From Alphaproteobacteria bacterium (GTDB lineage Bacteria > Pseudomonadota > Alphaproteobacteria > Thalassobaculales > Thalassobaculaceae): 64,000 bases of DNA. The position numbers and the translations under genes are program-made. The stretch lies in assembly GCA_024742605.1 (NCBI GenBank), contig JANSYC010000004.1, positions 1 through 64,000 of the forward strand, in the 5' to 3' direction. Of the stretch, positions 1 to 64,000 are shown one piece after another. Below the pieces are notes generated by a model. That model was not told where the DNA came from and ran no database searches. It saw only the letters and a program-made list of their open reading frames with translations. Positions within the stretch are counted from its first letter, which is position 1; each line of letters opens with the position of its first letter.

Positions 1-541
1 CGGCTTGCTCCACCGTTTCCCCATAAGGGAGCTCAGGGCTGAGAGATGGGATGATCGCCAGCAGCGGGATCACCGCCAGATCCTGGAACAGCAGGATGGA
101 GAAGGCGGATCGTCCGTAGCGGGTTGCCAGTTCTCCCCGTTCCGCCATGGTCTGAACCGCGAAGGCGGTAGACGAGAGCGCAAGCACCAGTCCGACCAAG
201 GCGGCGGTCTGTAGCGAATATCCGACGTAGTAGACCACGGCGCCGATCAGAAGCGCCGAAATCCCGACTTGCGCACTGCCGAGTACCAGGATCGGACGCC
301 GCAGCGACCAGAGCAGTCTGGGTTGCAGTTCCAGGCCGATGATGAACAACAGAAGAACCACGCCCATCTCGGCGAAGTGCAAGACGCCGTCGACCTCGCC
401 GACCAGGCCCAGGACGGACGGTCCGATCAGCAACCCGGCCGCAAGATACCCCAGGATCGACCCCTGCCCGAGACGTTGCACCAAGGGTACGACGACAACG
501 GCGGCGACGAGATACAGGACAATGTCTTGCAGGAGAATCAT
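1..541 (-). CDS. CPA2-family monovalent cation:proton antiporter, N-terminal part (partial)
   Basis: This is the first 180 residues of an inner-membrane Kef-type antiporter that exchanges K+ or Na+ for protons; the rest lies beyond the left edge. The reading is almost all hydrophobic helices, with the family signatures GSILGYLAAGLLIGP near residue 26, LELQP near 70, ALSSTAFAV near 121 and FQDLAVIPLL near 150. The ATG at 541 is preceded by a strong GGAGG. It is divergent from the alcohol dehydrogenase at 713. Whether the protein carries a C-terminal TrkA-N/RCK domain, which would separate KefB/KefC types from simple exchangers, cannot be seen here. The family call is firm; the ion is not. Confidence 0.9.
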   Translation of the reverse strand, partial: MILLQDIVLYLVAAVVVVPLVQRLGQGSILGYLAAGLLIGPSVLGLVGEVDGVLHFAEMGVVLLLFIIGLELQPRLLWSLRRPILVLGSAQVGISALLIGAVVYYVGYSLQTAALVGLVLALSSTAFAVQTMAERGELATRYGRSAFSILLFQDLAVIPLLAIIPSLSPELPYGETVEQA

Positions 542-712
542 TCAACCTCCTCGGTCGTGCGTGGCCGAACCATTTCCAAAGACCCCTCTTTTCGCGATGG
601 GCTTGCGGCGGCACGAAACCGGCGCGTATCGTCCCGGGGAAGTCTGCGACAAATAGGCACCGCATGCGTTCCGAGCAGCGGCGAAAAGTATTCTGCACTG
701 AGAGGATAGCAT

Positions 713-1882
713 ATGTCTGCGACCATATTTGGGCCTCGAGTCATGTTGATCGGCGGCGGCGCCATCGGACGCGCACCGGAAGCGTTGTCGAAGCTCGGCA
801 TCGGCAACCCGCTGGTCGTGACCGATCCCTTCATGGTGTCCTCCGGGATGATCGACGCACTGACCGGACCCTTGGCGGAAGCCGGCATCCCCCATGGGGT
901 TTTCGCCGATACCGTGCCGGATCCCACGACCACCGTGGTCGAGGCCGGGGTCGAGGTCTTCAAGCAGGGGGGCTATGACGGGCTGATTGGGTTCGGCGGC
1001 GGCTCGCCAATGGATACGGCTAAGGCAATCAACATCTTGGCGGCCCATGGCGGACGCATGCGGGACCACAAGGTGCCGAACGGCGTCGACACTGCGGCGG
1101 TCCCTCTGCTCTGCATTCCGACCACGGCCGGAACCGGGTCCGAAGTGACCCGCGGCACCGTCATTACGGATGTCGAGACCGACGAGAAGATGCTGGTCAT
1201 GTGTCTCGGCGGGCAAGCCGATGGGGCGATCGTCGACTTCGAGCTGACCATGAAGAAGCCGTTCCGGTTGACGGCCGATACCGGAATCGACAGCTTCACG
1301 CATGCGCTCGAAGCCTTCGTCAGCCAGAAGCGAAATCCTTTCTCCGACAGCATGGCGATCGCCGCAATGGGCCGAATCGCGGACAATCTCCGGACCGCCT
1401 GTTTCGAGCCGGACAACCGTGAGGCGCGGGAGCAGATGATGCTGGCGGCCACCCAGGCGGGCATTGCGTTCTCGAACGCCTCGGTGGCGCTGGTTCATGG
1501 CATGAGCCGGCCGATCGGTGCGCATTTCCATGTGCCGCACGGGCTGTCGAATGCCATGCTGCTGCCGACGGTTACCCGATTCTCACTCGACTCTGCGCTG
1601 GATCGATATGCTGCGGTCGGACGGCTGATCGGTGCGGCGGAGACCGGCGACGGCGACGAAGCGGCAGCCGGTAAACTGCTCGACTGGCTGTTTCAGGTCA
1701 ACGAGGACCTTGAGGTCCCCAGTCCGCCCGGCTACGGGATCGACGAAGCCAAATGGTCGGGCGTCATGGAGACCATGGCGGCGCAGTGCATCGCATCCGG
1801 AAGCCACGCCAATAACCCGCGCGTGCCGGCCCAAGCGGAGATTGTTGAGCTCTACAGGCAGGTCTGGGCGGCCAACCGCTGA
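713..1882 (+). CDS. Iron-containing alcohol dehydrogenase
   Basis: A 389-residue cytoplasmic group III (iron-type) alcohol dehydrogenase, oxidising an alcohol or reducing an aldehyde with NAD(P). The nucleotide-binding motif GGGSPMD is at residues 95-101 and PTTAGTGSE at 136-144. All four metal ligands of the family are present with canonical spacing: Asp193, His197, His262 and His276. The ATG at 713 follows an AGAGGA Shine-Dalgarno. It is one of three members of this fold in the first 12 kb; this one and the copy at 4884 look catalytically complete. The substrate cannot be deduced; the genes around it give no clear pathway. Confidence 0.92.
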   Translation: MSATIFGPRVMLIGGGAIGRAPEALSKLGIGNPLVVTDPFMVSSGMIDALTGPLAEAGIPHGVFADTVPDPTTTVVEAGVEVFKQGGYDGLIGFGGGSPMDTAKAINILAAHGGRMRDHKVPNGVDTAAVPLLCIPTTAGTGSEVTRGTVITDVETDEKMLVMCLGGQADGAIVDFELTMKKPFRLTADTGIDSFTHALEAFVSQKRNPFSDSMAIAAMGRIADNLRTACFEPDNREAREQMMLAATQAGIAFSNASVALVHGMSRPIGAHFHVPHGLSNAMLLPTVTRFSLDSALDRYAAVGRLIGAAETGDGDEAAAGKLLDWLFQVNEDLEVPSPPGYGIDEAKWSGVMETMAAQCIASGSHANNPRVPAQAEIVELYRQVWAANR

Positions 1883-2093
1883 GACGGGTATCCGGTCGGC
1901 ATGAGACCCCGCCCCGGCATGTTTCAGAACGGGAAATGGGGAGTATATGTTCTGTAAGCGACGGTTTAGGTGTCGCAAAAAAGCAAATTGACATAAAAAT
2001 GTAACATTAAATCGCCTGTGCTCGGGTAAGGTAGTTTCGCACTGCAGCATCATCAATGTCCGCTGCTGCAAGGACTTACTTAGGGAGTATCGT

Positions 2094-3107
2094 GTGAAAC
2101 GAATTGAATCCGCTGAAGACATTTCGTTCCTGGCCTTTGGGTTCATGGCATCCAAAGCCCTGTTTGCTGCGCTGCATGTTGATGTGTTCGGCGCGCTGGA
2201 CGGGGAGTCGAAATCCATTGAGGATCTCGCGGAGGCCTGCGACGTGCCGGAACATCGCATGGAGACGTTGGTGACTTCGCTGGTCGCCGTCGCCCTGCTG
2301 CAGAAGGACGGGACGCGGTTCGCCAATTCCGAGGCCAGCCAGGCCTATCTGGTACGGGAAAGCGCTCAGTATTTCGGCGACTACCTGCGCTTCCAGATCG
2401 ATCGGCAGATGTACCCGTTCATGCAGAATCTGGACAAGGTCCTGATCGGCAAGACCGAGGGGATCGAATTCGAGACCTATGCGGACTGGATGGCGGATCC
2501 GGATCATGCGGAGCTGTTCAGCCGGTCGCAGCATTCCGGCTCGCTCGGCCCGGGGGCCGTACTGGCCAAGCGTCTGGATCTCGGGGACGAGGCCATCAAG
2601 CTGCTGGATGTCGGCGGCGGATCGGGGGCGTTCTCGATCATGTTCGCCAAGCGCTATCCGAACCTGACGGCGACCGTTCTGGATTTTCCAAACGTGATCA
2701 AGGTGGGGCAGGCCTTCGTGGCCGAGGAGGGTCTGCAGGACCGGGTCGGTTTCATGCCGGGCGACGGGACCAACGCGAACTGGCCGGTCGACCAGGACGT
2801 GGTTCTGATGAGCTATCTGTTCTCGGGCGTGCCCGGCGATGCGATTCCGAAACTGTGCTCGGATGCGTTCCGTGTCACCCGGCCGGGCGGCAGGATCGTG
2901 GTGCACGATTTCATGGTCGAAGACGATCATAGTGGCCCGCCGTTGGCGGCGCTCTGGCAGCTCCAGCACATGGTCTACACGCTGGACGGCTTCGGGATGA
3001 CGCCGGGTTTCATTCGGGAGCGGATGGAAGAGGCCGGGTTCGTCGACATCAAGGAATACGACCTGATCCCCGGCATGACGCGGGTTCTGGAAGGCACGAA
3101 GGCCTGA
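2094..3107 (+). CDS. SAM-dependent O-methyltransferase with N-terminal dimerisation domain
   Basis: A 337-residue protein with the architecture of plant-type/acetylserotonin O-methyltransferases. A winged-helix dimerisation region occupies roughly residues 10-90. A Rossmann methyltransferase domain follows, with the SAM-binding glycine motif LDVGGGSG at 171-178 and a later RPGGRIVVHDF strand typical of the family. The start is a GTG at 2094 preceded by AGGGAG. The acceptor is unknown; such enzymes methylate hydroxyls of quinones, polyketides and (bacterio)chlorophyll precursors. The 211 bp upstream is AT-rich compared with the surroundings. The 3' end faces the exonuclease gene, only 32 bp apart. 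Confidence 0.85.
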   Translation: MKRIESAEDISFLAFGFMASKALFAALHVDVFGALDGESKSIEDLAEACDVPEHRMETLVTSLVAVALLQKDGTRFANSEASQAYLVRESAQYFGDYLRFQIDRQMYPFMQNLDKVLIGKTEGIEFETYADWMADPDHAELFSRSQHSGSLGPGAVLAKRLDLGDEAIKLLDVGGGSGAFSIMFAKRYPNLTATVLDFPNVIKVGQAFVAEEGLQDRVGFMPGDGTNANWPVDQDVVLMSYLFSGVPGDAIPKLCSDAFRVTRPGGRIVVHDFMVEDDHSGPPLAALWQLQHMVYTLDGFGMTPGFIRERMEEAGFVDIKEYDLIPGMTRVLEGTKA

Positions 3108-3139
3108 GACCGGACGGCCGAGTGTCGGCAGACCCGGCT

Positions 3140-3763
3140 CTAGAGCTGTCCCTTCCGGCGCAACGCCCGGAAGGCGGCGGCAATGGACCTGGCGTCGGCG
3201 AGACCGTCATGGGCACGTTCCGTGACGGGCTCGCCGGCCGCTTCTGCGAGGCTGTGGCTGCTGAAGTTAGGGTCGGTGCCGAACAGACGGCCCTGTAAAA
3301 CCGGGCGGATGTTGCGAAACCGCTCCGCCGGTAGCGCGCAGCCCATGTCCAGCAGGCGGCAGTTCCACTCGATCACCCGCAGATCATTCCCATTTGCCAG
3401 CACCAGTCTTGTTTCTCCGATGAAATCGAGGAACCGGTCGACACCCTCGGGGAGCGTCACACCCTCGGCTTGGATCCGGTCATCGGTCAGCCCGGTCAGG
3501 GTCGTGAAATACTCCGACAGCGCCGGATTCAGAACGGGACGCACGATGACGTCCAATGCGTCGCGCTCCTCGAAGGCTCCGGTGTCGAGACGCACGGCGC
3601 CGATCTGCACGATCTCCCGAAACTCGCCCGGACCCGACCAGCCGCGCCCGAGCGAGCCGTCCCAGGCCGTGTACTCGGTGTCGAACACGATGATCGTGTC
3701 AGCGGTTTTCAAGTCCTCCGGATCGAGCGGCGGACTTGCGGGCAGGTCCTCAAATCTGGTCAT
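3140..3763 (-). CDS. DnaQ-like DEDDh 3'-5' exonuclease
   Basis: A 207-residue exonuclease of the DnaQ/KapD type. The DxE motif of Exo I is in FDTEY (Asp28, Glu30). An Asn/Asp-containing Exo II lies in the LANGNDLRVIEW region, and the HDGLADA motif near the C terminus supplies the His and last Asp of the DEDDh site. Such stand-alone proteins trim single-stranded DNA or RNA ends. The ATG at 3763 (MTRFEDLP) is preferred; a GTG at 3811 would add 16 residues without family character. It is divergent from the aminotransferase at 3846 and convergent with the methyltransferase. Confidence 0.82.
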   Translation of the reverse strand: MTRFEDLPASPPLDPEDLKTADTIIVFDTEYTAWDGSLGRGWSGPGEFREIVQIGAVRLDTGAFEERDALDVIVRPVLNPALSEYFTTLTGLTDDRIQAEGVTLPEGVDRFLDFIGETRLVLANGNDLRVIEWNCRLLDMGCALPAERFRNIRPVLQGRLFGTDPNFSSHSLAEAAGEPVTERAHDGLADARSIAAAFRALRRKGQL

Positions 3764-3845
3764 GGGTTCTGTGTGGCAGAGCGGGTGATGCAACTCACGC
3801 AGAAAATGCACTACCCTCGCGCATCATGTCACAGGGGAGGCCCTC

Positions 3846-4739
3846 ATGGAGCCGGCGGATATCGATACCATCGTATACGTCAACGGCGCGCTGGTGCGGA
3901 AATCAAAGGCGGTGATTTCGATTTACGACAGCGGGTTCTGTCACGGCGACGGGGCCTACGAAGGCATTCGACTCTATGATGGACGCGTGTTTCGCCTCGA
4001 GGACCATATCAAGCGGATGTTCGAGGCCCTCAAGATGCTCGACATCGACCCGGGCGTTGACGAGGTGGGCATGTCGCAGATCGTGCTCGATACCTTCCGC
4101 GCCAATGAGCAGCGCACTGATCTGCACATGCGCCTCCAGGTCACGCGCGGGCGGAAGCGGGTGACCGGCATGAATCCGAAGCTCAATGTGGGGCCCGCCT
4201 CGATCGTGGCCTTCGTCGATGTGAAGCCGCCGATCTTCGACAAATCCGGGATCACGCTGATCACCTCGAGCATCCGGCGGGCCTCGCCCAATGTGATGGA
4301 CGCCAAGATCCATCACGTGAACCAGCTGAACCAGATCATGGCAAATATCGAGGCCAACCGTCAGGGCGCCGACGAGGCGGTCATGCTGGACGATCGCGGC
4401 TTCGTGGCGGAGACCAACTCCACCACCATGTTCGCGGTCAAGAACGGGGAGCTGATGACGCCGAAGCCGACCTACATCGTGGTCGGGATCACCCGTGGCA
4501 TCCTCCTGGATCTTGCGCCGGAGCTCGACCTGATTCCCCGTGAGGACGACCTGTCGCTCTACGATTTCATCACTGCGGACGAGGCCTTCATCTGCGGCAC
4601 TGTCGGGGAGCTGGTCCCGATCAAATCCATTGACGGCAAGCCGATAGGCACAAAGGGGGCGCCGATGCCTGGGCCGTTCACCCAGGCGCTGATGAGGCGC
4701 TACAAGGCCATCACCGATACCGAGGGAACCGTTCTTTAG
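3846..4739 (+). CDS. Branched-chain-amino-acid-type class IV aminotransferase
   Basis: A 297-residue fold-type IV PLP aminotransferase resembling IlvE, transferring amino groups between branched-chain amino acids and 2-oxoglutarate. The N terminus carries SGFCHGDGAYEGIRLYDG, the usual active-site entry loop. The PLP lysine is Lys154 in KIHHVNQLNQ, and EAVMLDDRGFVAE with NSTTMF supplies the phosphate-binding turn. The ATG at 3846 follows GGGGAGG. It could also act on D-amino acids or as a 4-amino-4-deoxychorismate lyase relative, but KIHHVNQLNQ favours the branched-chain subgroup. It appears monocistronic, or loosely grouped with the dehydrogenase at 4884. Confidence 0.86.
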   Translation: MEPADIDTIVYVNGALVRKSKAVISIYDSGFCHGDGAYEGIRLYDGRVFRLEDHIKRMFEALKMLDIDPGVDEVGMSQIVLDTFRANEQRTDLHMRLQVTRGRKRVTGMNPKLNVGPASIVAFVDVKPPIFDKSGITLITSSIRRASPNVMDAKIHHVNQLNQIMANIEANRQGADEAVMLDDRGFVAETNSTTMFAVKNGELMTPKPTYIVVGITRGILLDLAPELDLIPREDDLSLYDFITADEAFICGTVGELVPIKSIDGKPIGTKGAPMPGPFTQALMRRYKAITDTEGTVL

Positions 4740-4883
4740 GTGCGGCGTTGGCGTCTGAAGACGGCTTTCCGCCCAGTCTTCGGTCAATAAATCTGATAGC
4801 GACATCCCGATGCCGCTCAGACACGCGAAATTAAAGCCTATAGCTGCATAGTGGCGCGACCCACGACGACAGGACCCAAGGCC

Positions 4884-6077
4884 ATGCTCGCACCTTTTAC
4901 GCACGATCCAAGCCCGTCCATGAGCTACGGCATTGACCGGCTTGCCGGTCTGCATGCCGATGTCGTCGATCTGGTCGGGGAGTTGGCCTCCATCCTGATG
5001 ATCACCGATGCCGGCCTGATGGCGACCGGCATGCCGATCGCGATGGCCGAACGTCTCCGGAACGCCGGGCATACGATCGAAATTTTTTGTGATGTGGAAA
5101 GCGATCCCTCGGCGGAAAGCGTCGATGCCGCGGCACAGGCGGCCCGGAGTATGGACGCCGGTCTCATCATCGGCCTCGGAGGTGGATCTCCCTTGGACGT
5201 GGCGAAACTGGCGGCCTGCGTCGCTGTCGCGGATGCACCCGCATCGGCTTACGCGACCCTGGGCCGCCCGCTGCCGCTGAGCCCGATCAAGAAAATTCTC
5301 ATACCAACCACGTCGGGCACGGGCGCCGAGATGACCCGGACCTGCGTCTACGGCATCAATCAGGGGCGCAAGGTCTGGGCCTGGGGGCCGACCCTGAAGG
5401 CGGATCTGTCCATCCTGGATCCGATGGCGAGCCAGGGCCTGCCGGCAGGTCTGACGGCGGCGACCGGGCTCGACGCGCTGGTGCATGCGATTGAGGCCTG
5501 CACGCACAAACGGGCTACGCCGGTGGTCGAGGGCATGGCGTTGCAGGCGATCCGGCTGGTGGCGGGCAATCTGGAACGCGTCGTGATGACACCGGGAGAT
5601 CTCAATGCGCGCGGGACCATGGCGCTTGGATCCGCTTTAGCGGGGGGTGCGATCGACGCGTGCGGCACCGGCATTGCCCACGCGTTCGGACACGCCTTGG
5701 GGACGATGGCACATGTGCATCATGGTCGGGCGGTCTCGTTGGCCATGCGGGTCGCCATGCCGTGGGCGATTTGCGAGGCGCAGGATGCGCGCCCGGGTCT
5801 CTACGTTCCGGTCGCCATGGCCCTGGGGATTGATCCGCGCCTCTGCGTCGACGATCTTGCCCTGGCGCAGGCTGGAGCGGCGCGGTTTGAGGCGATGGTG
5901 CGGGCGGTCGGCCTTCCCGTGTCACTGGCCGACGACGGCCTCGGCGAGGCCGATGCCGAGCGTCTGGTCGATATTGCCATGGCAGCGGAAAACCGACCGA
6001 TGGTCGAGGCCAATGGGGTCATGGCGACCGATGCCGAACTGATGACCCTGGCGCGGCGGATGCTGACGGCTGTTTGA
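4884..6077 (+). CDS. Iron-containing alcohol dehydrogenase (second copy)
   Basis: A second complete group III alcohol dehydrogenase, about 397 residues. The motifs are GLGGGSPLDVAK for nucleotide binding, PTTSGTGAEMT, and the metal ligands in GLDALVHAIEA, IAHAFGHAL and VHHGR. It differs enough from the copy at 713 to be an older paralogue rather than a recent duplicate. I chose the ATG at 4884 because AAGG precedes it closely; an in-frame GTG at 4851 would add 11 residues but has no visible ribosome binding site. It converges with the VOC gene, only 6 bp separating the stops. The substrate is unknown; relatives act on short-chain alcohols, butanediol or maleylacetate. Confidence 0.9.
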   Translation: MLAPFTHDPSPSMSYGIDRLAGLHADVVDLVGELASILMITDAGLMATGMPIAMAERLRNAGHTIEIFCDVESDPSAESVDAAAQAARSMDAGLIIGLGGGSPLDVAKLAACVAVADAPASAYATLGRPLPLSPIKKILIPTTSGTGAEMTRTCVYGINQGRKVWAWGPTLKADLSILDPMASQGLPAGLTAATGLDALVHAIEACTHKRATPVVEGMALQAIRLVAGNLERVVMTPGDLNARGTMALGSALAGGAIDACGTGIAHAFGHALGTMAHVHHGRAVSLAMRVAMPWAICEAQDARPGLYVPVAMALGIDPRLCVDDLALAQAGAARFEAMVRAVGLPVSLADDGLGEADAERLVDIAMAAENRPMVEANGVMATDAELMTLARRMLTAV

Positions 6078-6083
6078 GACGGG

Positions 6084-6458
6084 TCAGTCCCAGGACCGGG
6101 CCTTCTCTCCAAAATCGGAGCGTTGCGGGCCGACCAGGCAGAACCGGTGTCCGGACGGGGCCTCCATCACGATCCACCCTTTGAGCTCCGCCACCCGTTT
6201 GGCCCCGATCGCTTCGAGACGGCGGGCTTCCGCCTCCTTGTCGTCGGTCTCCACGTCCAGATGTATCCGGCTCTCGTGGTCGACTTTCTGGACCAGCGCG
6301 CGCATTTCGCCGTCAGGGCTTTCGAGTGCGACATAGTGATCGTCCGGCTGGTGATCCGAAATCGGATAGCCGAGCGCCGCACTCCAGAACCTCGCGGCTT
6401 CGGCAGGGTCGTCGGTCTTGCAGTCGATGACCAATACACCCAAGCGACTCTTATGCAT
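6084..6458 (-). CDS. VOC-superfamily (glyoxalase-like) protein
   Basis: A 124-residue single-module protein of the vicinal oxygen chelate fold (Glyoxalase_6 type). It opens with a LGVLVIDCKTDD strand, has the typical ARFWSAALGYP helix, and closes with a VMEAPSGHRFCLVGP strand that usually carries a metal ligand or substrate contact. Members are metal-dependent lyases, dioxygenases or antibiotic-binding proteins, and the sequence does not say which. The ATG at 6458 has GGGGAA just upstream; a TTG at 6473 is possible but less likely. It lies 56 bp downstream of the PhnD-like gene on the same strand and could be co-transcribed with it. Confidence 0.8.
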   Translation of the reverse strand: MHKSRLGVLVIDCKTDDPAEAARFWSAALGYPISDHQPDDHYVALESPDGEMRALVQKVDHESRIHLDVETDDKEAEARRLEAIGAKRVAELKGWIVMEAPSGHRFCLVGPQRSDFGEKARSWD

Positions 6459-6514
6459 GAGCTTGTTCCCCAAATGTTCTGATTAAGGGAGGGTCGTCCG
6501 AGGTTGAGATCGAG

Positions 6515-7318
6515 TCAAGCGAGGGTCGGGTATCCCGCACGCTCCGCCGTCTCACGCATGGTGATGATGGGTCGGTAGTCAGCGTCCACGACGGGTTTCA
6601 GGCCCCCGATCCGAAGCTCGATGCGTGCTGCGGCGCCTTCGGGATCGGCGACCGCATGGACCAGCCCGTCCTGAAGGCGTCGGACCAGCGTCCGGTCGGC
6701 GGAAGCCCGTGTCACGTAGGGAAGGGCGGGTGCCTCCGCGCTCCAGTCCAGGACCCGGACCGGCGCGACCTCGGCCGGGGCGACTTGGCCGATGAGGGCG
6801 AAGGTCACGCCGTCGAGTGCGGCGATATCGGCCTGACCCTCGGCGACCGCCGCCAGGCTCTGCCGATGCCCGCCGGTCCAAATCACCTCGGAGAAGAAAC
6901 GGCCGGCGTCGGCCAAAGGGGCCACCGCCGCCCGCAGGCAGTTGCAGCCGGACTGTGAATCGGTGCTGTTGGCCGCCACTCTACGCCCTCTAAAGGTCTC
7001 CAGGCCTGGAGAGGGATCCTCGGCGCGCACCACAAACGCGCTCCGGTATCGACCGCCGCCGCATCCCGGCGCGCGGTAGTCCGGAGCGGCCAGGGCCGTG
7101 AGCACGTCTGCAAACTCGTGGGTCAAAGGATATCCGCAGGTTTGGGTCAGGATGAGATCGGGGGAGCGCCAAACCAGCTCCCGGTCCGTGTTTCGGGTCA
7201 GCCGTCCGGGAACCTCCGACAGACCGGCCTTGGTCAGGCCGCGTGCGAGTGTTGCCCACCAATCATCCGTGGCCGCCCGCAATTCCGGCAGATCGTACAT
7301 GGGCAGCGACGTCTGCAT
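6515..7318 (-). CDS. PhnD-like substrate-binding-domain protein without signal peptide
   Basis: A 267-residue protein with the fold of phosphate/phosphonate-type periplasmic binding proteins (PhnD/TauA-like): the early ELRAATDDWWATLARGL helix, TQTCGYPL, a hinge around FRGRRVAANSTDSQSG, and AAVAEGQADIAALD. There is no N-terminal signal peptide or lipobox and no adjacent ABC permease, so it is probably cytoplasmic or uses the fold as a sensor. It starts 5 bp after the XRE regulator, implying co-translation. The pairing suggests that the two proteins act together, for example ligand capture for the regulator, but this is inference. Confidence 0.75.
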   Translation of the reverse strand: MQTSLPMYDLPELRAATDDWWATLARGLTKAGLSEVPGRLTRNTDRELVWRSPDLILTQTCGYPLTHEFADVLTALAAPDYRAPGCGGGRYRSAFVVRAEDPSPGLETFRGRRVAANSTDSQSGCNCLRAAVAPLADAGRFFSEVIWTGGHRQSLAAVAEGQADIAALDGVTFALIGQVAPAEVAPVRVLDWSAEAPALPYVTRASADRTLVRRLQDGLVHAVADPEGAAARIELRIGGLKPVVDADYRPIITMRETAERAGYPTLA

Positions 7319-7323
7319 CGCCC

Positions 7324-8214
7324 TTATCCCTTTCCAGTCGGCTTGCCCGGTGTCTTCAGGCCTTCGGCGATCTCGTAGAGTTTCTGAGAGATCATGTGGG
7401 CCTGTACGGTCGCGTGCCGGATCAGGTTGTCGAACCGTCTGCTCAGGACGCGGATATGCTCTGTGGTGTTGAACACCAAGTACATGTCACCGACGTAAAG
7501 TGCGGCACGTTTCGAGCCGAATATCGTCACCGGTGCCGCATAGTCGCCCACCGCATCGAACAGATACCAGCGAAACGACGGATACATTTCATCGGCCAGA
7601 TAGGCCGCATGTTCAATCTGTCTGATCCGAACCTCCAAGGGCAGGCCGCTCCAGATCCCCTGGCCCTGCGCGAATCCCTCGACCGACTGCAGTGACGTGC
7701 AGACCTCGATGTCCGTCTCCGGCTGACGGGAGTAGTTGAGGCGCTCCTCGGATCGGACCCTGGCCTGATCGATCCTCGGCGGCGCGTTGTCCCGAAATTC
7801 GAAGGCGATCACTTCCGGCAGTTTGATCTGATCCGGGAGAGTGGTTGGCACATAGCGGATCTTGAATCCGGTTGCTTCGGCGTGCCAGCGTTCGAGGTTG
7901 ATGTCCTCGGGTGCCCGACCTGTGGGACTGATCTCCAGGCTCTGCTCCAGGATGTCCGCGCCGAACCGCTCCTCCGCGCTGAGCCCCATCAACCAGTCGA
8001 GACTGACCTGAAGCGTGCTGGCGAGCGCTGCCGCCGTATCGGCGCGCGGCAGGCGTACCGCGTCGGTCGCCAGAATCTGAGACAAGGTCGACCGGTCGAC
8101 CCCGATCCGCCGCGCCACCTCTGAGCGGCTGAGCGCGGAGCGATCCAGGGCCTGTGTCAGACGCTCCCGAAACAGGCGCGTGGTCTCCCGCTTATCGACA
8201 TTTGAATGCTCCAT
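7324..8214 (-). CDS. XRE-family transcriptional regulator with C-terminal sensing domain
   Basis: A 296-residue regulator. An N-terminal helix-turn-helix occupies residues 15-60, with SRSEVARRIGVDRSTLSQIL as the recognition unit. A linker and a roughly 200-residue C-terminal region follow, which I do not match to a named domain; it contains a YLFDAVGDYAAPVTIFGSKRA stretch and may bind a ligand or dimerise. It is divergent from a fatty acid desaturase across an AT-rich spacer with a 14-bp perfect palindrome and TGTTTA repeats, so autoregulation and control of the desaturase are plausible. The next gene, 5 bp downstream, encodes a PhnD-like protein. Confidence 0.82.
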   Translation of the reverse strand: MEHSNVDKRETTRLFRERLTQALDRSALSRSEVARRIGVDRSTLSQILATDAVRLPRADTAAALASTLQVSLDWLMGLSAEERFGADILEQSLEISPTGRAPEDINLERWHAEATGFKIRYVPTTLPDQIKLPEVIAFEFRDNAPPRIDQARVRSEERLNYSRQPETDIEVCTSLQSVEGFAQGQGIWSGLPLEVRIRQIEHAAYLADEMYPSFRWYLFDAVGDYAAPVTIFGSKRAALYVGDMYLVFNTTEHIRVLSRRFDNLIRHATVQAHMISQKLYEIAEGLKTPGKPTGKG

Positions 8215-8218
8215 GTTG

Positions 8219-8276
8219 TGTTTATACTACATCTGTTTATATTTCGTAAATAATGTATCTTTTAGATATCTAAACA
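8219..8276. promoter_or_regulatory. Candidate operator: TGTTTATA direct repeats and 14-bp palindrome
   Basis: The 102-bp divergent spacer between the XRE regulator and the desaturase is far more AT-rich than the genes. It contains TGTTTATA at 8219-8226 and again at 8234-8241, 15 bp apart. An inverted TAAACA lies at 8271-8276, overlapping the perfect palindrome TTTAGATATCTAAA at 8261-8274. This is what a homodimeric HTH regulator would bind. The assignment to the neighbouring XRE protein is inferred from position only. Confidence 0.5.
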
Positions 8277-8316
8277 CATAAAGAGGCACCATCGGTGCTG
8301 AACCTACCGTCGCCGG

Positions 8317-9306
8317 ATGAGAAAGCATCCGACAAACGCCTTCCCTTCACCTCAGGTCGCTACGCCTTGGCCGACCTTGGAAGATCCGGCCTCAACCCGA
8401 TCCGACTTCTGGGTGGAGTGGCCGACCGTGGCGGTGGCCGGGGGGTGCTACGGGCTCTGGGCCCTGTCTCTTGTGCTGGCATCCGGCGCACTGGGAGACT
8501 GGCCGATCTGGGTCTGGGTCCCGATTGCAGTTCTTTCGGTCGCCTGGCATGCGTCGCTCCAACATGAGGTGATCCATGGTCATCCCACGTCGTCGCGCGT
8601 TCTGAACCGTCTGATCGCGGGCCCTCCGCTTCTGCTGTGGCTACCCTTTGCCAGCTACCGTGCCAGTCATTTGGCGCACCATCGGGATGACCTGTTGACG
8701 GATCCGCTCGAGGATCCGGAGAGCTTCTACGTGAGCGACGCGGTTTGGCGTGCCATCGGCCCGGTCGGACGCGCCGTCCTGACGGTAATGAACACATTGC
8801 CCGGGCGACTGGTTCTTGGCCCGGGATTCGTCATTTTACGAAGTCTGCAGGGCGGGGTTCGAGCCTTGCTCGAGACGAAGTGCGATGATCGACTCATGCG
8901 GATCCGCGCCGGCACCGTATTTTCGCTGCAGGTCGCAGCCGTGCTGGCGGTGGTTGCCGTGTCTGGGGTTTCCCTCGAGGTGTATTTTTTCGGAATCGTT
9001 TGGCCGGCGACATCGCTCATGCTGCTCCGGTCCTTTGTCGAACACCGGCCGGCGCGCGATCCGTTGCAAAGAACCGCGATCGTTGAAGACAACGGCGTAT
9101 TGGGCTTGCTGTTTCTCTCAAACAATCTGCATGCACTCCACCATGCGCGGCCACATCTGCCGTGGTATCGTCTCGCGTCATTTTACCGTCTGAATAAGTG
9201 CGACATTTTGGCTCACAACGGGTCTTATTGGTTTCCCGGATACATTAGCGTTATCAGGGCGTTCGCGCTTAAAGCGAAGGATTCGCCGCGTCATCCGCAC
9301 GTCTGA
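8317..9306 (+). CDS. Membrane fatty acid desaturase
   Basis: A 329-residue integral membrane di-iron desaturase. The three histidine boxes are visible: HEVIH at 83-87, HLAHH at 118-122, and HALHH at 272-276 followed by ARPHLPWYRL. Hydrophobic pairs lie around residues 37-80 and 200-240. It would introduce a double bond or hydroxyl into an acyl chain, or act on a carotenoid-like lipid. The start is uncertain. The ATG at 8317 is the only upstream start in frame but has a poor ribosome site, while a good AAGAGG at 8281 points to a GTG at 8295 in another frame. Its regulator is probably the divergent XRE gene. Confidence 0.85.
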   Translation: MRKHPTNAFPSPQVATPWPTLEDPASTRSDFWVEWPTVAVAGGCYGLWALSLVLASGALGDWPIWVWVPIAVLSVAWHASLQHEVIHGHPTSSRVLNRLIAGPPLLLWLPFASYRASHLAHHRDDLLTDPLEDPESFYVSDAVWRAIGPVGRAVLTVMNTLPGRLVLGPGFVILRSLQGGVRALLETKCDDRLMRIRAGTVFSLQVAAVLAVVAVSGVSLEVYFFGIVWPATSLMLLRSFVEHRPARDPLQRTAIVEDNGVLGLLFLSNNLHALHHARPHLPWYRLASFYRLNKCDILAHNGSYWFPGYISVIRAFALKAKDSPRHPHV

Positions 9307-9389
9307 CGGGAATATTTTTGCGAATCCGTTACCAAATCCCGCTTGCATAGATAAAATTTTAGATATAAACGCGTCATCCATGGATTGTC

Positions 9390-9431
9390 TAACTCTCGTA
9401 TCGTGTTTTTCAGCAACAAATTTGAGAGTTA
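9390..9431. repeat. Inverted repeat TAACTCTC/GAGAGTTA in an AT-rich spacer
   Basis: The 284 bp between the desaturase and the next regulator (9307-9590) hold no credible gene and are strikingly AT-rich. TAACTCTC at 9390-9397 is mirrored by GAGAGTTA at 9424-9431, 26 bp apart. It could be an operator of the downstream XRE regulator or a weak stem-loop after the desaturase. There is no T-run, so it is not a typical intrinsic terminator. Confidence 0.35.
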
Positions 9432-9590
9432 AATGATCAGAAAATGGCAAAACTCGATTCATATGGACCAAAAAAGAGAGTAGTTTTGCTTTTCCACTGA
9501 CCCACGATGGAATATAGTCGCGGGCGTGCAATGGTTCATCGACGGCGCGTCCATCGCTCGTTGAGAAGTTCAAAGAAGGAAAATGCCGCT

Positions 9591-10064
9591 ATGGCTTCAA
9601 AAGCTGCCGACAAGCGCAAGGACGATCCGAACTACCAGATCACCAACAACAACCCGATCGACGTTCATGTCGGTCGACGGGTTCGGCTCCGCCGGACGCT
9701 GCTCGGGATGAGCCAGGAGCAACTGGGAGAGGCGCTGAACATCACGTTCCAGCAGGTCCAAAAGTATGAGCGCGGTTCGAACCGCATCAGCTCGTCGCGC
9801 CTGTGGGACATTGCGCAGATCTTGGACGTGCCGGTCAGTTTCTTCTTCGACGATATGAGTGACGACACCATGGCGCACTCGCCGCGTCGGATGAAGGCGG
9901 GCGGCAAGCTGGATGAGTACGAGGAGAACCCGGCCGATCCGATGGCGCGTCGCGAGACCCTGGAACTGGTGCGGGCCTACTACTCGATCAAGAACCCCAG
10001 CCTGCGGAAGCGCATCACCGAGATGGTGAAGTCGGTCGCAACCGCCTTGCCGGAAGAGAAATAA
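9591..10064 (+). CDS. Small XRE-family transcriptional regulator, alphaproteobacterial type
   Basis: A 157-residue cytoplasmic DNA-binding protein. The core is NPIDVHVGRRVRLRRTLLGM, then the helix-turn-helix SQEQLGEALNITFQQVQKYE (about residues 42-61), RGSNRISSSRLWDIAQIL, and VPVSFFFDDM. This arrangement is highly conserved in a widespread alphaproteobacterial family of short XRE regulators. The C-terminal 50 residues form a helical tail. The ATG at 9591 is preferred because AAGAAGGAAA precedes it and similarity begins just after; an in-frame ATG at 9507 would add a basic, low-complexity leader. It ends in a strong hairpin shared with the convergent small gene. Confidence 0.88.
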   Translation: MASKAADKRKDDPNYQITNNNPIDVHVGRRVRLRRTLLGMSQEQLGEALNITFQQVQKYERGSNRISSSRLWDIAQILDVPVSFFFDDMSDDTMAHSPRRMKAGGKLDEYEENPADPMARRETLELVRAYYSIKNPSLRKRITEMVKSVATALPEEK

Positions 10065-10123
10065 GCAGTGGGAGGTCGGAAACGCCGCGCTGGTGTTTCC
10101 GATTGACCTAGCCGATCTACAAA

Positions 10124-10164
10124 AAACCCGCCTCTCCCGATCCAGGATCGGGAGAGGCGGGTTT
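10124..10164. terminator. Bidirectional intrinsic terminator
   Basis: A perfect inverted repeat with 20-nt arms: the left arm is 10124-10143 (AAACCCGCCTCTCCCGATCC) and the complementary right arm is 10145-10164. A-rich sequence on the left and T-rich on the right give a U-tract in both directions. It lies between the stops of two convergent genes (10064 and 10216), so it should terminate both. Confidence 0.9.
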
Positions 10165-10215
10165 GTTATGCGCCGATGCCGCGCTGAGACGCGCTCCGGC
10201 CGAAGGTCGGTTGGG

Positions 10216-10479
10216 TCAGGCGAGAATATCCAACTGCGTGCCGCGGCTGCCGTCGCTGGAGGCGGCGGGGGCGACCTGGGTCGTGTTCGATTGTGACGGC
10301 ACACTGTTGGCACCGCTGGAACTCAGGTTCGACTGCGCGGCAGAGCTCCCGGCAACCTGCTCGGACGCTTGTAGAGTCTGCGAGATGCCTTCCCCGAAGT
10401 TCCGGGTCTGGGCATTCACGCCGCGCAGCCCGGAGAGAGCTGCCGCTTGTTGTGCGCCTTGAATTCCGCCGATAGCCAT
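10216..10479 (-). CDS. Small orphan protein, low complexity, C terminus RGTQLDILA
   Basis: An 87-residue protein that I do not recognise. It has a short hydrophobic/glycine-rich start (MAIGGIQGAQQAAALSGLRG), a Ser/Gln/Asn-rich middle and the C-terminal end RGTQLDILA. It has no signal peptide, membrane segment or cysteine. The ATG at 10479 has GGGAGA upstream, and the gene ends next to a strong bidirectional terminator, so it is likely real and monocistronic. Its ends resemble those of the orphan at 60975, which starts MAIAQSISG and finishes RGGLLDVTV. Composition is reminiscent of small flagellar or secreted accessory proteins, but no assignment is made. Confidence 0.7.
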   Translation of the reverse strand: MAIGGIQGAQQAAALSGLRGVNAQTRNFGEGISQTLQASEQVAGSSAAQSNLSSSGANSVPSQSNTTQVAPAASSDGSRGTQLDILA

Positions 10480-10629
10480 GATGATCTCCCAATTGAATGT
10501 ATTTCTTATCTATCACGCAGTGTGTTTCCAAGGGATTAACAAGTCTGTGAAATCTGCGGGCCACTCCGAGAGCGCACCGCCTGGACTTCGGGTTTTGATC
10601 GTTCCTTTACGTTCGGTGGGGATTGCGGT

Positions 10630-11700
10630 GTGATGAAGAGTTTGCCGGACGGTTTCCTCGACGGCCCCACAATCTGGGGCGGGCCGTCGGTTGTGCGCCG
10701 GGTCGAGGTGATCGAGGAGCTTGCCCGCTGGTGTGAAGTCCGTGGCATCACGCGCCCGATGGTCCTCGGGGGCCGGCCGATTTCGGAAATCGATATATTG
10801 CTGCCACTGATTCATGCCCTGGAAGCGGGGGGCCTGTCGGTTCGACCCTGCGACCGGGCCCGCTCCGCCGACACGCTTGCCGTGGGCGAGGCAGTGGCCG
10901 CCTACCACCTCGATGAATGCGATGGGGTGATTGCGCTCGGAGGGGCGGTTGCGATGGAAGTCGCCAAAGCCACCGTTCTGATGGTCGGACAACGCCGACC
11001 CTTCGTCGAGTTCGTCGAGGACCGGACATCGGATTCCGAAACCGAAGGCTGGCTCGCGGTCGATGACTCCACGATCCCGCACTGGCTCGCGGTCCCGACG
11101 ACGCCGCTGGCCGCCGCCTACTGCGCCGGGGCGACGGTCCTTGCGGACGATCTGTCCCGCGCCTGTGTGGTCCGGCATCCGCTACTGCGGCCCGAACACG
11201 TCATCATCGATGCCAGCCTGACTGCGGCGATTGAGGACGATCAATGGCGGCAATCCGAGCGGGCGGCGCGTCATATCCTGGCCGAGTGTCCAACCCATGC
11301 TGCAGAGACGGTGGTGCGGATGGAGTCCGGCACGACGCTCGATCGTGAAGATCTGCTGGTTTACCTCGCGGCGTGCGGTGCCGGGCCGATCGAAGCCCAT
11401 GTCGGTCTTCTGAGGCGGGTGTCGGTGGCGGTGGCAGTGCGCTCTGGACATCGCCTGGGCGCAGGCGTTCTCGCGGCGGCCCAGGAAACGCCTGGCGGCT
11501 TGGGGGCGCTCGGTATTCACGAGGTCGAGATTGAGGCCCTGGTGTCCGCCCTATCCGGTGCCGATCCGGACACGGTTCGGCACATGCTTATGGCGGCGTC
11601 ACCGCGACCGGGGGGGCGTCCGGCAGTGGCGGCGGGGCGGCGCCGGGGAGGGCGTCGGGGCCGTCATGAGCGGGATACGAACGACGACGCGGTCGAGTAG
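10630..11700 (+). CDS. Degenerate iron-alcohol-dehydrogenase/dehydroquinate-synthase-fold protein
   Basis: A 356-residue protein that follows the group III alcohol dehydrogenase fold but with eroded signatures. GVIALGGAVAMEVAKA stands where GGGSxxDxAK is expected, with Asp replaced by Glu. AVPTTPLAAAYCAGATVLAD replaces PTTxGTGSE, and the Asp of the Dx3H metal motif is missing (RAARHILAEC). His residues in IEAHVGLL and SGHRLGAG may survive. The last 35 residues are a basic Arg/Gly-rich tail. It starts at the GTG of GTGATG, or 3 bp later. It may be a pseudoenzyme or have a changed metal site and reaction; I cannot name a substrate. Confidence 0.65.
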   Translation: MMKSLPDGFLDGPTIWGGPSVVRRVEVIEELARWCEVRGITRPMVLGGRPISEIDILLPLIHALEAGGLSVRPCDRARSADTLAVGEAVAAYHLDECDGVIALGGAVAMEVAKATVLMVGQRRPFVEFVEDRTSDSETEGWLAVDDSTIPHWLAVPTTPLAAAYCAGATVLADDLSRACVVRHPLLRPEHVIIDASLTAAIEDDQWRQSERAARHILAECPTHAAETVVRMESGTTLDREDLLVYLAACGAGPIEAHVGLLRRVSVAVAVRSGHRLGAGVLAAAQETPGGLGALGIHEVEIEALVSALSGADPDTVRHMLMAASPRPGGRPAVAAGRRRGGRRGRHERDTNDDAVE

Positions 11701-11722
11701 AGCGGGGCTGTCGCATTCGGTT

Positions 11723-12775
11723 CTAAGCTTGCGCTTGGGCATTGGCCATGCGGACCTGCCGGGTAAGAGTAGCCAAGGTCTGGACCCATTTTTCTCCTAT
11801 GAGATCCGGCGAGAACTGGCGCTTGATGACCTCCTGACCGGCCGCCAATCGGCTTTCGATGCGGCTCGCCGGGAGGGCCAATGCGGCGGAAACGCCAAGG
11901 GTCAGGTTCTCGATGACCAGTGCATGTGCTCTTAGGGTTTGATAGGCGGGAAGGGGCGAGGCGACAGCCAGACGACCGCCCGCAATCGCGGAGATCAAGC
12001 GGTTGGGGCTCTTGTGGGCCGACTGCCCTCGCGGCTCACCTGGAATAAGCACCAGATCGGCATTGGCGATCGCTCTCTGTTGGCTGGTGGTGCTCCATTC
12101 GACGAAATTCGCCACGAGCGGACCAGCGAGAGTCTCGGAATATCGGTCCAGTATCCCTTCGAAGACTTCGAGGGCTCTCGATACCATCGTAATCCGCATT
12201 GGGACGCGTTCAGCCAAGTTCTCCAGCGGCTGCAGATGCGGTTTCAGGAAGGCGGCGTTGGTCGGATTGCCGTACCAGACCAGTTCCAGTCGCTCCGGCG
12301 CATGTCTGAAACGCGCAGATGGAGGATAAAACTCGGCTTCAATCGGATCCCCGACGCGAACCGCGATGGCCCCTTTCGAGAGCCACGGACGCGCAGCCTC
12401 TCCCATTTGGGCGGTCGGGACGATCACTCCGTCCGCGAGCGGTGCCAATTGCCGAATGTGCTGGAACAGCTCGAACTGCATCGGGTCGTCGGTAATGTCG
12501 AGGATCAGGACCTTACCCAGCGCCTTCGCCTGCTCGGCGACTGCGGTATAGTCCTGAAAAACCTTTCCGATGACGATTGTCTCTGCGTCCAGGAAATGCC
12601 GGCTCTCGAGCACACGGCCCGGTGTCGTGTTCGCAACGATCTTGGCGTCCTGTCCGAAGCGATGCAGGGCTTTCATCGCCAGAACAAGCCGGATGCGTGT
12701 GCTGGCGAGGTCGGCTGTGACTTCGCCGTTCGGGTCTTTTGAAACGTGGTCATCGACGATGAAAAGGACCCGCAT
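11723..12775 (-). CDS. Glycosyltransferase-like protein
   Basis: A 350-residue protein of glycosyltransferase GT-B appearance. MRVLFIVDDHVSKDPNGEV opens the first Rossmann domain. The C-terminal domain has LVWYGNPTNAAFLKPHL, a PMRITMVSRALE strand, and a sugar-nucleotide-like KSPNRLISAIAGGRLAVAS segment. The ATG at 12775 starts exactly at this Rossmann strand with GGGAAG in front; an open frame continues upstream to 12958 but overlaps the divergent aldolase and shows no conservation-like features. The donor and acceptor are unknown. It converges with the degenerate dehydrogenase, 22 bp apart. Confidence 0.68.
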   Translation of the reverse strand: MRVLFIVDDHVSKDPNGEVTADLASTRIRLVLAMKALHRFGQDAKIVANTTPGRVLESRHFLDAETIVIGKVFQDYTAVAEQAKALGKVLILDITDDPMQFELFQHIRQLAPLADGVIVPTAQMGEAARPWLSKGAIAVRVGDPIEAEFYPPSARFRHAPERLELVWYGNPTNAAFLKPHLQPLENLAERVPMRITMVSRALEVFEGILDRYSETLAGPLVANFVEWSTTSQQRAIANADLVLIPGEPRGQSAHKSPNRLISAIAGGRLAVASPLPAYQTLRAHALVIENLTLGVSAALALPASRIESRLAAGQEVIKRQFSPDLIGEKWVQTLATLTRQVRMANAQAQA

Positions 12776-12896
12776 GGGACTTCCCGGTTTTGTTAGCTTG
12801 ATTGAGGGTGTAACGCATAACTTGCCATCCGGGTTCCGACGGTCAAGCATTGCGATCCCGAGCCGGTGGTGACCGGACCTCCAGACTGATTCACGA

Positions 12897-14069
12897 ATGG
12901 TGACGTGCATGAATTTGTCCGACTTGCCTACCCCGCACCTGGTGTTGGACCGGGTCAAGCTTCAAAAGAACCTGGACCGCATGAAAGAGCGCGCGGACGC
13001 TCTGGGTGTCCGGTTGCGACCCCACATGAAGACCGCCAAATCGATCGACGTGGCGAAGCTCGCCTTGGCCGGTCGCCCGGCCTGTATCACGGTTTCGACA
13101 ATGAAGGAGGCTCGCTATTTCGCCGAACACGGGCTGCGGGACATCGTGCTGGCCGTCGGGTTGGTCCCGCAACGGCTGGACGAGGTGGTCGCCCTGCTGG
13201 GGCAGGGTGTGTCACTGGCCGTGACGACCGACATGCCGGAGGTGGCCGAAAGGATCGCGGAAGCCGGTCGGCGTGCGGGCGTTACCGTCCCGGTGATGAT
13301 TGAGGTGGATGTCGGCGAGCACCGTGGAGGTGTTCCAGAGCCGGTCGCCGGTGGCCAGGATCGTCTGTTGGCCGTCGCACGCGGCCTTGCCGCCGGCGGT
13401 GCGGAGGTCCGTGGCGTCCTCGCGCATGCCGGACATACCTACGGCTGTTCGGATCGGGAGGCGATCGCCGACATTGCCGAAACCGAGCGGTCGGTCGCTG
13501 TCGACGCCGCCACTATTCTGCGTGAAGCTGGGTTCGGGTGCCCGGAGGTCAGCGTGGGCTCAACCCCAGGCGCTCTCTTTGCCCGGAAGCTCGACGGCGT
13601 GACAGAAATACGACCTGGCGTGTACATGTTCATGGATCTGTTCCAGTCGGGGGTCGGCTGCTGCGCCCTGGGTGACATCGCGCTCAGCGTCTTGTCGACC
13701 GTCATGAACCATCGACCGGAAAGTGGCACCGCGCATATCGATGCCGGCGGCCTGGCGCTGTCGAAAGATCGATCGACCGGCAGTCAGGCCCTGGATCTGG
13801 CGTTCGGATTGGTGACCGACGTGAGAGGCGCGCCGTTTCCAAACCTGGTCGTTCAATCTGTCCATCAGGAACACGGTCGATTGGGTTTGATCGATGGTCT
13901 GGGGACTGTACCGCTCGAGGTCTTGCCGGTAGGCGAGCGGGTCCGGATCTTGCCGAACCATGCCTGCATGACCGCGGCCGCCTATGAGCGATATGCGGTG
14001 GTCGATGGGACCGAGATGGGGGACCGGCAGCCTGTGGTGACGTTCTGGGATCGTGTCAACGGCTGGTAG
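12897..14069 (+). CDS. D-threonine aldolase / D-serine dehydratase-like fold-type III PLP enzyme
   Basis: A 390-residue alanine-racemase-fold enzyme of the DSD1/D-threonine aldolase family, cleaving or dehydrating D-3-hydroxy amino acids with PLP and a divalent metal. RPHMKTAKS carries the PLP lysine (Lys45). HAGHTYG, GSTPG and PGVYMFMD line the cofactor site. QEHGRL and PNHAC near the C terminus supply the His and Cys metal ligands of this family. A start at 12909 (MNLSDLPTPHL) is equally possible. Which reaction it catalyses (retro-aldol or dehydration) cannot be read from sequence. It is divergent from the glycosyltransferase and converges with a pentapeptide-repeat gene across a GC-rich hairpin near 14078-14094. 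Confidence 0.85.
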   Translation: MVTCMNLSDLPTPHLVLDRVKLQKNLDRMKERADALGVRLRPHMKTAKSIDVAKLALAGRPACITVSTMKEARYFAEHGLRDIVLAVGLVPQRLDEVVALLGQGVSLAVTTDMPEVAERIAEAGRRAGVTVPVMIEVDVGEHRGGVPEPVAGGQDRLLAVARGLAAGGAEVRGVLAHAGHTYGCSDREAIADIAETERSVAVDAATILREAGFGCPEVSVGSTPGALFARKLDGVTEIRPGVYMFMDLFQSGVGCCALGDIALSVLSTVMNHRPESGTAHIDAGGLALSKDRSTGSQALDLAFGLVTDVRGAPFPNLVVQSVHQEHGRLGLIDGLGTVPLEVLPVGERVRILPNHACMTAAAYERYAVVDGTEMGDRQPVVTFWDRVNGW

Positions 14070-14105
14070 AGAGACGAGGGCCCTTTCGGGGGCCTATCCG
14101 CGCGC

Positions 14106-15419
14106 TCACTCCGGGCGTGACGCCAGTTGTTTGAGTTGCTGGTCGGTCAGTTTGGCTCCGTCGATATCCGCATCTCGTAGATGCGCGCGGGTTGTCCGCG
14201 CACCCTCGAAATCGGCACCCTTGAGATTTGCGCCTTCCAGCTTCGTTCCCGTCAGGTCGACATTCTTCAATATGGCGCCCGCCAGATTCGCAGGCCACAA
14301 GCGCCCCGTGGGCTGTCCGCGGTGGTCCTTGATTTCGACCGGCATCATGCTGGCACCGGCGATCCGCGCGTCGGTCATGTCCGCGCCCTGCAGGTTGATG
14401 CCGTCCAGCTCCGCGTCACGCAGGTCGGCCCCCTGCAGGTTCGCTCCCGAAAGATCCGACATCACCAGGTTGGTCCGTCGCATCACGGCCCCCGCAAGGA
14501 TTGCCTGACGCAGATCCGCACCCGCGAGACTGACATCCGAGACGTCGATGTTTGAGAGGTCCGCACGGGCCAGCTGGGCCCTCGCACCGCCGCGCCCTTG
14601 CTCGCGAATCCAGATGGCATGCTCGGCCAGAATATCCCTCATGGATCGGGACAGGCGCCGGCCGTGCCCGGAGAGATTGGCGCCAGCAAGATCCGCAGTC
14701 GAAAGGTCGACATTCTCGAGAATGGCACCGTGCAGGTCGGTGTTCTGCAATTGGGTCCGTTGGATCAATGCGCCCGAGAGATTTGCACCCGCCAGGTTGG
14801 CGCCAATGATCCGGGCATCCGAGAGATTTGCGCCGGACAGATCGGCACCGGTCAGATTCGCGCCCTCAAGGTTTACACCCGACAGATTGGCACCACAGAG
14901 CAGGGTCTTCTCAAGGGTCGCTCCGACCATACTGGAATGGGAGAGATCGGTGCCGGACAGATTGGCGCCGTCGATTTCCGCCTCGTCCAGATCGGACTGT
15001 CCCATATTCGATCGAACGATGGTCGCCGGTGCGGCGGGATTTCCTGAAATCAGGGCGCCGCCCCGGAGGTCCGCTTCCTTGAGGTTGGCGCCGCCCAGAT
15101 TGGCACCGCGCATGAAGGCGCCTCGCAGGTCGCTCCGGATCAGAAGGGCGCGGCTGAGGTCGGCGCCGTCGAGATTCGCGCAGAACATGTCCGCCTGACT
15201 GAGATCGGCACCGACCAGAATGATCCGCGCCATATAAGCGCCGGAAAGCTTGGCTGACCGGAGGTTGGCCTGAGTGAGATTGAATTCGGACAGATTGCAG
15301 CCTTGAAGGTTGGCCCTCTGACCGCCGCCGCCGCGTTGCAGCCACCGCTCATGGCCCGAGATGATTGCCAGGATTTCATTCGGACTCATGGTCATACCAG
15401 GATCACTCACTCGGCCCAT
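14106..15419 (-). CDS. Pentapeptide-repeat protein with two W-GRGG-RA modules
   Basis: A 437-residue protein made largely of A(D/N)LxG repeats, which fold as a right-handed quadrilateral beta-helix. Two non-repeat modules interrupt it at similar points: GHERWLQRGGGGQRANL at 22-38 and EHAIWIREQGRGGARAQL at 266-283. [13 protein letters not shown] segment sits at 368-379. The same plan recurs in the paralogue at 16391. It has no signal peptide, so it is probably cytoplasmic. Some pentapeptide proteins mimic DNA and protect gyrase, others scaffold; nothing here decides. The ATG at 15419 overlaps the upstream gene by 13 bp; ATGs at 15395 and 15389 are alternatives. Confidence 0.85.
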   Translation of the reverse strand: MGRVSDPGMTMSPNEILAIISGHERWLQRGGGGQRANLQGCNLSEFNLTQANLRSAKLSGAYMARIILVGADLSQADMFCANLDGADLSRALLIRSDLRGAFMRGANLGGANLKEADLRGGALISGNPAAPATIVRSNMGQSDLDEAEIDGANLSGTDLSHSSMVGATLEKTLLCGANLSGVNLEGANLTGADLSGANLSDARIIGANLAGANLSGALIQRTQLQNTDLHGAILENVDLSTADLAGANLSGHGRRLSRSMRDILAEHAIWIREQGRGGARAQLARADLSNIDVSDVSLAGADLRQAILAGAVMRRTNLVMSDLSGANLQGADLRDAELDGINLQGADMTDARIAGASMMPVEIKDHRGQPTGRLWPANLAGAILKNVDLTGTKLEGANLKGADFEGARTTRAHLRDADIDGAKLTDQQLKQLASRPE

Positions 15420-15775
15420 CCGTCGACGATCACGCGGTAGATCGTTGTCGGTTGGGGATCATCGGAATAAAAATGCTCGTCGATCCGCAGGGAAGCTGAT
15501 TGCGACTTGCACTGTTCCAGAAGATTGGAAAATCCGGCGCAGGCCTCAATGTCGATTTTCGTGGCGGCAACTCCGTCCATTTGCGTCGATTTGAGCGGTT
15601 CGCCGTTTCGGTCCGTCAAGTAGTAGAGCAGGAACCCCCCGGAATCCGAAGAGTTCCGATGTTTACTTATATCGTCGCAGACTCGCTCGGACAGGCGGTT
15701 CAGCTGCGCGCTGATCGCCTCCAGCATTCCGCCATCAGCGTCGGGAAGAGGGGTCTCGTCGTCTTTCGCCGTCAT
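15407..15775 (-). CDS. Hypothetical protein, upstream partner of the pentapeptide-repeat gene
   Basis: A 122-residue acidic, soluble protein that I do not recognise. It has a charged N terminus (MTAKDDETPLPDADGG), a helical stretch ISAQLNRLSERVCDDISKH, then mixed alpha/beta sequence including GFLLYYLTDRNGEPL and a C-terminal YRVIVDGWAE. It has no signal peptide or membrane segment. Its stop overlaps the start of the pentapeptide-repeat gene, so the two are almost certainly translationally coupled and likely to act together. The two cysteines in ACAGFSNLLEQC are the only such residues besides one in VCDD. Confidence 0.65.
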   Translation of the reverse strand: MTAKDDETPLPDADGGMLEAISAQLNRLSERVCDDISKHRNSSDSGGFLLYYLTDRNGEPLKSTQMDGVAATKIDIEACAGFSNLLEQCKSQSASLRIDEHFYSDDPQPTTIYRVIVDGWAE

Positions 15776-16067
15776 GAAATACGGTATGTCCTCGTCACCC
15801 TCGGAGGCAGGGCCGCCTTTTACGTCTAAGAGGCCGTCGGTGCCAAACCAACCGCTCCAGCGTCTATCTCACTCATACCGCTATAGGAAAAATGTTAAAA
15901 GTACCTTTATACACAAAACTTCTGTGAGCATGCTTAACGGGCCCTTTCAAAATGGAATCAACACATTCTCGCCATCTGGGTTCCCGAATAAAAGGTTGAA
16001 TGTAAACTGGACTTAAAACACCTGCTGATTTCAGAGTTATCCTGACCGGTCCCGAAGAGAAACCCGC
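15776..16067. other. Intergenic region, AT-rich, no gene seen
   Basis: Between the start of the 122-residue gene and the terminator of the small secreted gene. It is clearly AT-richer than its surroundings, especially 15890-16020, and should hold the promoter for the leftward pair of genes. Open frames here are short and lack ribosome sites. I see no RNA gene or repeat. Confidence 0.5.
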
Positions 16068-16104
16068 AAAAAAAATCCGGTGAACCGCAGGGGGCTCACC
16101 GGAT
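16068..16104 (-). terminator. Intrinsic terminator of the small secreted-protein gene
   Basis: Read on the minus strand, ATCCGGTGA (16096-16104) and its exact complement (16075-16083) form a 9-bp stem, extendable by GC pairs, around a 12-base interior. A run of eight Us follows at 16068-16075, overlapping the base of the stem. It starts 20 bp after the stop of the gene at 16124. Confidence 0.88.
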
Positions 16105-16123
16105 CGAATGCCAATCCCGCAGC

Positions 16124-16282
16124 TTAGCCGCCGGCAGACGGAGCCTTGGTCTGCGGGAGCTGTACGGTCTTTGTGGGGGTCTCGATCGAAACCGATTGTG
16201 TCTTGTAACCGCAGGCCTGTGCCGTGGTTGCAAGAGCGGCCAAGCCGAGGCCCAGTACGCAAGCGATTGCTAGATGACGCAT
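16124..16282 (-). CDS. Small secreted (periplasmic) protein
   Basis: A 52-residue protein with a classic signal peptide: MRHLAIACVLGLGLAALATT followed by the cleavage-type AQA and then Cys. The mature part would be about 29 residues, beginning CGYKTQSVSIETP and ending LPQTKAPSAGG. The -3 residue before the Cys is Ala, so a true lipobox is doubtful and signal peptidase I cleavage is likelier. Short exported peptides with an N-terminal Cys-x-Tyr/Trp-Lys motif are common in alphaproteobacteria and have no known function. AGGAGA precedes the ATG, and a strong terminator follows. It lies between two pentapeptide-repeat genes. Confidence 0.75.
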   Translation of the reverse strand: MRHLAIACVLGLGLAALATTAQACGYKTQSVSIETPTKTVQLPQTKAPSAGG

Positions 16283-16390
16283 GACGGTCTCCTGTGTTGC
16301 ATGATCGCGCAGAAGTAAGACTAGTTTGCTGTGGGGGTGTCGGCAAGGATTCCCCGGTCCCATTTTCGTTAGGCTCTCGTGGTCCGGTCG

Positions 16391-17638
16391 CTAGGCCGAT
16401 GCGGTTTCGGCGCTGATCGCCTTATCCAACTGCTCGATATCGACCAGGGCATCGGTCAGATTGGCGTTGGTGATATCGGCGCCCGTCAGATTGGCCCCGG
16501 TCAGATCGCAGTGGGAGAGATTGGCTTGCCGAAGGTTGGCGCCGGTCAGGTTGGCATTGACGAGCCGTGCGCCGGTGAGGTTCGCAGGCCACAGCCGACC
16601 GGTGGGTTGCCCTTTGCTGTCCTTCAGGTCCACCGGACCGATCTGGGCTTTCGTCAGGTCCGCGTTCTCCAAATTGGCGTTCGAGAGGTTCGAGCCGTCC
16701 AGTGTGGCGCCCCGGAAATTGGTTCCTTCGAGCACGCATTTCGCCAGATCGGACATCACCATCAAGGTCCCGGACATATTGGCGCCCGTGAGGTTCGAGC
16801 CGTGCACATCTGCGCCGGAAAGGTTCACGCCCTCCAACTCGATGAAGCTCAAATCCTGGTCGACCAGGATCGCCCTTTGGCCGAGCCGTCCGTCCTCGCG
16901 GATCCAGACGTAATGATCGTTGAGCCTGTCGCGCACGTTCGACGGCAGGGCATCCTCGTTGCGGACCATGTTGGCGCCGGTCAGGTTCGCGGCCGACATA
17001 TCGCAGCCGTCGGTGTTCGCGCCCGAAAGATTGGCATGTTTGAAGACGGTGTTGTCCAAGACGGCGCCCTTCAGGTTCGCGTCCTGAAGGTTGGCACCTG
17101 AAAGGTCGGTTTCGCTCAGAATGCAGCCGGACAGGTCCGCGCCGTCCAGATTGGCATTTCGCAGGTTCACCCCGGACAGATTGGCGCCTGACATGTTCGC
17201 GCCGGACAGATTGGCGTTCGCCATTGAGGAATTCGCGAGATCCGCTCCGCGTTCATTCAGGGACTGGGGCTTTCGGTCGCCTTCGTCGGTCCCGAACATC
17301 AGAGTTCCACCTCGGAAATCCGCCCCCTTCAGATTCGCACCGTTCAGATTCACGTTCCGAATGCTGGCTCCGCGCAGGTCTGCGCCCTCGAAATTTGCGG
17401 ATTTCGCGTCTATTCCGTCGAGCTGGGCGCAAAAGAAGTCGGCTTGGCTGAGGTCGCAGCGCACCAGAATGGCACGGGTCAAATCGGCGCCGGAAAACTT
17501 GGCACCTCGGAGCTTGGCGCCCTCAAGTGAAAAACCGGACAGATTCTGACGCGCCAAATTCGCCCGGCGTCCACCGCGGCCTTGTTTGATCCAAGCTTCA
17601 TGCTCTTGAAGAATACTAACCAATTCCTGCGGCGTCAT
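16391..17638 (-). CDS. Pentapeptide-repeat protein (paralogue)
   Basis: A 415-residue paralogue of the protein at 14106 with the same plan. A leading module [17 protein letters not shown] lies at 12-28. An A(N/D)LSG-type pentapeptide helix follows, interrupted near 115-130 by a [10 protein letters not shown] loop. A second module [18 protein letters not shown] is at 241-258, more repeats follow, and [12 protein letters not shown] is at 343-354. It has no signal peptide. Duplicate modules 230-245 residues apart in both proteins suggest an ancestral internal duplication before gene duplication. The ATG at 17638 follows the AT-rich 17639-17800 spacer, presumably its promoter. Function is unknown. 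Confidence 0.85.
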
Positions 17639-17800
17639 GCAGTGCCCCTAGCGCCTAGACCATACCGAGTCAGCACGGTACCCCACCGATACAGCGAAGA
17701 GGTTACCATATCTTCTTCGGACAGTATCAACACCACGTTTCATGGCAAATCCGACAGAAGCAACTTCGGGGCCATTCCCGGCCCGCGCCCGGTGACGTGC

Positions 17801-20800
17801 TTATTCTGCGGGTGCGTTGGGTGAGGCTGGGGCCGCAGGCTCGGGTTTCTTCGATTTTCCGGCCCCTTCGATTGCCACCATGAATAGCGACAGAAGTGGA
17901 GGAATCAATCCAAGCGTGAGAACCGCTGACAACGACAGTCCACCGATCACCACCGAGCCCAGCCCGCGGTAGAGCTCCGAGCCGGCCCCGGGAAAGACCA
18001 CCAGAGGCAGCATGCCCAGGACGCTGGTCAGGGTCGACATGAAGATCGGCCGGATCCGGTTGCTGGTCGCTTCCAGGATCGCGTCCCCGGGCGGCAGGTT
18101 TTCTTCGCGCAGGTGATAGAGGGTCTGGTGAACCAGCAGAATGGCATTGTTCACCACGATCCCGATGAGGATGACGAAGCCGAGCAGCGTGAGCATGTCG
18201 AGATTCTGCGAGACGTAGGTGTTCAGAAGGCCCAATCCCAGCATTCCGCCCGCCGTCGCCAAAGGGACGGAGAACACGATGATCAGGGGATAGAAGAAGC
18301 TCTCGAACAGGATCGCCATCACCAGATAGACGATCGCCAGCGCCATCAGCAGATCGAGCTGCATCACGCCCCAGGTTTCCGTCAGTTTGTCGGCGGTGCC
18401 GGACAGCCGCAGCTCGACACCCGGCGGCAGACCGGAGGCCTTGATCGGGTCGATCACCTTTTCCTGCATGATGATCATGCCCTCCTCAAGCGGCATGTCC
18501 CCCTTGATCGAGACTTCCAGGGTGATCGTGCGGACGCTCTCGCGCCGCCGGATCTCGGTCGGCCCGGAGGTGACGATGACATCGGCCAGGGAGCTGGCCG
18601 GCAGGATCATGCCGTCGCTGGTCACGACCGGCAGGCTGCCGATACCCTGGGTCTCACTGACCTTTTGGAACGGTCCTTTGAGGGTCAGGTCGATCCTTTT
18701 GCCGTCGACGGTGATCTCCGACACCCGCAGGCCGTCGTTGAACGCGTCCACGGTGACGCCGAGGTCGGTGGCGGTCACGCCATTGTCCGCCAGTTTGATC
18801 CGGTCCGGCATCAGCCGCACTTCGGGCGCACCGAGATCAAGGCCCGGGCGCGGGCGGATCTGGATGTCGTCAAGACTGCCCCGGATCATGCCGAAGGCGC
18901 GTTGGGAGATCTGGGTGATCTGCTCGAGATTGCCGCCGGAGATGTCGAGATCGATCGACCTGCTGCCGCCGACGCCGCGACCGAAGAGGGAGCGTTGGTT
19001 GAACACGCTGAAGGTACCCGGCTCGCCTCTGGCGGCCTTCGACATGACGCTCACAAGTTCACGCGCCCGGCTTCCGTCCACGGCGGCAGCGCCCGCAATG
19101 GCGTTGGCGCGGAAGGCGGCGAAGAAGAAGTGTCGGATGGTCGGGGTACCGTCTGCCGTCTCGGCCTCGCTGCCGTCCTCTCGCCAAAGCGGGCTGACCT
19201 TCTCCTCCATGCCGCCTGCGATCGTGGCCATGGTGTCCAGATTGTAGCCCGGCGGCGGCAGCAGGAACCCGAAGATCAGGTTGCTGTTTCCGTCCGGCAG
19301 GTAGTCGAGCTTGGGCAGGAAGACCGCCGTGATTCCAGCGCTTGCCACGGTCAGACAGCCGACCATCACCAGCGCAAAAAGCCGCGACCGAACCGCCGAA
19401 CGCGTAATGCCCATCACGCCTGCGTGGAACCGCCCTGCCAAATTATCGATCACCGGCATGCGCCGTTCGGTGCCGTCACCGATCTTGCCTTTCAGGAGCC
19501 GGCTGGCAAGCGCGGGGATCACCGTTACCGACACCAGGAGCGACAGCAGAACGGAGACCGAGATCGCGACGGCGATATCCCGGAACAGCTGTCCGACCTC
19601 CAGTTCCATCACCAGGATCGGGATGAACACCATCACGGTAGTCAGGGCCGAGACCAGAACCGCACCCCAGACCTGCGCCGCGCCCTTGTAGGCGGCTTCG
19701 GGGGCGGAGAGACCCTGCTGCCGCAGCCGGAATATATTCTCCAGTACGACGATCGCCGCATCCACCACCATGCCGACCGCAAAGGCCAGACCGGCCAGTG
19801 AAATCACGTTGATCGACCGGCCCAGGGCCGCCATCGCCACGAACGATCCGATCACCGAAACGGGGATGGCCAAGCTGACCACGGCCGTCGGCCGCCAGTT
19901 CCTCAGGAACAGCATGAGGACGCTGGCCGCCAGCAGGCCACCCACCCATATGTTCTGCTGAACGAGGCTGATCGCCGAGTTGATGTAGATCGTCTCGTCA
20001 TAGACCTGGGTGAGGTAAAGGCCCTCGTTCGGCAGATGCTCGCGATTGATCTCGTCGATCGCCGCGCGCACGCCTTCCATGGTCTCGATCACGTTGGCGC
20101 CGGTCTCGCGCCGTACCGGCATCGCGATCGCCGGTTTGCCCATGTGCCGGATTCTGGCGACCGGCTCCTTGAAATCGAACTGAACCTCCGCGACGTCGCC
20201 GACGGTCACCCGTGCCAGGCGCCCTGTAGCGTCGTCGCTGTTCGAGCGGAGGACCACATCCCGCACCGACTGCAGGGTCTCGAAATCCCCCTCCGTTCGT
20301 ACCGTGTAGCGGCGCTTGCCCTCGTCGACCGCGCCCGCCGAGATCGACGCATTGGCAGCCCTCAGGGCGGAGACGACGTCCGGTACGGTCAGACGGTAGA
20401 AGGCAAGACGTTCGGGCTGGACGATGACCTGCATCTCCCGTTCCGATCCACCATAGACGTCGACCCGGGTCACGCCCTCGACCCGTTCGATCCGATCCTT
20501 GATGACGTCCTCTGCGAAGTCGCCATAGGTATGGATGCCGCGGGTATTGCCCTCCAGACGCCGGAGGGTCATCCAGGCGATTGGATTGTCATCGGCCCCG
20601 GCGGTGTCCAGTGTCGGCTCGTCCACCTCGAGGGGGTAGTTGCCCACACGATCCAGGCGGTTCGCGACCAGGGTGAGCGCCTTGTCCATGTCGGTTCCGA
20701 CCTGGAACTCGAGCTCGATCGTGCCACGGCCGGTCTCCGCCGACCCGGTCATCTTCGCGAGCCCCTCCAGGCCCCGGAACTCGGTTTCCTGGCGGTTGAC

Positions 20801-20989
20801 GATCTCCCGCTCGACCTCGGCGGGGGCCGCGCCGGCCCAATTGGTCCGGACCGTCATCACCGGATTGTTCACGTCCGGGGCCAACTGGATCGGAATGTTT
20901 TCCAAGGCCACGACACCGAACATAACCACCATCAGAACGGCGGCGATGACCGCGATCGGCCGTTCGATGGAGACGCGGATGATGTCCAT
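17801..20989 (-). CDS. RND-family efflux pump inner-membrane subunit
   Basis: A 1062-residue inner-membrane transporter of the AcrB/HAE1 superfamily, with one N-terminal helix, a periplasmic porter domain, TM2-6, a second porter domain and TM8-12. It should extrude hydrophobic compounds using the proton gradient, together with the fusion protein just upstream. Departures from AcrB are visible: the TM4 pair Asp407-Asp408 reads Asp410-Ala411 (GMVVDAAIVVLEN), and the TM10 lysine (Lys940) reads Asn947 (GIVVNNAILLV). The ATG at 20989 sits 10 bp after the fusion-protein stop with AGGGG before it. No outer-membrane channel gene is adjacent. Confidence 0.92.
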   Translation of the reverse strand: MDIIRVSIERPIAVIAAVLMVVMFGVVALENIPIQLAPDVNNPVMTVRTNWAGAAPAEVEREIVNRQETEFRGLEGLAKMTGSAETGRGTIELEFQVGTDMDKALTLVANRLDRVGNYPLEVDEPTLDTAGADDNPIAWMTLRRLEGNTRGIHTYGDFAEDVIKDRIERVEGVTRVDVYGGSEREMQVIVQPERLAFYRLTVPDVVSALRAANASISAGAVDEGKRRYTVRTEGDFETLQSVRDVVLRSNSDDATGRLARVTVGDVAEVQFDFKEPVARIRHMGKPAIAMPVRRETGANVIETMEGVRAAIDEINREHLPNEGLYLTQVYDETIYINSAISLVQQNIWVGGLLAASVLMLFLRNWRPTAVVSLAIPVSVIGSFVAMAALGRSINVISLAGLAFAVGMVVDAAIVVLENIFRLRQQGLSAPEAAYKGAAQVWGAVLVSALTTVMVFIPILVMELEVGQLFRDIAVAISVSVLLSLLVSVTVIPALASRLLKGKIGDGTERRMPVIDNLAGRFHAGVMGITRSAVRSRLFALVMVGCLTVASAGITAVFLPKLDYLPDGNSNLIFGFLLPPPGYNLDTMATIAGGMEEKVSPLWREDGSEAETADGTPTIRHFFFAAFRANAIAGAAAVDGSRARELVSVMSKAARGEPGTFSVFNQRSLFGRGVGGSRSIDLDISGGNLEQITQISQRAFGMIRGSLDDIQIRPRPGLDLGAPEVRLMPDRIKLADNGVTATDLGVTVDAFNDGLRVSEITVDGKRIDLTLKGPFQKVSETQGIGSLPVVTSDGMILPASSLADVIVTSGPTEIRRRESVRTITLEVSIKGDMPLEEGMIIMQEKVIDPIKASGLPPGVELRLSGTADKLTETWGVMQLDLLMALAIVYLVMAILFESFFYPLIIVFSVPLATAGGMLGLGLLNTYVSQNLDMLTLLGFVILIGIVVNNAILLVHQTLYHLREENLPPGDAILEATSNRIRPIFMSTLTSVLGMLPLVVFPGAGSELYRGLGSVVIGGLSLSAVLTLGLIPPLLSLFMVAIEGAGKSKKPEPAAPASPNAPAE

Positions 20990-20999
20990 GTCTGGCCCC

Positions 21000-22160
21000 T
21001 CAGCCCTTGCTTGCCGCAGGCGCCTGGCTGGTCTGGTCCGCACCGGTTGTCACGGCGTCGCCGTCCCGCAGTCGCTCATTGCCGCGGACCACAACCTCGT
21101 CCCCGTCCGCCAGACCTTCGATCACCTCAAAGCGCTGGCCGACGGACTCACCAAGGATGATGGTCCGGGCCTCGACTTTGCCGTCTTTGACGACGAAGGC
21201 CACGTTGCGGCTGCCCTGCACGGTAATCGCGTCCTTCTGAACGGTCAGGACATCGCGTTTCTCGCCGACCGGAACGTGCACCGAGACCGACTGATTGCTG
21301 ATCAGCTTGACGCCGGTATCTTGTAATTGCGGCACGAAGCGGACCGCCCGGGTCCGGGTCCGCGGGTTCTCCTCGGGCACCACCGCGCGAACGACGGCCG
21401 GCACATGCCCGCCTGGCTGGAGGTGGGCGTCCACCATGCCGCCCGCCTGAAGACCGTCGGTCCGGGTGGTCGGCACATCGGCCTCGATCTCCAGTTCCAC
21501 ATCGTTCAGCAGCGTGACCAGCGGATCGCCGATCCGGATGTAGCTGCCTTCCACCGCATGGCGGACCGTGACCACGCCGGGGAAGGGAGCCCGGATGACA
21601 GTGTCTTCCAGGGCGATCTCGGCCAGGGCCAACTGCGCGTCCGCCCGCGCCAAATCCGCCATTGAGGCGGCGAGGTCGGCGGTGCTGCTGTCCACATCGC
21701 GCTGGAGATCCTGGGCCAGGTCCTTCCGGAACGCAGTCGAGCCTCGCAGGCTGTTCTGGCGCTGCAGGGCCTGTTTGAACTTGGCAAGGGTCGCTTTCTG
21801 GCTGTCGACCCGCGCCTGAGCGGCGTTCAGTTCGGCCAGACGCAGACGGCGTTCGCTGGCCATACGGTCGTCGGACAGGCGCACCAGGATCTGATCGCGC
21901 TCGACCCGATCGCCGACCTGAACCTCGACGATCGCGACCCGCTCGGCAATGCGTGTGGCGAGAATGCCGGACTGGCGCGCCACCACCCGCCCCAGCACCT
22001 CGACGGTCTGCAACATGGGCTCGACCCGGACCGTGTCGGTGACCACCTGGGCGGGACCGCGCTGGGCCTGCGCCGGTCCGGACAATCCGCACACCAGAAC
22101 CGCGAGCCCGACCACCGCGACCGCTCCAAGGCGTTGCAGGTCCCGAATAAGAAACGGCAT
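21000..22160 (-). CDS. RND efflux periplasmic adaptor (membrane fusion protein)
   Basis: A 386-residue periplasmic adaptor. A signal sequence (MPFLIRDLQRLGAVAVVGLA, cleavage near AQA) is followed by a first barrel/lipoyl half, ILATRIAERVAIVEVQVGDRV. A helical hairpin covers roughly residues 95-175, rich in Ala/Gln/Lys coiled-coil sequence. The second lipoyl half is DTVIRAPFPGVVTVRHAVEG, then beta-barrel and membrane-proximal domains follow, ending in EVIEGLADGDEVVVRGNERL. It connects the RND pump to a TolC-like channel encoded elsewhere. It is the first gene of the two-gene operon. No regulator is adjacent. Confidence 0.9.
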   Translation of the reverse strand: MPFLIRDLQRLGAVAVVGLAVLVCGLSGPAQAQRGPAQVVTDTVRVEPMLQTVEVLGRVVARQSGILATRIAERVAIVEVQVGDRVERDQILVRLSDDRMASERRLRLAELNAAQARVDSQKATLAKFKQALQRQNSLRGSTAFRKDLAQDLQRDVDSSTADLAASMADLARADAQLALAEIALEDTVIRAPFPGVVTVRHAVEGSYIRIGDPLVTLLNDVELEIEADVPTTRTDGLQAGGMVDAHLQPGGHVPAVVRAVVPEENPRTRTRAVRFVPQLQDTGVKLISNQSVSVHVPVGEKRDVLTVQKDAITVQGSRNVAFVVKDGKVEARTIILGESVGQRFEVIEGLADGDEVVVRGNERLRDGDAVTTGADQTSQAPAASKG

Positions 22161-22377
22161 CTTTAACCACTCCTAAATGAGACGGCCCACGGGCTTGGGA
22201 TCGACCGGACGAGGTTATATCATTGGCCTGATTGGTTGGCGACAACGCTGATATCGCCATGACATGACGGTCTCCGCGTCGTATACTGGAAAGCAGGTGG
22301 AGCGTCTGTCCGGTCTGTCAATTCCCCGATGGCCAAAGGGCCATTGCGAATGCAGGGGGCGACCAGGTCGGGGATCC

Positions 22378-24186
22378 TCAGGTGATGGGGACCAGCAGCA
22401 GCGCGAGCCCGGATATGCCGGACAGAGTCCGGACACCGATATGGCGTATGCCAACCGTGTTCTCACCTATGCCCTGGGCCAGCGCGAAGGCGATCAGCCA
22501 GAGGGAGACCGCCACCCGCAGGAATGCGATGCCTGCCGCAAGGGTGTCCCCGGTCGGATCGATCAGCGCCGGTTGAATGACGAAGGCGATCGGTACGAGG
22601 TAGAGCCCGATCCCGAGCCGCAGCGCCCGGCCCGCCGTCGCCAGCCAGGGGGCGTCGACCATTCCGGCCGCGATGAACACGGTCCCGCAGACCGGCGGGG
22701 TGATGGTCGAGAGCAGCGCGTACCAGAACACGAACAGGTGGGCCACCAGGGGCGGCAGGCCCAGTTCGATCAGGGCGGGTCCGGCGACGGCGATGCAGAT
22801 CACATAGGCCGCCGTGGTCGGCACCTCCATGCCCAGGACCAGACAGGCCAGGGCGGTCAGCAGCAGGGCCGCCCAGAGCTGGCCGCCGGAGATCGCCAGG
22901 ATGGCCGAGGTGATCTTGACCCCCAACCCGGTCTGGTTCAGCACGCCGACGATCAGTCCGGCGCAGATGATGATGGCGGCGATCGCGGCGGTCTGCCGTC
23001 CCGCCTCGGTGGTGGCGGCGCAGGCCCGGGTGACGAATCTGGGCAGATCGAGGCGCAGCCGGTCGTCGATCAGCAGCAGGGCCAGGGCGACGGCGATGCC
23101 CGCCCCCGCGGCCTGCTGGGCGGTCCGGCTGGTGCCGAACAGGACCAGCAGCAGGACCGCGAAGGGCAGGGCGAAGAACGGAAACAGCCGCGCCACCTCC
23201 CGCCCGCTCGGCCGGTCGGCCGCCGGGATCGGCTTGAGCCCGGCCCCGAGCGCCATCCGGTCGATCCCGACCCAGACGGCCAGGAAGAACAGGATCGCGG
23301 GCAGCAGTGCCGCGGTCACGATGTCCGTATAGGGCCGCGCCAGAAGCTCCGCCATCACGAAGGCACCGGCGCCCATCAGCGGCGGCATGATCTGACCGCC
23401 GGTGGAGGCGACCGCTTCGACCGCGGCGGCAAGGGAGGGCGGATAGCCGAGCTTCCGCATGGTCGGCAGGGTGAAGGCGCCGGTGGAGGCGACATTGGCG
23501 GAGGCCGACCCGCTGATCGAGCCGAACAGGGCGGAGGCGACGACCGAGACCTTGGCGGCGCCGGCCCGCAGCCCGCCGGCGCTCCAGGCCGCCAGCGCCA
23601 TGAACGCCCGGCCCGCTTCCCCCGCGCCCACGATCGAGCCGAGCAGCACGAAGACCGCCACCACATCCACGGAGATCCCGGTCAGAGGCCCCCAGAGCCC
23701 GCCTTCCGAGATCACCAATGTGCCGAGAAAACTCTCGATCGGGAGGCCGGGGTGACCGAACTCGCCCGGAAGGGCGCTGCCGAACAGCCCGTAGAGGAGG
23801 GCGAATATCGCCACGGCCGGCAGGATCCATTTCACCGCGCGGCGGCCCATCTCCAGTGCAACCAGAATCAGGGCGATGGACAGCCCGATCTGCACCGGCC
23901 CCTCGAGCGCCCCGTACTGGTCGACCAGGGCGTCCCGATCCAGCGCCACCCACAGGGTGCCCACGGTGCCCACGCCGAGCGCCAGCCAGCCGGTCACCCG
24001 TTCGATCGGCCCCGAGGCCCGGGCGAACAGAAAAATCCACGGCAGCGCCAGCAGCACGTGGAGCGGCCGCGTGATCAGATTGGGGAGAAGCCCGGCGAAG
24101 ATCAGATAGAGGTGATATCCCGCGCCGACCAGCCCCCAGGCCACGGCAAGTCGGTCCAGCAAGGAGAGGGAGGGGCGGTCTGACAT
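22378..24186 (-). CDS. TRAP transporter fused permease (4TM/12TM type)
   Basis: A 602-residue polytopic protein in which the small DctQ-like and large DctM-like subunits are fused, the form used with TAXI-type solute receptors. Signatures include SISGSASANVASTGAFTLP, PPSLAAAVEAVASTGGQIMPPLMGAGAF, LGMEVPTTAAYVICIAV and STITPPVCGTVFIAAG. It drives uptake of an organic acid or similar solute by an ion gradient. The ATG at 24186 (MSDRPSLSLLD) begins the conserved part. No receptor gene is adjacent; the TAXI receptor at 34454 is the likely partner. It is divergent from zur. A small hairpin lies downstream at 22329-22344. Confidence 0.9.
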   Translation of the reverse strand: MSDRPSLSLLDRLAVAWGLVGAGYHLYLIFAGLLPNLITRPLHVLLALPWIFLFARASGPIERVTGWLALGVGTVGTLWVALDRDALVDQYGALEGPVQIGLSIALILVALEMGRRAVKWILPAVAIFALLYGLFGSALPGEFGHPGLPIESFLGTLVISEGGLWGPLTGISVDVVAVFVLLGSIVGAGEAGRAFMALAAWSAGGLRAGAAKVSVVASALFGSISGSASANVASTGAFTLPTMRKLGYPPSLAAAVEAVASTGGQIMPPLMGAGAFVMAELLARPYTDIVTAALLPAILFFLAVWVGIDRMALGAGLKPIPAADRPSGREVARLFPFFALPFAVLLLVLFGTSRTAQQAAGAGIAVALALLLIDDRLRLDLPRFVTRACAATTEAGRQTAAIAAIIICAGLIVGVLNQTGLGVKITSAILAISGGQLWAALLLTALACLVLGMEVPTTAAYVICIAVAGPALIELGLPPLVAHLFVFWYALLSTITPPVCGTVFIAAGMVDAPWLATAGRALRLGIGLYLVPIAFVIQPALIDPTGDTLAAGIAFLRVAVSLWLIAFALAQGIGENTVGIRHIGVRTLSGISGLALLLVPIT

Positions 24187-24340
24187 GGGAAACTCGGGTC
24201 TCGAAGGGGCTGGACGGAGGCGAGACATACCGCCGATTTTCCGGACATGTCCACAGATGCCACGGCGGTCCACGCCGTTGAACTGGCATCGGGGTGTTTC
24301 GATACGATATACCAGGGTGGACGTAGCAGAGTTTGGACCC

Positions 24341-24844
24341 ATGACAGACATCGCGTTTCCGGACCACGAACACGACCATGACAGCTGCGTCGCCGACGCC
24401 CTGTCGGTGGCGGAGACCGTCTGCACGCAGCGGGGCGCCCGGCTGACGGATCTGCGGCGGGCGGTGCTGGAACTGGTGTGGGAGAGCCATGCGCCGATCG
24501 GTGCCTACGAGGTGATCGACAAGCTGTCCCGGGTGCGCGCCGAAGACGGTGTCGCCGGTAGGGTGGCACCGCCGACGGTCTACCGCGCCCTCGATTTCCT
24601 CATGGAACACGGGCTCGTGCACCGGATCGAGAGCCTGAATTCCTTTGTCGGCTGCACCCATCCGGAAAGCCCCCACCGCGGCTATTTCCTGATCTGCGAG
24701 ACCTGCGGCTGCGCCCATGAGCTGAAAGGCGGACATCTGGACGCGGGTTTGAAGGACAGCGCCCGCGCGCTCGGGTTCGCCGTCAACCGCATTACCATCG
24801 AGGTGGCCGGTGTGTGCCCGGACTGCACGCCTGCCGCCTCCTGA
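24341..24844 (+). CDS. zur: Fur-family zinc uptake regulator Zur
   Basis: A 167-residue Fur-family repressor. After a His/Asp-rich N terminus (FPDHEHDHDS), the winged helix covers LTDLRRAVLELVWESHAPIGAYEVID and APPTVYRALDFLMEHGLVHRIE. The dimerisation domain carries HPESPHRGYFLICETCGCAHELKGGH, and the tail ends in VCPDC. The two CxxC-type pairs form the structural zinc site. A Zur rather than Fur call rests on the CETCGC pattern, the length and the COG0523 GTPase gene 25 bp downstream. The ATG at 24341 is chosen because upstream in-frame codons run into the divergent transporter promoter. Confidence 0.85.
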   Translation: MTDIAFPDHEHDHDSCVADALSVAETVCTQRGARLTDLRRAVLELVWESHAPIGAYEVIDKLSRVRAEDGVAGRVAPPTVYRALDFLMEHGLVHRIESLNSFVGCTHPESPHRGYFLICETCGCAHELKGGHLDAGLKDSARALGFAVNRITIEVAGVCPDCTPAAS

Positions 24845-24869
24845 CCAACCGACGAGTAACGAGCAGACC

Positions 24870-25982
24870 ATGACCGAAAGCGTTCCCGCCCCCTCAGACC
24901 GCATGCCGGTCTCGATCCTGACCGGCTTTCTCGGCAGCGGAAAAACCACGCTGCTGAAGGCACTGCTGAACCACCCGGAGATGGACCGGGTGATGGTGAT
25001 CGTGAACGAGTTCGGGGAGATCGGGCTCGACGACGCGCTGATCGAGCAGGTCGACGAGGACGCGGTCCTGCTGAGTTCCGGCTGTCTGTGCTGCACCGTG
25101 CGCAACGACCTGCTGGACACGCTCAAATCCCTCTTCAAGCGTCAGGCCAAGGGCGAGATCCCGCCCTTCGACCGGATCGTGATCGAAACCACCGGCCTCG
25201 CCGACCCGGCGCCGATCCTGCACACCATGATGTCGGACGGATTTCTGGTCACCCGCTTCACCCTGGATGGGGTGGTGGCCGTGGTCGACGTGGTGAACGC
25301 GCCCTGGCAGCTCGACCAGCAGTATGAGAGCGTCAAGCAGGCGGCGGTCGCCGACCGCATCGTTCTGTCGAAGACCGATCTGGTCTCGGCGCAGGCGGTG
25401 GCGGAGGTCGAGTCCCGCCTGCGGGCCATCAACCCGGCGGCCCCGATCCTGCCGGTGATCCAGGGGCAGGTCGAACCTGCGGCCCTGTTCAATGCCGGGC
25501 TCTACAACCCGCGCACCAAGTCCACCGATGTGCAGCGCTGGCTTCAGGAGGAGGCCTACCGGGACACCGAGGGGCATGTCTACCACCGCCCCGGCGAGCA
25601 CGATCACGGGCACGATCATGATCACGCGCATGGGCACGACCACGCGCATCACCACGACGTGAATCGCCATGACGACCATATCCGCGCTTTCTGCCTTGTC
25701 TATGACGAGCCGTTCGCCTGGAACAAGATCGCACCGGCGCTCGACATGATGGTCCAGACCCACGGGCTGAATCTGCTCCGGATGAAGGGCATTCTGAACG
25801 TGACGGAAGTGGATGTGCCGGTCGTGGTGCACGCGGTCCAGCACCTGTTCCACCCGCCCGCCAAGCTGGATGCCTGGCCCAGCGACGACCGGCGCTCCAA
25901 GCTGGTGATCATCGCCCGGGACCTGGAGCGCGCGCAGATCGAGCGGATTCTGAATTCCTATCTGGCCCTGGAATTCGCCTGA
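24870..25982 (+). CDS. COG0523 G3E GTPase, zinc metallochaperone type
   Basis: A 370-residue CobW/ZigA-like GTPase that delivers zinc to client enzymes when zinc is scarce. The Walker A is GFLGSGKTT (19-27), the metal-binding CxCC motif is CLCC (72-75), and the guanine specificity loop is SKTD (167-170). A His/Asp-rich run occupies 243-270, with about 15 histidines. The CobW_C domain follows. It lies 25 bp downstream of zur, so the two probably form an operon that Zur itself represses. The His-rich loop argues for zinc over cobalt. It converges with the AEC transporter gene, 4 bp apart. Confidence 0.9.
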   Translation: MTESVPAPSDRMPVSILTGFLGSGKTTLLKALLNHPEMDRVMVIVNEFGEIGLDDALIEQVDEDAVLLSSGCLCCTVRNDLLDTLKSLFKRQAKGEIPPFDRIVIETTGLADPAPILHTMMSDGFLVTRFTLDGVVAVVDVVNAPWQLDQQYESVKQAAVADRIVLSKTDLVSAQAVAEVESRLRAINPAAPILPVIQGQVEPAALFNAGLYNPRTKSTDVQRWLQEEAYRDTEGHVYHRPGEHDHGHDHDHAHGHDHAHHHDVNRHDDHIRAFCLVYDEPFAWNKIAPALDMMVQTHGLNLLRMKGILNVTEVDVPVVVHAVQHLFHPPAKLDAWPSDDRRSKLVIIARDLERAQIERILNSYLALEFA

Positions 25983-25986
25983 ACCG

Positions 25987-26871
25987 TCAGTTCGGCAGCA
26001 CCAGATAGAGCACCACCGGCAGGAACACGAAGGCCAGCAGCGTGGACAGCACCACGGCGCCGGCCAGGCTTTCCGGCGAGCGGCCGTAGCGCAGGGCGAA
26101 AAGGTAGCTGAACACCGCGATCGGCATCGAGCACTGGACGATCAGGACACCGGCCTGCATCGGGTCGAGCCCGAACATCCACGCCACCGCCGTGCCGACC
26201 CCGAACCCGAGGGCCAGACGCGAGGCGCCGACCGCCAGACTGTCGCCGATCGACGAGATCCGCAGTTTGGCGAGCGACACCCCCAAAGCCATCAGCATGA
26301 TCGGGATGGTGAAGCCGCCCAGCAGGTGGATGGTCTCGGCCACCGGCTTGGGTAGGTTCAGATCGAAGGTGATCATCACCAGGGCGGCTGCCACGGCGTA
26401 GACCATCGGGCTGGTCAGGACCATGCGGAACGACACCCGTCCGGCCGCGATCGCCACGCCGACGGTGAACTGAAGCACGATCATGGTGGCGAAATAGGAG
26501 ATCGCGAGGGCCAGGCCGCTCTCGCCGAAGGCGAACAGGCAGACCGGCAGGCCCATATTGCCGCAGTTCGGGAACATCAAGGCCGGCAGATAGGTCTGTC
26601 GGTCCAGCTTGGCCGCCCAGAGATAGATCAGCGCGATCGCTCCGAAGATCCCGATCGCCGTCGCGGTCGCCCCGGCCATCACGCCGAAGCTCTGGATCGT
26701 CAGGTCGAGCCGGGTCAGGGTGTCGAACACCAGACAGGGTGTCCCGATCGAGACCACCAGGGAGGTCACCGTTTCGCTGTCGAAGGACCGGCCGGTCTTG
26801 GCCCAGACATAGCCCAGGGCCGAGCAGGCGAAGACCGGCAGCACGATTCCGATCAGATTGAATGCGATCAT
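25987..26871 (-). CDS. AEC-family (auxin efflux carrier-like) transporter
   Basis: A 294-residue inner-membrane transporter of about ten helices in two five-helix halves, each opening with a hydrophobic, Gly/Pro-rich segment (IGIVLPVFACSALGYVWAK at the start; FTIPIMLMALGVSLAKL in the middle). FPNCGNMGLPVCLFAFGESGLALA is the family signature of the first half. The related MdcF/MleP proteins move malonate or malate, but the substrate here is open. Its start lies 8 bp after the end of the PaaY-like gene, suggesting one transcript. Confidence 0.85.
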   Translation of the reverse strand: MIAFNLIGIVLPVFACSALGYVWAKTGRSFDSETVTSLVVSIGTPCLVFDTLTRLDLTIQSFGVMAGATATAIGIFGAIALIYLWAAKLDRQTYLPALMFPNCGNMGLPVCLFAFGESGLALAISYFATMIVLQFTVGVAIAAGRVSFRMVLTSPMVYAVAAALVMITFDLNLPKPVAETIHLLGGFTIPIMLMALGVSLAKLRISSIGDSLAVGASRLALGFGVGTAVAWMFGLDPMQAGVLIVQCSMPIAVFSYLFALRYGRSPESLAGAVVLSTLLAFVFLPVVLYLVLPN

Positions 26872-26879
26872 GAGCGGTT

Positions 26880-27470
26880 CTAACGCCCCTTGGGCGCGCG
26901 GCCGAAGACCGGCAGCGGCTTCCGGTCGGCCTCCGGCTCAGAGAGCGGCGTGACCTCGGTCAGGGACGCGAAGCAGCGTCTTGTCAGCTGCTGATAGGAC
27001 AGGGTGCCTTCCTGCTTCCACTTCATCTCGTCGTCGCGCAGATCCCGCAGCACCTTGGCCGGGATTCCGGCGGCCAGGGTGCGCGGCGGAATCACGGCGC
27101 CCGATTTGACGAAGGCCATGGCCGCCACGATCGCCTGCTCGCCGATCACGGCATCGTCCATCACCACCGCGTTCATGCCGACCAGCGCGCCCCGTTCGAT
27201 GGTGCAGCCGTGCAGCACCGCGCCATGCCCGATATGTCCGTCCACGCCGATCAGGCAGGTGCGCTCAGGAAAGGAATGCATGACGCAGCAATCCTGCAGG
27301 TTCGACCCCCGCTCCATGCGGATCGTGCCGTAGTCGCCGCGCAGGCTGGCCAGAGGTGCCACATAGCAGTCCGGTCCGATGTGCACGTCGCCGATCAGCA
27401 CGGCGGTCGGATGCACGAACGCTGTGGGGTGCACCACCGGGCGCACGCCGTCGATTGAGTAAGCAGGCAT
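26880..27470 (-). CDS. paaY: PaaY-like gamma-carbonic-anhydrase-family protein
   Basis: A 196-residue left-handed beta-helix protein of hexapeptide repeats. GSNLQDCCVMHSFPERTC, GVDGHIGHGAVLHGCTIERG and GALVGMNAVVMDDAVIGE carry the three His that hold zinc in gamma-type enzymes. Length and the C-terminal MKWKQEGTLSYQQL match PaaY, the thioesterase that rescues CoA stalled in phenylacetate degradation. No other paa genes are in the window, so a general CaiE/YrdA-like role is possible. ATG 27470 (MPAYSIDG) is the natural start; it is divergent from the flavin reductase. Confidence 0.83.
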   Translation of the reverse strand: MPAYSIDGVRPVVHPTAFVHPTAVLIGDVHIGPDCYVAPLASLRGDYGTIRMERGSNLQDCCVMHSFPERTCLIGVDGHIGHGAVLHGCTIERGALVGMNAVVMDDAVIGEQAIVAAMAFVKSGAVIPPRTLAAGIPAKVLRDLRDDEMKWKQEGTLSYQQLTRRCFASLTEVTPLSEPEADRKPLPVFGRAPKGR

Positions 27471-27577
27471 TCCATGTCTCCAACTGCCGCATCGCACTCG
27501 TTCCCGATCCGTCTGTTGCCAAGACCGGAGGAGTGCGCCATTTGAGGGACGTTTACAGCACCAGGGGGAGTCGAGCG

Positions 27578-28213
27578 ATGATCTTCTACAAACCGGGCGA
27601 CCACAAGGAAGCGGGTTTCAAGCACGACCCGTTCAAGGCGTTCATCTCGCCGCGCCCGATTGGCTGGATCGGCTCGATGGACGGCCAGGGCCGCACCAAC
27701 CTCGCGCCCTACAGCTTCTTCAACGCCATGTCGTCGAATCCGCCGGTGGTGGTGTTCGGTTCCGGCTCGCAGCCCGACGGCAGCAAGAAGGACAGCCAGC
27801 GCAATGTGGAGGAGACCGGCGAGTTCACCGTCAACATCGTCGCCCACGCGCTGAAGGACGAGATGAACGAGACCTCTGCCGCCCTGGCCCATGGCGAGGA
27901 CGAGATGCAGCACGCCGGCCTCGAGGGCGCGCCGTCCAACCTGATCAAGCCGCTGCGGGTGGCCAAGGCGCCGATCTCCATGGAATGCGAATACCTGCAG
28001 ACGGTGGAGATCGAGTGCTGGGCGAAGCCGCAGCGGAACTTCGTGATCTTCGGAAGAGTGATCGGCATTCACGTTTCCGAAGAGGTGATCGTCGACGGCA
28101 TCGCCAAGGCCGAGAAATGGCAGCCGGTGTCCCGTCTCGGCTATTTCGATTACGCGACGGTCACGGAAACCTTCGAGATGTTCCGCCCGAAAACCGCGCC
28201 CGGCCCGACCTGA
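27578..28213 (+). CDS. Flavin reductase-like, FMN-binding split-barrel protein
   Basis: A 211-residue DIM6/NTAB-family protein. HDPFKAFISPRPIGWIGSMD and NLAPYSFFNAMSSNPPVVVFG form the flavin phosphate and isoalloxazine contacts. KKDSQRNVEETGEFTVNIV and a SMECEYLQTVEIE strand complete the split barrel. Members bind FMN and reduce flavin for partner monooxygenases, or act as uncharacterised flavoproteins. No oxygenase is adjacent. AGGGGGAG precedes the ATG at 27578. It converges with dxs, 22 bp apart. Confidence 0.87.
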   Translation: MIFYKPGDHKEAGFKHDPFKAFISPRPIGWIGSMDGQGRTNLAPYSFFNAMSSNPPVVVFGSGSQPDGSKKDSQRNVEETGEFTVNIVAHALKDEMNETSAALAHGEDEMQHAGLEGAPSNLIKPLRVAKAPISMECEYLQTVEIECWAKPQRNFVIFGRVIGIHVSEEVIVDGIAKAEKWQPVSRLGYFDYATVTETFEMFRPKTAPGPT

Positions 28214-28235
28214 CCCGCCCGACCGGCTGGATCAG

Positions 28236-30176
28236 TCAGGCCCGTTTTCCGGCCTCTCCCGCCGCCTCGGCGTGACCGAGGGCCTGGAGGGCGGTCCTGA
28301 CGATCCCGGCCGCATCCAGGCCCGCCAGGGCATACTGGATCTCGGGCTTGTCGTGTTCCATGAACACGTCCGGCAGGGTCATGGGACGGAATTTCAGCCC
28401 GTTGTCCAGCAAGCCGTCATGGGCGAGCTGGGTCATCACCTGCGCCGCGAAGCCGCCGATCGAGCCTTCCTCGATGGTGATCAGCAACTCGTGGTTCCGC
28501 GCCAGCTCACGCACCATCTCCGCGTCGATCGGCTTGGCGAACCGGGCGTCCGCGATGGTGGTGGACAGGCCCTTGGCGGCCAGGGTCTCGGCTGCCATCA
28601 GGCATTCCTGCATACGTCCGCCGAGGCACAGGATCGCAATCTTGCTGCCCTCCTGCAGGATGGCGCCCTTGCCGATCTCGAGTGGCAGGCCGTGGGCCGG
28701 CAGCTCGACGCCGACGCCTTCGCCGCGCGGATAGCGGATCGCGCTGGGCCCGTCATCGATTGCAACCGCCGTCGCCACCATCCGGACCAGTTCGGCCTCG
28801 TCCGACGGCGCCATCACCACCATGCCCGGCAGACAGCACAGATAGGCCAGATCGAAGGATCCGGCATGGGTCGCGCCATCGGCCCCGACCAGACCGGCCC
28901 GGTCGATGGCCAGACGAACCGGCAGTTTCTGGATCGCCACGTCGTGGACCACCTGATCGTAGCCCCGTTGCAGGAAGGTCGAGTAGATCGCGGCGAACGG
29001 CTTCAACCCCTCGCAGGCCAGCCCTGCGGCGAAGGTCACCGCGTGCTGCTCGGCGATGCCGACGTCGAAACTGCGGCTCGGGAAGGCCTTGGCGAATTTG
29101 TCGAGCCCGGTGCCGGACGGCATGGCGGCGGTGATCGCGACGATCTTGTCGTCGGTCTGCGCCTCGCCGATCAGGCTGTCGGCGAACACGCCGGTATAGC
29201 TGGGCGCATTCGGTTTCGGCTTGGCCTGGGTTCCGGTCACCAGATCGAACTTGGCGACCGCGTGGTATTTCTCGACATTGGCCTCGAGGAACGGGTGGCC
29301 CCGGCCCTTCTCGGTCACGCAGTGCAGCAGGACCGGGCCGTCATGGGGACGGTCGCGAAGGTTTCTCAGGATCGGCAGCAGGTGGTCCAGATTGTGCCCG
29401 TCGACCGGCCCGACATAGAGAAAGCCCAGCTCCTCGAACAGGGTGCCGCCAGCGACGAAGCCGCGGGCGTATTCCTCGGCCTTGCGGGCGGCCTCTTCCA
29501 TGGGGCGGGGCAGGCGGCGGACGAACTGCTTGGCCACGTCCCGGAACGAGCGGTAGGAGCTGGAGGAGACGATCTTGCTGAGGGAGGTGCTGAGCGCGCC
29601 GACCGCAGGCGCGATCGACATGTCGTTGTCGTTCAGGATCACGATCATGCGGCTGTCGCTGGAGCCGGCGTTGTTCATGGCTTCATAGGCCATGCCCGCG
29701 CTCATCGAGCCGTCGCCGATCACCGAGATCACGTTGTTGGTGCGGCCCTGCAGGTCCCGTCCGACCGCCATGCCGAGTCCGGCGGAGATCGAGGTCGAGG
29801 AATGGGCGGCGCCGAAAGGATCGTATTCGCTCTCCGAGCGACGGGTGAACCCGCTCAACCCGCCGCCCTGCCGCAGGGTGCGCATCCGGTCGCGCCGTCC
29901 CGTCAGGATCTTGTGCGGATAGGCCTGATGGCCCACATCCCAGATGATCTTGTCGTCCGGCGTGTCGAACACGTAGTGCAGGGCGACCGTCAGCTCGACC
30001 ACGCCCAGCCCGGCGCCCAGATGACCGCCGGTCTCCGAGACGATGTCGATGGTCTCCCGGCGAAGTTCGTCGGACAGCTGGCTCAGTTCATAGGCCTTCA
30101 GCTCTCGCAGGTCGGCCGGTACCTTCACCGTGTCCAGCAGCGGAGTACGTGAATCCCCCGTCTTTTCGCTGGCCAT
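28236..30176 (-). CDS. dxs: 1-deoxy-D-xylulose-5-phosphate synthase
   Basis: A 646-residue thiamine-diphosphate enzyme that condenses pyruvate and glyceraldehyde 3-phosphate, the first step of the MEP isoprenoid pathway. [17 protein letters not shown] and [14 protein letters not shown] are at the N terminus. The ThDP-binding [18 protein letters not shown] runs on to [25 protein letters not shown] holds the catalytic Glu. [19 protein letters not shown] starts the transketolase-like Pyr domain, and a transketolase C domain ends the protein. Length is normal. It is the last gene of xseB-ispA-dxs; the ATG lies 9 bp after ispA with GGGGGA in front. Confidence 0.97.
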
Positions 30177-30185
30177 GTTTCCCCC

Positions 30186-31076
30186 TTACTTCGATCTGTC
30201 GATCACGAAACGTGCAGCCGCTCGCAGAGGATCGGCCGAATCGTCGAAAACGTCGAGAGCCCTAATGGCCTGGTCGACCAATATGTGCGCCTGCGCCCGG
30301 GCCCGCTCGACGCCCAGCACCGAGACGAAGGTCGCCTTTCCGGTCTCGGCGTCCCGGCCCACGGGCTTGCCGGTCTGGGCTTCGGTGCCCTCCGCGTCCA
30401 GCAGGTCGTCGGCGATCTGGAAGGCCAGGCCGAACTCCTGGGCGTAGTTGTGGAGCGCCATATACGACCGATAGGAGCCCTTTCCGAGCACCGCTCCGGA
30501 CACGGCGGCGAAGGCGAACAGCTCTCCGGTCTTCAGCCGCTGCAGCCGGGTGATGGCACCGATGTCCAGGTTCGTCATCTTCTCGGCGAGCAGGTCTATC
30601 ATCTGCCCGCCGCACATGCCCTCGCCACCGGCGGCACGCGACAATTCGCGCACCAGTTCGATGCGCACATTGGGGTCGGAATGGGTCTCCGGCTGCACCA
30701 GGACCTCGAAAGCGAGCGCCTGGAGCGCGTCGCCGGCCAGAATCGCCGTCGCCTCGTCGAACTTCTTGTGGACGCTCGGACGGCCGCGCCGCAGGTCCGA
30801 ATTGTCCATCGCCGGCAGGTCGTCGTGAATCAGGGAGTAGGTGTGGATGAACTCGATCGCGGCGGCGACGCGGGCGGCGCAGCGGGTGTCGACCTTGAAC
30901 AGTCTCGAGGATTGCAGAACCAGGAACGGCCGCAGCCGCTTGCCGCCCGCGAAACACGCATAGCGCATCGCCTCGAACAGCTGCGCCTCGACGTCGTCGG
31001 GCTGGCCGAGCAGCAGGTCCATGGTCTTCTCGACCGTCCCCGCGCATTCGGAAAGCGCCGCCTGCAGATCGATCAT
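30186..31076 (-). CDS. ispA: Farnesyl/geranyl diphosphate synthase (short-chain polyprenyl synthetase)
   Basis: A 296-residue trans-prenyltransferase that joins IPP to DMAPP and GPP. The first Asp-rich motif is HDDLPAMDN with GGKRLRPFLV before it, and the second is AFQIADDLLD. YSLIHDDLP lacks bulky residues that would stop at C10, in line with a farnesyl product. It sits between xseB and dxs, an arrangement typical of alphaproteobacteria that couples substrate and product steps of isoprenoid supply. The ATG at 31076 lies 39 bp beyond the xseB stop. Confidence 0.95.
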   Translation of the reverse strand: MIDLQAALSECAGTVEKTMDLLLGQPDDVEAQLFEAMRYACFAGGKRLRPFLVLQSSRLFKVDTRCAARVAAAIEFIHTYSLIHDDLPAMDNSDLRRGRPSVHKKFDEATAILAGDALQALAFEVLVQPETHSDPNVRIELVRELSRAAGGEGMCGGQMIDLLAEKMTNLDIGAITRLQRLKTGELFAFAAVSGAVLGKGSYRSYMALHNYAQEFGLAFQIADDLLDAEGTEAQTGKPVGRDAETGKATFVSVLGVERARAQAHILVDQAIRALDVFDDSADPLRAAARFVIDRSK

Positions 31077-31115
31077 TCGTGGATCTCCGAGAGGTAAGAT
31101 GGGCGGGAGAGCGGA

Positions 31116-31376
31116 TCAGGCATCCAGATCGGCGGTGCCGGTCGGCTGACCCGCCTCGTCGAGACGGATCTTCTCCACCTTCAGCCGGGCCTCGTCCAGC
31201 TTCGCCTTGCAATGGGCCTTCAGCTTGGCGCCCCGCTCATAGGCGGCGATCGCATCGTCCAGCGATCCCTGGCCGCGCTCGAGCTTGTCGACGATCTGCT
31301 CAAGCTCCTGCAGGGCGGTCTCGAAGCTCAGTCCCGCAACATCGGGCGCGGTCTGTGATGGGCTCTCGGTGGTCAC
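31116..31376 (-). CDS. xseB: Exodeoxyribonuclease VII small subunit
   Basis: An 86-residue XseB. The core is SFETALQELEQIVDKLERGQ, then SLDDAIAAYERGAKLKAHCKAKLDEA, a helical hairpin that binds XseA. It degrades single-stranded DNA as part of the XseA-XseB complex. The start is a GTG at 31376 with AGGGGAA upstream. It leads the operon xseB-ispA-dxs. The last residues (TGTADLDA) are variable in the family. Confidence 0.93.
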   Translation of the reverse strand: MTTESPSQTAPDVAGLSFETALQELEQIVDKLERGQGSLDDAIAAYERGAKLKAHCKAKLDEARLKVEKIRLDEAGQPTGTADLDA

Positions 31377-31467
31377 GCGGCATTCCCCTTTTCCAACGCC
31401 CGGAGTTTAGGCGGAGCGGAGGGGCGGAAACAAGCCGCCAATAGGGATATTCGGTGGAGGCAGGCCC

Positions 31468-32382
31468 CTAGATATGGGTCGCATCCGGCTCGGCGCTGGT
31501 GACTTTCACCGCCACGTCCATCCCCAGGAAGACCGCGTCGCCGCCGATATAGGTGCCTTGGATCGGAGAGGCCTGCGCCGGGGTTCGCGTGGTGGCAACC
31601 CGGATCAGCCCGATCCCGGCGACGATCCGGTTGGTCGGGTCGAATTCGACCCATCCAAGGCCGGGAATGAAGGCATCGGCCCAGGCATGGGTCGAGCCGC
31701 CACCGGAGAGACCTTCGGACGTTCCGTCATCCCCCGATGCGTCGTCGTCGACCGGGTCGTAGAGATACCCCGTGACGAACCGGGCCGCGAAACCGAGCAC
31801 GCGGGCGGCCTCCATGAAGAAGAAGGCGAAGTCCCGGCAGGTGCCGCGCCGCAGACGGATCGTGGTGGTCACCGAATGCGTGCCCAGGGTGTCCCGGCGC
31901 GAATAGCGGAATGCGTGATGGATGTCGTCGCTGAGCGATCGCAACAGCTCCAGGCTGTTCGGGAGATGATTGCGGTTATGGGCGCTCAGCCAGGTGCGCA
32001 GATCTCCGATGTCTTCCGGATTCTGGAGCTGCATGAACGGTGCCAGGACCATGTCATCCTCCGGCTCGTCGGTGGTCGCGTCGGCGGAGTTGCACATCGG
32101 GTCGAGCGGTGAGATCGGCGCCGAGGCATAGCGGCGGATCAGCAGCTTGCTTTCGATCACCAGCTTTGAGGCGTCCTCATGGAAATTTGCGTGCGCGACC
32201 GAGTTCGCGAAGGTGTCGAAATGCCAATTCAAAGCGGCACGCGGACTCACGAGAATCGAGGAATCCAGAACCCGCAGGTCATGCCCTCCGCGCGGTCGCA
32301 GCAGAAGGCGGTGCGGGCCGAAACTGACGTCACGATCATATCGATATTCGGTGCGGTGAAAGACACGAAGGGTCTTTGGCAT
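31468..32382 (-). CDS. Transglutaminase-like family protein (complete triad)
   Basis: A 304-residue cytoplasmic protein with the N-terminal beta domain (LRVFHRTEYRYDRDVSFGPHRLLLRPR) and a transglutaminase/protease core. RRGTCRDFAFFFMEAARVLG holds the catalytic Cys, STHAWADAFIPGLGW the His, and VEFDPTN the Asp, so the triad is intact. It probably cleaves or links peptides; no physiological substrate is known for this bacterial group. The ATG at 32382 (MPKTLRVF) has GGGAAG in front. It is divergent from a second transglutaminase-like gene, and the two seem a functional pair. Confidence 0.85.
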   Translation of the reverse strand: MPKTLRVFHRTEYRYDRDVSFGPHRLLLRPRGGHDLRVLDSSILVSPRAALNWHFDTFANSVAHANFHEDASKLVIESKLLIRRYASAPISPLDPMCNSADATTDEPEDDMVLAPFMQLQNPEDIGDLRTWLSAHNRNHLPNSLELLRSLSDDIHHAFRYSRRDTLGTHSVTTTIRLRRGTCRDFAFFFMEAARVLGFAARFVTGYLYDPVDDDASGDDGTSEGLSGGGSTHAWADAFIPGLGWVEFDPTNRIVAGIGLIRVATTRTPAQASPIQGTYIGGDAVFLGMDVAVKVTSAEPDATHI

Positions 32383-32492
32383 TGGATCTTCCCGGGCGCC
32401 GCACCACATACAGTGTGAAAATGATATTATTTTGATGGTGCGCGATTTTATTTTCGTCTGGAAATATTTATGCGCTTACCGAGGAAATTGAT

Positions 32493-33386
32493 ATGTTAAT
32501 CCGCTTCGGTTTTGAAATATCCGTTGAGTGCAATGTTCCAGTTCCGATGTTGTTGGCGCTCTCCAGCCATCCCGAGTTTTCAGGCCGGCTGATTGGAGAA
32601 GATTTTGTACGGAACGACCGGGCCGTCCCGATCGTCGAGTATTTGGACGGGTTTCAGAACCGGTTCTCGCGGATCGTTGCTCCTCCGGGCCGTCTCACCC
32701 TTTGGTCGGACTGCGTTGCCGAGGTCGATGGGGCGCCGGATGCGGTGTATCCGTGGGCGGTTCAGCACGCGGTCGAAGATCTCCCGTACGAGGTGCTGAC
32801 ATTTCTGACCCCCAGCCGGTACTGCGACGCAGATGAGTTCGGCGAGTTCGCGTGGAAGATGTTCGGCCATTTCCAGGCCGGCTGGCCGCGGGTTCAGGCG
32901 ATCTGCGACTTCGTGCACAACCACACGACCTTCGGCTACGGCTTCGGTCGGCCGACCAAGACCGCGCACGACGTCCTGCGGGAGAAGACCGGCGTGTGCC
33001 GCGATTTCGCACATCTTGCGGTGTCGCTGTGCCGGGCCATGAACATCCCGGCCCGCTATGCCAGCGGCTATCTCGGCGATATCGGGGTGCCGCCGTCGGG
33101 ACCTGATGATTTCTGCGCCTGGTTCGAAGTCTATCTGAGCGGCGCCTGGCACACCCTCGACGCCCGCCACAACTGCCCTCGGATCGGCCGCATCCTGATG
33201 GTGCGCGGACGGGATGCGGCCGATGTCGCCATGATCACCTCGTTCGGGACCTACGAGCTCACCTGGTTCCGGGTGTGGACCCAGCAATTGCCGGACGGCA
33301 CCAGTGACGCGGAAATCGGGGGACTCCTGACGACGCTGCCGTATTCCGATGCATTGACCCTCGGATCGTCGGCACGGCTCTACTGA
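32493..33386 (+). CDS. Transglutaminase-like family protein with altered active site
   Basis: A 297-residue protein with the same fold as its divergent neighbour. It keeps KTGVCRDFAHLAVSLCRAMN (Cys169) and ARYASGYLGDIG. Where the triad His is expected, the sequence reads DDFCAWFEVYL, so Cys208 replaces His. LDARHN keeps Asp223 and offers His226 nearby. It may be inactive, use another His, or belong to a subgroup with this change. A strong GAGGAAA precedes the ATG at 32493. The 110-bp AT-rich spacer 32383-32492 should hold both promoters; it includes a CACA/TGTG inverted repeat near 32402-32416. Confidence 0.8.
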   Translation: MLIRFGFEISVECNVPVPMLLALSSHPEFSGRLIGEDFVRNDRAVPIVEYLDGFQNRFSRIVAPPGRLTLWSDCVAEVDGAPDAVYPWAVQHAVEDLPYEVLTFLTPSRYCDADEFGEFAWKMFGHFQAGWPRVQAICDFVHNHTTFGYGFGRPTKTAHDVLREKTGVCRDFAHLAVSLCRAMNIPARYASGYLGDIGVPPSGPDDFCAWFEVYLSGAWHTLDARHNCPRIGRILMVRGRDAADVAMITSFGTYELTWFRVWTQQLPDGTSDAEIGGLLTTLPYSDALTLGSSARLY

Positions 33387-33402
33387 TCGGGGTCCGTCAC
33401 CG

Positions 33403-34335
33403 TCAGGACGGCTGCATCAGCGCGCGCACATGGGCGGCGGCTGAGGCGGCGAGGCCCTGCAGGTCGTAGCCGCCCTCGAGACAGGAGACCAGCCGCCCGC
33501 CGCAGACCCGGTCGGCCAGGGCCATGAGCTCGCGGGTCGCCCAATGGAAGTCGTCCTCATCGAAATTGAGGGAGGCGAGCGGATCGCGGTAGTGGGCGTC
33601 GAACCCGGCCGAGACGATCAAAAGGTCCGGCGCGAAAGCCTCCAGAGCCGGAAGAATCCGTCCGGTCATCGCCTCCCTGAAGGCCACCCCATCCGATTGC
33701 GGGGCGAGCGGAGCGTTCACGATATTGTTGGCAACGCCGGTCTCGCCGACCGCACCGGTGCCGGGATAGAGCGGCATCTGATGGGTCGAGGTGTAGAGCA
33801 GGCTCGGCTCGTCCCAGAAGGCGGCCTGGGTGCCGTTGCCATGGTGCACGTCGAAATCCATGACCGCGACCCGCTCCAGGCCGTGGACGGCTTGGGCATG
33901 GCGCGCGGCCACCGCGACGTTGTTGAACAGGCAGAAGCCCATGGCGGTGGTGGGCTCGGCATGATGGCCCGGCGGCCGGGTGGCGCAGAAGGCGTTTGCG
34001 GCCGATCCTCCGACCACCGCATCCACCGCCGCGCAGGCGGCTCCGCTGGCCCGCAATGCCGCCTCGCCGGACCCCGGAGAGACGATCGTGTCGCCGTCCA
34101 GGCCGCGCGTTCCGCTGGATGGGATCGCGTCCAGAATGTCCTCGACATAGGATTCCGGGTGAATGCGGGCGATCTGCCCGACGGACGCCTCCGGCGCCTC
34201 CCGGCGCTCCAGAGACGAGAACTCCTCCGCCTCGAGGGCCTTCAGGACCGCACGCAGCCGGTCCGGGCGTTCGGGGTGCATCGGGCCGGTGTCGTGGTTC
34301 AGCCCGGCATGATGGGTAAAGAGGATCGTTGTCAT
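33403..34335 (-). CDS. Histone-deacetylase-family (acetoin/acetylpolyamine-type) hydrolase
   Basis: A 310-residue arginase-fold zinc amidohydrolase. THHAGLNHDTGPMHPERPDRL opens the protein. RPPGHHAEPTTAMGFCLFNN holds the two active-site His. VAVMDFDVHHGNGTQ and SAGFDAHYRDPLA hold zinc-binding Asp/His, and CLEGGYD follows. It would deacetylate an N-acetylated amine such as a polyamine, or lysine on proteins. This gene is often beside xseB-ispA-dxs in alphaproteobacteria; here the transglutaminase pair stands between. The ATG at 34335 is preferred to an unconserved upstream extension. Confidence 0.88.
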   Translation of the reverse strand: MTTILFTHHAGLNHDTGPMHPERPDRLRAVLKALEAEEFSSLERREAPEASVGQIARIHPESYVEDILDAIPSSGTRGLDGDTIVSPGSGEAALRASGAACAAVDAVVGGSAANAFCATRPPGHHAEPTTAMGFCLFNNVAVAARHAQAVHGLERVAVMDFDVHHGNGTQAAFWDEPSLLYTSTHQMPLYPGTGAVGETGVANNIVNAPLAPQSDGVAFREAMTGRILPALEAFAPDLLIVSAGFDAHYRDPLASLNFDEDDFHWATRELMALADRVCGGRLVSCLEGGYDLQGLAASAAAHVRALMQPS

Positions 34336-34453
34336 GGCGGCCACGCTAACACGCGGCAGTCGGATCGTCAGCGTCCGGCTTGACGCAGCGGCCAGGGTCC
34401 GCAAGCTTGCGCCATCGCGTCCGCAGCAGTCGGACGAAACGGGAGAAAAGATC

Positions 34454-35407
34454 ATGCGCAAGACAGTTTTCGCGGCCCTGGCGGCGGCATCGCTCGTTCT
34501 GGCGGCGGGCACGGCCTCCGCCGAGACCCGCATCACGTACAAGTCGGCCAAGTCGACCTCGTCCTACTACGCCATGGCCGTTCAGTTGGCCGAGGGCGTG
34601 AAGGCGGCGACCGACGGCGGGGTGATCCTGACGGTGGAGGAGAGCCAGGGCTCGGTCCAGAACGTCAAGGAGGCCAGCCGCCGCACGGGCAACTACGTGT
34701 TCACCTCGCCGCCGTCGCTCATAAGGCTGGCGATGGGCGGCAAGAAGATGTTCGAGGGGGAGACCGGATACGACAAGATCCGCGGGCTGTTTCCGATCCC
34801 GCAGCTGACCATGCACTGGGTGGTGCGTGCGGACGCCGGCGTCAATGATTTCGCCGATCTGGCGGGCAAGACCTTCATTCCGGGCGGCAAGGGCAGTTTC
34901 GGTGAGCGCAAGACGCGCTCCACCTTCGAAGCCCTGGGCCTCGCGGACAAGGTCGATCTGGTCGACGTGGAGCTGAACGCGGCGGTGCCGGCGATCAAGA
35001 ACAACCAGGTGGTCGGGTTCGCCACGGCCGGCTCGTTTCCCGCGCCGAACGTGATCGAGGCGGCGGCGTCGGTTCCCATCAAACTTTTGGGTCTGAACCC
35101 CGAGCAGCTGAAGACTGTGGGCGGCGACATGCTCGTCATCCCCGCAGGCACCTATCCGGGCGTCGACACGGACACCACCACGGTCTCGCTGCCGGTGATC
35201 GCCTACACCACGACCGACATGACCGACGATGCGGCCTACGAGCTGACCAAGGCCTATTGGGAGCGCAAGGCCGCCATGGCGGAGTCGAACCCCTGGTGGG
35301 GCGGCGTCACCACCGAGATGCTCGCCAGCCTCGGGGCCCAGGTGCATCCGGGCGCGGCGAAGTATTACGCCGAGGCCGGGGTCGAGGTTCCGGAAGCTTT
35401 TCGATAA
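34454..35407 (+). CDS. TAXI-family TRAP transporter solute-binding protein
   Basis: A 317-residue periplasmic receptor. A signal peptide (MRKTVFAALAAASLVLAAGT, cleavage after ASA) is followed by the TAXI binding-protein pattern: TSSYYAMAVQLAEGVKA, EESQGSVQNVKEASR, HWVVRADAGVNDFADLAGK, ERKTRSTFEALGL and WWGGVTTEMLASLGAQVHPGA. TAXI proteins serve the fused 4TM/12TM TRAP permeases, and the only such permease here is at 22378-24186. GGGAGAAAAG precedes the ATG. The ligand (glutamate-like or another carboxylate) is unknown. It ends at an intrinsic terminator. Confidence 0.88.
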   Translation: MRKTVFAALAAASLVLAAGTASAETRITYKSAKSTSSYYAMAVQLAEGVKAATDGGVILTVEESQGSVQNVKEASRRTGNYVFTSPPSLIRLAMGGKKMFEGETGYDKIRGLFPIPQLTMHWVVRADAGVNDFADLAGKTFIPGGKGSFGERKTRSTFEALGLADKVDLVDVELNAAVPAIKNNQVVGFATAGSFPAPNVIEAAASVPIKLLGLNPEQLKTVGGDMLVIPAGTYPGVDTDTTTVSLPVIAYTTTDMTDDAAYELTKAYWERKAAMAESNPWWGGVTTEMLASLGAQVHPGAAKYYAEAGVEVPEAFR

Positions 35408-35431
35408 GCACATCTCCGGACACTGACAGGC

Positions 35432-35460
35432 GGGGCGCTCCGGAGACGGGGCGCCCTTTT
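35432..35460 (+). terminator. Intrinsic terminator after the TAXI receptor gene
   Basis: GGGCGC (35432-35437) pairs with GCGCCC (35450-35455) around a 12-base interior that contains a small CTCCGGAG palindrome. Five Ts follow at 35456-35460. It begins 25 bp after the stop of the receptor gene. Confidence 0.82.
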
Positions 35461-35567
35461 TGCGTCTGGTGCCTGTCGCCATTTGCCAGACGGCATGAAA
35501 CGCACCATCTAACGCGTATGACGTACGAAGGTTCGAACACTAGGGCTTCTCGAAAAGGATCGACGCG

Positions 35568-36305
35568 ATGCTTCCTCTGACCCGACGCTCTGTGCTTGCG
35601 GGACTTGCCGGAACCGGCGTGATGGCGACTGCCCCGGCATTTGCTGGCGTTGAGCTGGCGACGGCGTATCAGCCGCCCATTCTCAAGTTCCAGGTTCAGC
35701 GGGACGGCAGCCCCATTGGACTCGTGGCGGAGCGCTTTCAGGCGCGGGGCAATCGCCTGCAGGTCGACGTCTACATCGAGCTTGTGGTCAAGCTCGCCTT
35801 CATTCCCGTCTACCGGTACGAGCACCGGAGCCGCGAAGTCTGGGATGGGGGTCGCCTTGTTCGGCTCGACACGGTGACCAATGACGACGGTGAGGCACAG
35901 GCCGTCCAAGCGCGCGCGCTGGGAGACGGTCTGGCCGTTTCGGGCCCCTCCGGCGACCTGACGGCACCCGGAGACATCCTCCCGTCCAGCTATTGGCATC
36001 CACAGTTCATGCAGCAGAGCCGCATGCTGGACAGCCAGAAGGGGCGGATCCTCGAGTTCACGATCGCCAACAAGGGGATCGAGCGGATCGGGGTTCAGGA
36101 CAATCGGACCATCGAGGCCAATCGTTACGCCATGCGCGGCGATATCGATCTGGATTTCTGGTACGATTCCAAGGAGCGCTGGCGGAAGATGAGCTTCACC
36201 ATCAAAGGCGGCTTCATGGAGTATTTCGAGATGGCCGGCGCGCCGTCCGACCAGGACCTGTTCGGCAGCCCGCTCTCGACCGGCGCCCGCGTCGCTTCCC
36301 TCTGA
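35568..36305 (+). CDS. Exported DUF6134-like protein with Tat-type signal
   Basis: A 245-residue protein with a twin-arginine-like leader TRRSVLAGLAGTGVMATAPAFA. The mature domain is all-beta in character: LKFQVQRDGSPIGLVAERF, RYEHRSREVWDGGRL, and a C-terminal WYDSKERWRKMSFTIKGG that recalls DUF6134 proteins. The function is unknown; relatives look like lipid- or membrane-associated beta-barrels (an impression, not a match). The ATG at 35568 has AAAAGGA before it. The photolyase begins 8 bp after its stop, so the two are probably co-transcribed. Confidence 0.7.
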   Translation: MLPLTRRSVLAGLAGTGVMATAPAFAGVELATAYQPPILKFQVQRDGSPIGLVAERFQARGNRLQVDVYIELVVKLAFIPVYRYEHRSREVWDGGRLVRLDTVTNDDGEAQAVQARALGDGLAVSGPSGDLTAPGDILPSSYWHPQFMQQSRMLDSQKGRILEFTIANKGIERIGVQDNRTIEANRYAMRGDIDLDFWYDSKERWRKMSFTIKGGFMEYFEMAGAPSDQDLFGSPLSTGARVASL

Positions 36306-36313
36306 CACATCCG

Positions 36314-37837
36314 GTGGGCTGTCTTCGCTTCGTTTTTGGGGATCAGCTGTCGGCCGGCCTGTCGGCGCTGCGGGACATCGATCGGGATGCCGATGTCGTG
36401 CTGATGGCGGAGGTCTCGGAAGAGACCACCTATGTCCCGCATCACCCGAAGAAGATCGCCTTCATCCTGTCCGCCATGCGCCATTTCGCGCAGGCGCTCG
36501 AACGGGATGGGGTGACGGTCGACTACGTCAAACTGGACGATCCGGACACTGCAGGCAGCTTCACCGGGGAACTTGTCCGCGCCGTCGAACGCCATTGTCC
36601 GGAACGCGTCGTGGTGACCGAACCGGGCGAGTATCGGGTCGAACGGGCGATCTCGGGATGGGAGGCGGAACTGGGTTGCCCGGTGGAGGTCCGAGCCGAC
36701 GACCGGTTTCTCTGCAGCCGCGAGGACTTCGCGTCCTGGGCCGATGGCCGCAAGCAGCTGGTCATGGAGTTCTTCTATCGCGAAATGCGCAAGCGCACCG
36801 GGATCCTGATGGACGGCGGAGAGCCGGTGGGCGGGCAATGGAACTTCGACAAGGAGAACCGCAAGAAAGCGCCGAAAGGCCTTGAGGTGCCGCCCGCTCC
36901 GGGCTGCGCGCCGGACCGGATCACCACGGAGGTTCTGGAGCTGGTCTCGGAGCGGTTCTCCGGCCATTTCGGCGATCTGGACGGGTTCGGCTTTGCGGTG
37001 ACCGCCGAGGACGCGGACGCCGTGTTCGAGGCCTTCGTGACGGAGCGCCTGCCGCTGTTCGGGGATTATCAGGACGCCATGAAGGTGGGGGAGCCGTTCC
37101 TGTTCCACGCCGTCATCTCGCCCTATCTCAATGTCGGACTTCTGGATCCCCGCCGGGTTATCGAACGGGTGGAGCGGGCCGGACGGGAGGGATCGGCGCC
37201 GCTGAACGCGGTGGAGGGCTTCATCCGGCAGATTCTGGGCTGGCGCGAGTACGTGCGCGGAATCTACTGGCTGAAAATGCCGGATTATGCGGCGACCAAC
37301 GCCTTGAAGGCGGAGCGTCCGCTCCCAGGTTTCTTCTGGACGGGTGAGACGGAGATGCGCTGTCTGGCCGAGGCGATCGGTCAGACCAAGCGCGAGGCCT
37401 ACGCGCACCATATCCAGCGGCTGATGGTCACCGGTCTGTTCGCCCTGCTGATCGGGGCCGATCCGGAGGAGGTGAACGCCTGGTATCTGGCGGTCTACGC
37501 CGACGCCTTCGAATGGGTGGAACTGCCGAATACCCACGGGATGATCCTGTACGCGGACGGTGGGCTGCTCGGCTCGAAACCCTATGCGGCGTCCGGCAAA
37601 TATATCGACCGGATGTCCGACTACTGCGGCGGGTGCCGCTACGACGTGAAGCAGCAGACCGGTCCGGACGCGTGCCCGTTCAATGCGCTGTACTGGCATT
37701 TTCTGATGCGCCACGAGGACAGGCTGCGCGGCAACCGGCGGATGGCGCTGATCTACAAGAGTCTGGACCGGTTCGAGGACGCCAAGCGCGCGGCCTTGAA
37801 GGCGCAGGCCGATGACTTTCTCGAAACCCTCGAATGA
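36314..37837 (+). CDS. FeS-type bacterial cryptochrome/photolyase
   Basis: A 507-residue flavoprotein of the FeS-BCP group, whose studied members are (6-4) photolyases and light-responsive regulators such as PhrB and CryB. The N-terminal DUF523-like lobe begins GCLRFVFGDQL. EPFLFHAVISPYLNVGLL and FIRQILGWREYVRGIYW belong to the FAD domain. SDYCGGCRYD and DACPFNALYW supply the conserved Cys for the [4Fe-4S] cluster. The start is the GTG at 36314, set by the upstream stop at 36305; the ribosome site is poor, suggesting translational coupling. It repairs UV lesions in the photo-oxidative stress island. Confidence 0.88.
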   Translation: MGCLRFVFGDQLSAGLSALRDIDRDADVVLMAEVSEETTYVPHHPKKIAFILSAMRHFAQALERDGVTVDYVKLDDPDTAGSFTGELVRAVERHCPERVVVTEPGEYRVERAISGWEAELGCPVEVRADDRFLCSREDFASWADGRKQLVMEFFYREMRKRTGILMDGGEPVGGQWNFDKENRKKAPKGLEVPPAPGCAPDRITTEVLELVSERFSGHFGDLDGFGFAVTAEDADAVFEAFVTERLPLFGDYQDAMKVGEPFLFHAVISPYLNVGLLDPRRVIERVERAGREGSAPLNAVEGFIRQILGWREYVRGIYWLKMPDYAATNALKAERPLPGFFWTGETEMRCLAEAIGQTKREAYAHHIQRLMVTGLFALLIGADPEEVNAWYLAVYADAFEWVELPNTHGMILYADGGLLGSKPYAASGKYIDRMSDYCGGCRYDVKQQTGPDACPFNALYWHFLMRHEDRLRGNRRMALIYKSLDRFEDAKRAALKAQADDFLETLE

Positions 37838-37844
37838 GGATGTG

Positions 37845-38594
37845 ATGGCGAAAATCGTTTGGATCGTTGGGGCCAGTTCCGGCATCGGCCGCGCCCTGGC
37901 CCTGGAGATGGCGCGGGACGGCTGGACCGTGGCGGCGTCGGCGCGGCGAGGGGAGCAGCTCGACGAACTGGCCGCCGAAGGCCCGGACGGCGCGATCAAA
38001 TCCTACCCCGTGGATGCGACCGACGAATCGGCCTGTGCCGAGACGGCGGCTGCGATCGAGGAGCAGGTGGGGCCGATCGCCTGCGCGGTCTTCGCGGCCG
38101 GAACGCACATCCCGCAGCCCCTGGACGACTTCAAGGTCGAGGATTTCCGCAAGCTTCTGGACATCAACGTCGGCGGTGTTGTGAACGGGATCGCGGCGGT
38201 TCTACCGGGCTTCAAGGAACGGAAGGCCGGTCATCTGGTGGTCGTGTCCAGCGTCGCGGGCTATCGCGGGCTGCCCCAGGCGTCGGGCTACGGCGCGACC
38301 AAGGCGGCGCTGATCAATCTGACGGAATCCCTGAAGTTCGATCTGGATCATATCGGGGTGAAGACCCAGGTGGTCTGCCCCGGGTTCGTACGGACCCCGC
38401 TGACCGATAAGAACCCGTTTCCGATGCCCTTCCTGATGGAGGTCGAGGATGCGGCGCAGGCCATGTATCGCGGGATGAAAAGCAGCGCCTTCGAGGTGAC
38501 CTTCCCGAAACGCTTCGCCTACATCCTCAAGGCCCTGGGGTTGTTGCCGGACTGGCTCTATTTCAAGCTCGTGCACAAGGGCACCGGCTTGTGA
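37845..38594 (+). CDS. Short-chain dehydrogenase/reductase
   Basis: A 249-residue classical SDR. VGASSGIGRALALEMARDGW binds NAD(P). AAGTHIPQPLDDF and NVGGV mark the central strands. VVVSSVAGYRGLPQASGYGATKAAL carries Ser, Tyr and Lys of the catalytic triad. CPGFVRTPLT closes the fold. The substrate is unknown. ATG 37845 lies 7 bp after the photolyase stop with GAGGATG in front. The SnoaL-like gene starts inside its stop codon (GTGA overlap), so the three genes form one operon; the same SDR/SnoaL pair accompanies singlet-oxygen genes in Rhodobacter, as I recall. Confidence 0.87.
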   Translation: MAKIVWIVGASSGIGRALALEMARDGWTVAASARRGEQLDELAAEGPDGAIKSYPVDATDESACAETAAAIEEQVGPIACAVFAAGTHIPQPLDDFKVEDFRKLLDINVGGVVNGIAAVLPGFKERKAGHLVVVSSVAGYRGLPQASGYGATKAALINLTESLKFDLDHIGVKTQVVCPGFVRTPLTDKNPFPMPFLMEVEDAAQAMYRGMKSSAFEVTFPKRFAYILKALGLLPDWLYFKLVHKGTGL

Positions 38595-39037
38595 CCGATG
38601 CCGAACCCGCCGCCGGACTGGACGCCTATATCGCAGCGTTCGAAGGTCTTGCGCCGGACAGATTGGACACTCTCAGGGAGGTCTGCTCGGAGGATGTCCG
38701 GTTCGTCGACCCGTTCAACGATGTCGAGGGCATCGCAGCGTTCATCTCCGTGTTCCGGCATATGTACCAGACACTCGACGATGCGGTGTTCGAGGTGACG
38801 GACCGCGCGACCGGGAGCGATGCGAGTTATATCCGCTGGACCCTGAGCGCGCGCCGCAAGGGCGGTTCCGAGCGTTTCACGATCACCGGAATGAGCGAAA
38901 TCCATTTCGACGGATCGGGCCGCGCGACTTTACATGTGGACCACTGGGACCCGGCGGCGCAGCTTTACGACCGTCTCCCGGTCCTGGGATGGGTCCTGCG
39001 CCGGTTACGCCGCTTCCTGGCTGCGCCCCAGATGTGA
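38591..39037 (+). CDS. SnoaL/NTF2-like protein
   Basis: A 148-residue small cone-shaped alpha+beta barrel protein: LDAYIAAFEGLAPDRLDTL, then VCSEDVRFVDPFNDVEGIAAF, VFRHMYQTLDDAVFEV and MSEIHFDGSGRATLHVDHWDPAAQLYDRLPVLGWVLR. The family holds small ligands or acts as an isomerase/cyclase; none can be chosen here. Its GTG start overlaps the SDR stop by 4 bp. Its 3' end overlaps the convergent DUF3833 gene by 33 bp. Confidence 0.82.
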   Translation: MTDAEPAAGLDAYIAAFEGLAPDRLDTLREVCSEDVRFVDPFNDVEGIAAFISVFRHMYQTLDDAVFEVTDRATGSDASYIRWTLSARRKGGSERFTITGMSEIHFDGSGRATLHVDHWDPAAQLYDRLPVLGWVLRRLRRFLAAPQM

Positions 39038-39631
39038 CTGTCGGGCATGATCATCGGCAGATGATTCGCCGTCCTCCGCCGCGGGAGCCTTCACGGCCTG
39101 GCTGGAGACCCGCTGGAAGAAGATTGTGGCGCGTCCGAGCTGGATGCCGAACTTGGTCACGTCCGCCTTGTTGATCAGGACGTCCTTGCTCTGCAGGTAG
39201 AACCAGTCGTCGAACCGGACCTTCAGTTCGCCGTCCTTCATCTTCAGCATGAAATCGTAGTTCCAGTTCAGGGCCTTGCCCACCGCACGACCCTGCGCTT
39301 TTCCGATGATGTCGTCGGCTTCGCCGACATAGGTGTTCTCCGCTGTCTTGGTGATCCTCCAGATGCGCTGGTCGGTCTCGCCGTCGGAATACAGGAAGTC
39401 CTCGACCAAAGTCAGCGTCTCGCCGTCCCAAGTCCCTTCGATATCGACGGTGAATTCCCGCCGCAGATTACCGAAGCGGTCTTCGAATATTCCCCATGCC
39501 TTGGTCTTGCCGAGGAAATACTCCTCAAGCTTCAGCTCGGGCGTCGTGCCCTCGAAATCTTCTATGTCCATGGAACCACAAGCTCCCAGCATCGACAGGA
39601 TTACAAATACGTACGAAAAACGGCGCATCAT
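39005..39631 (-). CDS. DUF3833 lipoprotein
   Basis: A 208-residue lipoprotein with leader MMRRFSYVFVILSMLGAC ending in a lipobox (MLGAC), followed by a DUF3833 domain: FLGKTKAWGIFEDRFGNLRREFTV, LVEDFLYSDGETDQRIWRI, ALNWNYDFMLKMKDGELKVRFDDWFYLQ. The domain is lipocalin-like in predicted topology and its function is unknown. It is the last gene of the photolyase-amine oxidase-DUF1365-Cfa-MFS run, 3 bp after the MFS stop, and overlaps the convergent SnoaL gene. A TGATCC-N16-CGTA element overlaps its start. Membership suggests a role in modified-lipid handling in the envelope. Confidence 0.87.
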   Translation of the reverse strand: MMRRFSYVFVILSMLGACGSMDIEDFEGTTPELKLEEYFLGKTKAWGIFEDRFGNLRREFTVDIEGTWDGETLTLVEDFLYSDGETDQRIWRITKTAENTYVGEADDIIGKAQGRAVGKALNWNYDFMLKMKDGELKVRFDDWFYLQSKDVLINKADVTKFGIQLGRATIFFQRVSSQAVKAPAAEDGESSADDHARQSHLGRSQEAA

Positions 39632-39637
39632 GGATCA
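39612..39637 (-). promoter_or_regulatory. Second TGATCC-N16-CGTA element, at the DUF3833 gene start
   Basis: On the minus strand TGATCC (39632-39637) is followed after exactly 16 bp by CGTA (39612-39615), the same pattern as the site ahead of the photolyase. The -10 part falls inside the first codons of the lipoprotein gene. A transcript from here would therefore lack its signal peptide, so it may be an internal promoter of other purpose, a vestige, or chance. Confidence 0.35.
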
Positions 39638-40987
39638 CATCCGAGTTGGTTGGTCGGTCTCAATACGCGCGATCCGGTCCCGTAGATCTCTCTGCACGCT
39701 CTCATCCAGCGGAAATTTCCACATCAGCCCGATGGCGCCGAGTTTGAACAGGATCGGGGCGCCTCCGTACAGCAGGGCCAGACTGAGGAGGGCCCAGGGC
39801 GTGTTGCCGCCCCCTGTGTCGAAACCCGCGAGATCCAGGGCCGGAAAGGCCACACCGACCGCCAGGGCCAGCGCCAGTTTGGTCGCCATGCCCCAGAACG
39901 CGAAGTACAGCCCGGTGCGCCGCTCGCCCCCCTCCGCCGTGTCCACATCCACCACATCCGCCTGGATCGAGGCGGGCAGGGTCAGGTCCGCCCCCAGACA
40001 CAGTCCGGTCAGAACGCAGATCCCCAGGAACAGTATGGCGTCCCCAGCCCCCAGAAAGGGAACCGTCGCGAAGAACACGCAGTTCAGGATCATCGCGATG
40101 CACCAGGTGCGATGCTTGCCCCAGTGCCGCGACAGCCACAGCCACAGCGGGACCGACAGGATGCCGCAGAAGAAATACACCAGCAGCAGCAATCCCTGCT
40201 GCGCCTTCGCCTCCAGAACGTGCTGGACGAACAGCAGAAACAAGGTGGCTGGCAAGCCGTTCGCGACTCCGTTGAGCAGATAGGCGATGATCAGGCGGCG
40301 GAACGGCAGGTTGGCCTTCAGGAGCTTCAGACCGTCCCGCCAGGGTGTCGGCTTCTGGTCGGAGACCCGGCGGTCGGGCACCCAGAGCAGCGCCGCCCCG
40401 ACGCTGACCGGCAGGGCGATCATCAGGGCGATCGCGAGAACCGAGAGCACGTCGCCTTCGGGCGCTTCGCCGGCACCGCCGCCGAGAATCGCCGGCATGG
40501 CGGCGGCGATCACGGTGCCGAGCACGACGCAGACTTCCCGTGCCGCCGAGATCCGCGAGCGTTCGTGGTAGTCGTTGGAGATCTCGGCGCCCCATGCGCC
40601 ATGCGGTAGAGCGATCATCGTCCAAGCCAGATAGACCGCGAAACTCCAGCCCGCCAGATACCAGATGTCGACCGCCACGGGGGGTCGGAACAGCATCCAA
40701 ATCGACAGCATCAGGAGGGGCAGGCCCAGAAGAATCCAGGGTTTCCGCCGCCCGAACCTGGACTTGGTTCGATCCGACAGGGCGCCGACCACCGGGTCGG
40801 TGGCCACATCCCAGAGCCGGCTGACCAGCAGGGCCGCACCGACCGCCGTCAGGCCGACCCCCAGCTCGGACGAATAGAAGGTCGGCAGAAAGATGAACAG
40901 GGGAAGGCCGGCGGCCGCCAGGGGGACCCCCGGAATCCCGAAGGCGATCAGGCGTCCGAGCGGGAGACCGTTAGATGTCTGGGCCAC
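39635..40987 (-). CDS. GPH-family (MelB-like) MFS transporter
   Basis: A 450-residue transporter with twelve predicted helices. The family signatures are clear: DVATDPVVGALSDRTKSR then FGRRKPWILLG after TM2, MIALPHGAWGAEIS after TM4, and NDYHERSRISAAREV. GPH proteins move sugars by cation symport, but many relatives have other substrates, and the genomic place suggests a lipid or lipid precursor. The GTG at 40987 lies 5 bp after the cfa stop; a longer open frame upstream merely overlaps cfa. It shares the operon with DUF3833. Confidence 0.87.
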   Translation of the reverse strand: MAQTSNGLPLGRLIAFGIPGVPLAAAGLPLFIFLPTFYSSELGVGLTAVGAALLVSRLWDVATDPVVGALSDRTKSRFGRRKPWILLGLPLLMLSIWMLFRPPVAVDIWYLAGWSFAVYLAWTMIALPHGAWGAEISNDYHERSRISAAREVCVVLGTVIAAAMPAILGGGAGEAPEGDVLSVLAIALMIALPVSVGAALLWVPDRRVSDQKPTPWRDGLKLLKANLPFRRLIIAYLLNGVANGLPATLFLLFVQHVLEAKAQQGLLLLVYFFCGILSVPLWLWLSRHWGKHRTWCIAMILNCVFFATVPFLGAGDAILFLGICVLTGLCLGADLTLPASIQADVVDVDTAEGGERRTGLYFAFWGMATKLALALAVGVAFPALDLAGFDTGGGNTPWALLSLALLYGGAPILFKLGAIGLMWKFPLDESVQRDLRDRIARIETDQPTRM

Positions 40988-40992
40988 GATGT

Positions 40993-42231
40993 TTATGGCC
41001 GTTGCAGAACGACTTGGCGTACGTCGATATTCCCGATCCGGAAGCCGCCTTCGCAATAGGCGAGGTAATAGCTCCACATCCGCTTGAACCGGTCATCGAA
41101 GCCGAGCGCCGCGATTTCCGGCCAGGCTTCGGAGAACCGGTCCCGCCATTCCGCCAGGGTTCTGGCGTAGTCCTGCCCGTAGCCCTCATCGGCCGCCAGC
41201 TTGATCCCGGCCCGTGTCGAGAGGTCCCGCAAATGTGTGCGGGTCGGCAGCATTCCGCCGGGGAAGATGTATTTCTGGATGAAGTCCGGATGATCCCGAT
41301 AATCCTCGAAGCTGTCTTCCATGATCGTGATGATCTGCAACCCGGCCTTGCCACCCGCGCGCAGCCGCTCCCGGATCGTATCGAAGAAGGTCGTCCAATA
41401 GCGCTGACCGACCGCCTCGAACATCTCGATCGAGGCGATCGCGTCGAATGTGCCGCGCACGTCTCGATAGTCCTGAAGCCGGATTTCGACCTTGTCGCTC
41501 ACGCCCTCGCGCCGCATGCGGTCGATGGCATAGGCGTGTTGTTCCGAGGAAAGGGTGACGCCGAGAACCTCCACGTCATGGGTCTTGGCCGCATAGGCGG
41601 CGAACCCGCCCCATCCGCACCCGATCTCCAGCACCCTCTGTCCCGGCTTCAGGTCGAGGCCGTCCGCGATCCGGCGGTACTTCTCGATCTGGGCCGCCTC
41701 CAGATCCTGCTGGGTGCCGCTGAACACCGCCGAGGAATAGGTCATGCTCGGGTCCAGCCAGCGCTCGTAGAAGGCATTTCCGAGATCGTAATGGGCCGCG
41801 ATGTTCCGGCGGCTGCCGCGCTTGGTGTTCGCATTCAGCCAATGCAGGATCCGCCGCGCCATCTTGGTGAATGGCTCGGCCATCTTGTGGTGCTCGAAGG
41901 CGTGTTTGTTCAACACGAACAGCTCCACCAGCTTGGACATGTCCGGGCTGTCGGTGATGCCGTCCATATAGGCTTCGGCAAACCCGGTATCGCCGCCCAT
42001 CACGAACTGCTTGAAGGCGGACATGTCGTGGACCTGGACGATGGCGTCCGGCCCCGGCTCGGTGCCCTCGAAGATCGCCGGCCGTCCGTCGGGCAGGACC
42101 ACGGTGAGTTTGCCGTGCTGCAGGCGCTTGAAGACAGAGAATACCAGCCGAGCCCACCGGTCCACCCCATCGGGAATCTGGGTGGTCGCGGTCTCGCGCG
42201 TCATCGAAATCGCCATGGAACCGTCTTTCAT
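40993..42231 (-). CDS. cfa: Cyclopropane-fatty-acid-synthase-family lipid methyltransferase
   Basis: A 412-residue SAM-dependent enzyme acting on double bonds of membrane phospholipid acyl chains. NIAAHYDLGNAFYERWLDPSMTYSSA is the family hallmark, VLEIGCGWGGFAAYAA binds SAM, and IEMFEAVGQRYW and QKYIFPGGMLPT line the active site. YYLAYCEGGFR holds the conserved Cys near the C terminus. It may make cyclopropane rings or, as in Rhodobacter, methylate cis-vaccenate on the way to furan fatty acids. The ATG at 42231 lies 5 bp after DUF1365; an ATG at 42216 is an alternative. Confidence 0.9.
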   Translation of the reverse strand: MKDGSMAISMTRETATTQIPDGVDRWARLVFSVFKRLQHGKLTVVLPDGRPAIFEGTEPGPDAIVQVHDMSAFKQFVMGGDTGFAEAYMDGITDSPDMSKLVELFVLNKHAFEHHKMAEPFTKMARRILHWLNANTKRGSRRNIAAHYDLGNAFYERWLDPSMTYSSAVFSGTQQDLEAAQIEKYRRIADGLDLKPGQRVLEIGCGWGGFAAYAAKTHDVEVLGVTLSSEQHAYAIDRMRREGVSDKVEIRLQDYRDVRGTFDAIASIEMFEAVGQRYWTTFFDTIRERLRAGGKAGLQIITIMEDSFEDYRDHPDFIQKYIFPGGMLPTRTHLRDLSTRAGIKLAADEGYGQDYARTLAEWRDRFSEAWPEIAALGFDDRFKRMWSYYLAYCEGGFRIGNIDVRQVVLQRP

Positions 42232-42236
42232 TGGAT

Positions 42237-43100
42237 TTAGATCGGGCCTTTGTTCGGCTTCAATACCGTCACCGCAGAGCCGATATCCCGTCCGGCCGAA
42301 ATCGGCTGGGCGGGTGGCTCCGGGCGCTTGTGGAATGTCGCACCTTTCATCAGAAGTCGCATCGCTTCCATGTGGATCGCCGCGATCACCTTGGCCGTGT
42401 TCAGCGGATGACTGACCAGGGTGGCGAGCAGCCCGCGGTCGGACAGCGGCCGACGCTCGGCGACATGGGTCGCGATCATCCGATCGCCCCCGTCCGGACC
42501 GACCAGCTTGATCAGCACGCGCAGACGCTCCTCCGGATCGGCAAGAGGCTCTCCCAGCCGAAAGCGATATTCCCCTTCGATCGGCAGGAACGGCGAGACG
42601 TGAAAGCACTTGTCGGCGGCCTGAATCAGGGGCGTGCCCGACTGGTGGCCGTCCGGTGCCGGGATGATGTAGCCGTGCTGGTCGCCGAACGTGTTCTTCA
42701 CCTCGTACAGCACCCCCGCCAGGGTCCCGTCGGCCCGGTAGCCCCAATAGATCGTCAGCGGGTTGAAGGCGTAACCAAGCGTGCGCGGAAAGCACAGGGT
42801 CAGCACCCGCCCCCCGTCGATCGGCCGTCCGGCTTCCGCGAACCCGCGCTCGACCCACGGTTTGACCGGGGAGCCGTCGCGCGCGCCGTGATCACGCTCG
42901 TGGAAGGAAAACAGATTGCGGCGATTGACCGAGAACAGCCGCAACCGCTGCTGGATTTCATCCAGCTCATCCAGGTCCAGGAGCAGCGAGGCGATCCGAT
43001 AGCGGAACTGGTGGCGCTTCGGCTTGAAGCGGACGTGCATCACGCTGCCGAGATATAGGCCGGATCGCAGGTCTGCGCTCTGGGTGTCGGATCTGGACAT
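42237..43100 (-). CDS. DUF1365 family protein
   Basis: A 287-residue DUF1365 protein: GLYLGSVMHVRFKPKRHQFRYR, SLLLDLDELDE, LCFPRTLGYAFNPLTIYWGY, VLYEVKNTFGDQHGYI and DKCFHVSPFLPIEGEYRF. The family nearly always sits between an FAD amine-oxidase-like gene and a cfa-like gene, as here, and is thought to act on lipids; the reaction is unproven. The ATG at 43100 lies 4 bp after the oxidase stop. Spacing on both sides (4 and 5 bp) implies a tightly coupled trio. Confidence 0.9.
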   Translation of the reverse strand: MSRSDTQSADLRSGLYLGSVMHVRFKPKRHQFRYRIASLLLDLDELDEIQQRLRLFSVNRRNLFSFHERDHGARDGSPVKPWVERGFAEAGRPIDGGRVLTLCFPRTLGYAFNPLTIYWGYRADGTLAGVLYEVKNTFGDQHGYIIPAPDGHQSGTPLIQAADKCFHVSPFLPIEGEYRFRLGEPLADPEERLRVLIKLVGPDGGDRMIATHVAERRPLSDRGLLATLVSHPLNTAKVIAAIHMEAMRLLMKGATFHKRPEPPAQPISAGRDIGSAVTVLKPNKGPI

Positions 43101-43104
43101 CGGA

Positions 43105-44448
43105 TCAGTCTGCCGCGTCGGCGAGGGCCGGGTCCGCCGCGGGACCCGCCGCGCCGGAATGCGCCGCCGGAACGTCGCTGGGCCAGGGCACTTCCGCGCC
43201 GAGCGCGCGGGCGACCGCGATCCCCGACCGCAGGCCATCCTCGTGGAACCCCCAACCGCAATAGCTCCCGCAATACCAGACGCCGCCGCGACCCTGAATG
43301 TCCGGCAGGGCCCGCTGCGCCGCGATCGCGGCGGTGTCGAACACCGGATGGGCATAGCTGAAGCGCCGGTACACAAGGTCCTCGCGGGGCTGGTGCAGCG
43401 GATTCAGACTCACGAACAGCTGCACGGCCTCGTCCAAATTCTGAAGCTTGTTCATCCAATAGCTCACGGCGACCTTCCGATCGGGTCCCTGCGCGCCTTC
43501 CGCCAGGTAGTTCCAGGCCGACCAGACGGCCTTGCGCTTGGGCATCAGCGCCGCATCGCCGTGCAGGATAGCCTCATTGTCCTGGTAGCTGAAACTGCCG
43601 AGGATCCGATCTTCCTGGTCCGTCTTGTCGGACAGGATTCCGTGCGCCTGATCGCCGTGACAGGCCAGGACAACCGCGTCGAACCGTTCCGGCGCGCCCG
43701 ACCGGGTCGTCAGCAGGACGCCCTCCGCGCTGCGCCGGATCGAGACCACCGGCGCCGAGAGCCTGATCCGGCCTTCAAGCGCTCCGGCCAGTTTCGCCAC
43801 GTAGCGCTGGGAGCCGCCGGTGACCGTGCGCCAGATCGGCCGGGTTCCGAAGTCCAGCAGGCCGTGATTGTCGAAGAACCGAATGAACGACCGGGCGGGG
43901 AACGCGGTCATGGTCCCGACCGGGCAGGACCAGATCGCGGCGCCCATGGGCAGCAGGTGATCGTGAATGAACCCGTCGCTGTAGCGCTCCGCCGCCAGCC
44001 ACGCGCCGAGGGTCGGCTGATGGGTCTCCGGCTGTGCCAGCAGCCGGCGGGCGGAGCCGAAGAACCGCACCAGATCCTTCAGCATGGCCCAATAGCGCGG
44101 GCTCAGCAGATTGGACGGCTGGGCCAGGATGCCCTTGGTCGAGCCGGAATACTCGAGCCGTCCCTTCTCGATAGAGACGGCGAACCCCATGTCGCTCGGC
44201 TCGATCGCCACGTCCAGATGCCGGAACATGCCGAGAAGGTTCGGATAGGTCCGGTCGTTCAGCACGATGAACCCGGTGTCGACCGGGATGTGGTGACCGG
44301 CAACCTCCAGATTGACGGTGTTGCTGTGGCCCCCGAGCCGATCCTCGGACTCGAAGAGGGTCACGTCATGCCGCCCGTTCAGCACATATGCGCTGGACAG
44401 TCCGGAGATGCCGGAGCCGACAACCGCAATTTTCAGAGTCATGTCCAA
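43105..44448 (-). CDS. FAD-dependent amine-oxidase-like oxidoreductase (COG2907)
   Basis: A 447-residue flavoprotein. KIAVVGSGISGLSSAYVL binds FAD, LFESEDRLGGHSNTV is the GG-doublet region, and GVWYCGSYCGWGFHEDGLRSG closes the FAD site. It belongs to the COG2907 group found with cfa and DUF1365; despite the name, the substrate is probably an acyl chain or isoprenoid rather than an amine. In Rhodobacter this neighbourhood includes the desaturase step of furan fatty acid synthesis, as I recall. ATG 44448 or 44442 may be the start. It lies 87 bp downstream of the photolyase on the same strand. Confidence 0.9.
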   Translation of the reverse strand: MDMTLKIAVVGSGISGLSSAYVLNGRHDVTLFESEDRLGGHSNTVNLEVAGHHIPVDTGFIVLNDRTYPNLLGMFRHLDVAIEPSDMGFAVSIEKGRLEYSGSTKGILAQPSNLLSPRYWAMLKDLVRFFGSARRLLAQPETHQPTLGAWLAAERYSDGFIHDHLLPMGAAIWSCPVGTMTAFPARSFIRFFDNHGLLDFGTRPIWRTVTGGSQRYVAKLAGALEGRIRLSAPVVSIRRSAEGVLLTTRSGAPERFDAVVLACHGDQAHGILSDKTDQEDRILGSFSYQDNEAILHGDAALMPKRKAVWSAWNYLAEGAQGPDRKVAVSYWMNKLQNLDEAVQLFVSLNPLHQPREDLVYRRFSYAHPVFDTAAIAAQRALPDIQGRGGVWYCGSYCGWGFHEDGLRSGIAVARALGAEVPWPSDVPAAHSGAAGPAADPALADAAD

Positions 44449-44535
44449 GTTCCCAACACGGTCACGTCAACGTTTTCTGGACCCGCGACCTAGATAGGCC
44501 GTGCGGGGGTGGTGCCAATGGCTCATGGCATGTCC

Positions 44536-45993
44536 TCACGCTGCCTTGAGCGCTTTATAGGCGGCCAGGGCCCGGTCGCGCGCCCACCCATGGTCCACGA
44601 TCCGCTCCGGGTAGGTCTGGCCGAGGGTGATGCCCGCGGACCGAAGCTCCAGCGGACTGGCCTCCCACGGTGTGTGCAGCACCTTATCGGGCAGACCGGC
44701 CAGTTCCGGAACCCATTGTCTGACGTATGTTCCGTCCGGATCGAATTTCCCGCCCTGCAGCACCGGATTGAAGATCCGGAAATAGGGGGAGGCGTCCGCA
44801 CCGCAGCCCGCGACCCACTGCCAGCTCGCCGCATTCGAGGCCAGGTCGGCATCCACCAGGGTATCCCAGAACCAGGCTTCCCCCTCCGACCAGTGGATCA
44901 TCAGGTCCTTGATCAGAAAGGATGCGGCGATCATCCGGACCCGGTTGTGCATCCATCCCGTCGTCCACAGCTCCCGCATGCCAGCATCGACGATGGGATA
45001 GCCGGTCATGCCGGTCTGCCAGGCCTTCAGCGCCGCGGGGTCCTCGATCCAGGGAAACGCCGCGAACTCTGTCTTGAGGGGGTCCGTGGGCAGGTGCGGG
45101 AAATGATAGAGCAGGTTGTAGGAGAACTCGCGCCAGACCACCTCCGAGAGGAAGGTCATCACCCCGTCCGCCATGGGTTCGCCGGTCTCGGACAGGCTCT
45201 TGGCGATCGCGGCATGCCAGATCTGGCGGGGTGAGATCTCGCCGAAATGCAGATGCGGCGACAGGCGGGAGGTGCCGGGCTTCCCGGGGGCGTTCCGCTG
45301 GTCCTTGTAGGCGAAGACGTCATCGTCCAGAAAATCGGCCAGCCGTTCGGCGGCGCCCTCGGCACCCGGCGTCCAGCTCTCGGGGAATGCCGCGGCCCAG
45401 TTCGGTCGGGTGGGCCGCAGGTTCCAGCGTTCCAGGTCGTCGGAGGCCGGCGGGCTGCTGAGCGTGGACAGCGGCTGCGGTATCGGCAGAGGATCCGAAA
45501 TTCCGCCCGTCGCGCGCACGGCCTTCCAATAGGGGGTGAAGACCTTATACGGCCCACCCTGGTTGGTCTTGATCTCCCAGGGCTCGTTCAAGAGCGCGCC
45601 GTTGCAGCTCTCGACCGTAAGATCGCGATCCTTGAGATGCTCCTTGATGCGGCCGTCCCGGGCGATCGCCCAGGGCTCGTATCGCCGGTTCCAGAAAACC
45701 GCGTCGGCACCTGTCTCGGAGATCACCTGGTCGAGGATGTCCTGGGCCGGGCCCCTGCGCAGAATCAGGCCGCCGTGGCGGGCCCGGAGATCGGCGTCCA
45801 GCGCGGCGAGCGACTGATGCAGCCACCAGCGCGAGGCCCCCCCGAATGCCCAGCCCTCGGCGTCATCGTCGTCGAGGATGAACAGCGGGATGATCGCGCG
45901 TCCGCGCTGGGCGGCGGCGGTCAGGGCCGGGTTGTCGGACAGTCGGAGGTCGAGGCGGAACCAAACGATCGACGGCGCGTCGGACACAGGCAC
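44536..45993 (-). CDS. phrB: Class I deoxyribodipyrimidine photolyase
   Basis: A 485-residue CPD photolyase that splits pyrimidine dimers with blue light. The N-terminal antenna domain starts IVWFRLDLRLSDNPALTAA. The FAD domain has TSRLSPHLHFGEISPRQIW, VWREFSYNLLYHFP, FPWIEDPAALKAWQTGMTGYPIVDAGMREL and ASWQWVAGCGADASPYFRIFNP. This is the second photolyase in the window, distinct from the FeS type at 36314. It is the first gene of the six-gene run to 39005. A candidate ECF promoter lies 34 bp upstream of the ATG. Confidence 0.95.
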   Translation of the reverse strand: MPVSDAPSIVWFRLDLRLSDNPALTAAAQRGRAIIPLFILDDDDAEGWAFGGASRWWLHQSLAALDADLRARHGGLILRRGPAQDILDQVISETGADAVFWNRRYEPWAIARDGRIKEHLKDRDLTVESCNGALLNEPWEIKTNQGGPYKVFTPYWKAVRATGGISDPLPIPQPLSTLSSPPASDDLERWNLRPTRPNWAAAFPESWTPGAEGAAERLADFLDDDVFAYKDQRNAPGKPGTSRLSPHLHFGEISPRQIWHAAIAKSLSETGEPMADGVMTFLSEVVWREFSYNLLYHFPHLPTDPLKTEFAAFPWIEDPAALKAWQTGMTGYPIVDAGMRELWTTGWMHNRVRMIAASFLIKDLMIHWSEGEAWFWDTLVDADLASNAASWQWVAGCGADASPYFRIFNPVLQGGKFDPDGTYVRQWVPELAGLPDKVLHTPWEASPLELRSAGITLGQTYPERIVDHGWARDRALAAYKALKAA

Positions 45994-46027
45994 TCCAAAT
46001 CTTCTACGGGCGGACAGGTGCCTCTGT

Positions 46028-46053
46028 TACGCGGGCGCACCGGGATTGGATCA
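46028..46053 (-). promoter_or_regulatory. Candidate RpoE/ChrR-type ECF promoter of the photolyase operon
   Basis: On the minus strand TGATCC (46048-46053) is followed after 16 bp by CGTAACA, with CGTA at 46028-46031. That is also TGATCC-N18-TAACA, one base from the TAAGA -10 I recall for the singlet-oxygen sigma factor of Rhodobacter. Transcription would start near 46020, leaving a leader of about 27 nt before the photolyase ATG at 45993. It overlaps the stop of pdeM. Confidence 0.6.
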
Positions 46054-46743
46054 AACCGCGGGTGCGGTAGACAACTTGGTCGCTGGAACCCTCCAGATGC
46101 GGTCCGAGGCCATCAGGAAAACGTCGAACGTCTCGGCGAACAGCCGACGCAGATCGGGGCGGGTGACATCCAGGCCGCCGGTAAAGGTTCCGAAAGCGGG
46201 CAGGACCAGGCGCCGTCCGTCCGTCACGAAACAGCGGCCGCCGACGCTGCGTCCCTTCAGCCGCAGTCGGGCGCTGGGGTGATAGTGTCCGGAGACTTCG
46301 CCGTCGGGCGCGTCGGGCCGGGCTTCGTGCCGGAAGGTCAGCGGGCCGTCCACCAGTTCCGCCTGCGCCACGCCGCCCCAGTCGAGCGGAGGCGCCGGAT
46401 CGTGATTTCCGGTGATCCAATGCCAGTCCACGCCGGTCGTCAAAGCCCGGATCCGAGCCGAATCGGAGGCTCCCAGTCGCTCCGCCGCGGCGGTATCGTG
46501 AAAACTGTCACCGAGCGCGATGATCCGGTCCGGTCGGACCCGCGCGACCACCCGCTCCAACCGGTCGAGCGTGGCCGAGGTATCGAACGGCGGCAGCATC
46601 ACGCCGCGGCGCGCGAACCCCGAGCCTTTCTCGAAGTGCAGATCCGCCACCACCAGTGTCGCACGACCGGGCCAGACCAGGACGCCGCTCGGGTCCGGCA
46701 GCAGTTCTGCGCCGTTCAGGAAAAGGGAAGGGGGCTGGCTCAT
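46051..46743 (-). CDS. pdeM: Ligase-associated DNA damage response metallophosphoesterase PdeM
   Basis: A 230-residue calcineurin-like enzyme. The metal motifs are in order: VVADLHFEKG, ALGDSFHD, WITGNHDP and VSGHYHP. PdeM is one of four genes (ATP-dependent ligase, exonuclease, Lhr-like helicase, PdeM) that form the ligase-associated repair module of many proteobacteria; it cleaves phosphodiesters at DNA ends or damaged bases. Here it lies 150 bp downstream of the helicase on the same strand; ligase and exonuclease are not in the window. The ATG at 46743 starts just before the domain. Confidence 0.9.
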   Translation of the reverse strand: MSQPPSLFLNGAELLPDPSGVLVWPGRATLVVADLHFEKGSGFARRGVMLPPFDTSATLDRLERVVARVRPDRIIALGDSFHDTAAAERLGASDSARIRALTTGVDWHWITGNHDPAPPLDWGGVAQAELVDGPLTFRHEARPDAPDGEVSGHYHPSARLRLKGRSVGGRCFVTDGRRLVLPAFGTFTGGLDVTRPDLRRLFAETFDVFLMASDRIWRVPATKLSTAPAV

Positions 46744-46893
46744 CCGTCGACCTTACGGCGGCGGCCGCCCCGGTCAAGCCTGTCGACCGCCTTTACCGAA
46801 ACCGCCGGTTCAAATGCGACGCTCGAACGTCGAAGGACACGGTGACGGTCAAATGTCCGCTGGATAACTCGTGCAGACGGGCGCACCCCGTCC

Positions 46894-49359
46894 TCAAACC
46901 TGCAAGCGCCCCTGCATGTCGCCGCCGGTGGCCTCCTCGATCAGGTCGCTGGCGAAATCGTCCATCAGGCTTTCGATTGCGCCCTGGGCCGAGACCTGTT
47001 CCTTGCCGACCTCGAGCAGGACCGGCACGGCCAGCGGGGAGACCCGGTCGAGCACCCGGTGGTCGATCTTCCCCTGGACCCGCACCAGAAGGGCGCCGAG
47101 GCGGTGGATGTCGGTCAGGCCGCGGGCGGCGTCCTCACGGGTGGCGCGGACCAGGATGTGGTCGGGCTGGTGCTTGCGGAGCACGTCGTAGATCAGATCG
47201 GAGTTGAAGGTGACCTGCCGGCCGGTCTTCTCATGGCCTGGCAGCTTTCGTTCGATCAGCCCGGCGATCACGGCCACGTTCCGGAAGGTCCGCTTCAGCA
47301 GGCTCGACTCCGCCATCCATTCCTCGAGATCGTCGCCCAGCATGTCCTGATCGAACAGCGCCGCCACGTCGGTGACCGGCTTCACCGACCAGACCGCGAT
47401 CACGTAATCGGTGGCGACGAAGCCGAGCGGGCCGTATCCCAGCCGCTCCATCCGCTTGGTCAGCAGCATGCCGAGGGTCTGGTGGGCGTTGCGGCCCTCG
47501 AAGGTATAGGCGACCAGGTATTCCCGGTCCCGCCGCGGAAAGGTCTCGACCAGCAGATTGTCGGCGCGCGGCAGGACCGAGCGCCAGCGCTGCATCTCAA
47601 GCCACTCCTCGACCGGCCCCGGCAGGGTCGGCCACATGCCGTCGTCCTGCAGCATGCCGCGCACCCGGTCCGCCAGTTGCGTGGTCAGGGGCAGCTTGCC
47701 GCCCATATAGGCGGGGACCGCCGGCTCCTTGCTGGTCCCGGGGCCGAGGGTGACCTCGACGAACTGCTCCCGCAGGCCCTGATAGGCCAGAAGACGGCCC
47801 GCGAACAGGAACGTGTCTCCCGGGCGGAGCCACTGGACGAAGTACTCCTCGATCTCGCCCAGGACCCGGCCGCGTCCCAGCCGGACCTTCAGGGTGGTGG
47901 CCTCGACGATGGTGCCGACATTCATCCGGTAGGATTGGGCCACCCGCCTGTTGACCAGCTGATAGACCCCGTTCTCGTCCAGCCGGATGCGCTGGAACCG
48001 CTCGTAGGCTTTCAGCGCGTAGCCGCCGGAGCGCACGAAATCGACCACGTCGTCGAAGGTGGCGCGATCGACATCGGCATAGGGGGCGGCGGAGGTGATC
48101 TCGGCATAGAGCTGATCCGGGTTGAAGCCGCCGGCCACCGCACTGCCCAGCACGTGCTGGGCCAGCACGTCGAGCCCGCCGGGGCGCGGCGCGTCCCCGT
48201 CCAGCTCCAGGGCGTTGACCGCATCCATCGCGGCCTTGCATTCCAGCACCTCGAACCGGTTGGCGGGCACCAGCAGCGCCCGGCTGGGCGCGTCGAGCCG
48301 GTGATTGGCCCGGCCGATCCGCTGCAGCAGGCGGGAGGCGCCTTTCGGCGCGCCGACCTGGATCACCAGATCCACCGCCGCCCAGTCGATCCCCAGATCA
48401 AGCGAGGAGGTCGCCACAACCGCCCGCAGCCCGCCGCGCGCCATCATGTTCTCGACCTTGCGGCGCTGTTCCGCCGCCAGGCTGCCGTGGTGCAGGGCGA
48501 TCGGCAGGTTGTCGTCATTCGCCTTCCACAGGGCCTGGAAGATCAGCTCGGCCTGGGCGCGGGTGTTCACGAAGACCAGCGTGGTTTTCGCTGTCTTGAG
48601 GGCGCCGTAGATTCGGTCGATGGCGTAGAGGCCCATATGGCCGGACCAGGGCAGGGTGCCGTCCGGCAGCAGGATCTTGACCTCCGCGCGGGCCGCCTCG
48701 CCGCCGCGCACCAGTGCAACGTCCTCGGAGCCGGATGTCCCGGAACGTGACAGATACGCCTCAAGCGCCTTCGGATGGGCCACGGTGGCGGACAGACCGA
48801 CCCGGCGCGCCTCCGGAGCCAGCCGGGACAGCCGCGCCAGGCCCAGCGCCAGCAGCTCGCCCCGCTTGGTCCCGGCCAGCGCGTGCAGCTCGTCGATCAC
48901 CACGCAGCGCAGCGACCGGAACACCCGTGCCGCATCCGCATAGGACAGCAGCAGCGCCAGACTCTCCGGGGTGGTCATCAGGATGTTGGGGGGCGTGTGC
49001 CGCTGGCGGGTGCGCTTGTGGGCGGGCGTGTCGCCGGTCCGGGTCTCGGCGGTGACCGGCAGCGCCAGCTCCTCGATCGGCGTGGTCAGGTTCCGGTGAA
49101 TGTCGACCGCCAGCGCTTTGAGTGGCGAAATGTAGAGCGTGTGCAGCCCGTCGCGCGGCGCCTCCGCCAGCTCGACCAGGCTCGGCAGGAAACCGGCCAG
49201 GGTCTTGCCGCCGCCGGTGGGCGCGATCAGCAGCGCCGACTGTCCGGCCCGCGCCGCCGCCAGCATCTCCATCTGATGGCGATGCGGCGCCCAGTCCTTC
49301 TGCGCGAACCAGTCGGCGAAGATCGGGGGCAGGGTGGGGGTGAGGGCTCGGTCGGTCAT
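46894..49359 (-). CDS. Ligase-associated DNA damage response DEXH-box helicase (Lhr-core)
   Basis: An 821-residue 3'-5' DNA helicase of the Lhr-core type. Walker A is APTGGGKTLAGF, motif II is VIDELHAL, and motif III is GLSATVAHP. ATSSLDLGIDWAAVDLVIQ and RIGRANHR are motifs V and VI. A winged helix and the Lhr beta-barrel follow (EIEEYFVQWLRPGDTFLFAGRLL). It loads on 3' single strands and acts with PdeM, ligase and exonuclease in damage repair. Length is that of the short, ligase-linked group rather than long Lhr. Confidence 0.93.
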   Translation of the reverse strand: MTDRALTPTLPPIFADWFAQKDWAPHRHQMEMLAAARAGQSALLIAPTGGGKTLAGFLPSLVELAEAPRDGLHTLYISPLKALAVDIHRNLTTPIEELALPVTAETRTGDTPAHKRTRQRHTPPNILMTTPESLALLLSYADAARVFRSLRCVVIDELHALAGTKRGELLALGLARLSRLAPEARRVGLSATVAHPKALEAYLSRSGTSGSEDVALVRGGEAARAEVKILLPDGTLPWSGHMGLYAIDRIYGALKTAKTTLVFVNTRAQAELIFQALWKANDDNLPIALHHGSLAAEQRRKVENMMARGGLRAVVATSSLDLGIDWAAVDLVIQVGAPKGASRLLQRIGRANHRLDAPSRALLVPANRFEVLECKAAMDAVNALELDGDAPRPGGLDVLAQHVLGSAVAGGFNPDQLYAEITSAAPYADVDRATFDDVVDFVRSGGYALKAYERFQRIRLDENGVYQLVNRRVAQSYRMNVGTIVEATTLKVRLGRGRVLGEIEEYFVQWLRPGDTFLFAGRLLAYQGLREQFVEVTLGPGTSKEPAVPAYMGGKLPLTTQLADRVRGMLQDDGMWPTLPGPVEEWLEMQRWRSVLPRADNLLVETFPRRDREYLVAYTFEGRNAHQTLGMLLTKRMERLGYGPLGFVATDYVIAVWSVKPVTDVAALFDQDMLGDDLEEWMAESSLLKRTFRNVAVIAGLIERKLPGHEKTGRQVTFNSDLIYDVLRKHQPDHILVRATREDAARGLTDIHRLGALLVRVQGKIDHRVLDRVSPLAVPVLLEVGKEQVSAQGAIESLMDDFASDLIEEATGGDMQGRLQV

Positions 49360-49391
49360 ACCGGAGATATAGCGCGATCCGGCCCGGGTGA

Positions 49392-49769
49392 TCAGGTGAC
49401 TTCGAACCCGTCGAGCTTGCCCGTGTAGAACGCCACGTGCCCCTTGATCGGCAGGGCCTCGTCATAGGGCGTGTCATAGGACCAGGCGGCGTCCCGCGCG
49501 GACGCCTCTCCGGCCGAGAGCGTCCAGTAGCTGGCCTCCCCCTTGTAGGGGCAGTAGGTCTTCTTCGAGGTCGGGATGAGCTGGTCGACCCGGCAGTCGG
49601 TCATCGGAATGTAGTAGACCGGCTCGTGATTGCTCTCCTCGCAGAGCAGCGCGCTGTCGCTCTCCGCCACCACCACGCCAGCCAGGGTCGCCGTGATGTG
49701 CTTGCCGGCGGGCGAAAAGACGACCTCGTGCTCGGGCTTGCGCTGGAAACCGGGGGCGGGGTTGGACAT
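49392..49769 (-). CDS. DUF427 domain protein
   Basis: A 125-residue DUF427 protein: VVFSPAGKHITATLAGVVVAESDSALL, then YYIPMTDCRVDQLIPTSKKTYCPYKGEASYWTL, and AWSYDTPYDEALPIKGHVAFYTGKLDG. The family is a small beta fold with conserved Cys and Tyr; no activity is established. GAGGAGA precedes the ATG. It is 32 bp upstream of the helicase start on the same strand, so it may be in that operon, although no link to repair is known. Confidence 0.9.
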   Translation of the reverse strand: MSNPAPGFQRKPEHEVVFSPAGKHITATLAGVVVAESDSALLCEESNHEPVYYIPMTDCRVDQLIPTSKKTYCPYKGEASYWTLSAGEASARDAAWSYDTPYDEALPIKGHVAFYTGKLDGFEVT

Positions 49770-49906
49770 GGAGATCTCCTCAAAACACTGTCATCAAGAT
49801 TGGTCGGTGATGCGGCTGGCGCAAGGGTCCGGTGGTCAGGTGCCCGATTGCGCGGCGGCGACTCCCACGTCACCATCTGGAGAAAACGATAGGGAGGGGC
49901 TTTACC

Positions 49907-50803
49907 ATGAGCGCGCAAATCCGAGGCATCTACCCCATGCTCTACGCTCTGTTCGGCCCCGACGGTCGGCTGGACCGGGGCGCGTTTTCGGCGCAGGTCG
50001 AGGCGTCGGTGCGGGCCGGAAGCCACGGGCTGGCGGTCGGCGGGCTGGCGACCGAGTGCAACAAGCTGTCGGTGGCCGAAAAGCGGGATCTTGCGGCCTG
50101 GACCTGCGAGGGCGCGGCCGGACGGGTGCCGGTCAGCGTGACCATCTCCGACAACACGGTCGAGGGGCAGATCGAGGCGGTGCGGCATGCCGCCGATCAC
50201 GGTGCGGCCTGGGTGGTGTTGCAGCCGCCGCCGGTGCGCACGGCGAGCGAGGAGGCGCTGATCACTTTCTTCGGATCGGTGGCGGAGGCCGCCCCCGTGC
50301 CGGTGGGAATCCAGAACGCGCCCACCCTGATCGGGATCGGGCTGTCGGTCCCGGGGCTGGTGGAGCTGCAGCGGCGGCACCCCAACATCACCATCGTGAA
50401 GGACGAGGGCACGCTTCTGGACCTCGCGCGTCTCTCGGAGGCGGCGGGGGGCAGCTTCACCCTGCTGGGCGGCCGCAACGGGGTCGAGATGCCGGACCAG
50501 ATGATGGCCGGCTGTACCGGCATGATCCCCGGGGTCGAGACCTGCGACATCCAGAGCCGGATCTTCGAGGACCTGGAAGCCGGTCGCACCGAGGCCGGGC
50601 TGGCGGCGTTCAGGGAAATTCTGCCGCTGTTGCAGTTTCTGATGACATCGGTCGACCATTTGATGTGCTATGGCAAACGTCTGGCGGCCCGGCGCATCGG
50701 CCTCGATGAGGTGCACGATCGCGGTCCCGCCCAGGCACCGGTGCCCTTCGGCCTGAAGGTGCTCGACCGGTGGTCGCGACAACTTGGGGAGTTCGAAGGA
50801 TGA
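49907..50803 (+). CDS. DapA-family aldolase/lyase with altered tyrosine
   Basis: A 298-residue TIM-barrel Schiff-base enzyme of the dihydrodipicolinate synthase/N-acetylneuraminate lyase family. The lysine is Lys165 in ITIVKDEG. The catalytic Tyr usually found in YNxP is Gln136 (GIQNAPTLIG), so ordinary DapA chemistry is unlikely. GLATECNKLSVAEK takes the place of the GTTGE-type loop. It probably acts on another 2-keto acid or hydroxyproline-like compound. AGGGAGGGG precedes the ATG at 49907. The next gene overlaps its stop (ATGA), tying the lyase to an alpha/beta hydrolase. Confidence 0.84.
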   Translation: MSAQIRGIYPMLYALFGPDGRLDRGAFSAQVEASVRAGSHGLAVGGLATECNKLSVAEKRDLAAWTCEGAAGRVPVSVTISDNTVEGQIEAVRHAADHGAAWVVLQPPPVRTASEEALITFFGSVAEAAPVPVGIQNAPTLIGIGLSVPGLVELQRRHPNITIVKDEGTLLDLARLSEAAGGSFTLLGGRNGVEMPDQMMAGCTGMIPGVETCDIQSRIFEDLEAGRTEAGLAAFREILPLLQFLMTSVDHLMCYGKRLAARRIGLDEVHDRGPAQAPVPFGLKVLDRWSRQLGEFEG

Positions 50804-51504
50804 GTACCTATGTCCTGGTTCACGGCGCTTGGCACGGTAGCTGGTGTTGGGTGCGGGTGGCGGAACGGCTGCGGGCGCAGGGCCACACGGTCTTCACCCC
50901 GACCCTGACCGGGTTGGCGGAACGCTCCCACCTGATGGGCCCGACGATCTCGCTGATGACCCATGTGCGCGACGTGGTCGGCACCATCAAATGGGAGGGG
51001 CTGAGCGATGTGATCCTGGTCGGCCACTCCTATGGCGGCATGGTGATCACCGAGGCGGCGGACCGGGCGGCCGACAAGCTCAAGGCGCTGGTCTATGTGG
51101 ACGCGCTGATCCCGGGCGACGGTCAGTGCTCGCTGGACCTGCGCTCGGAAGAGCAGAACAGGATCTTCCACGCCAAGGCGAAGGCCGGCGGCGGCTGGCG
51201 GATCGCCCCCACCAAGGCGGCGGATTTCAACGTGAACGCGGCGGATCAGGCCTGGGTCGACGGCAACTGCACCGACATGTCGATCGCCTGCTTCACCAAA
51301 CGGGTGCGGCTGACCGGCGCGCTCGATCGGGTGCCGAACCGGATGTACATCCGGGCGGGCGGGTTCGCGAGCGAGCATTTCGACAGCATGCTCGCCAAGG
51401 CCCAGGCGGACGGACGGTTCGACTGCCACACCCTGTCGGGCGGCCACGATCTGATGGTGGACCAGCCGGACGAACTGACGGATCTGCTGCTCAAGGCCGG
51501 TTGA
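50800..51504 (+). CDS. Alpha/beta hydrolase
   Basis: A 234-residue hydrolase of the plant-esterase-like group. TYVLVHGAWHGSWCWVRVAERL is the oxyanion-hole strand (HGxW). LVGHSYGGMVITEAADR holds the nucleophile Ser. LVYVDALIPGDG follows, and LSGGHDLMVDQPDEL holds the general-base His. It probably hydrolyses an ester. The start overlaps the DapA-like stop by 4 bp, suggesting a two-enzyme pathway. Alanine dehydrogenase follows 73 bp later with its own ribosome site. Confidence 0.88.
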   Translation: MSTYVLVHGAWHGSWCWVRVAERLRAQGHTVFTPTLTGLAERSHLMGPTISLMTHVRDVVGTIKWEGLSDVILVGHSYGGMVITEAADRAADKLKALVYVDALIPGDGQCSLDLRSEEQNRIFHAKAKAGGGWRIAPTKAADFNVNAADQAWVDGNCTDMSIACFTKRVRLTGALDRVPNRMYIRAGGFASEHFDSMLAKAQADGRFDCHTLSGGHDLMVDQPDELTDLLLKAG

Positions 51505-51577
51505 GCCGGAAGGCGGCCGGCTTGCGGGCGGTACCGGGCAGGCCTACGGTCGGGTCTTCCAAGACGAGGAGGACACG

Positions 51578-52696
51578 ATGCGTATCGGCGTGCCGAAGGA
51601 GATCAAGAACCACGAATACCGGGTCGGGCTGGTCCCGGCCGGGGTGCGTGAACTGGTGGCCCATGGTCATGAGGTGGTTGTCGAGACCCATGCCGGCTAC
51701 GGCATCGGCCTCGACGACGACCAGTACGAGGCCGCCGGTGCGACAATCCTGAAGACCGCGGCGGAGGTGTTCGCCGCTGCGGACATGATCGTGAAGGTCA
51801 AGGAGCCGCAGGCGCGCGAGATCGCCATGCTGCGCCCGGGCCAGATCCTGTTCACCTATCTGCATCTCGCCCCCGATGCGGCCCAGACAAAGGGCCTGGT
51901 CGAGAGCGGCTGCATCGCCATCGCCTATGAGACGGTGACCGACGCCCGGGGCCGGCTGCCCCTGCTGGCGCCGATGAGCGAGGTCGCCGGACGCATGTCG
52001 ATCCAGGCGGGAGCGCATTGTCTGGAAAAGACCCAGGGCGGAAACGGGGTGCTGCTGGGCGGCGTGCCGGGTGTGGCGGCGGCCGATGTGGTGATCCTGG
52101 GCGGCGGCGTGGTCGGCACCAATGCCGCGCGCATGGCGATGGGACTGGAGGCAAAAGTCACGATCCTGGATAAGTCGCTGGAGCGGCTTTACGAGCTGGA
52201 CATGCAGTTCGGACCGACCCTGAACACCATCTTCTCGACCCGCGACGCGGTCGAGGAGTACGTGATGAGGGCGGACCTTGTGATCGGCGCCGTCCTGGTC
52301 CCAGGCGCGGCCGCACCGCGTCTGGTCAGTGCGGAGATGGTGAAGCGGATGAAGCGCGGCGCCGTGCTGGTGGACGTGGCGATCGACCAGGGCGGCTGCT
52401 TCGAGACCTCGCGGCCCACCACCCATGCCGAGCCGACCTATATCGTGGACGAGGTGGTGCATTATTGCGTGGCGAACATGCCGGGCGGGGTGGCGCGCAC
52501 CTCGACCTTCGCGCTGAACAACGCCACCCTCCCGTTCACGTTGGCGCTGGCCGACAAAGGTGTCCGCAAAGCCCTATACGAGGATCCGAACCTGCTGGCG
52601 GGCCTGAACGTCCATACCGGACGTGTGACCTACAAGGCGGTCGCCGAAGCTCAGGGATATGAGTTTGTCCCGGCAGAGGAGACATTAGGCGTCTAA
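51578..52696 (+). CDS. ald: Alanine dehydrogenase
   Basis: A 372-residue NAD-dependent enzyme converting L-alanine to pyruvate and ammonia, and the reverse. [23 protein letters not shown] opens the protein. [26 protein letters not shown] contains substrate-binding Lys and catalytic His. [27 protein letters not shown] is the Rossmann motif, and [16 protein letters not shown] and [10 protein letters not shown] complete the family pattern. GAGGAGG precedes the ATG. The last 12 bp overlap the convergent methyltransferase gene. Confidence 0.96.
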
Positions 52697-53764
52697 ACGC
52701 CGCTTCGAGAGTTGAATGATCTGCTTGGCTTCGCCGACCACCTCATCACGGCCAATGGTCTTGATCGTGGAGGTCCCTGCGATCTCCCTGCGGAGGGCCT
52801 CGAATGCGGAGGCGAACGGATACCCGTCGAGGCCCAGGTCGTGGTCCTCTCGAGGGGTGTCTCGGTTCATCTGAAACAGCCTGTCCACGCCCAGAGCGTT
52901 CATGATGTCGCCGTAGTACGTCAGATTTTCGGCATCCATATGCTGGAACGAGAGGAAATTGCAGGCGGTATCGACCGGCACGTCGATCTCGCCCAGGCGC
53001 CACGGCGCGACGATATTGATCCGGGCGTCGGGCGCGAAACTATGGCCCGGAAGCAGGCAGAGATTGACGGCATCGCCGAAATACTCCGTCAGGTACCGGG
53101 CACTGAACAGCATGTTGAGCGGCAGATCCGTCAGGACGAACTTCGTTTTCGGAAGCAACAGCGCGCAGTCCCGGATGAAGCGTCCGTGTCCGCCGCCGAT
53201 CTCGAGTAGACGGCCCGGGGTCTTGTCGATCCAGGCGGCGAGTGTCGGAGCCCGGAACGCCACTCGAATCCCATGATGTGTGAGCTGGAAAGGAAAACTC
53301 GGATTGTCGAGTTTGAGGCCAAGTCCGCCGATCGCGGCGGCTTCCTGCAGCAAGGCACTCCATTGCGGCTCCAGCTCCGGTGCCCAGCGGCGGAGGCGTT
53401 CCGTCTCGTAGATCAGCCGGGACTTGACGGCCTCTCGATAGGCCGGGTCACGGTCCCGTGGCGGCGTGAAGGGAGCGCCCATCGGCAGAACTTCATCGGC
53501 GTGCATCTGGAGATCAAAACCGAATTCCAAGCCGATCCCACCGAAACAGTGTCCGGCGAAGGACCGCAACTGAACGGGCGTCAGCTCGATCCTCGACTTC
53601 ACGGTCTCGCCGCCGACCGCCCGCCAGCCGAGATGGGCATTCCGCTCGGCTTCGTCGAACAGATCGGCGCGGATCGACACGAGATCCCGGACCACGGAGT
53701 CTGTAAGCGGCCGGACCGTGGAAAAATGCGCGAGTATATCATTGCGGCTTGAGGTTTCGATCAT
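52685..53764 (-). CDS. Putative sugar O-methyltransferase (NanM-like), copy 2
   Basis: A 359-residue protein with a helical N-terminal part (GRDxxxGRxP-like FAGHCFGGIGLEF near 69-81) and a methyltransferase domain. LEIGGGHGRFIRD at 187-199 is the SAM site, FVLTDLPLNMLFSARYLTEYFG follows, and NFLSFQHMDAENLTYYGD is near the C terminus. It is a tandem paralogue of the gene at 53850 (same length, same motifs), 85 bp downstream. The family is annotated as putative sugar O-methyltransferases; the substrate is unknown. The ATG at 53764 is used; the open frame upstream overlaps the spacer. Confidence 0.78.
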   Translation of the reverse strand: MIETSSRNDILAHFSTVRPLTDSVVRDLVSIRADLFDEAERNAHLGWRAVGGETVKSRIELTPVQLRSFAGHCFGGIGLEFGFDLQMHADEVLPMGAPFTPPRDRDPAYREAVKSRLIYETERLRRWAPELEPQWSALLQEAAAIGGLGLKLDNPSFPFQLTHHGIRVAFRAPTLAAWIDKTPGRLLEIGGGHGRFIRDCALLLPKTKFVLTDLPLNMLFSARYLTEYFGDAVNLCLLPGHSFAPDARINIVAPWRLGEIDVPVDTACNFLSFQHMDAENLTYYGDIMNALGVDRLFQMNRDTPREDHDLGLDGYPFASAFEALRREIAGTSTIKTIGRDEVVGEAKQIIQLSKRRLDA

Positions 53765-53849
53765 CTCGACCCCTGTGGTGCTGCTGGACGGCGTGGTTCG
53801 TGAACGGACGCATTGGCATGCGGGGCGCGCGGGCTTATGCTCCTCAGAG

Positions 53850-54929
53850 TCATTTGAGTCTGTGCGCGAGCTCAAGCAACATGCCCACCTCGATAGAGAC
53901 CCCGGGCTTGTCCGGAAATGTCACCATCGCGGGTTCGATGAGCTGCCGTTTCTGGGCCTCGAATTCCACTGCGAAAGGGTAGGCGTCCATCGGCTTGTCG
54001 AACGAATCCCGCCTGGCATTGCGATTCATTTGGAACAGACTTTCGACACCCAACTTTCGCATCGCATCGCCGTACCAATTCAAGCTGGTCTCATCCATAT
54101 GCTGGAACGACAGGAAATTGCATGCGGTATCCACCTGCACCGAGATTTCGTTCAATCGCCAAGGTGCGATGATGTTGATCCGACTGTCGGGATCGAACTC
54201 CTGATCCGGCATGATGCAGAGGTTCACCTGATGGCCGAAATTCTCGATCAGGTACCGAGCGGACACGATCATATTGAACGGCAGGTCGGTCAGGATCAGC
54301 TTGACGTCCGGCATCAGGACCGCCGCATCCCGGATAAACCGGCCATGACCACCGCCGATTTCCATCAGCCGAGAGATTGGCCGATTGATCCAGCTGGCGA
54401 GCACCGGTGCCCGGAAGCCGACCCTGATTCCGTGATGCGTGATCGGAAACGGGACGGACTCGGACCGGAGATAGACATTCGGCCCACCTACCGAGCACGC
54501 CTCCTGAATGAGGGTCATCCAATGTGCTTCGAACTCGGGGGCAAGATCGCGTATTTGATCGAGCTTCATTTTTGCCCAAGTCTTGCATCGGGATCTGTAC
54601 ACTCTGAGGCGGTCATCGGTCACTTCCACAGGCTCGCCAAACGGCAACTCGAGTCCGGGGTCCAGCAGGAAGTCATAAGGTCCCTCGAAACCGATGCCTC
54701 CGAAGGTGTGCGCTGCGAATTCCCGCAGGTTGTCGGGGGTCAGAACATGCTGGGATTTGCGGATCTCGCCACCACGAGGCCGCCATCCCAAGGACATTTG
54801 GCTTTCGGCTTCCTCCGTCAGAGCGGTGTGCATCCAGCACAGGACATCAATCGTCGACTGGGAGAGGGGCCTCGCCGCGCGAAACGCATCCAGAATTTCA
54901 GTGGGCTCGGCAATTCTGTTATGCGGCAT
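53850..54929 (-). CDS. Putative sugar O-methyltransferase (NanM-like), copy 1
   Basis: A 359-residue paralogue of the next gene: EFAAHTFGGIGFEGPYDFLL, THHGIRVGFRAPVLASWI, MEIGGGHGRFIRDAAVLMP, LTDLPFNMIVSARYLIENFG and NFLSFQHMDETSLNWYGD all have counterparts there. The two copies are clearly diverged, so the duplication is not recent. The ATG at 54929 lies 2 bp after the stop of the putrescine-oxidase gene, so both copies are probably transcribed with the polyamine genes. Acceptor unknown. Confidence 0.78.
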   Translation of the reverse strand: MPHNRIAEPTEILDAFRAARPLSQSTIDVLCWMHTALTEEAESQMSLGWRPRGGEIRKSQHVLTPDNLREFAAHTFGGIGFEGPYDFLLDPGLELPFGEPVEVTDDRLRVYRSRCKTWAKMKLDQIRDLAPEFEAHWMTLIQEACSVGGPNVYLRSESVPFPITHHGIRVGFRAPVLASWINRPISRLMEIGGGHGRFIRDAAVLMPDVKLILTDLPFNMIVSARYLIENFGHQVNLCIMPDQEFDPDSRINIIAPWRLNEISVQVDTACNFLSFQHMDETSLNWYGDAMRKLGVESLFQMNRNARRDSFDKPMDAYPFAVEFEAQKRQLIEPAMVTFPDKPGVSIEVGMLLELAHRLK

Positions 54930-54931
54930 TT

Positions 54932-56206
54932 TTAGAGTCCTATCGCATCGCGCAATTTGGCGAACCCCATGGCGGCGACCAGGGTCGGGGTTCGGAACGG
55001 ACCGCCGGGGAATGGCAGGTGGCCGATCTGCTCTATCAGCTTGAAGCGGCTATCGTCCCCATCAACCGTCTCGGCCATCAGCTTGCCCGCCAGTCCGGTC
55101 AGCGCCATGCCCTGTCCGGAAAACCCCTGGGCGTGCAGAATGTTGCCGGCGATACGCCCGAAATCCGGCAGCCGGTTCGCGGTGATTCCGATCAAGCCAC
55201 CCCAGACATGATCGATGCCGACGGTCTCCAGTTCAGGAAACACTTTCGCGATGCGCCGGGTCATCCACTTCGCCAGACCCGGGGGCGTGGTCGCGGAGTA
55301 GCTCGCGCCCGCCCCGAACAGCAGCCGTCCGTCCGACGTCGTGCGGAAATAATCGAGCGCCCAGTTGCAGTCCGCCACCGCCACGTCCTGGGGAAACAGG
55401 GCGCGTATCAGGTCCCGATCGAGCGGTTGGGTCACCGCTACGAAAGAGGCGACAGGCATCAAACGGGGACGGATCGGCGGAAAGATCTTTCCAAGATACG
55501 CGTTCCCGGCCAGGACCAGCCAGTCGGCCTCCACCCGGCCGGTATCGGTGCGGACGGAGACAGTGGTTCCGCGCGAGATCTCGACGGCCGGTGAGCGCTC
55601 GAATATCCGCGCACCGAGAAATTCCGCGACACCCGCCAGCGCCCGCAGGTAGGCGAGGGGTTGGATCTGGCCGCTGTCCGGATCCAGCATGCCGCCCACA
55701 TAGGCGTCCGAGCCGAGCACCCTGCCCAGGCCTGCCGCGTCGACGATCTCGCAGCCCTCATAGCCGTATTTCGCGTAAGTCTCGGCGGTTTCCTTTAGCC
55801 CGTCCATCTGGCGCGCGGAATAGGCCGCATGCAGATAACCCCAGCGCAGATCGCAGTCGATCTTGTGTCGCCGGACCCGGTCGGGAATATCGTCGACCGC
55901 TTCACGCATCATCGACCACAACGCCTGCGCGTCCTCAGCGCCGACGGCGCTTTCGACCTTGGACATGTCGGCGCTGTAGCCCTGAACGATCTGTCCGCCA
56001 TTGCGCCCGGAAGCGCCGTGGCCGATCCGCTCACTCTCCAGCAGAACGCAATCAATCCCACGCTCTGCAAGATGCAGGGCGGTCGACACGCCGGTCAGCC
56101 CGCCGCCGACCACGCACACTCTGGTCCGCAGGCTGCCGGACAGAGCCGGTCTGTCATGGGCCACCGGCGCGGTCGCGTGATACCAGGTGAGGGGCGCATC
56201 CGTCAT
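54932..56206 (-). CDS. puuB: Gamma-glutamylputrescine oxidase-like FAD oxidoreductase
   Basis: A 424-residue DAO-family flavoprotein. VCVVGGGLTGVSTALHLAERGIDCVLLE binds FAD, SERIGHGASGRNGGQIVQGY and VGVDHVWGGLIGITANRLPD are typical of PuuB/OrdL, and HAQGFSGQGMALTGLAGKLMAE closes the site. PuuB oxidises gamma-glutamylputrescine after PuuA has capped putrescine. The gene starts 12 bp after the glutamine-synthetase-like gene on the same strand, fitting that order. Acting on another glutamylated amine is possible. Confidence 0.87.
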   Translation of the reverse strand: MTDAPLTWYHATAPVAHDRPALSGSLRTRVCVVGGGLTGVSTALHLAERGIDCVLLESERIGHGASGRNGGQIVQGYSADMSKVESAVGAEDAQALWSMMREAVDDIPDRVRRHKIDCDLRWGYLHAAYSARQMDGLKETAETYAKYGYEGCEIVDAAGLGRVLGSDAYVGGMLDPDSGQIQPLAYLRALAGVAEFLGARIFERSPAVEISRGTTVSVRTDTGRVEADWLVLAGNAYLGKIFPPIRPRLMPVASFVAVTQPLDRDLIRALFPQDVAVADCNWALDYFRTTSDGRLLFGAGASYSATTPPGLAKWMTRRIAKVFPELETVGIDHVWGGLIGITANRLPDFGRIAGNILHAQGFSGQGMALTGLAGKLMAETVDGDDSRFKLIEQIGHLPFPGGPFRTPTLVAAMGFAKLRDAIGL

Positions 56207-56218
56207 CGTTGGCGGTTC

Positions 56219-57613
56219 TCAAACGGTCTTCAGATACCAGCGCCACTCCAACGGGGTGACTTCGCGCTCAAAATCCCGCCGCTCCTGCTCTTTCACCGCG
56301 TGGAAGATGTGCTGAAAGTCCGTGCCGAACCAGTCCGAGATGAAGGCACTGTCGTGAAATGTGTCGAGGGCCGCCGCCCAGGTTTTCGGCACGCTCGGGG
56401 TCTCGGTCTGATAGGCGTTGCCGATGATCGGCGGAGGTGCCTCCGCTTGCGTCTCGATACCGTGCAGCATCCCGGCCAGAACGGCGGCCAGGACCAGATA
56501 AGGATTGCCGTCCGCTCCCGCGACCCGATGTTCGATCCGCGTCGATTTCGAGGAGCCGGAGGGGATGCGGAACGCGGTTGTCCGGTTGTTGTAGCCCCAG
56601 CAGGCGGACAGCGGAACATAGGCTTCCGGCCGCAAGCGCTTATAGGAATTGGCGGTCGGACCCAGGAGCGCCATGACATCGCCCATGGTGTTGGCCAGCC
56701 CACCGATCGCGTGTTTCAGCTTCGGGCTGCCCTCCGTACTGCCCTCGGCATGGCTGAAGATGTTGTTGCCGTCTCGGTCCAGAACGCTGGCATGCACGTG
56801 CAGGCCGTTGCCGGTCTCCTCGGCGAAGGGCTTGGCCATGAACGTGGCGTCGAAACCGTGGGCCCGCGCCACGCCTTTGATGGCGCGCTTCAGAAGAATC
56901 GCGTGATCGGCGGCCTGAACCGGGTCAGCCACATGGTCGAGATTGATCTCGTATTGGCCGGGTGCATATTCGGCCGACGCAGTCATCGCGGGGATCCGCT
57001 GAATCCGGCACGCCTCCGCCACATCGTCCAGCAGATCCTCGAAATCATCCAACTCATCAAGGCCGTAGACCTGCGTGGTGGCCTGCCGGGCGCCGCTGGT
57101 GGGCGAGGCGGCCGGCTGCGGCGGGTCGTCGACACCGCGACGCCGATCGATCAGATAGAACTCCAACTCCATTGCCACCACCGGCGTCAGTCCGGCATCC
57201 GCATAGCGCTTGGCGACATTCTGGAGCACGACCCGCGGATCTGAATGGAACGGTGTGCCGTCCTGCTCCGTCATGGTCAGCAGCACCTGGGCCGAAGGCC
57301 GTTTCATCCAGGGCACCGGCATCAGGGTTTCGGGGATGGCCAGACAGGGATAGTCCGCGTCACCCAACTCCCAGACCAGACCGGACGCCGCCACACTGTC
57401 TCCGGTTGCATCGGTTCCGAAGACAGATGCCGGGAAGGACGCACCGTCGACCAGGAGGCCTTCAAGCTGATTGGGCGCGATCCGCTTGCCCCGCATCACG
57501 CCGGTCAGATCCGGCAGCAAAGTATCGATACGGGCGACATCGGGATGCTCGGCGAGAAAGCTCTCGGCAAGTCGGGCGAGATCGATTGGCTGGGCGCGGG
57601 GAGTCTTGGTCAT
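56219..57613 (-). CDS. puuA: Glutamate-putrescine ligase-type glutamine synthetase family protein
   Basis: A 464-residue ligase related to GlnA but of the PuuA group. DTLLPDLTGVMRGKRIAPNQL is the N-terminal beta-grasp. VVAMELEFYLIDRR and GNGLHVHASVLDRDGNN supply metal and substrate ligands. RPEAYVPLSACWGYNNRTTAFR and RIEHRVAGADGNPYLVLAAVLAG complete the site. It glutamylates putrescine with ATP. It lacks the C-terminal adenylylation Tyr region of GlnA, as expected. It heads the leftward transcript and is divergent from a second ligase at 57744. Confidence 0.88.
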   Translation of the reverse strand: MTKTPRAQPIDLARLAESFLAEHPDVARIDTLLPDLTGVMRGKRIAPNQLEGLLVDGASFPASVFGTDATGDSVAASGLVWELGDADYPCLAIPETLMPVPWMKRPSAQVLLTMTEQDGTPFHSDPRVVLQNVAKRYADAGLTPVVAMELEFYLIDRRRGVDDPPQPAASPTSGARQATTQVYGLDELDDFEDLLDDVAEACRIQRIPAMTASAEYAPGQYEINLDHVADPVQAADHAILLKRAIKGVARAHGFDATFMAKPFAEETGNGLHVHASVLDRDGNNIFSHAEGSTEGSPKLKHAIGGLANTMGDVMALLGPTANSYKRLRPEAYVPLSACWGYNNRTTAFRIPSGSSKSTRIEHRVAGADGNPYLVLAAVLAGMLHGIETQAEAPPPIIGNAYQTETPSVPKTWAAALDTFHDSAFISDWFGTDFQHIFHAVKEQERRDFEREVTPLEWRWYLKTV

Positions 57614-57743
57614 GGCCTGATCTGAAAATTAGTTGTGAGGCACCGCTCATAGCACGCGCGCTCGGTTGGGGGGAGTGGCGACGATTGCCCAACGCTGGGG
57701 CGAAGTGTATCCATGACGCACCCGCCACTTTTTCGAGTTTTCC

Positions 57744-59087
57744 ATGACCGTCGACCTTGAAGCCTGGATCAAGGAGCACCGGATAACCGAGGTCGAATGC
57801 TTGGTCTCCGACCTGTCCGGCATTCCGCGTGGCAAGATCCTGCCGGCTGGGAAGTTCCTGCGCGCACTCAATCATCAGGGCCTGCGCCTGCCGGAGGCGA
57901 TCTTCGGGCAGACGGTGACCGGCGAGTATATCGATGAGATCGATCTGAGCCCCAGGGCCGGCGATGTCTACCTGAGGCCCGACCCGGCGACGATCCGCAT
58001 GGTGCCCTGGTACAAAGAGCCGACGGCCCAGGTGATCAACGATCCCTTCTATTTCGACGACACGCCGGTCGACGTGGCGGCGCGCAACGTGCTGAAGACC
58101 GTCCTGAAGCTTTATGACGACAAGGGCTGGAAGCCGGTGGTGGCGCCCGAACTGGAATTCTTTCTGGTCAAGGTCAATCCCGATCCAGACTACCCGCTGG
58201 AGCCGCCGATCGGACGGTCCGGCCGGCCCGAGACCGCCCGTCAGGCTTATGGCATTGACGCGGTCAACGAGTTCGATCCGCTGTTCGAGGACGTCTACGA
58301 TTACTGCGAGGCACAGGAGATCGACGTCGATACGCTGACCCACGAATCCGGCGCCGCGCAGATGGAGATCAACTTCAACCACGGATCCCCTCTGGAGATC
58401 GCGGATCAGGCGTTCCTGTTCAAGAGGACCGTGCGCCAGGCGGCCCTGGGTCATAACGTCTACGCCACCTTCATGGCCAAGCCGATGCAGTTCGAGCCGG
58501 GCTCGTCGATGCACATTCATCAGAGCATCTACGACGCAAAGACCGGCGCGAACCTGTTCGCGTCCGAGGATGGCGGCAACTCGGAATTCTTCCTGCAGTA
58601 TATCGGCGGCCTGCAGAAGTACCTTTTCGCCGCGATGCCGCTGCTCGCGCCTTATGTAAATTCCTACCGCCGTCTGGTGCCGGACAGCGACGCGCCGATC
58701 AACGCCCATTGGGGGGTCGACAACCGGACGGTCGGGTTTCGGGTGCCGATCTCGTCGCCGACCAGTCGCCGTGTCGAGAACCGGGTCGCGGGGGCCGACG
58801 CCAATCCGTATCTGGCGATTGCCGCGTCGCTCGCCTGTGGATACCTCGGCGTGGTCGAGCAGCTGGAACCCACCAAACCGATCGAAGGCAGCGGTTACAA
58901 CCTGGCGGCCAACCTGCCGCGGCATCTGGAAGACGCGCTGCTGCGCCTCAACCGCTCGAAGCCGCTGAAAGAGATTCTCGGACAGCGCTTCGTCAATGTG
59001 CTGACGATGGCGAAGGAAGAGGAATCCCGCGCCTACCAGCAGGTGATCAGTGCCTGGGAACGTGAGTATCTGTTGCTGAACGTCTGA
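57744..59087 (+). CDS. puuA: Second glutamate-putrescine ligase-type glutamine synthetase family protein
   Basis: A 447-residue paralogue of the divergent gene: VECLVSDLSGIPRGKILPAGKF, VVAPELEFFLVKVNPDPDYP, PGSSMHIHQSIYDAKTGAN, RRLVPDSDAPINAHWGVDNRT and RRVENRVAGADANPYLAIAASLA. Two PuuA-like enzymes in one locus suggest different amines (for example putrescine and spermidine or ethanolamine), or the same amine at different affinities. It lies 18 bp before the aminotransferase gene, starting the rightward catabolic unit. Confidence 0.88.
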   Translation: MTVDLEAWIKEHRITEVECLVSDLSGIPRGKILPAGKFLRALNHQGLRLPEAIFGQTVTGEYIDEIDLSPRAGDVYLRPDPATIRMVPWYKEPTAQVINDPFYFDDTPVDVAARNVLKTVLKLYDDKGWKPVVAPELEFFLVKVNPDPDYPLEPPIGRSGRPETARQAYGIDAVNEFDPLFEDVYDYCEAQEIDVDTLTHESGAAQMEINFNHGSPLEIADQAFLFKRTVRQAALGHNVYATFMAKPMQFEPGSSMHIHQSIYDAKTGANLFASEDGGNSEFFLQYIGGLQKYLFAAMPLLAPYVNSYRRLVPDSDAPINAHWGVDNRTVGFRVPISSPTSRRVENRVAGADANPYLAIAASLACGYLGVVEQLEPTKPIEGSGYNLAANLPRHLEDALLRLNRSKPLKEILGQRFVNVLTMAKEEESRAYQQVISAWEREYLLLNV

Positions 59088-59105
59088 GCCCTTTCCCTTT
59101 CTCAA

Positions 59106-60506
59106 ATGCGAGACCGATCCGTGACGCCACCCATCGCCGCCAACCAGACCTACGACACGGCCGCCATCCGCGCGAGCGACGCCGCCCATCATTGGCATCC
59201 GTTCTCCAACACCAAGGCGCTTGCCGCGGAAGGTGCCCGGGTGATCGTCAAGGCCGAAGGCTGCACGCTCTGGGACAGCGAGGGGAACGAGATCCTGGAC
59301 GGAATGGCAGGACTCTGGTGCGTCAACATCGGCTACGGTCGCAAGGAGCTTGCGGATGTGGCCGCTCGGCAGATGCTGGATCTGCCCTACTACAATACGT
59401 TTTTCAAAACCACGACACCGCCGGCCACCAAGCTGGCGGAAACCCTCGCGCGGCTTACGCCCGAAGGGCTCAATCACGTGTTCTTCGCCGGGTCGGGCTC
59501 GGAGGCGAACGATACGGTCGTCCGTTTCGTCCGGCGGTACTGGCAGCTGAAGGGCCAGCCGGACCGGATGACCATCATCGGCCGGGAATACGGTTATCAC
59601 GGCAGTACCCTGGTGGGGGCGAGCCTGGGCGGGATGACCGCCATGCATCGCCAGACCAATATGCCGCTGCCCGGCTTCTCGCATATTCGCCCGCCGTATT
59701 TTCTGCGCGACGGGGGCAACATGACGCCGGACGCATTTGGGATGGTCGCGGCTCAGGCGCTGGAAGATCGGATTCAGGAACTCGGCCCCGAGAAGGTCGC
59801 CGCCTTCATCGCCGAACCGATCCAGGGCGCGGGTGGCGTCATCATTCCGCCTGCCAGCTATTTTCCGGAGATCCAGCGGATCTGCCGAAAGCACGACATC
59901 CTGTTCATCGCGGACGAGGTGATCTGCGGTTTCGGACGAACCGGCAACTGGTTCGGCTCAGAAACCTTCGATCTTCAGCCGGATCTGATGGCCCTGGCCA
60001 AGGGTCTGTCGTCGGGATACCAACCCATCGCCGCGGTCATGGTGGGCGACCGGGTGGCGCACACGCTGATGGAGGAGGGCGGCGAGTTCTTTCACGGTTT
60101 TACCTATTCCGGTCATCCGGTTGCTGCGGCCGTGGCGTCGGAAAACCTTCGGATCATGGAAGATGAAGGTCTGGTCGACCGCGTGCGCGACGATATCGGC
60201 CCGTATTTTCAGGAGGCACTGGCGTCCCTGGCGGATCACCCGTTGGTGGGAGAGGTGCGCGCGGTCGGTCTGATCGGGGCGATCGAACTGGTCAAGGACA
60301 AGAACGGCCCGGTCTTCTTCGAGGACGAGGGGGTCGTCGGAACCCGGTGCCGAGACCATTGTTTCGCCAACAATCTGGTGATGCGGGCGGTCCGGGACGG
60401 CATGGTGGTCTCTCCCCCCTTGGTCATCACCAGAGCCGAGGTGGATCGGCTGGTCGAGACCGCCCGCAAGGCGATTGATCTCACCCAGAGCGACTTCGGC
60501 CTTTGA
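59106..60506 (+). CDS. Class III aminotransferase, putrescine/beta-alanine-pyruvate type
   Basis: A 466-residue fold-type I omega-aminotransferase. HHWHPFSNTKALAAEGARVI and LDGMAGLWCVNIGYGRKEL match SpuC/YgjG-like enzymes. SGSEANDTVVRFVRRYW, GREYGYHGSTLVGASLGGM and ADEVICGFGRTGNWFGSE line the cofactor site, and ALAKGLSSGYQPI holds the PLP Lys. It would move the omega-amino group of putrescine (or glutamylated or C4 products) to pyruvate. ATG at 59106, with a GTG at 59121 as alternative. It follows the ligase by 18 bp. Confidence 0.9.
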   Translation: MRDRSVTPPIAANQTYDTAAIRASDAAHHWHPFSNTKALAAEGARVIVKAEGCTLWDSEGNEILDGMAGLWCVNIGYGRKELADVAARQMLDLPYYNTFFKTTTPPATKLAETLARLTPEGLNHVFFAGSGSEANDTVVRFVRRYWQLKGQPDRMTIIGREYGYHGSTLVGASLGGMTAMHRQTNMPLPGFSHIRPPYFLRDGGNMTPDAFGMVAAQALEDRIQELGPEKVAAFIAEPIQGAGGVIIPPASYFPEIQRICRKHDILFIADEVICGFGRTGNWFGSETFDLQPDLMALAKGLSSGYQPIAAVMVGDRVAHTLMEEGGEFFHGFTYSGHPVAAAVASENLRIMEDEGLVDRVRDDIGPYFQEALASLADHPLVGEVRAVGLIGAIELVKDKNGPVFFEDEGVVGTRCRDHCFANNLVMRAVRDGMVVSPPLVITRAEVDRLVETARKAIDLTQSDFGL

Positions 60507-60974
60507 GTCGGTCTCGTACTGGGAGCCGTCGATATATTGGGGGCGGGTTGTTGTTGGGGAAGCGGTCCACCCATGATCGAGATACTTGGGGTCTGCATTA
60601 AGACGTCACAGTCTGATCTTGGGTCGGGTGAAGTGATACCCCGACCTGATTGTATGGTCGCCTTCAGACTGCCGAAGGTTAAAGCGATTTAGCTGTCGCA
60701 GAACCAAGTCCGCAGCTTGATGCAGACTCCTGCGTTTCAAACAGTTTGTGAACCCAAAAGTCCAGATCAACATTTTGAAGATCTCATAAAGACAGCCTTG
60801 CGGCTCTCGGAGTCGCGGGGCCTCGGCGTCTTGCGCATCCATTCATGATGCCTAATCCATGAAGTGATCGAGGTCCGGAGACTCAGTGCGGATGGTGGTG
60901 ACTTTGACGGCCGCATTATTTTGTCTTGCGTATAGCTAAAATTCATCCTAAATTAACCACGTGAGGGAGATGAC
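60507..60974. other. 468-bp intergenic region without a credible gene
   Basis: It lies between the aminotransferase and the small coiled-coil gene. It contains GGTCGGG/CCCGACC arms at 60622-60628 and 60640-60646 (11-base loop), then CCTTC/GAAGG at 60661-60665 and 60674-60678. A 78-codon open frame on the minus strand (60606-60842) has no ribosome site and no family look. The last 100 bp are AT-rich and probably hold the promoter for the gene at 60975. I find no tRNA or mobile-element end. Confidence 0.45.
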
Positions 60975-61349
60975 ATGGCTATCGCGCAATCCATAAGCGG
61001 AACTCAAGGGACGACCGGCCTCTTCGGCGCGGCGTCCGTTGGCGTGGGCTTGCGGGTTGGTTTGCAGGCCATAAGGGGTAGTGAGGAAGCGCTTGCCCAG
61101 ATCGCCGAGGCGCGCGAGGCGGCTGCCGAAGTCGCACGTGAGAATCTGGCCCGGGCCCGAGACGATGCCGCCCGCGCCGAAAGGTTGGAGCGTGCCGCGA
61201 GGACCGATCGCGTCGAAGCTCCCGAGCAGGACGACCGTCGGGTCGAGCAAAGCTCCGCACCTGTTGTCTCCGCATCTGCGGTCAATGACACGTCCTCCAT
61301 TGATCCCCAGGATACGGTACGCGGCGGACTTTTGGACGTAACCGTCTGA
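60975..61349 (+). CDS. Small coiled-coil orphan protein, C terminus RGGLLDVTV
   Basis: A 124-residue protein that I do not recognise. It starts with a Gly/Thr/Ser-rich MAIAQSISGTQGTTGLFGA, then a long charged helix with heptad character (EEALAQIAEAREAAAEVARE and on to ARAERLERAARTDRV, about residues 37-80). A Ser/Asp-rich linker follows, and it ends RGGLLDVTV. It has no signal peptide or cysteine. A strong GAGGGAG precedes the ATG. Its two ends echo the orphan at 10216. It sits inside the polyamine locus but has no obvious role there; it may be an unrelated insertion with its own promoter. Confidence 0.72.
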   Translation: MAIAQSISGTQGTTGLFGAASVGVGLRVGLQAIRGSEEALAQIAEAREAAAEVARENLARARDDAARAERLERAARTDRVEAPEQDDRRVEQSSAPVVSASAVNDTSSIDPQDTVRGGLLDVTV

Positions 61350-61522
61350 CGGTCGCTTGACGGCCGCAGCCCGGCCGTCCTTTCAACACCATCTCCGATG
61401 AATGTCCCATGGGATTGCTCATCCGCGTCGTTGACAGCCCCCCTCACGATGGCATTCAATTTCGGCAACGTACAAGTTTGAACGCGCGTGACAAATGCGC
61501 GTCAATGGACAGAGGATTTTCC

Positions 61523-62599
61523 ATGGCACATTGCAAACCTTTCCGCCCGAGCCGTCGGTCTTTTCTTGCGGGGACAGGCGCCGTCGCCGCAGGTCTGACC
61601 TTTTTGCCGAAAGCCGGGTTCTCGGCGGAAGAGAAGGTCGTCAATTTTTACAATTGGGACACCTATATCGGCGAAACCACCTTGGACGACTTCAAGGGCG
61701 CGAGCGGGATCGAGGTCAACATGGACCTGTTCGCCGACAATGCCGAGTTGTTCGCAAAATTGAAGGAAGGCAACCCGGGCTATGACGTGATCGTGCCGTC
61801 GAACGACTACGTTGAGCGCATGGTCGCGGCCAACATGCTGATGAAGCTTGATCATTCCAAGATCCCGAACATCGCGAACATTGATCTGGCGTTCATGAAC
61901 CCGAACCACGACCCGGGACGGGTCTACTCGCTGCCCTACATGTGGGGCACGATCGGCATCGGCTACCGCAAGAGCCGGGTGGACGGGGTGCCGGACAGCT
62001 GGAAATGGTTGTACGAAAGCGACCAGTACGCGGGAAAGATCGCGCTGTTGGGCACACCGAGCACGGTGATCCAGATCGCCTGCAAGTATTTGGGCTATCC
62101 GCTGAACGAAAGCGATCCCGCGAAGTTGGAGAAGGCTGCCGATCTGATCATCAAGCAGAAGCCGAGTATCAAGGTTTTCGCTGACGACAACGGCCAGGAT
62201 CTGTTGCTGTCCGGCGAGGTCGACCTCACCATGGAGTGGAACGGTGATATCCTGCAGGTGATGGCGGAGGACGATGATATCTCCTACGTGGTTCCGAAGG
62301 AGGGAGGCCTTCTGTGGGAGGACACGCTTGCGATCCCCACCGGCGCACCGCATCCGGAGAACGCGCACGCCTTCATGAACTATGTTCTGGATGCCGAGGC
62401 CGGCGCGGCGATTGCTGACTTCATCCAATACGCCACCCCGAATGCCGCTGCCAAGGCTCTGATGGACAAGAGCTATACGGAAAACCCCGCGATCTTCCCG
62501 CCGGACGAGACCGTCAAGAATTCCGAGGTGGCGATCTATCAGGGCCCGGAATACAGCCAGCTGATCGACCGCCTGTGGACCAAGATCAACGCCGCCTGA
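61523..62599 (+). CDS. Polyamine ABC transporter substrate-binding protein (PotD/PotF type)
   Basis: A 358-residue periplasmic receptor. The leader is Tat-like (SRRSFLAGTGAVAAGLTFLP) with mature start near AEEKVVNFYNWDTYIG. YNWDTYI, DLFADNAELFAKLKEGNPGYDVIVPS, YSLPYMWGTIGIGYR, and VDLTMEWNGDILQVMAEDDD are the expected polyamine-binding landmarks (aromatics and acids that grip the amines). The ATG at 61523 is set by AGAGGA 7 bp upstream; one at 61505 has no ribosome site. It is followed by two permease genes; the ATPase gene must lie beyond the right edge. Confidence 0.9.
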   Translation: MAHCKPFRPSRRSFLAGTGAVAAGLTFLPKAGFSAEEKVVNFYNWDTYIGETTLDDFKGASGIEVNMDLFADNAELFAKLKEGNPGYDVIVPSNDYVERMVAANMLMKLDHSKIPNIANIDLAFMNPNHDPGRVYSLPYMWGTIGIGYRKSRVDGVPDSWKWLYESDQYAGKIALLGTPSTVIQIACKYLGYPLNESDPAKLEKAADLIIKQKPSIKVFADDNGQDLLLSGEVDLTMEWNGDILQVMAEDDDISYVVPKEGGLLWEDTLAIPTGAPHPENAHAFMNYVLDAEAGAAIADFIQYATPNAAAKALMDKSYTENPAIFPPDETVKNSEVAIYQGPEYSQLIDRLWTKINAA

Positions 62600-62626
62600 T
62601 CCGCGCGGCATAGGGGAGGGTGAGGG

Positions 62627-63547
62627 ATGGAAGACTGGCGGCGGACTCCGCTGGTCTTCTGGGTGACCAGTCTGCCGCCCACCCTCTGGCTCGTCGTTTT
62701 CTTCCTGATCCCTCTCGCGCTCGTCTGGGTCATGAGCTTCGGCGAGCTGGACGGGCTGATCGACATCAAGATCACCGGGACGCTGGCGAACTACGCCCGC
62801 GCGCTCGATCCGCTCTACCTCGAAGTCTTCGGAAAGTCCCTGGTGTTCGCCGGGTTCACCACGGTGATCTCACTGCTGGTCGGGTTTCCGGTGGCCCTGG
62901 CGATCGTGTTCGCAAGCCCGAGATGGCGGCCGATCCTGCTGCTGCTGGTGATTCTGCCGTTCTGGACCAACCTCCTGATCCGGACCTATGCGCTGATCGC
63001 CGTACTGCGGGTGCGGGGCTTTGCGAATTTCTCCCTGGAATGGCTCTGGGACCAGGGAAACACCGTCCTCGCGCTGATGGGGCTCGGCTCCTACCAGCTG
63101 CTGGGGGACCGGTTCGAGCCGCTGGAACTGCTCTACAACAACACCGCCGTGGTGATCGGGCTGGTCTATGTGCACATGCCGTTCATGATCCTGCCGCTCT
63201 ACGCGGCCTTGGAGCGGTTGGATCGGTCGCTGATCGAGGCCGCGCTCGACCTGGGGGCGTCGCAGTTCCGGGCGTTCCTGACGGTGGTGGTTCCGTTGGC
63301 CTTGCCCGGGATCATCTCCGGCGGAATTCTGGTCTTCATTCCCGCCCTGGGCTCGTTTCTGACCCCGGATCTGCTCGGCGGTACCGACAGCCAGATGATC
63401 GCGAATGTGATCGAGCGCCAGTTCAAGGGCGCCAATGATTGGCCGTTCGGCGCCGCCTTGTCCTTTCTGCTGATGTATCTGACCTTCGCGGCCCTGACGG
63501 TCCGCGCCTTGGTCAATCGGCGGGCGGAACGGAGGGGGGGCGCATGA
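62627..63547 (+). CDS. Polyamine ABC transporter permease (PotB/PotH type)
   Basis: A 306-residue inner-membrane protein with about six helices. SLPPTLWLVVFFLIPLALVWVMSF is TM1. YVHMPFMILPLYAALERLDRSLIEAALDLGAS contains the EAA loop that docks with the ATPase. VVPLALPGIISGGILVFIPALGSFLTPDLLGG and FAALTVRALVNRRAERR follow at the C terminus. It lies 27 bp after the receptor gene and overlaps the next permease by 4 bp (ATGA). Confidence 0.92.
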   Translation: MEDWRRTPLVFWVTSLPPTLWLVVFFLIPLALVWVMSFGELDGLIDIKITGTLANYARALDPLYLEVFGKSLVFAGFTTVISLLVGFPVALAIVFASPRWRPILLLLVILPFWTNLLIRTYALIAVLRVRGFANFSLEWLWDQGNTVLALMGLGSYQLLGDRFEPLELLYNNTAVVIGLVYVHMPFMILPLYAALERLDRSLIEAALDLGASQFRAFLTVVVPLALPGIISGGILVFIPALGSFLTPDLLGGTDSQMIANVIERQFKGANDWPFGAALSFLLMYLTFAALTVRALVNRRAERRGGA

Positions 63548-64000
63548 ATCTTGCCGCACTGTTCCGGCATCGCGAGCCGATCGGCCCGCTGGAGTACACC
63601 AGACGCACCTGGATGCGGCTGACGCTGCTCGCGACCTTCGTGTTTCTCTATGCTCCGATCGTCACCCTGGTCGCGTTCAGCTTCAACGACAGCCGCCGCA
63701 ACATCGTCTGGCGCGGGTTCAGCCTGAAGTACTACGAGAAGGCATTGGCGAATGACGGGCTGATCGAGGCGTTCGTCAACTCGCTGACCATTGCCTTCGT
63801 GCAGACGATCATCGCGACGATCCTGGGTGCGCTGACCGCTCTGCTGCTGTGGCGGTTTCGGTTTCCGTTCCGAGGCGGCTACGAGGGGGCGATGGCGCTG
63901 CCGATCGTGATCCCGGAGATCTGCATGGGCGTTGCGATGCTGGCCTTCTTCTCACGGGTCGGCTGGCCGACCGACCTGCCGTGGCCGCTCAACCTGTCCG
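63544..64000 (+). CDS. Polyamine ABC transporter permease (PotC/PotI type), partial
   Basis: The first 152 residues of the second permease; the right edge cuts it. MNLAALFRHREPIGPLEYTR leads into TM1 (LTLLATFVFLYAPIVTLVAFSFN), NDSRRNIVWRGFSLKYYEKAL follows, then EAFVNSLTIAFVQTIIATILGAL and GAMALPIVIPEICMGVAML. SFN and the following SLKYYEK loop are typical of PotC. The ATG overlaps the stop of the first permease. The EAA loop and last helices lie beyond the window. Confidence 0.9.
   Translation, partial: MNLAALFRHREPIGPLEYTRRTWMRLTLLATFVFLYAPIVTLVAFSFNDSRRNIVWRGFSLKYYEKALANDGLIEAFVNSLTIAFVQTIIATILGALTALLLWRFRFPFRGGYEGAMALPIVIPEICMGVAMLAFFSRVGWPTDLPWPLNLS

What the first reader, a model, noticed from the sequence alone, without database searches (positions are those of the whole stretch)
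14106..17638. Two pentapeptide-repeat paralogues with a repeated W-GRxG-RA module
Both proteins carry two copies of an [E/D]HxxWIxxxGRxGxRAxL-like module spaced 230-245 residues apart and a shared [12 protein letters not shown] segment, embedded in beta-helix repeats. The plan implies internal duplication followed by gene duplication. The modules are not pentapeptide-like and may be a binding surface or dimer contact. I do not know a described domain with this pattern. One copy is coupled to an unrecognised 122-residue partner.
Basis: partly seen in the sequence, partly recalled or inferred. Interest (0 to 1): 0.55.

Follow-up and report, generated by a model that had tools for sequence, protein, structure and literature searches.

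The report
Double-capped pentapeptide-repeat proteins and partner
The repeated motif looks like the ordinary starting cap of a spiral-shaped protein, used twice in one chain; this two-cap design is a widespread, seemingly unnamed protein family in one class of bacteria, here kept next to an unknown small protein.

Summary
Both proteins carry two copies of an H-x-x-W…G-x-x-G-x-R-A-x-L module, 229 and 244 residues apart, plus an identical [12 protein letters not shown]. The reading changes. The module is most likely the N-terminal helical cap of a pentapeptide-repeat beta-helix: the predicted structure has a helix at each copy (3-17, 233-247), and the same sequence starts single-cap pentapeptide proteins of phages of Salmonella, Staphylococcus, Eggerthella and Blautia. 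Unusual is the second cap inside the chain, giving two capped beta-helices in tandem. A second-module profile matched 149 of 385 Alphaproteobacteria (105 at E<=1e-8); this genome has ten such genes. None of the 10 matching genomes outside the class showed a second cap. The 122-residue partner matches no family but occurs in six families, directly upstream of one two-cap gene in every locus read; the other two-cap gene often precedes it. A 52-residue predicted secreted protein and a terminator-like hairpin lie between them in the window. An RND efflux operon lies upstream in two families, not in three others. Best explanation: cytoplasmic double-capped binding scaffolds acting with the partner; their target is unknown. 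New variant of a known kind.

The parts
16391..17638 (-). PRP-A (P0002), 415 aa, two-cap pentapeptide-repeat protein
17555..17605 (-). PRP-A cap module 1 (residues 12-28), end of helix 3-17 plus entry strand
16865..16918 (-). PRP-A cap module 2 (residues 241-258), helix 233-247
16577..16612 (-). [16 protein letters not shown] (residues 343-354), overlapping the second strand of a hairpin (336-339/345-350) inserted in the second beta-helix
16124..16282 (-). Unannotated small ORF, 52 aa, predicted secreted (signal-peptide-like N terminus, read by eye)
16074..16105 (-). Intrinsic-terminator-like hairpin, 13 pairs then a T run, after PRP-A and the small ORF
   Evidence: 7 such sites found in the stretch against 4.2 in shuffles; this one has the longest stem
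15407..15775 (-). Partner (P0003), 122 aa, no family match; conserved core GEPL...RID.HFY...IYRVIVDGW
14106..15419 (-). PRP-B (P0001), 437 aa (likely start at residue 9 or 11), two-cap pentapeptide-repeat protein
15306..15356 (-). PRP-B cap module 1 (residues 22-38)
14571..14624 (-). PRP-B cap module 2 (residues 266-283)
14283..14318 (-). [16 protein letters not shown] (residues 368-379)
17801..21043 (-). RND efflux permease (ACR_tran), upstream on the same strand; upstream of the cassette in two families
21000..22160 (-). RND periplasmic adaptor (RND_mfp), next to the permease

Best explanation
Each module is an N-terminal cap: a helix ending in H-x-x-W, a glycine turn, and R-A-x-L as the first strand. 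It closes the open end of a pentapeptide beta-helix and sets its register. The proteins are two capped beta-helices in one chain, about 9 coils then about 6, the second bearing the hairpin insert that holds [12 protein letters not shown]. They are cytoplasmic and most likely work as protein-binding scaffolds through the faces and inserted loops of the beta-helix, as HetL does with HetR, not through the caps. The 122-residue partner most likely acts together with PRP-B, and PRP-A in the same process. Shown: motif, two-cap plan, conservation, gene linkage. Predicted: the fold. Inferred: structural role of the cap, cytoplasmic location, scaffold function, complex with the partner.
For: AF2 model of P0002 (19 sequences, mean pLDDT 85.6) has its only two long helices at 3-17 and 233-247, at the two modules, and a hairpin at 336-350. 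It matches solved pentapeptide proteins over either half: HetL 3du1 Z 29.8, 1.6 A over 199 residues, range 1..247; Rfr23 2o6w Z 19.7, 1.4 A over 126 residues, range 231..385 (ranges give first and last aligned residue only, so that the helices superpose is likely, not shown). The module starts single-cap proteins read from phages of Salmonella, Staphylococcus, Eggerthella, Blautia and Yersinia and from bacteria (L069; L129). PHROG 7713 aligns from profile position 4 to P0002 residue 1. In 97 distinct two-cap proteins the H-to-RA spacing is 12 in module 1 (65 of 97) and 13 in module 2 (81 of 97). Partner: a pentapeptide gene lies directly downstream in 12 of 12, 9 of 9 and 11 of 11 loci (one of the 11, L104, is cut by the contig end after the first cap); the sets overlap. 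No signal-peptide-like start in either PRP (by eye). HetL binds HetR by beta-helix faces 2 and 3 (PMC7476756, passages).
Against: pTM is 0.57, so how the two beta-helices sit relative to each other is not known. The second cap keeps W where module 1 has Y or F in 29 of 97, which may mean a function of its own; but H in both and W in module 2 were required by my selection pattern. Not every pentapeptide protein has this cap: Caulobacter phage GB2A's does not (L096). No interaction between partner and PRP was measured or modelled. Partner is missing from most genomes with second-module matches (11 of 372 versus 149 of 385), so the family as a whole does not need it.
Confidence: 0.68

Rival explanations
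1. The modules are a binding or dimer-contact surface. The second cap in particular would recruit a partner, and its pairing with the first would build a composite site.
For: Module 2 is strongly kept between distant paralogues: G at position 8 in 98% and at position 11 in 100% of 97 proteins, W in all (W and H, and in part the first G, were selected for); partner genes lie beside two-cap genes.
Against: The same sequence occurs singly at the N terminus of phage and bacterial pentapeptide proteins in which I saw no second copy; the model places both copies as helices heading each beta-helix.
Confidence: 0.15
2. Topoisomerase protection: the proteins are Qnr/MfpA-like DNA mimics that guard gyrase.
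For: Same fold (MfpA 2bm5 Z 23.5, QnrB1 2xty Z 23.9); net acidic (P0002: 36 K+R, 50 D+E; P0001: 42 and 50); an efflux operon lies upstream.
Against: NCBIfam Qnr and MfpA models are far below cut-off (P0001: 100 of 240 and 113 of 360 bits). A head-to-tail tandem lacks the two-fold symmetry of the Qnr/MfpA dimers (recalled). Up to 18 module matches in one genome argues against one shared target.
Confidence: 0.05
3. The cassette regulates, or is regulated with, the adjacent RND pump or envelope stress.
For: The permease lies upstream in 8 of 9 loci L026-L034 (in L033 the contig ends before it could be seen) and in family f97 (L149, 68% identical); a PAS histidine kinase is divergent to the partner in f135 and f119.
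Against: In L027 and L032 a metallo-beta-lactamase-fold gene on the other strand stands between permease and PRP-A, and L033 starts inside its relative. No permease match in the stretches read of f135, f119 and one f122 genome. In 40 other loci the commonest neighbour families are each in only 4. A terminator-like hairpin separates PRP-A from the partner in the window.
Confidence: 0.17
4. The two-cap proteins arose by fusion of two different single-cap genes, not by internal duplication.
For: Module 1 and module 2 differ by one residue in H-to-RA spacing (12 versus 13), and both spacings are seen in the single-cap phage proteins.
Against: In P0002 both halves carry a loop insert 94-98 residues after the cap, as duplication would leave, though the loop sequences differ; modules are close as profiles.
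Confidence: 0.4

Closest known systems
Pentapeptide repeat family, Pfam PF00805
   Same: Repeats over nearly the whole of both proteins, E about 1e-80; predicted beta-helix matching solved pentapeptide proteins
   Different: Two beta-helices in one chain, each with its own cap; the module alone gets only weak repeat matches (6 of 13 members)
HetL (PDB 3du1), Nostoc regulator that binds HetR
   Same: Best natural structural match, Z 29.8, range from model residue 1; P0002 scores 242 bits on the HetL model, cut-off 260
   Different: Single beta-helix; cap without H-x-x-W (read from the designed beta1 chain, whose N terminus I recall as HetL's)
PHROG 7713, phage pentapeptide proteins of unknown function
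   Same: Profile begins at the cap and aligns from P0002 residue 1
   Different: 103-position profile; the phage proteins read here have one cap
YjbI-type secreted pentapeptide proteins (Caulobacter)
   Same: Alphaproteobacterial pentapeptide proteins, linked to antibiotic response (PMC12864828, passages)
   Different: 183 residues with secretion signal and Cys pairs; the window proteins have no such N terminus
Alr5209 family (NCBIfam NF052603)
   Same: Both proteins exceed its cut-off: 195 and 185 bits against 125
   Different: Six stretches each of a 113-position model, on the repeats; size and architecture differ

Membership tests
Pentapeptide repeat proteins (PF00805) | At least eight consecutive pentapeptide repeats, A(D/N)LXX | tested here: met
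   E 2.4e-79 and 1.2e-80, 12 and 9 stretches
Pentapeptide repeat proteins (PF00805) | Right-handed quadrilateral beta-helix | tested here: met
   predicted only:
Qnr / MfpA gyrase protectors | NCBIfam curated score | tested here: not met
   Qnr 100 and 94.5 bits against 240; MfpA 113 and 108.5 against 360
Qnr / MfpA gyrase protectors | Binds gyrase and changes its activity | not testable with these tools
   -
HetL equivalogue | NCBIfam NF047416 cut-off 260 bits | tested here: not met
   187 (P0001) and 242 (P0002)
Alr5209 family | NCBIfam NF052603 cut-off 125 bits | tested here: met
   195 and 185 bits; judged a repeat effect
Alr5209 family | Single short beta-helix of four coils, 129 aa | tested here: not met
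   (415 aa, two predicted beta-helices); size of Alr5209 from PMC8145042 passages
YjbI-type secreted pentapeptide proteins | N-terminal secretion signal | tested here: not met
   N termini begin with the cap helix; read by eye, no signal-peptide program run
Known anti-phage defence systems (PADLOC-DB 2.0.0) | Match to a defence-protein profile | tested here: not met
   none up to E 0.01 for the two PRPs, partner or small ORF
PHROG 7713 | Profile match that includes the cap | tested here: met
   P0002 1-73 to profile 4-77 of 103

The most novel reading that the evidence does not exclude
PRP-A, the 52-residue secreted peptide, the 122-residue partner and PRP-B form a peptide-sensing switch that sets the RND pump or envelope state. 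The two-cap scaffolds would hold or release the partner in response to the peptide, in the logic of HetL-HetR-PatS. The ten paralogues would be parallel, insulated scaffolds of the same kind with other partners.
Probability: 0.06. Interest if true: 0.72.

Novelty: new variant of a known kind. Interest (0 to 1): 0.42.

Why it matters
Pentapeptide proteins are a very large bacterial family with few known partners. Here is a well-defined subfamily with a fixed two-domain plan, up to 18 module matches per genome, spread over many families of Alphaproteobacteria and, as far as my searches show, unnamed. The conserved cassette hands experimenters a candidate binding partner for a pentapeptide protein, which is the usual missing piece. 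The cap is also a cheap sequence signature for finding where such domains begin, and for splitting multi-domain ones.

Tried and rejected
Looked for an annotated domain: Pfam on whole proteins and on 13 modules alone, NCBIfam, PDB by profile (pentapeptide chains match only the repeat tail, from about position 24; weak hits to acetyltransferase Pat, positions 9-22, E 0.03, and two or three others were judged chance). Partner: no Pfam, NCBIfam, PADLOC or PHROG match at the thresholds used, and no PDB sequence match better than E 0.67; one of 12 relatives had a Pfam hit at E 0.32. Its model (pLDDT 76) gave no Foldseek match better than E 0.48 and best VIA Z 5.3, so no fold name is claimed; Alba, SpoVS, R3H and kinase-ATPase look-alikes were not pursued. 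The viral fold library returned phage pentapeptide proteins and general beta-helices.

Function by neighbours: 40 loci from 39 genomes, picked from second-module matches, had heterogeneous neighbours; the commonest clusters were each in 4 of 40: an unnamed protein, a cluster with DctM transporter subunits and a cluster with short-chain dehydrogenases (2 of 4 of each of the last two scanned). My simple gene caller missed the pentapeptide gene in L131 and L146 and made false pentapeptide calls (L110 1020 aa, L139 667 aa). The unnamed protein was compared with the partner and is unrelated. Long frames (L091, L118, L130, L131) were read by eye, not scanned; the extra length looked like upstream read-through. 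L129 is a single-cap protein with a membrane-like middle.

Internal duplication versus fusion: not settled; caps are too short for a tree and the repeats too alike. The Azospirillum relatives (L093-L095) have poorly kept modules and were left out of the 97. [12 protein letters not shown] is not universal: P[TS]G[RKT] in 35 and [GT]R...P in 47 of 97 at that place.

Literature on an H-x-x-W cap, on two-domain pentapeptide proteins of Alphaproteobacteria, or on this cassette: none seen in the listings (open-licence papers only).

Changed on re-checking: the efflux reading was lowered from 0.20 to 0.17, because in L027 and L032 another gene lies between permease and PRP-A.
Full report
Observation. 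The two proteins, their modules and the shared [12 protein letters not shown] are as described. The module pattern occurs four times in the six frames of the window, all in these two proteins, and 14 times in 200,000 shuffles of them.

What the module is. Pfam and NCBIfam see pentapeptide repeats; the modules alone get the repeat family in 6 of 13 and one chance hit. The structure model of P0002 (19 sequences, mean pLDDT 85.6, pTM 0.57) has one long helix at 3-17 and one at 233-247, each ending at or just after the H-x-x-W of a module, followed by a turn and the first beta-coil; a hairpin at 336-339/345-350 carries most of [12 protein letters not shown]. The model matches HetL over range 1-247 and Rfr23 over range 231-385 (first and last aligned residues only). 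N-terminal helical caps are known in solved pentapeptide proteins (PMC8145042, passages). The same sequence begins single-cap proteins: Salmonella phage Salfasec13b, Staphylococcus phage Remus, Eggerthella phage PMBT5, Blautia phage Montmirail (a 97-codon ORF) and Yersinia phage P400 (a 48-codon ORF). Of six phage proteins read, the one from Caulobacter phage GB2A lacks it; four of the five that have it were picked by the cap query. That 39-residue query finds 76 phage records at E 0.01 and 27 plasmid records at E 0.001. PHROG 7713 includes the cap. So the module is most likely a cap, catalogued but unnamed; the second, internal copy is what is special.

How widespread. The window's genome holds ten two-cap proteins, some with Y or F for W in the first module and with a decayed second module in L007. 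A profile of the second module matched 149 of 385 Alphaproteobacteria, up to 18 matches in one genome; 44 of the 149 have a best E weaker than 1e-8 (hand count) and may rest on the repeat tail. Of 30 loci taken from the best matches, 25 show both caps, three are cut or incomplete (L036, L049, L054), two (L047, L048) show only the second by pattern. In a sample of 299 genomes of the phylum, 25 matched; 10 of these lie outside the class, nine by the repeat tail only and one (L069) with a single N-terminal cap; some class members matched without a recognisable H-x-x-W (L070, L073, L078, L087). Across 97 distinct two-cap proteins the H-to-H distance is 229-234 in 36 and 243-246 in 40; H to RA is 12 in module 1 (65 of 97) and 13 in module 2 (81 of 97). 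These 97 were chosen by a pattern that required H in both and W in the second, and five plasmid and phage loci (L093-L097) were left out. A tree puts PRP-A and PRP-B in separate clades of 19 and 18 rows, each spanning families f1, f97, f122 and f135. Of the other eight paralogues of this genome, L005 to L008 stand nearest to proteins of other families (L008 on a long, unsure branch), L003 and L004 pair with each other next to one of f97, and L009 and L010 pair with each other (quick method, 46 of 94 inner branches well supported, 29 open). The two-cap plan and the split between A and B are therefore old.

The cassette. The partner (no family match) has relatives in 17 of 61 near genomes, all of family f1; in nine loci of the named collection, eight titled alphaproteobacterial (three of them Thalassobaculum or Thalassobaculaceae) and one only Proteobacteria; and in 11 of 372 genomes of the class, in six families. 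A pentapeptide gene follows it directly in the loci read: 12 of 12, 9 of 9, 11 of 11; both caps are seen in each but L104, which is cut by the contig end. The sets overlap. PRP-A precedes it in 11 of 12 and 8 of 9; the two exceptions (L025, L034) are probably one genome, since the contigs have the same length. In family f97 PRP-A, partner and PRP-B are packed, with 8 bp between PRP-A's stop and the partner's start. In f135 a histidine-kinase gene stands between PRP-A and the partner, and a kinase of the same cluster is next to the partner in f119 (one of the four was scanned by Pfam). An RND permease lies upstream in 8 of 9 named loci (L033 ends too soon) and in f97, but in L027 and L032 a metallo-beta-lactamase-fold gene on the other strand intervenes, and no permease was matched near the cassette in f135, f119 or one f122 genome. 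So partner and PRP-B are a conserved pair; PRP-A and the pump are frequent but not constant company.

A gene not in the finding. Between PRP-A and partner a 52-residue ORF (16124-16282, -) begins like a signal peptide and is followed by a terminator-like hairpin (16105-16074, 13 pairs). The stretch held 7 such sites against 4.2 in shuffles, but the others have 5-8 pairs; no promoter-like site was found. Relatives (44-54% identical) sit in the same gap in L027, L028, L030, L031 and were not found in L026, L029, L032, L033. In 61 near genomes it matched in six of the family, each once and directly upstream of the partner, plus one weak match (E 0.008) elsewhere.

Mechanism. Shown: sequence, conservation, linkage. 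Predicted: two capped beta-helices. Inferred: the cap is structural; the proteins are cytoplasmic scaffolds that bind by the faces and loops of the beta-helix, as HetL binds HetR through faces 2 and 3 (PMC7476756, passages); partner and PRP-B act together. The bound target, and any role in efflux, are open. Gyrase protection is unlikely: Qnr and MfpA scores are far below cut-off.

Verdict. The surprise moves from the module to the family: a large, old two-cap family that I could not find described, with one conserved, unexplained partner.

Noticed in passing
window 16124-16282 (-) and 16074-16105 (-): Unannotated 52-aa predicted secreted protein plus terminator-like hairpin between PRP-A and the partner; among 61 near genomes it was matched only in this cassette (six genomes), apart from one weak match.
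   Followed up: partly
L135 (G237), 5561-12325: Five two-cap pentapeptide genes in a row on one strand, a local expansion.
   Followed up: no
L110 4409-5611, L116 3863-5137, L128 4381-5577, L132 6954-8477: An unnamed 400-500 aa protein family without Pfam match lies directly beside a two-cap gene in 4 of 40 loci, in four different families, in varying orientation.
   Followed up: partly
L150 6295-7833; L152, L156, L157: A PAS histidine kinase (best NCBIfam match DivJ, far below cut-off; only L150 scanned) is divergent to the partner gene in two families.
   Followed up: partly
L011 (G000:C66): The same genome has a pentapeptide protein with a signal-peptide-like start, perhaps of the YjbI type known from Caulobacter.
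   Followed up: no
L027 5235-6281 (-), L032 997-2049 (-): A metallo-beta-lactamase-fold gene stands between the RND permease and PRP-A in some relatives.
   Followed up: partly
L024 (G004:C59): The partner match was flagged with one stop codon inside the matched stretch in this genome.
   Followed up: no
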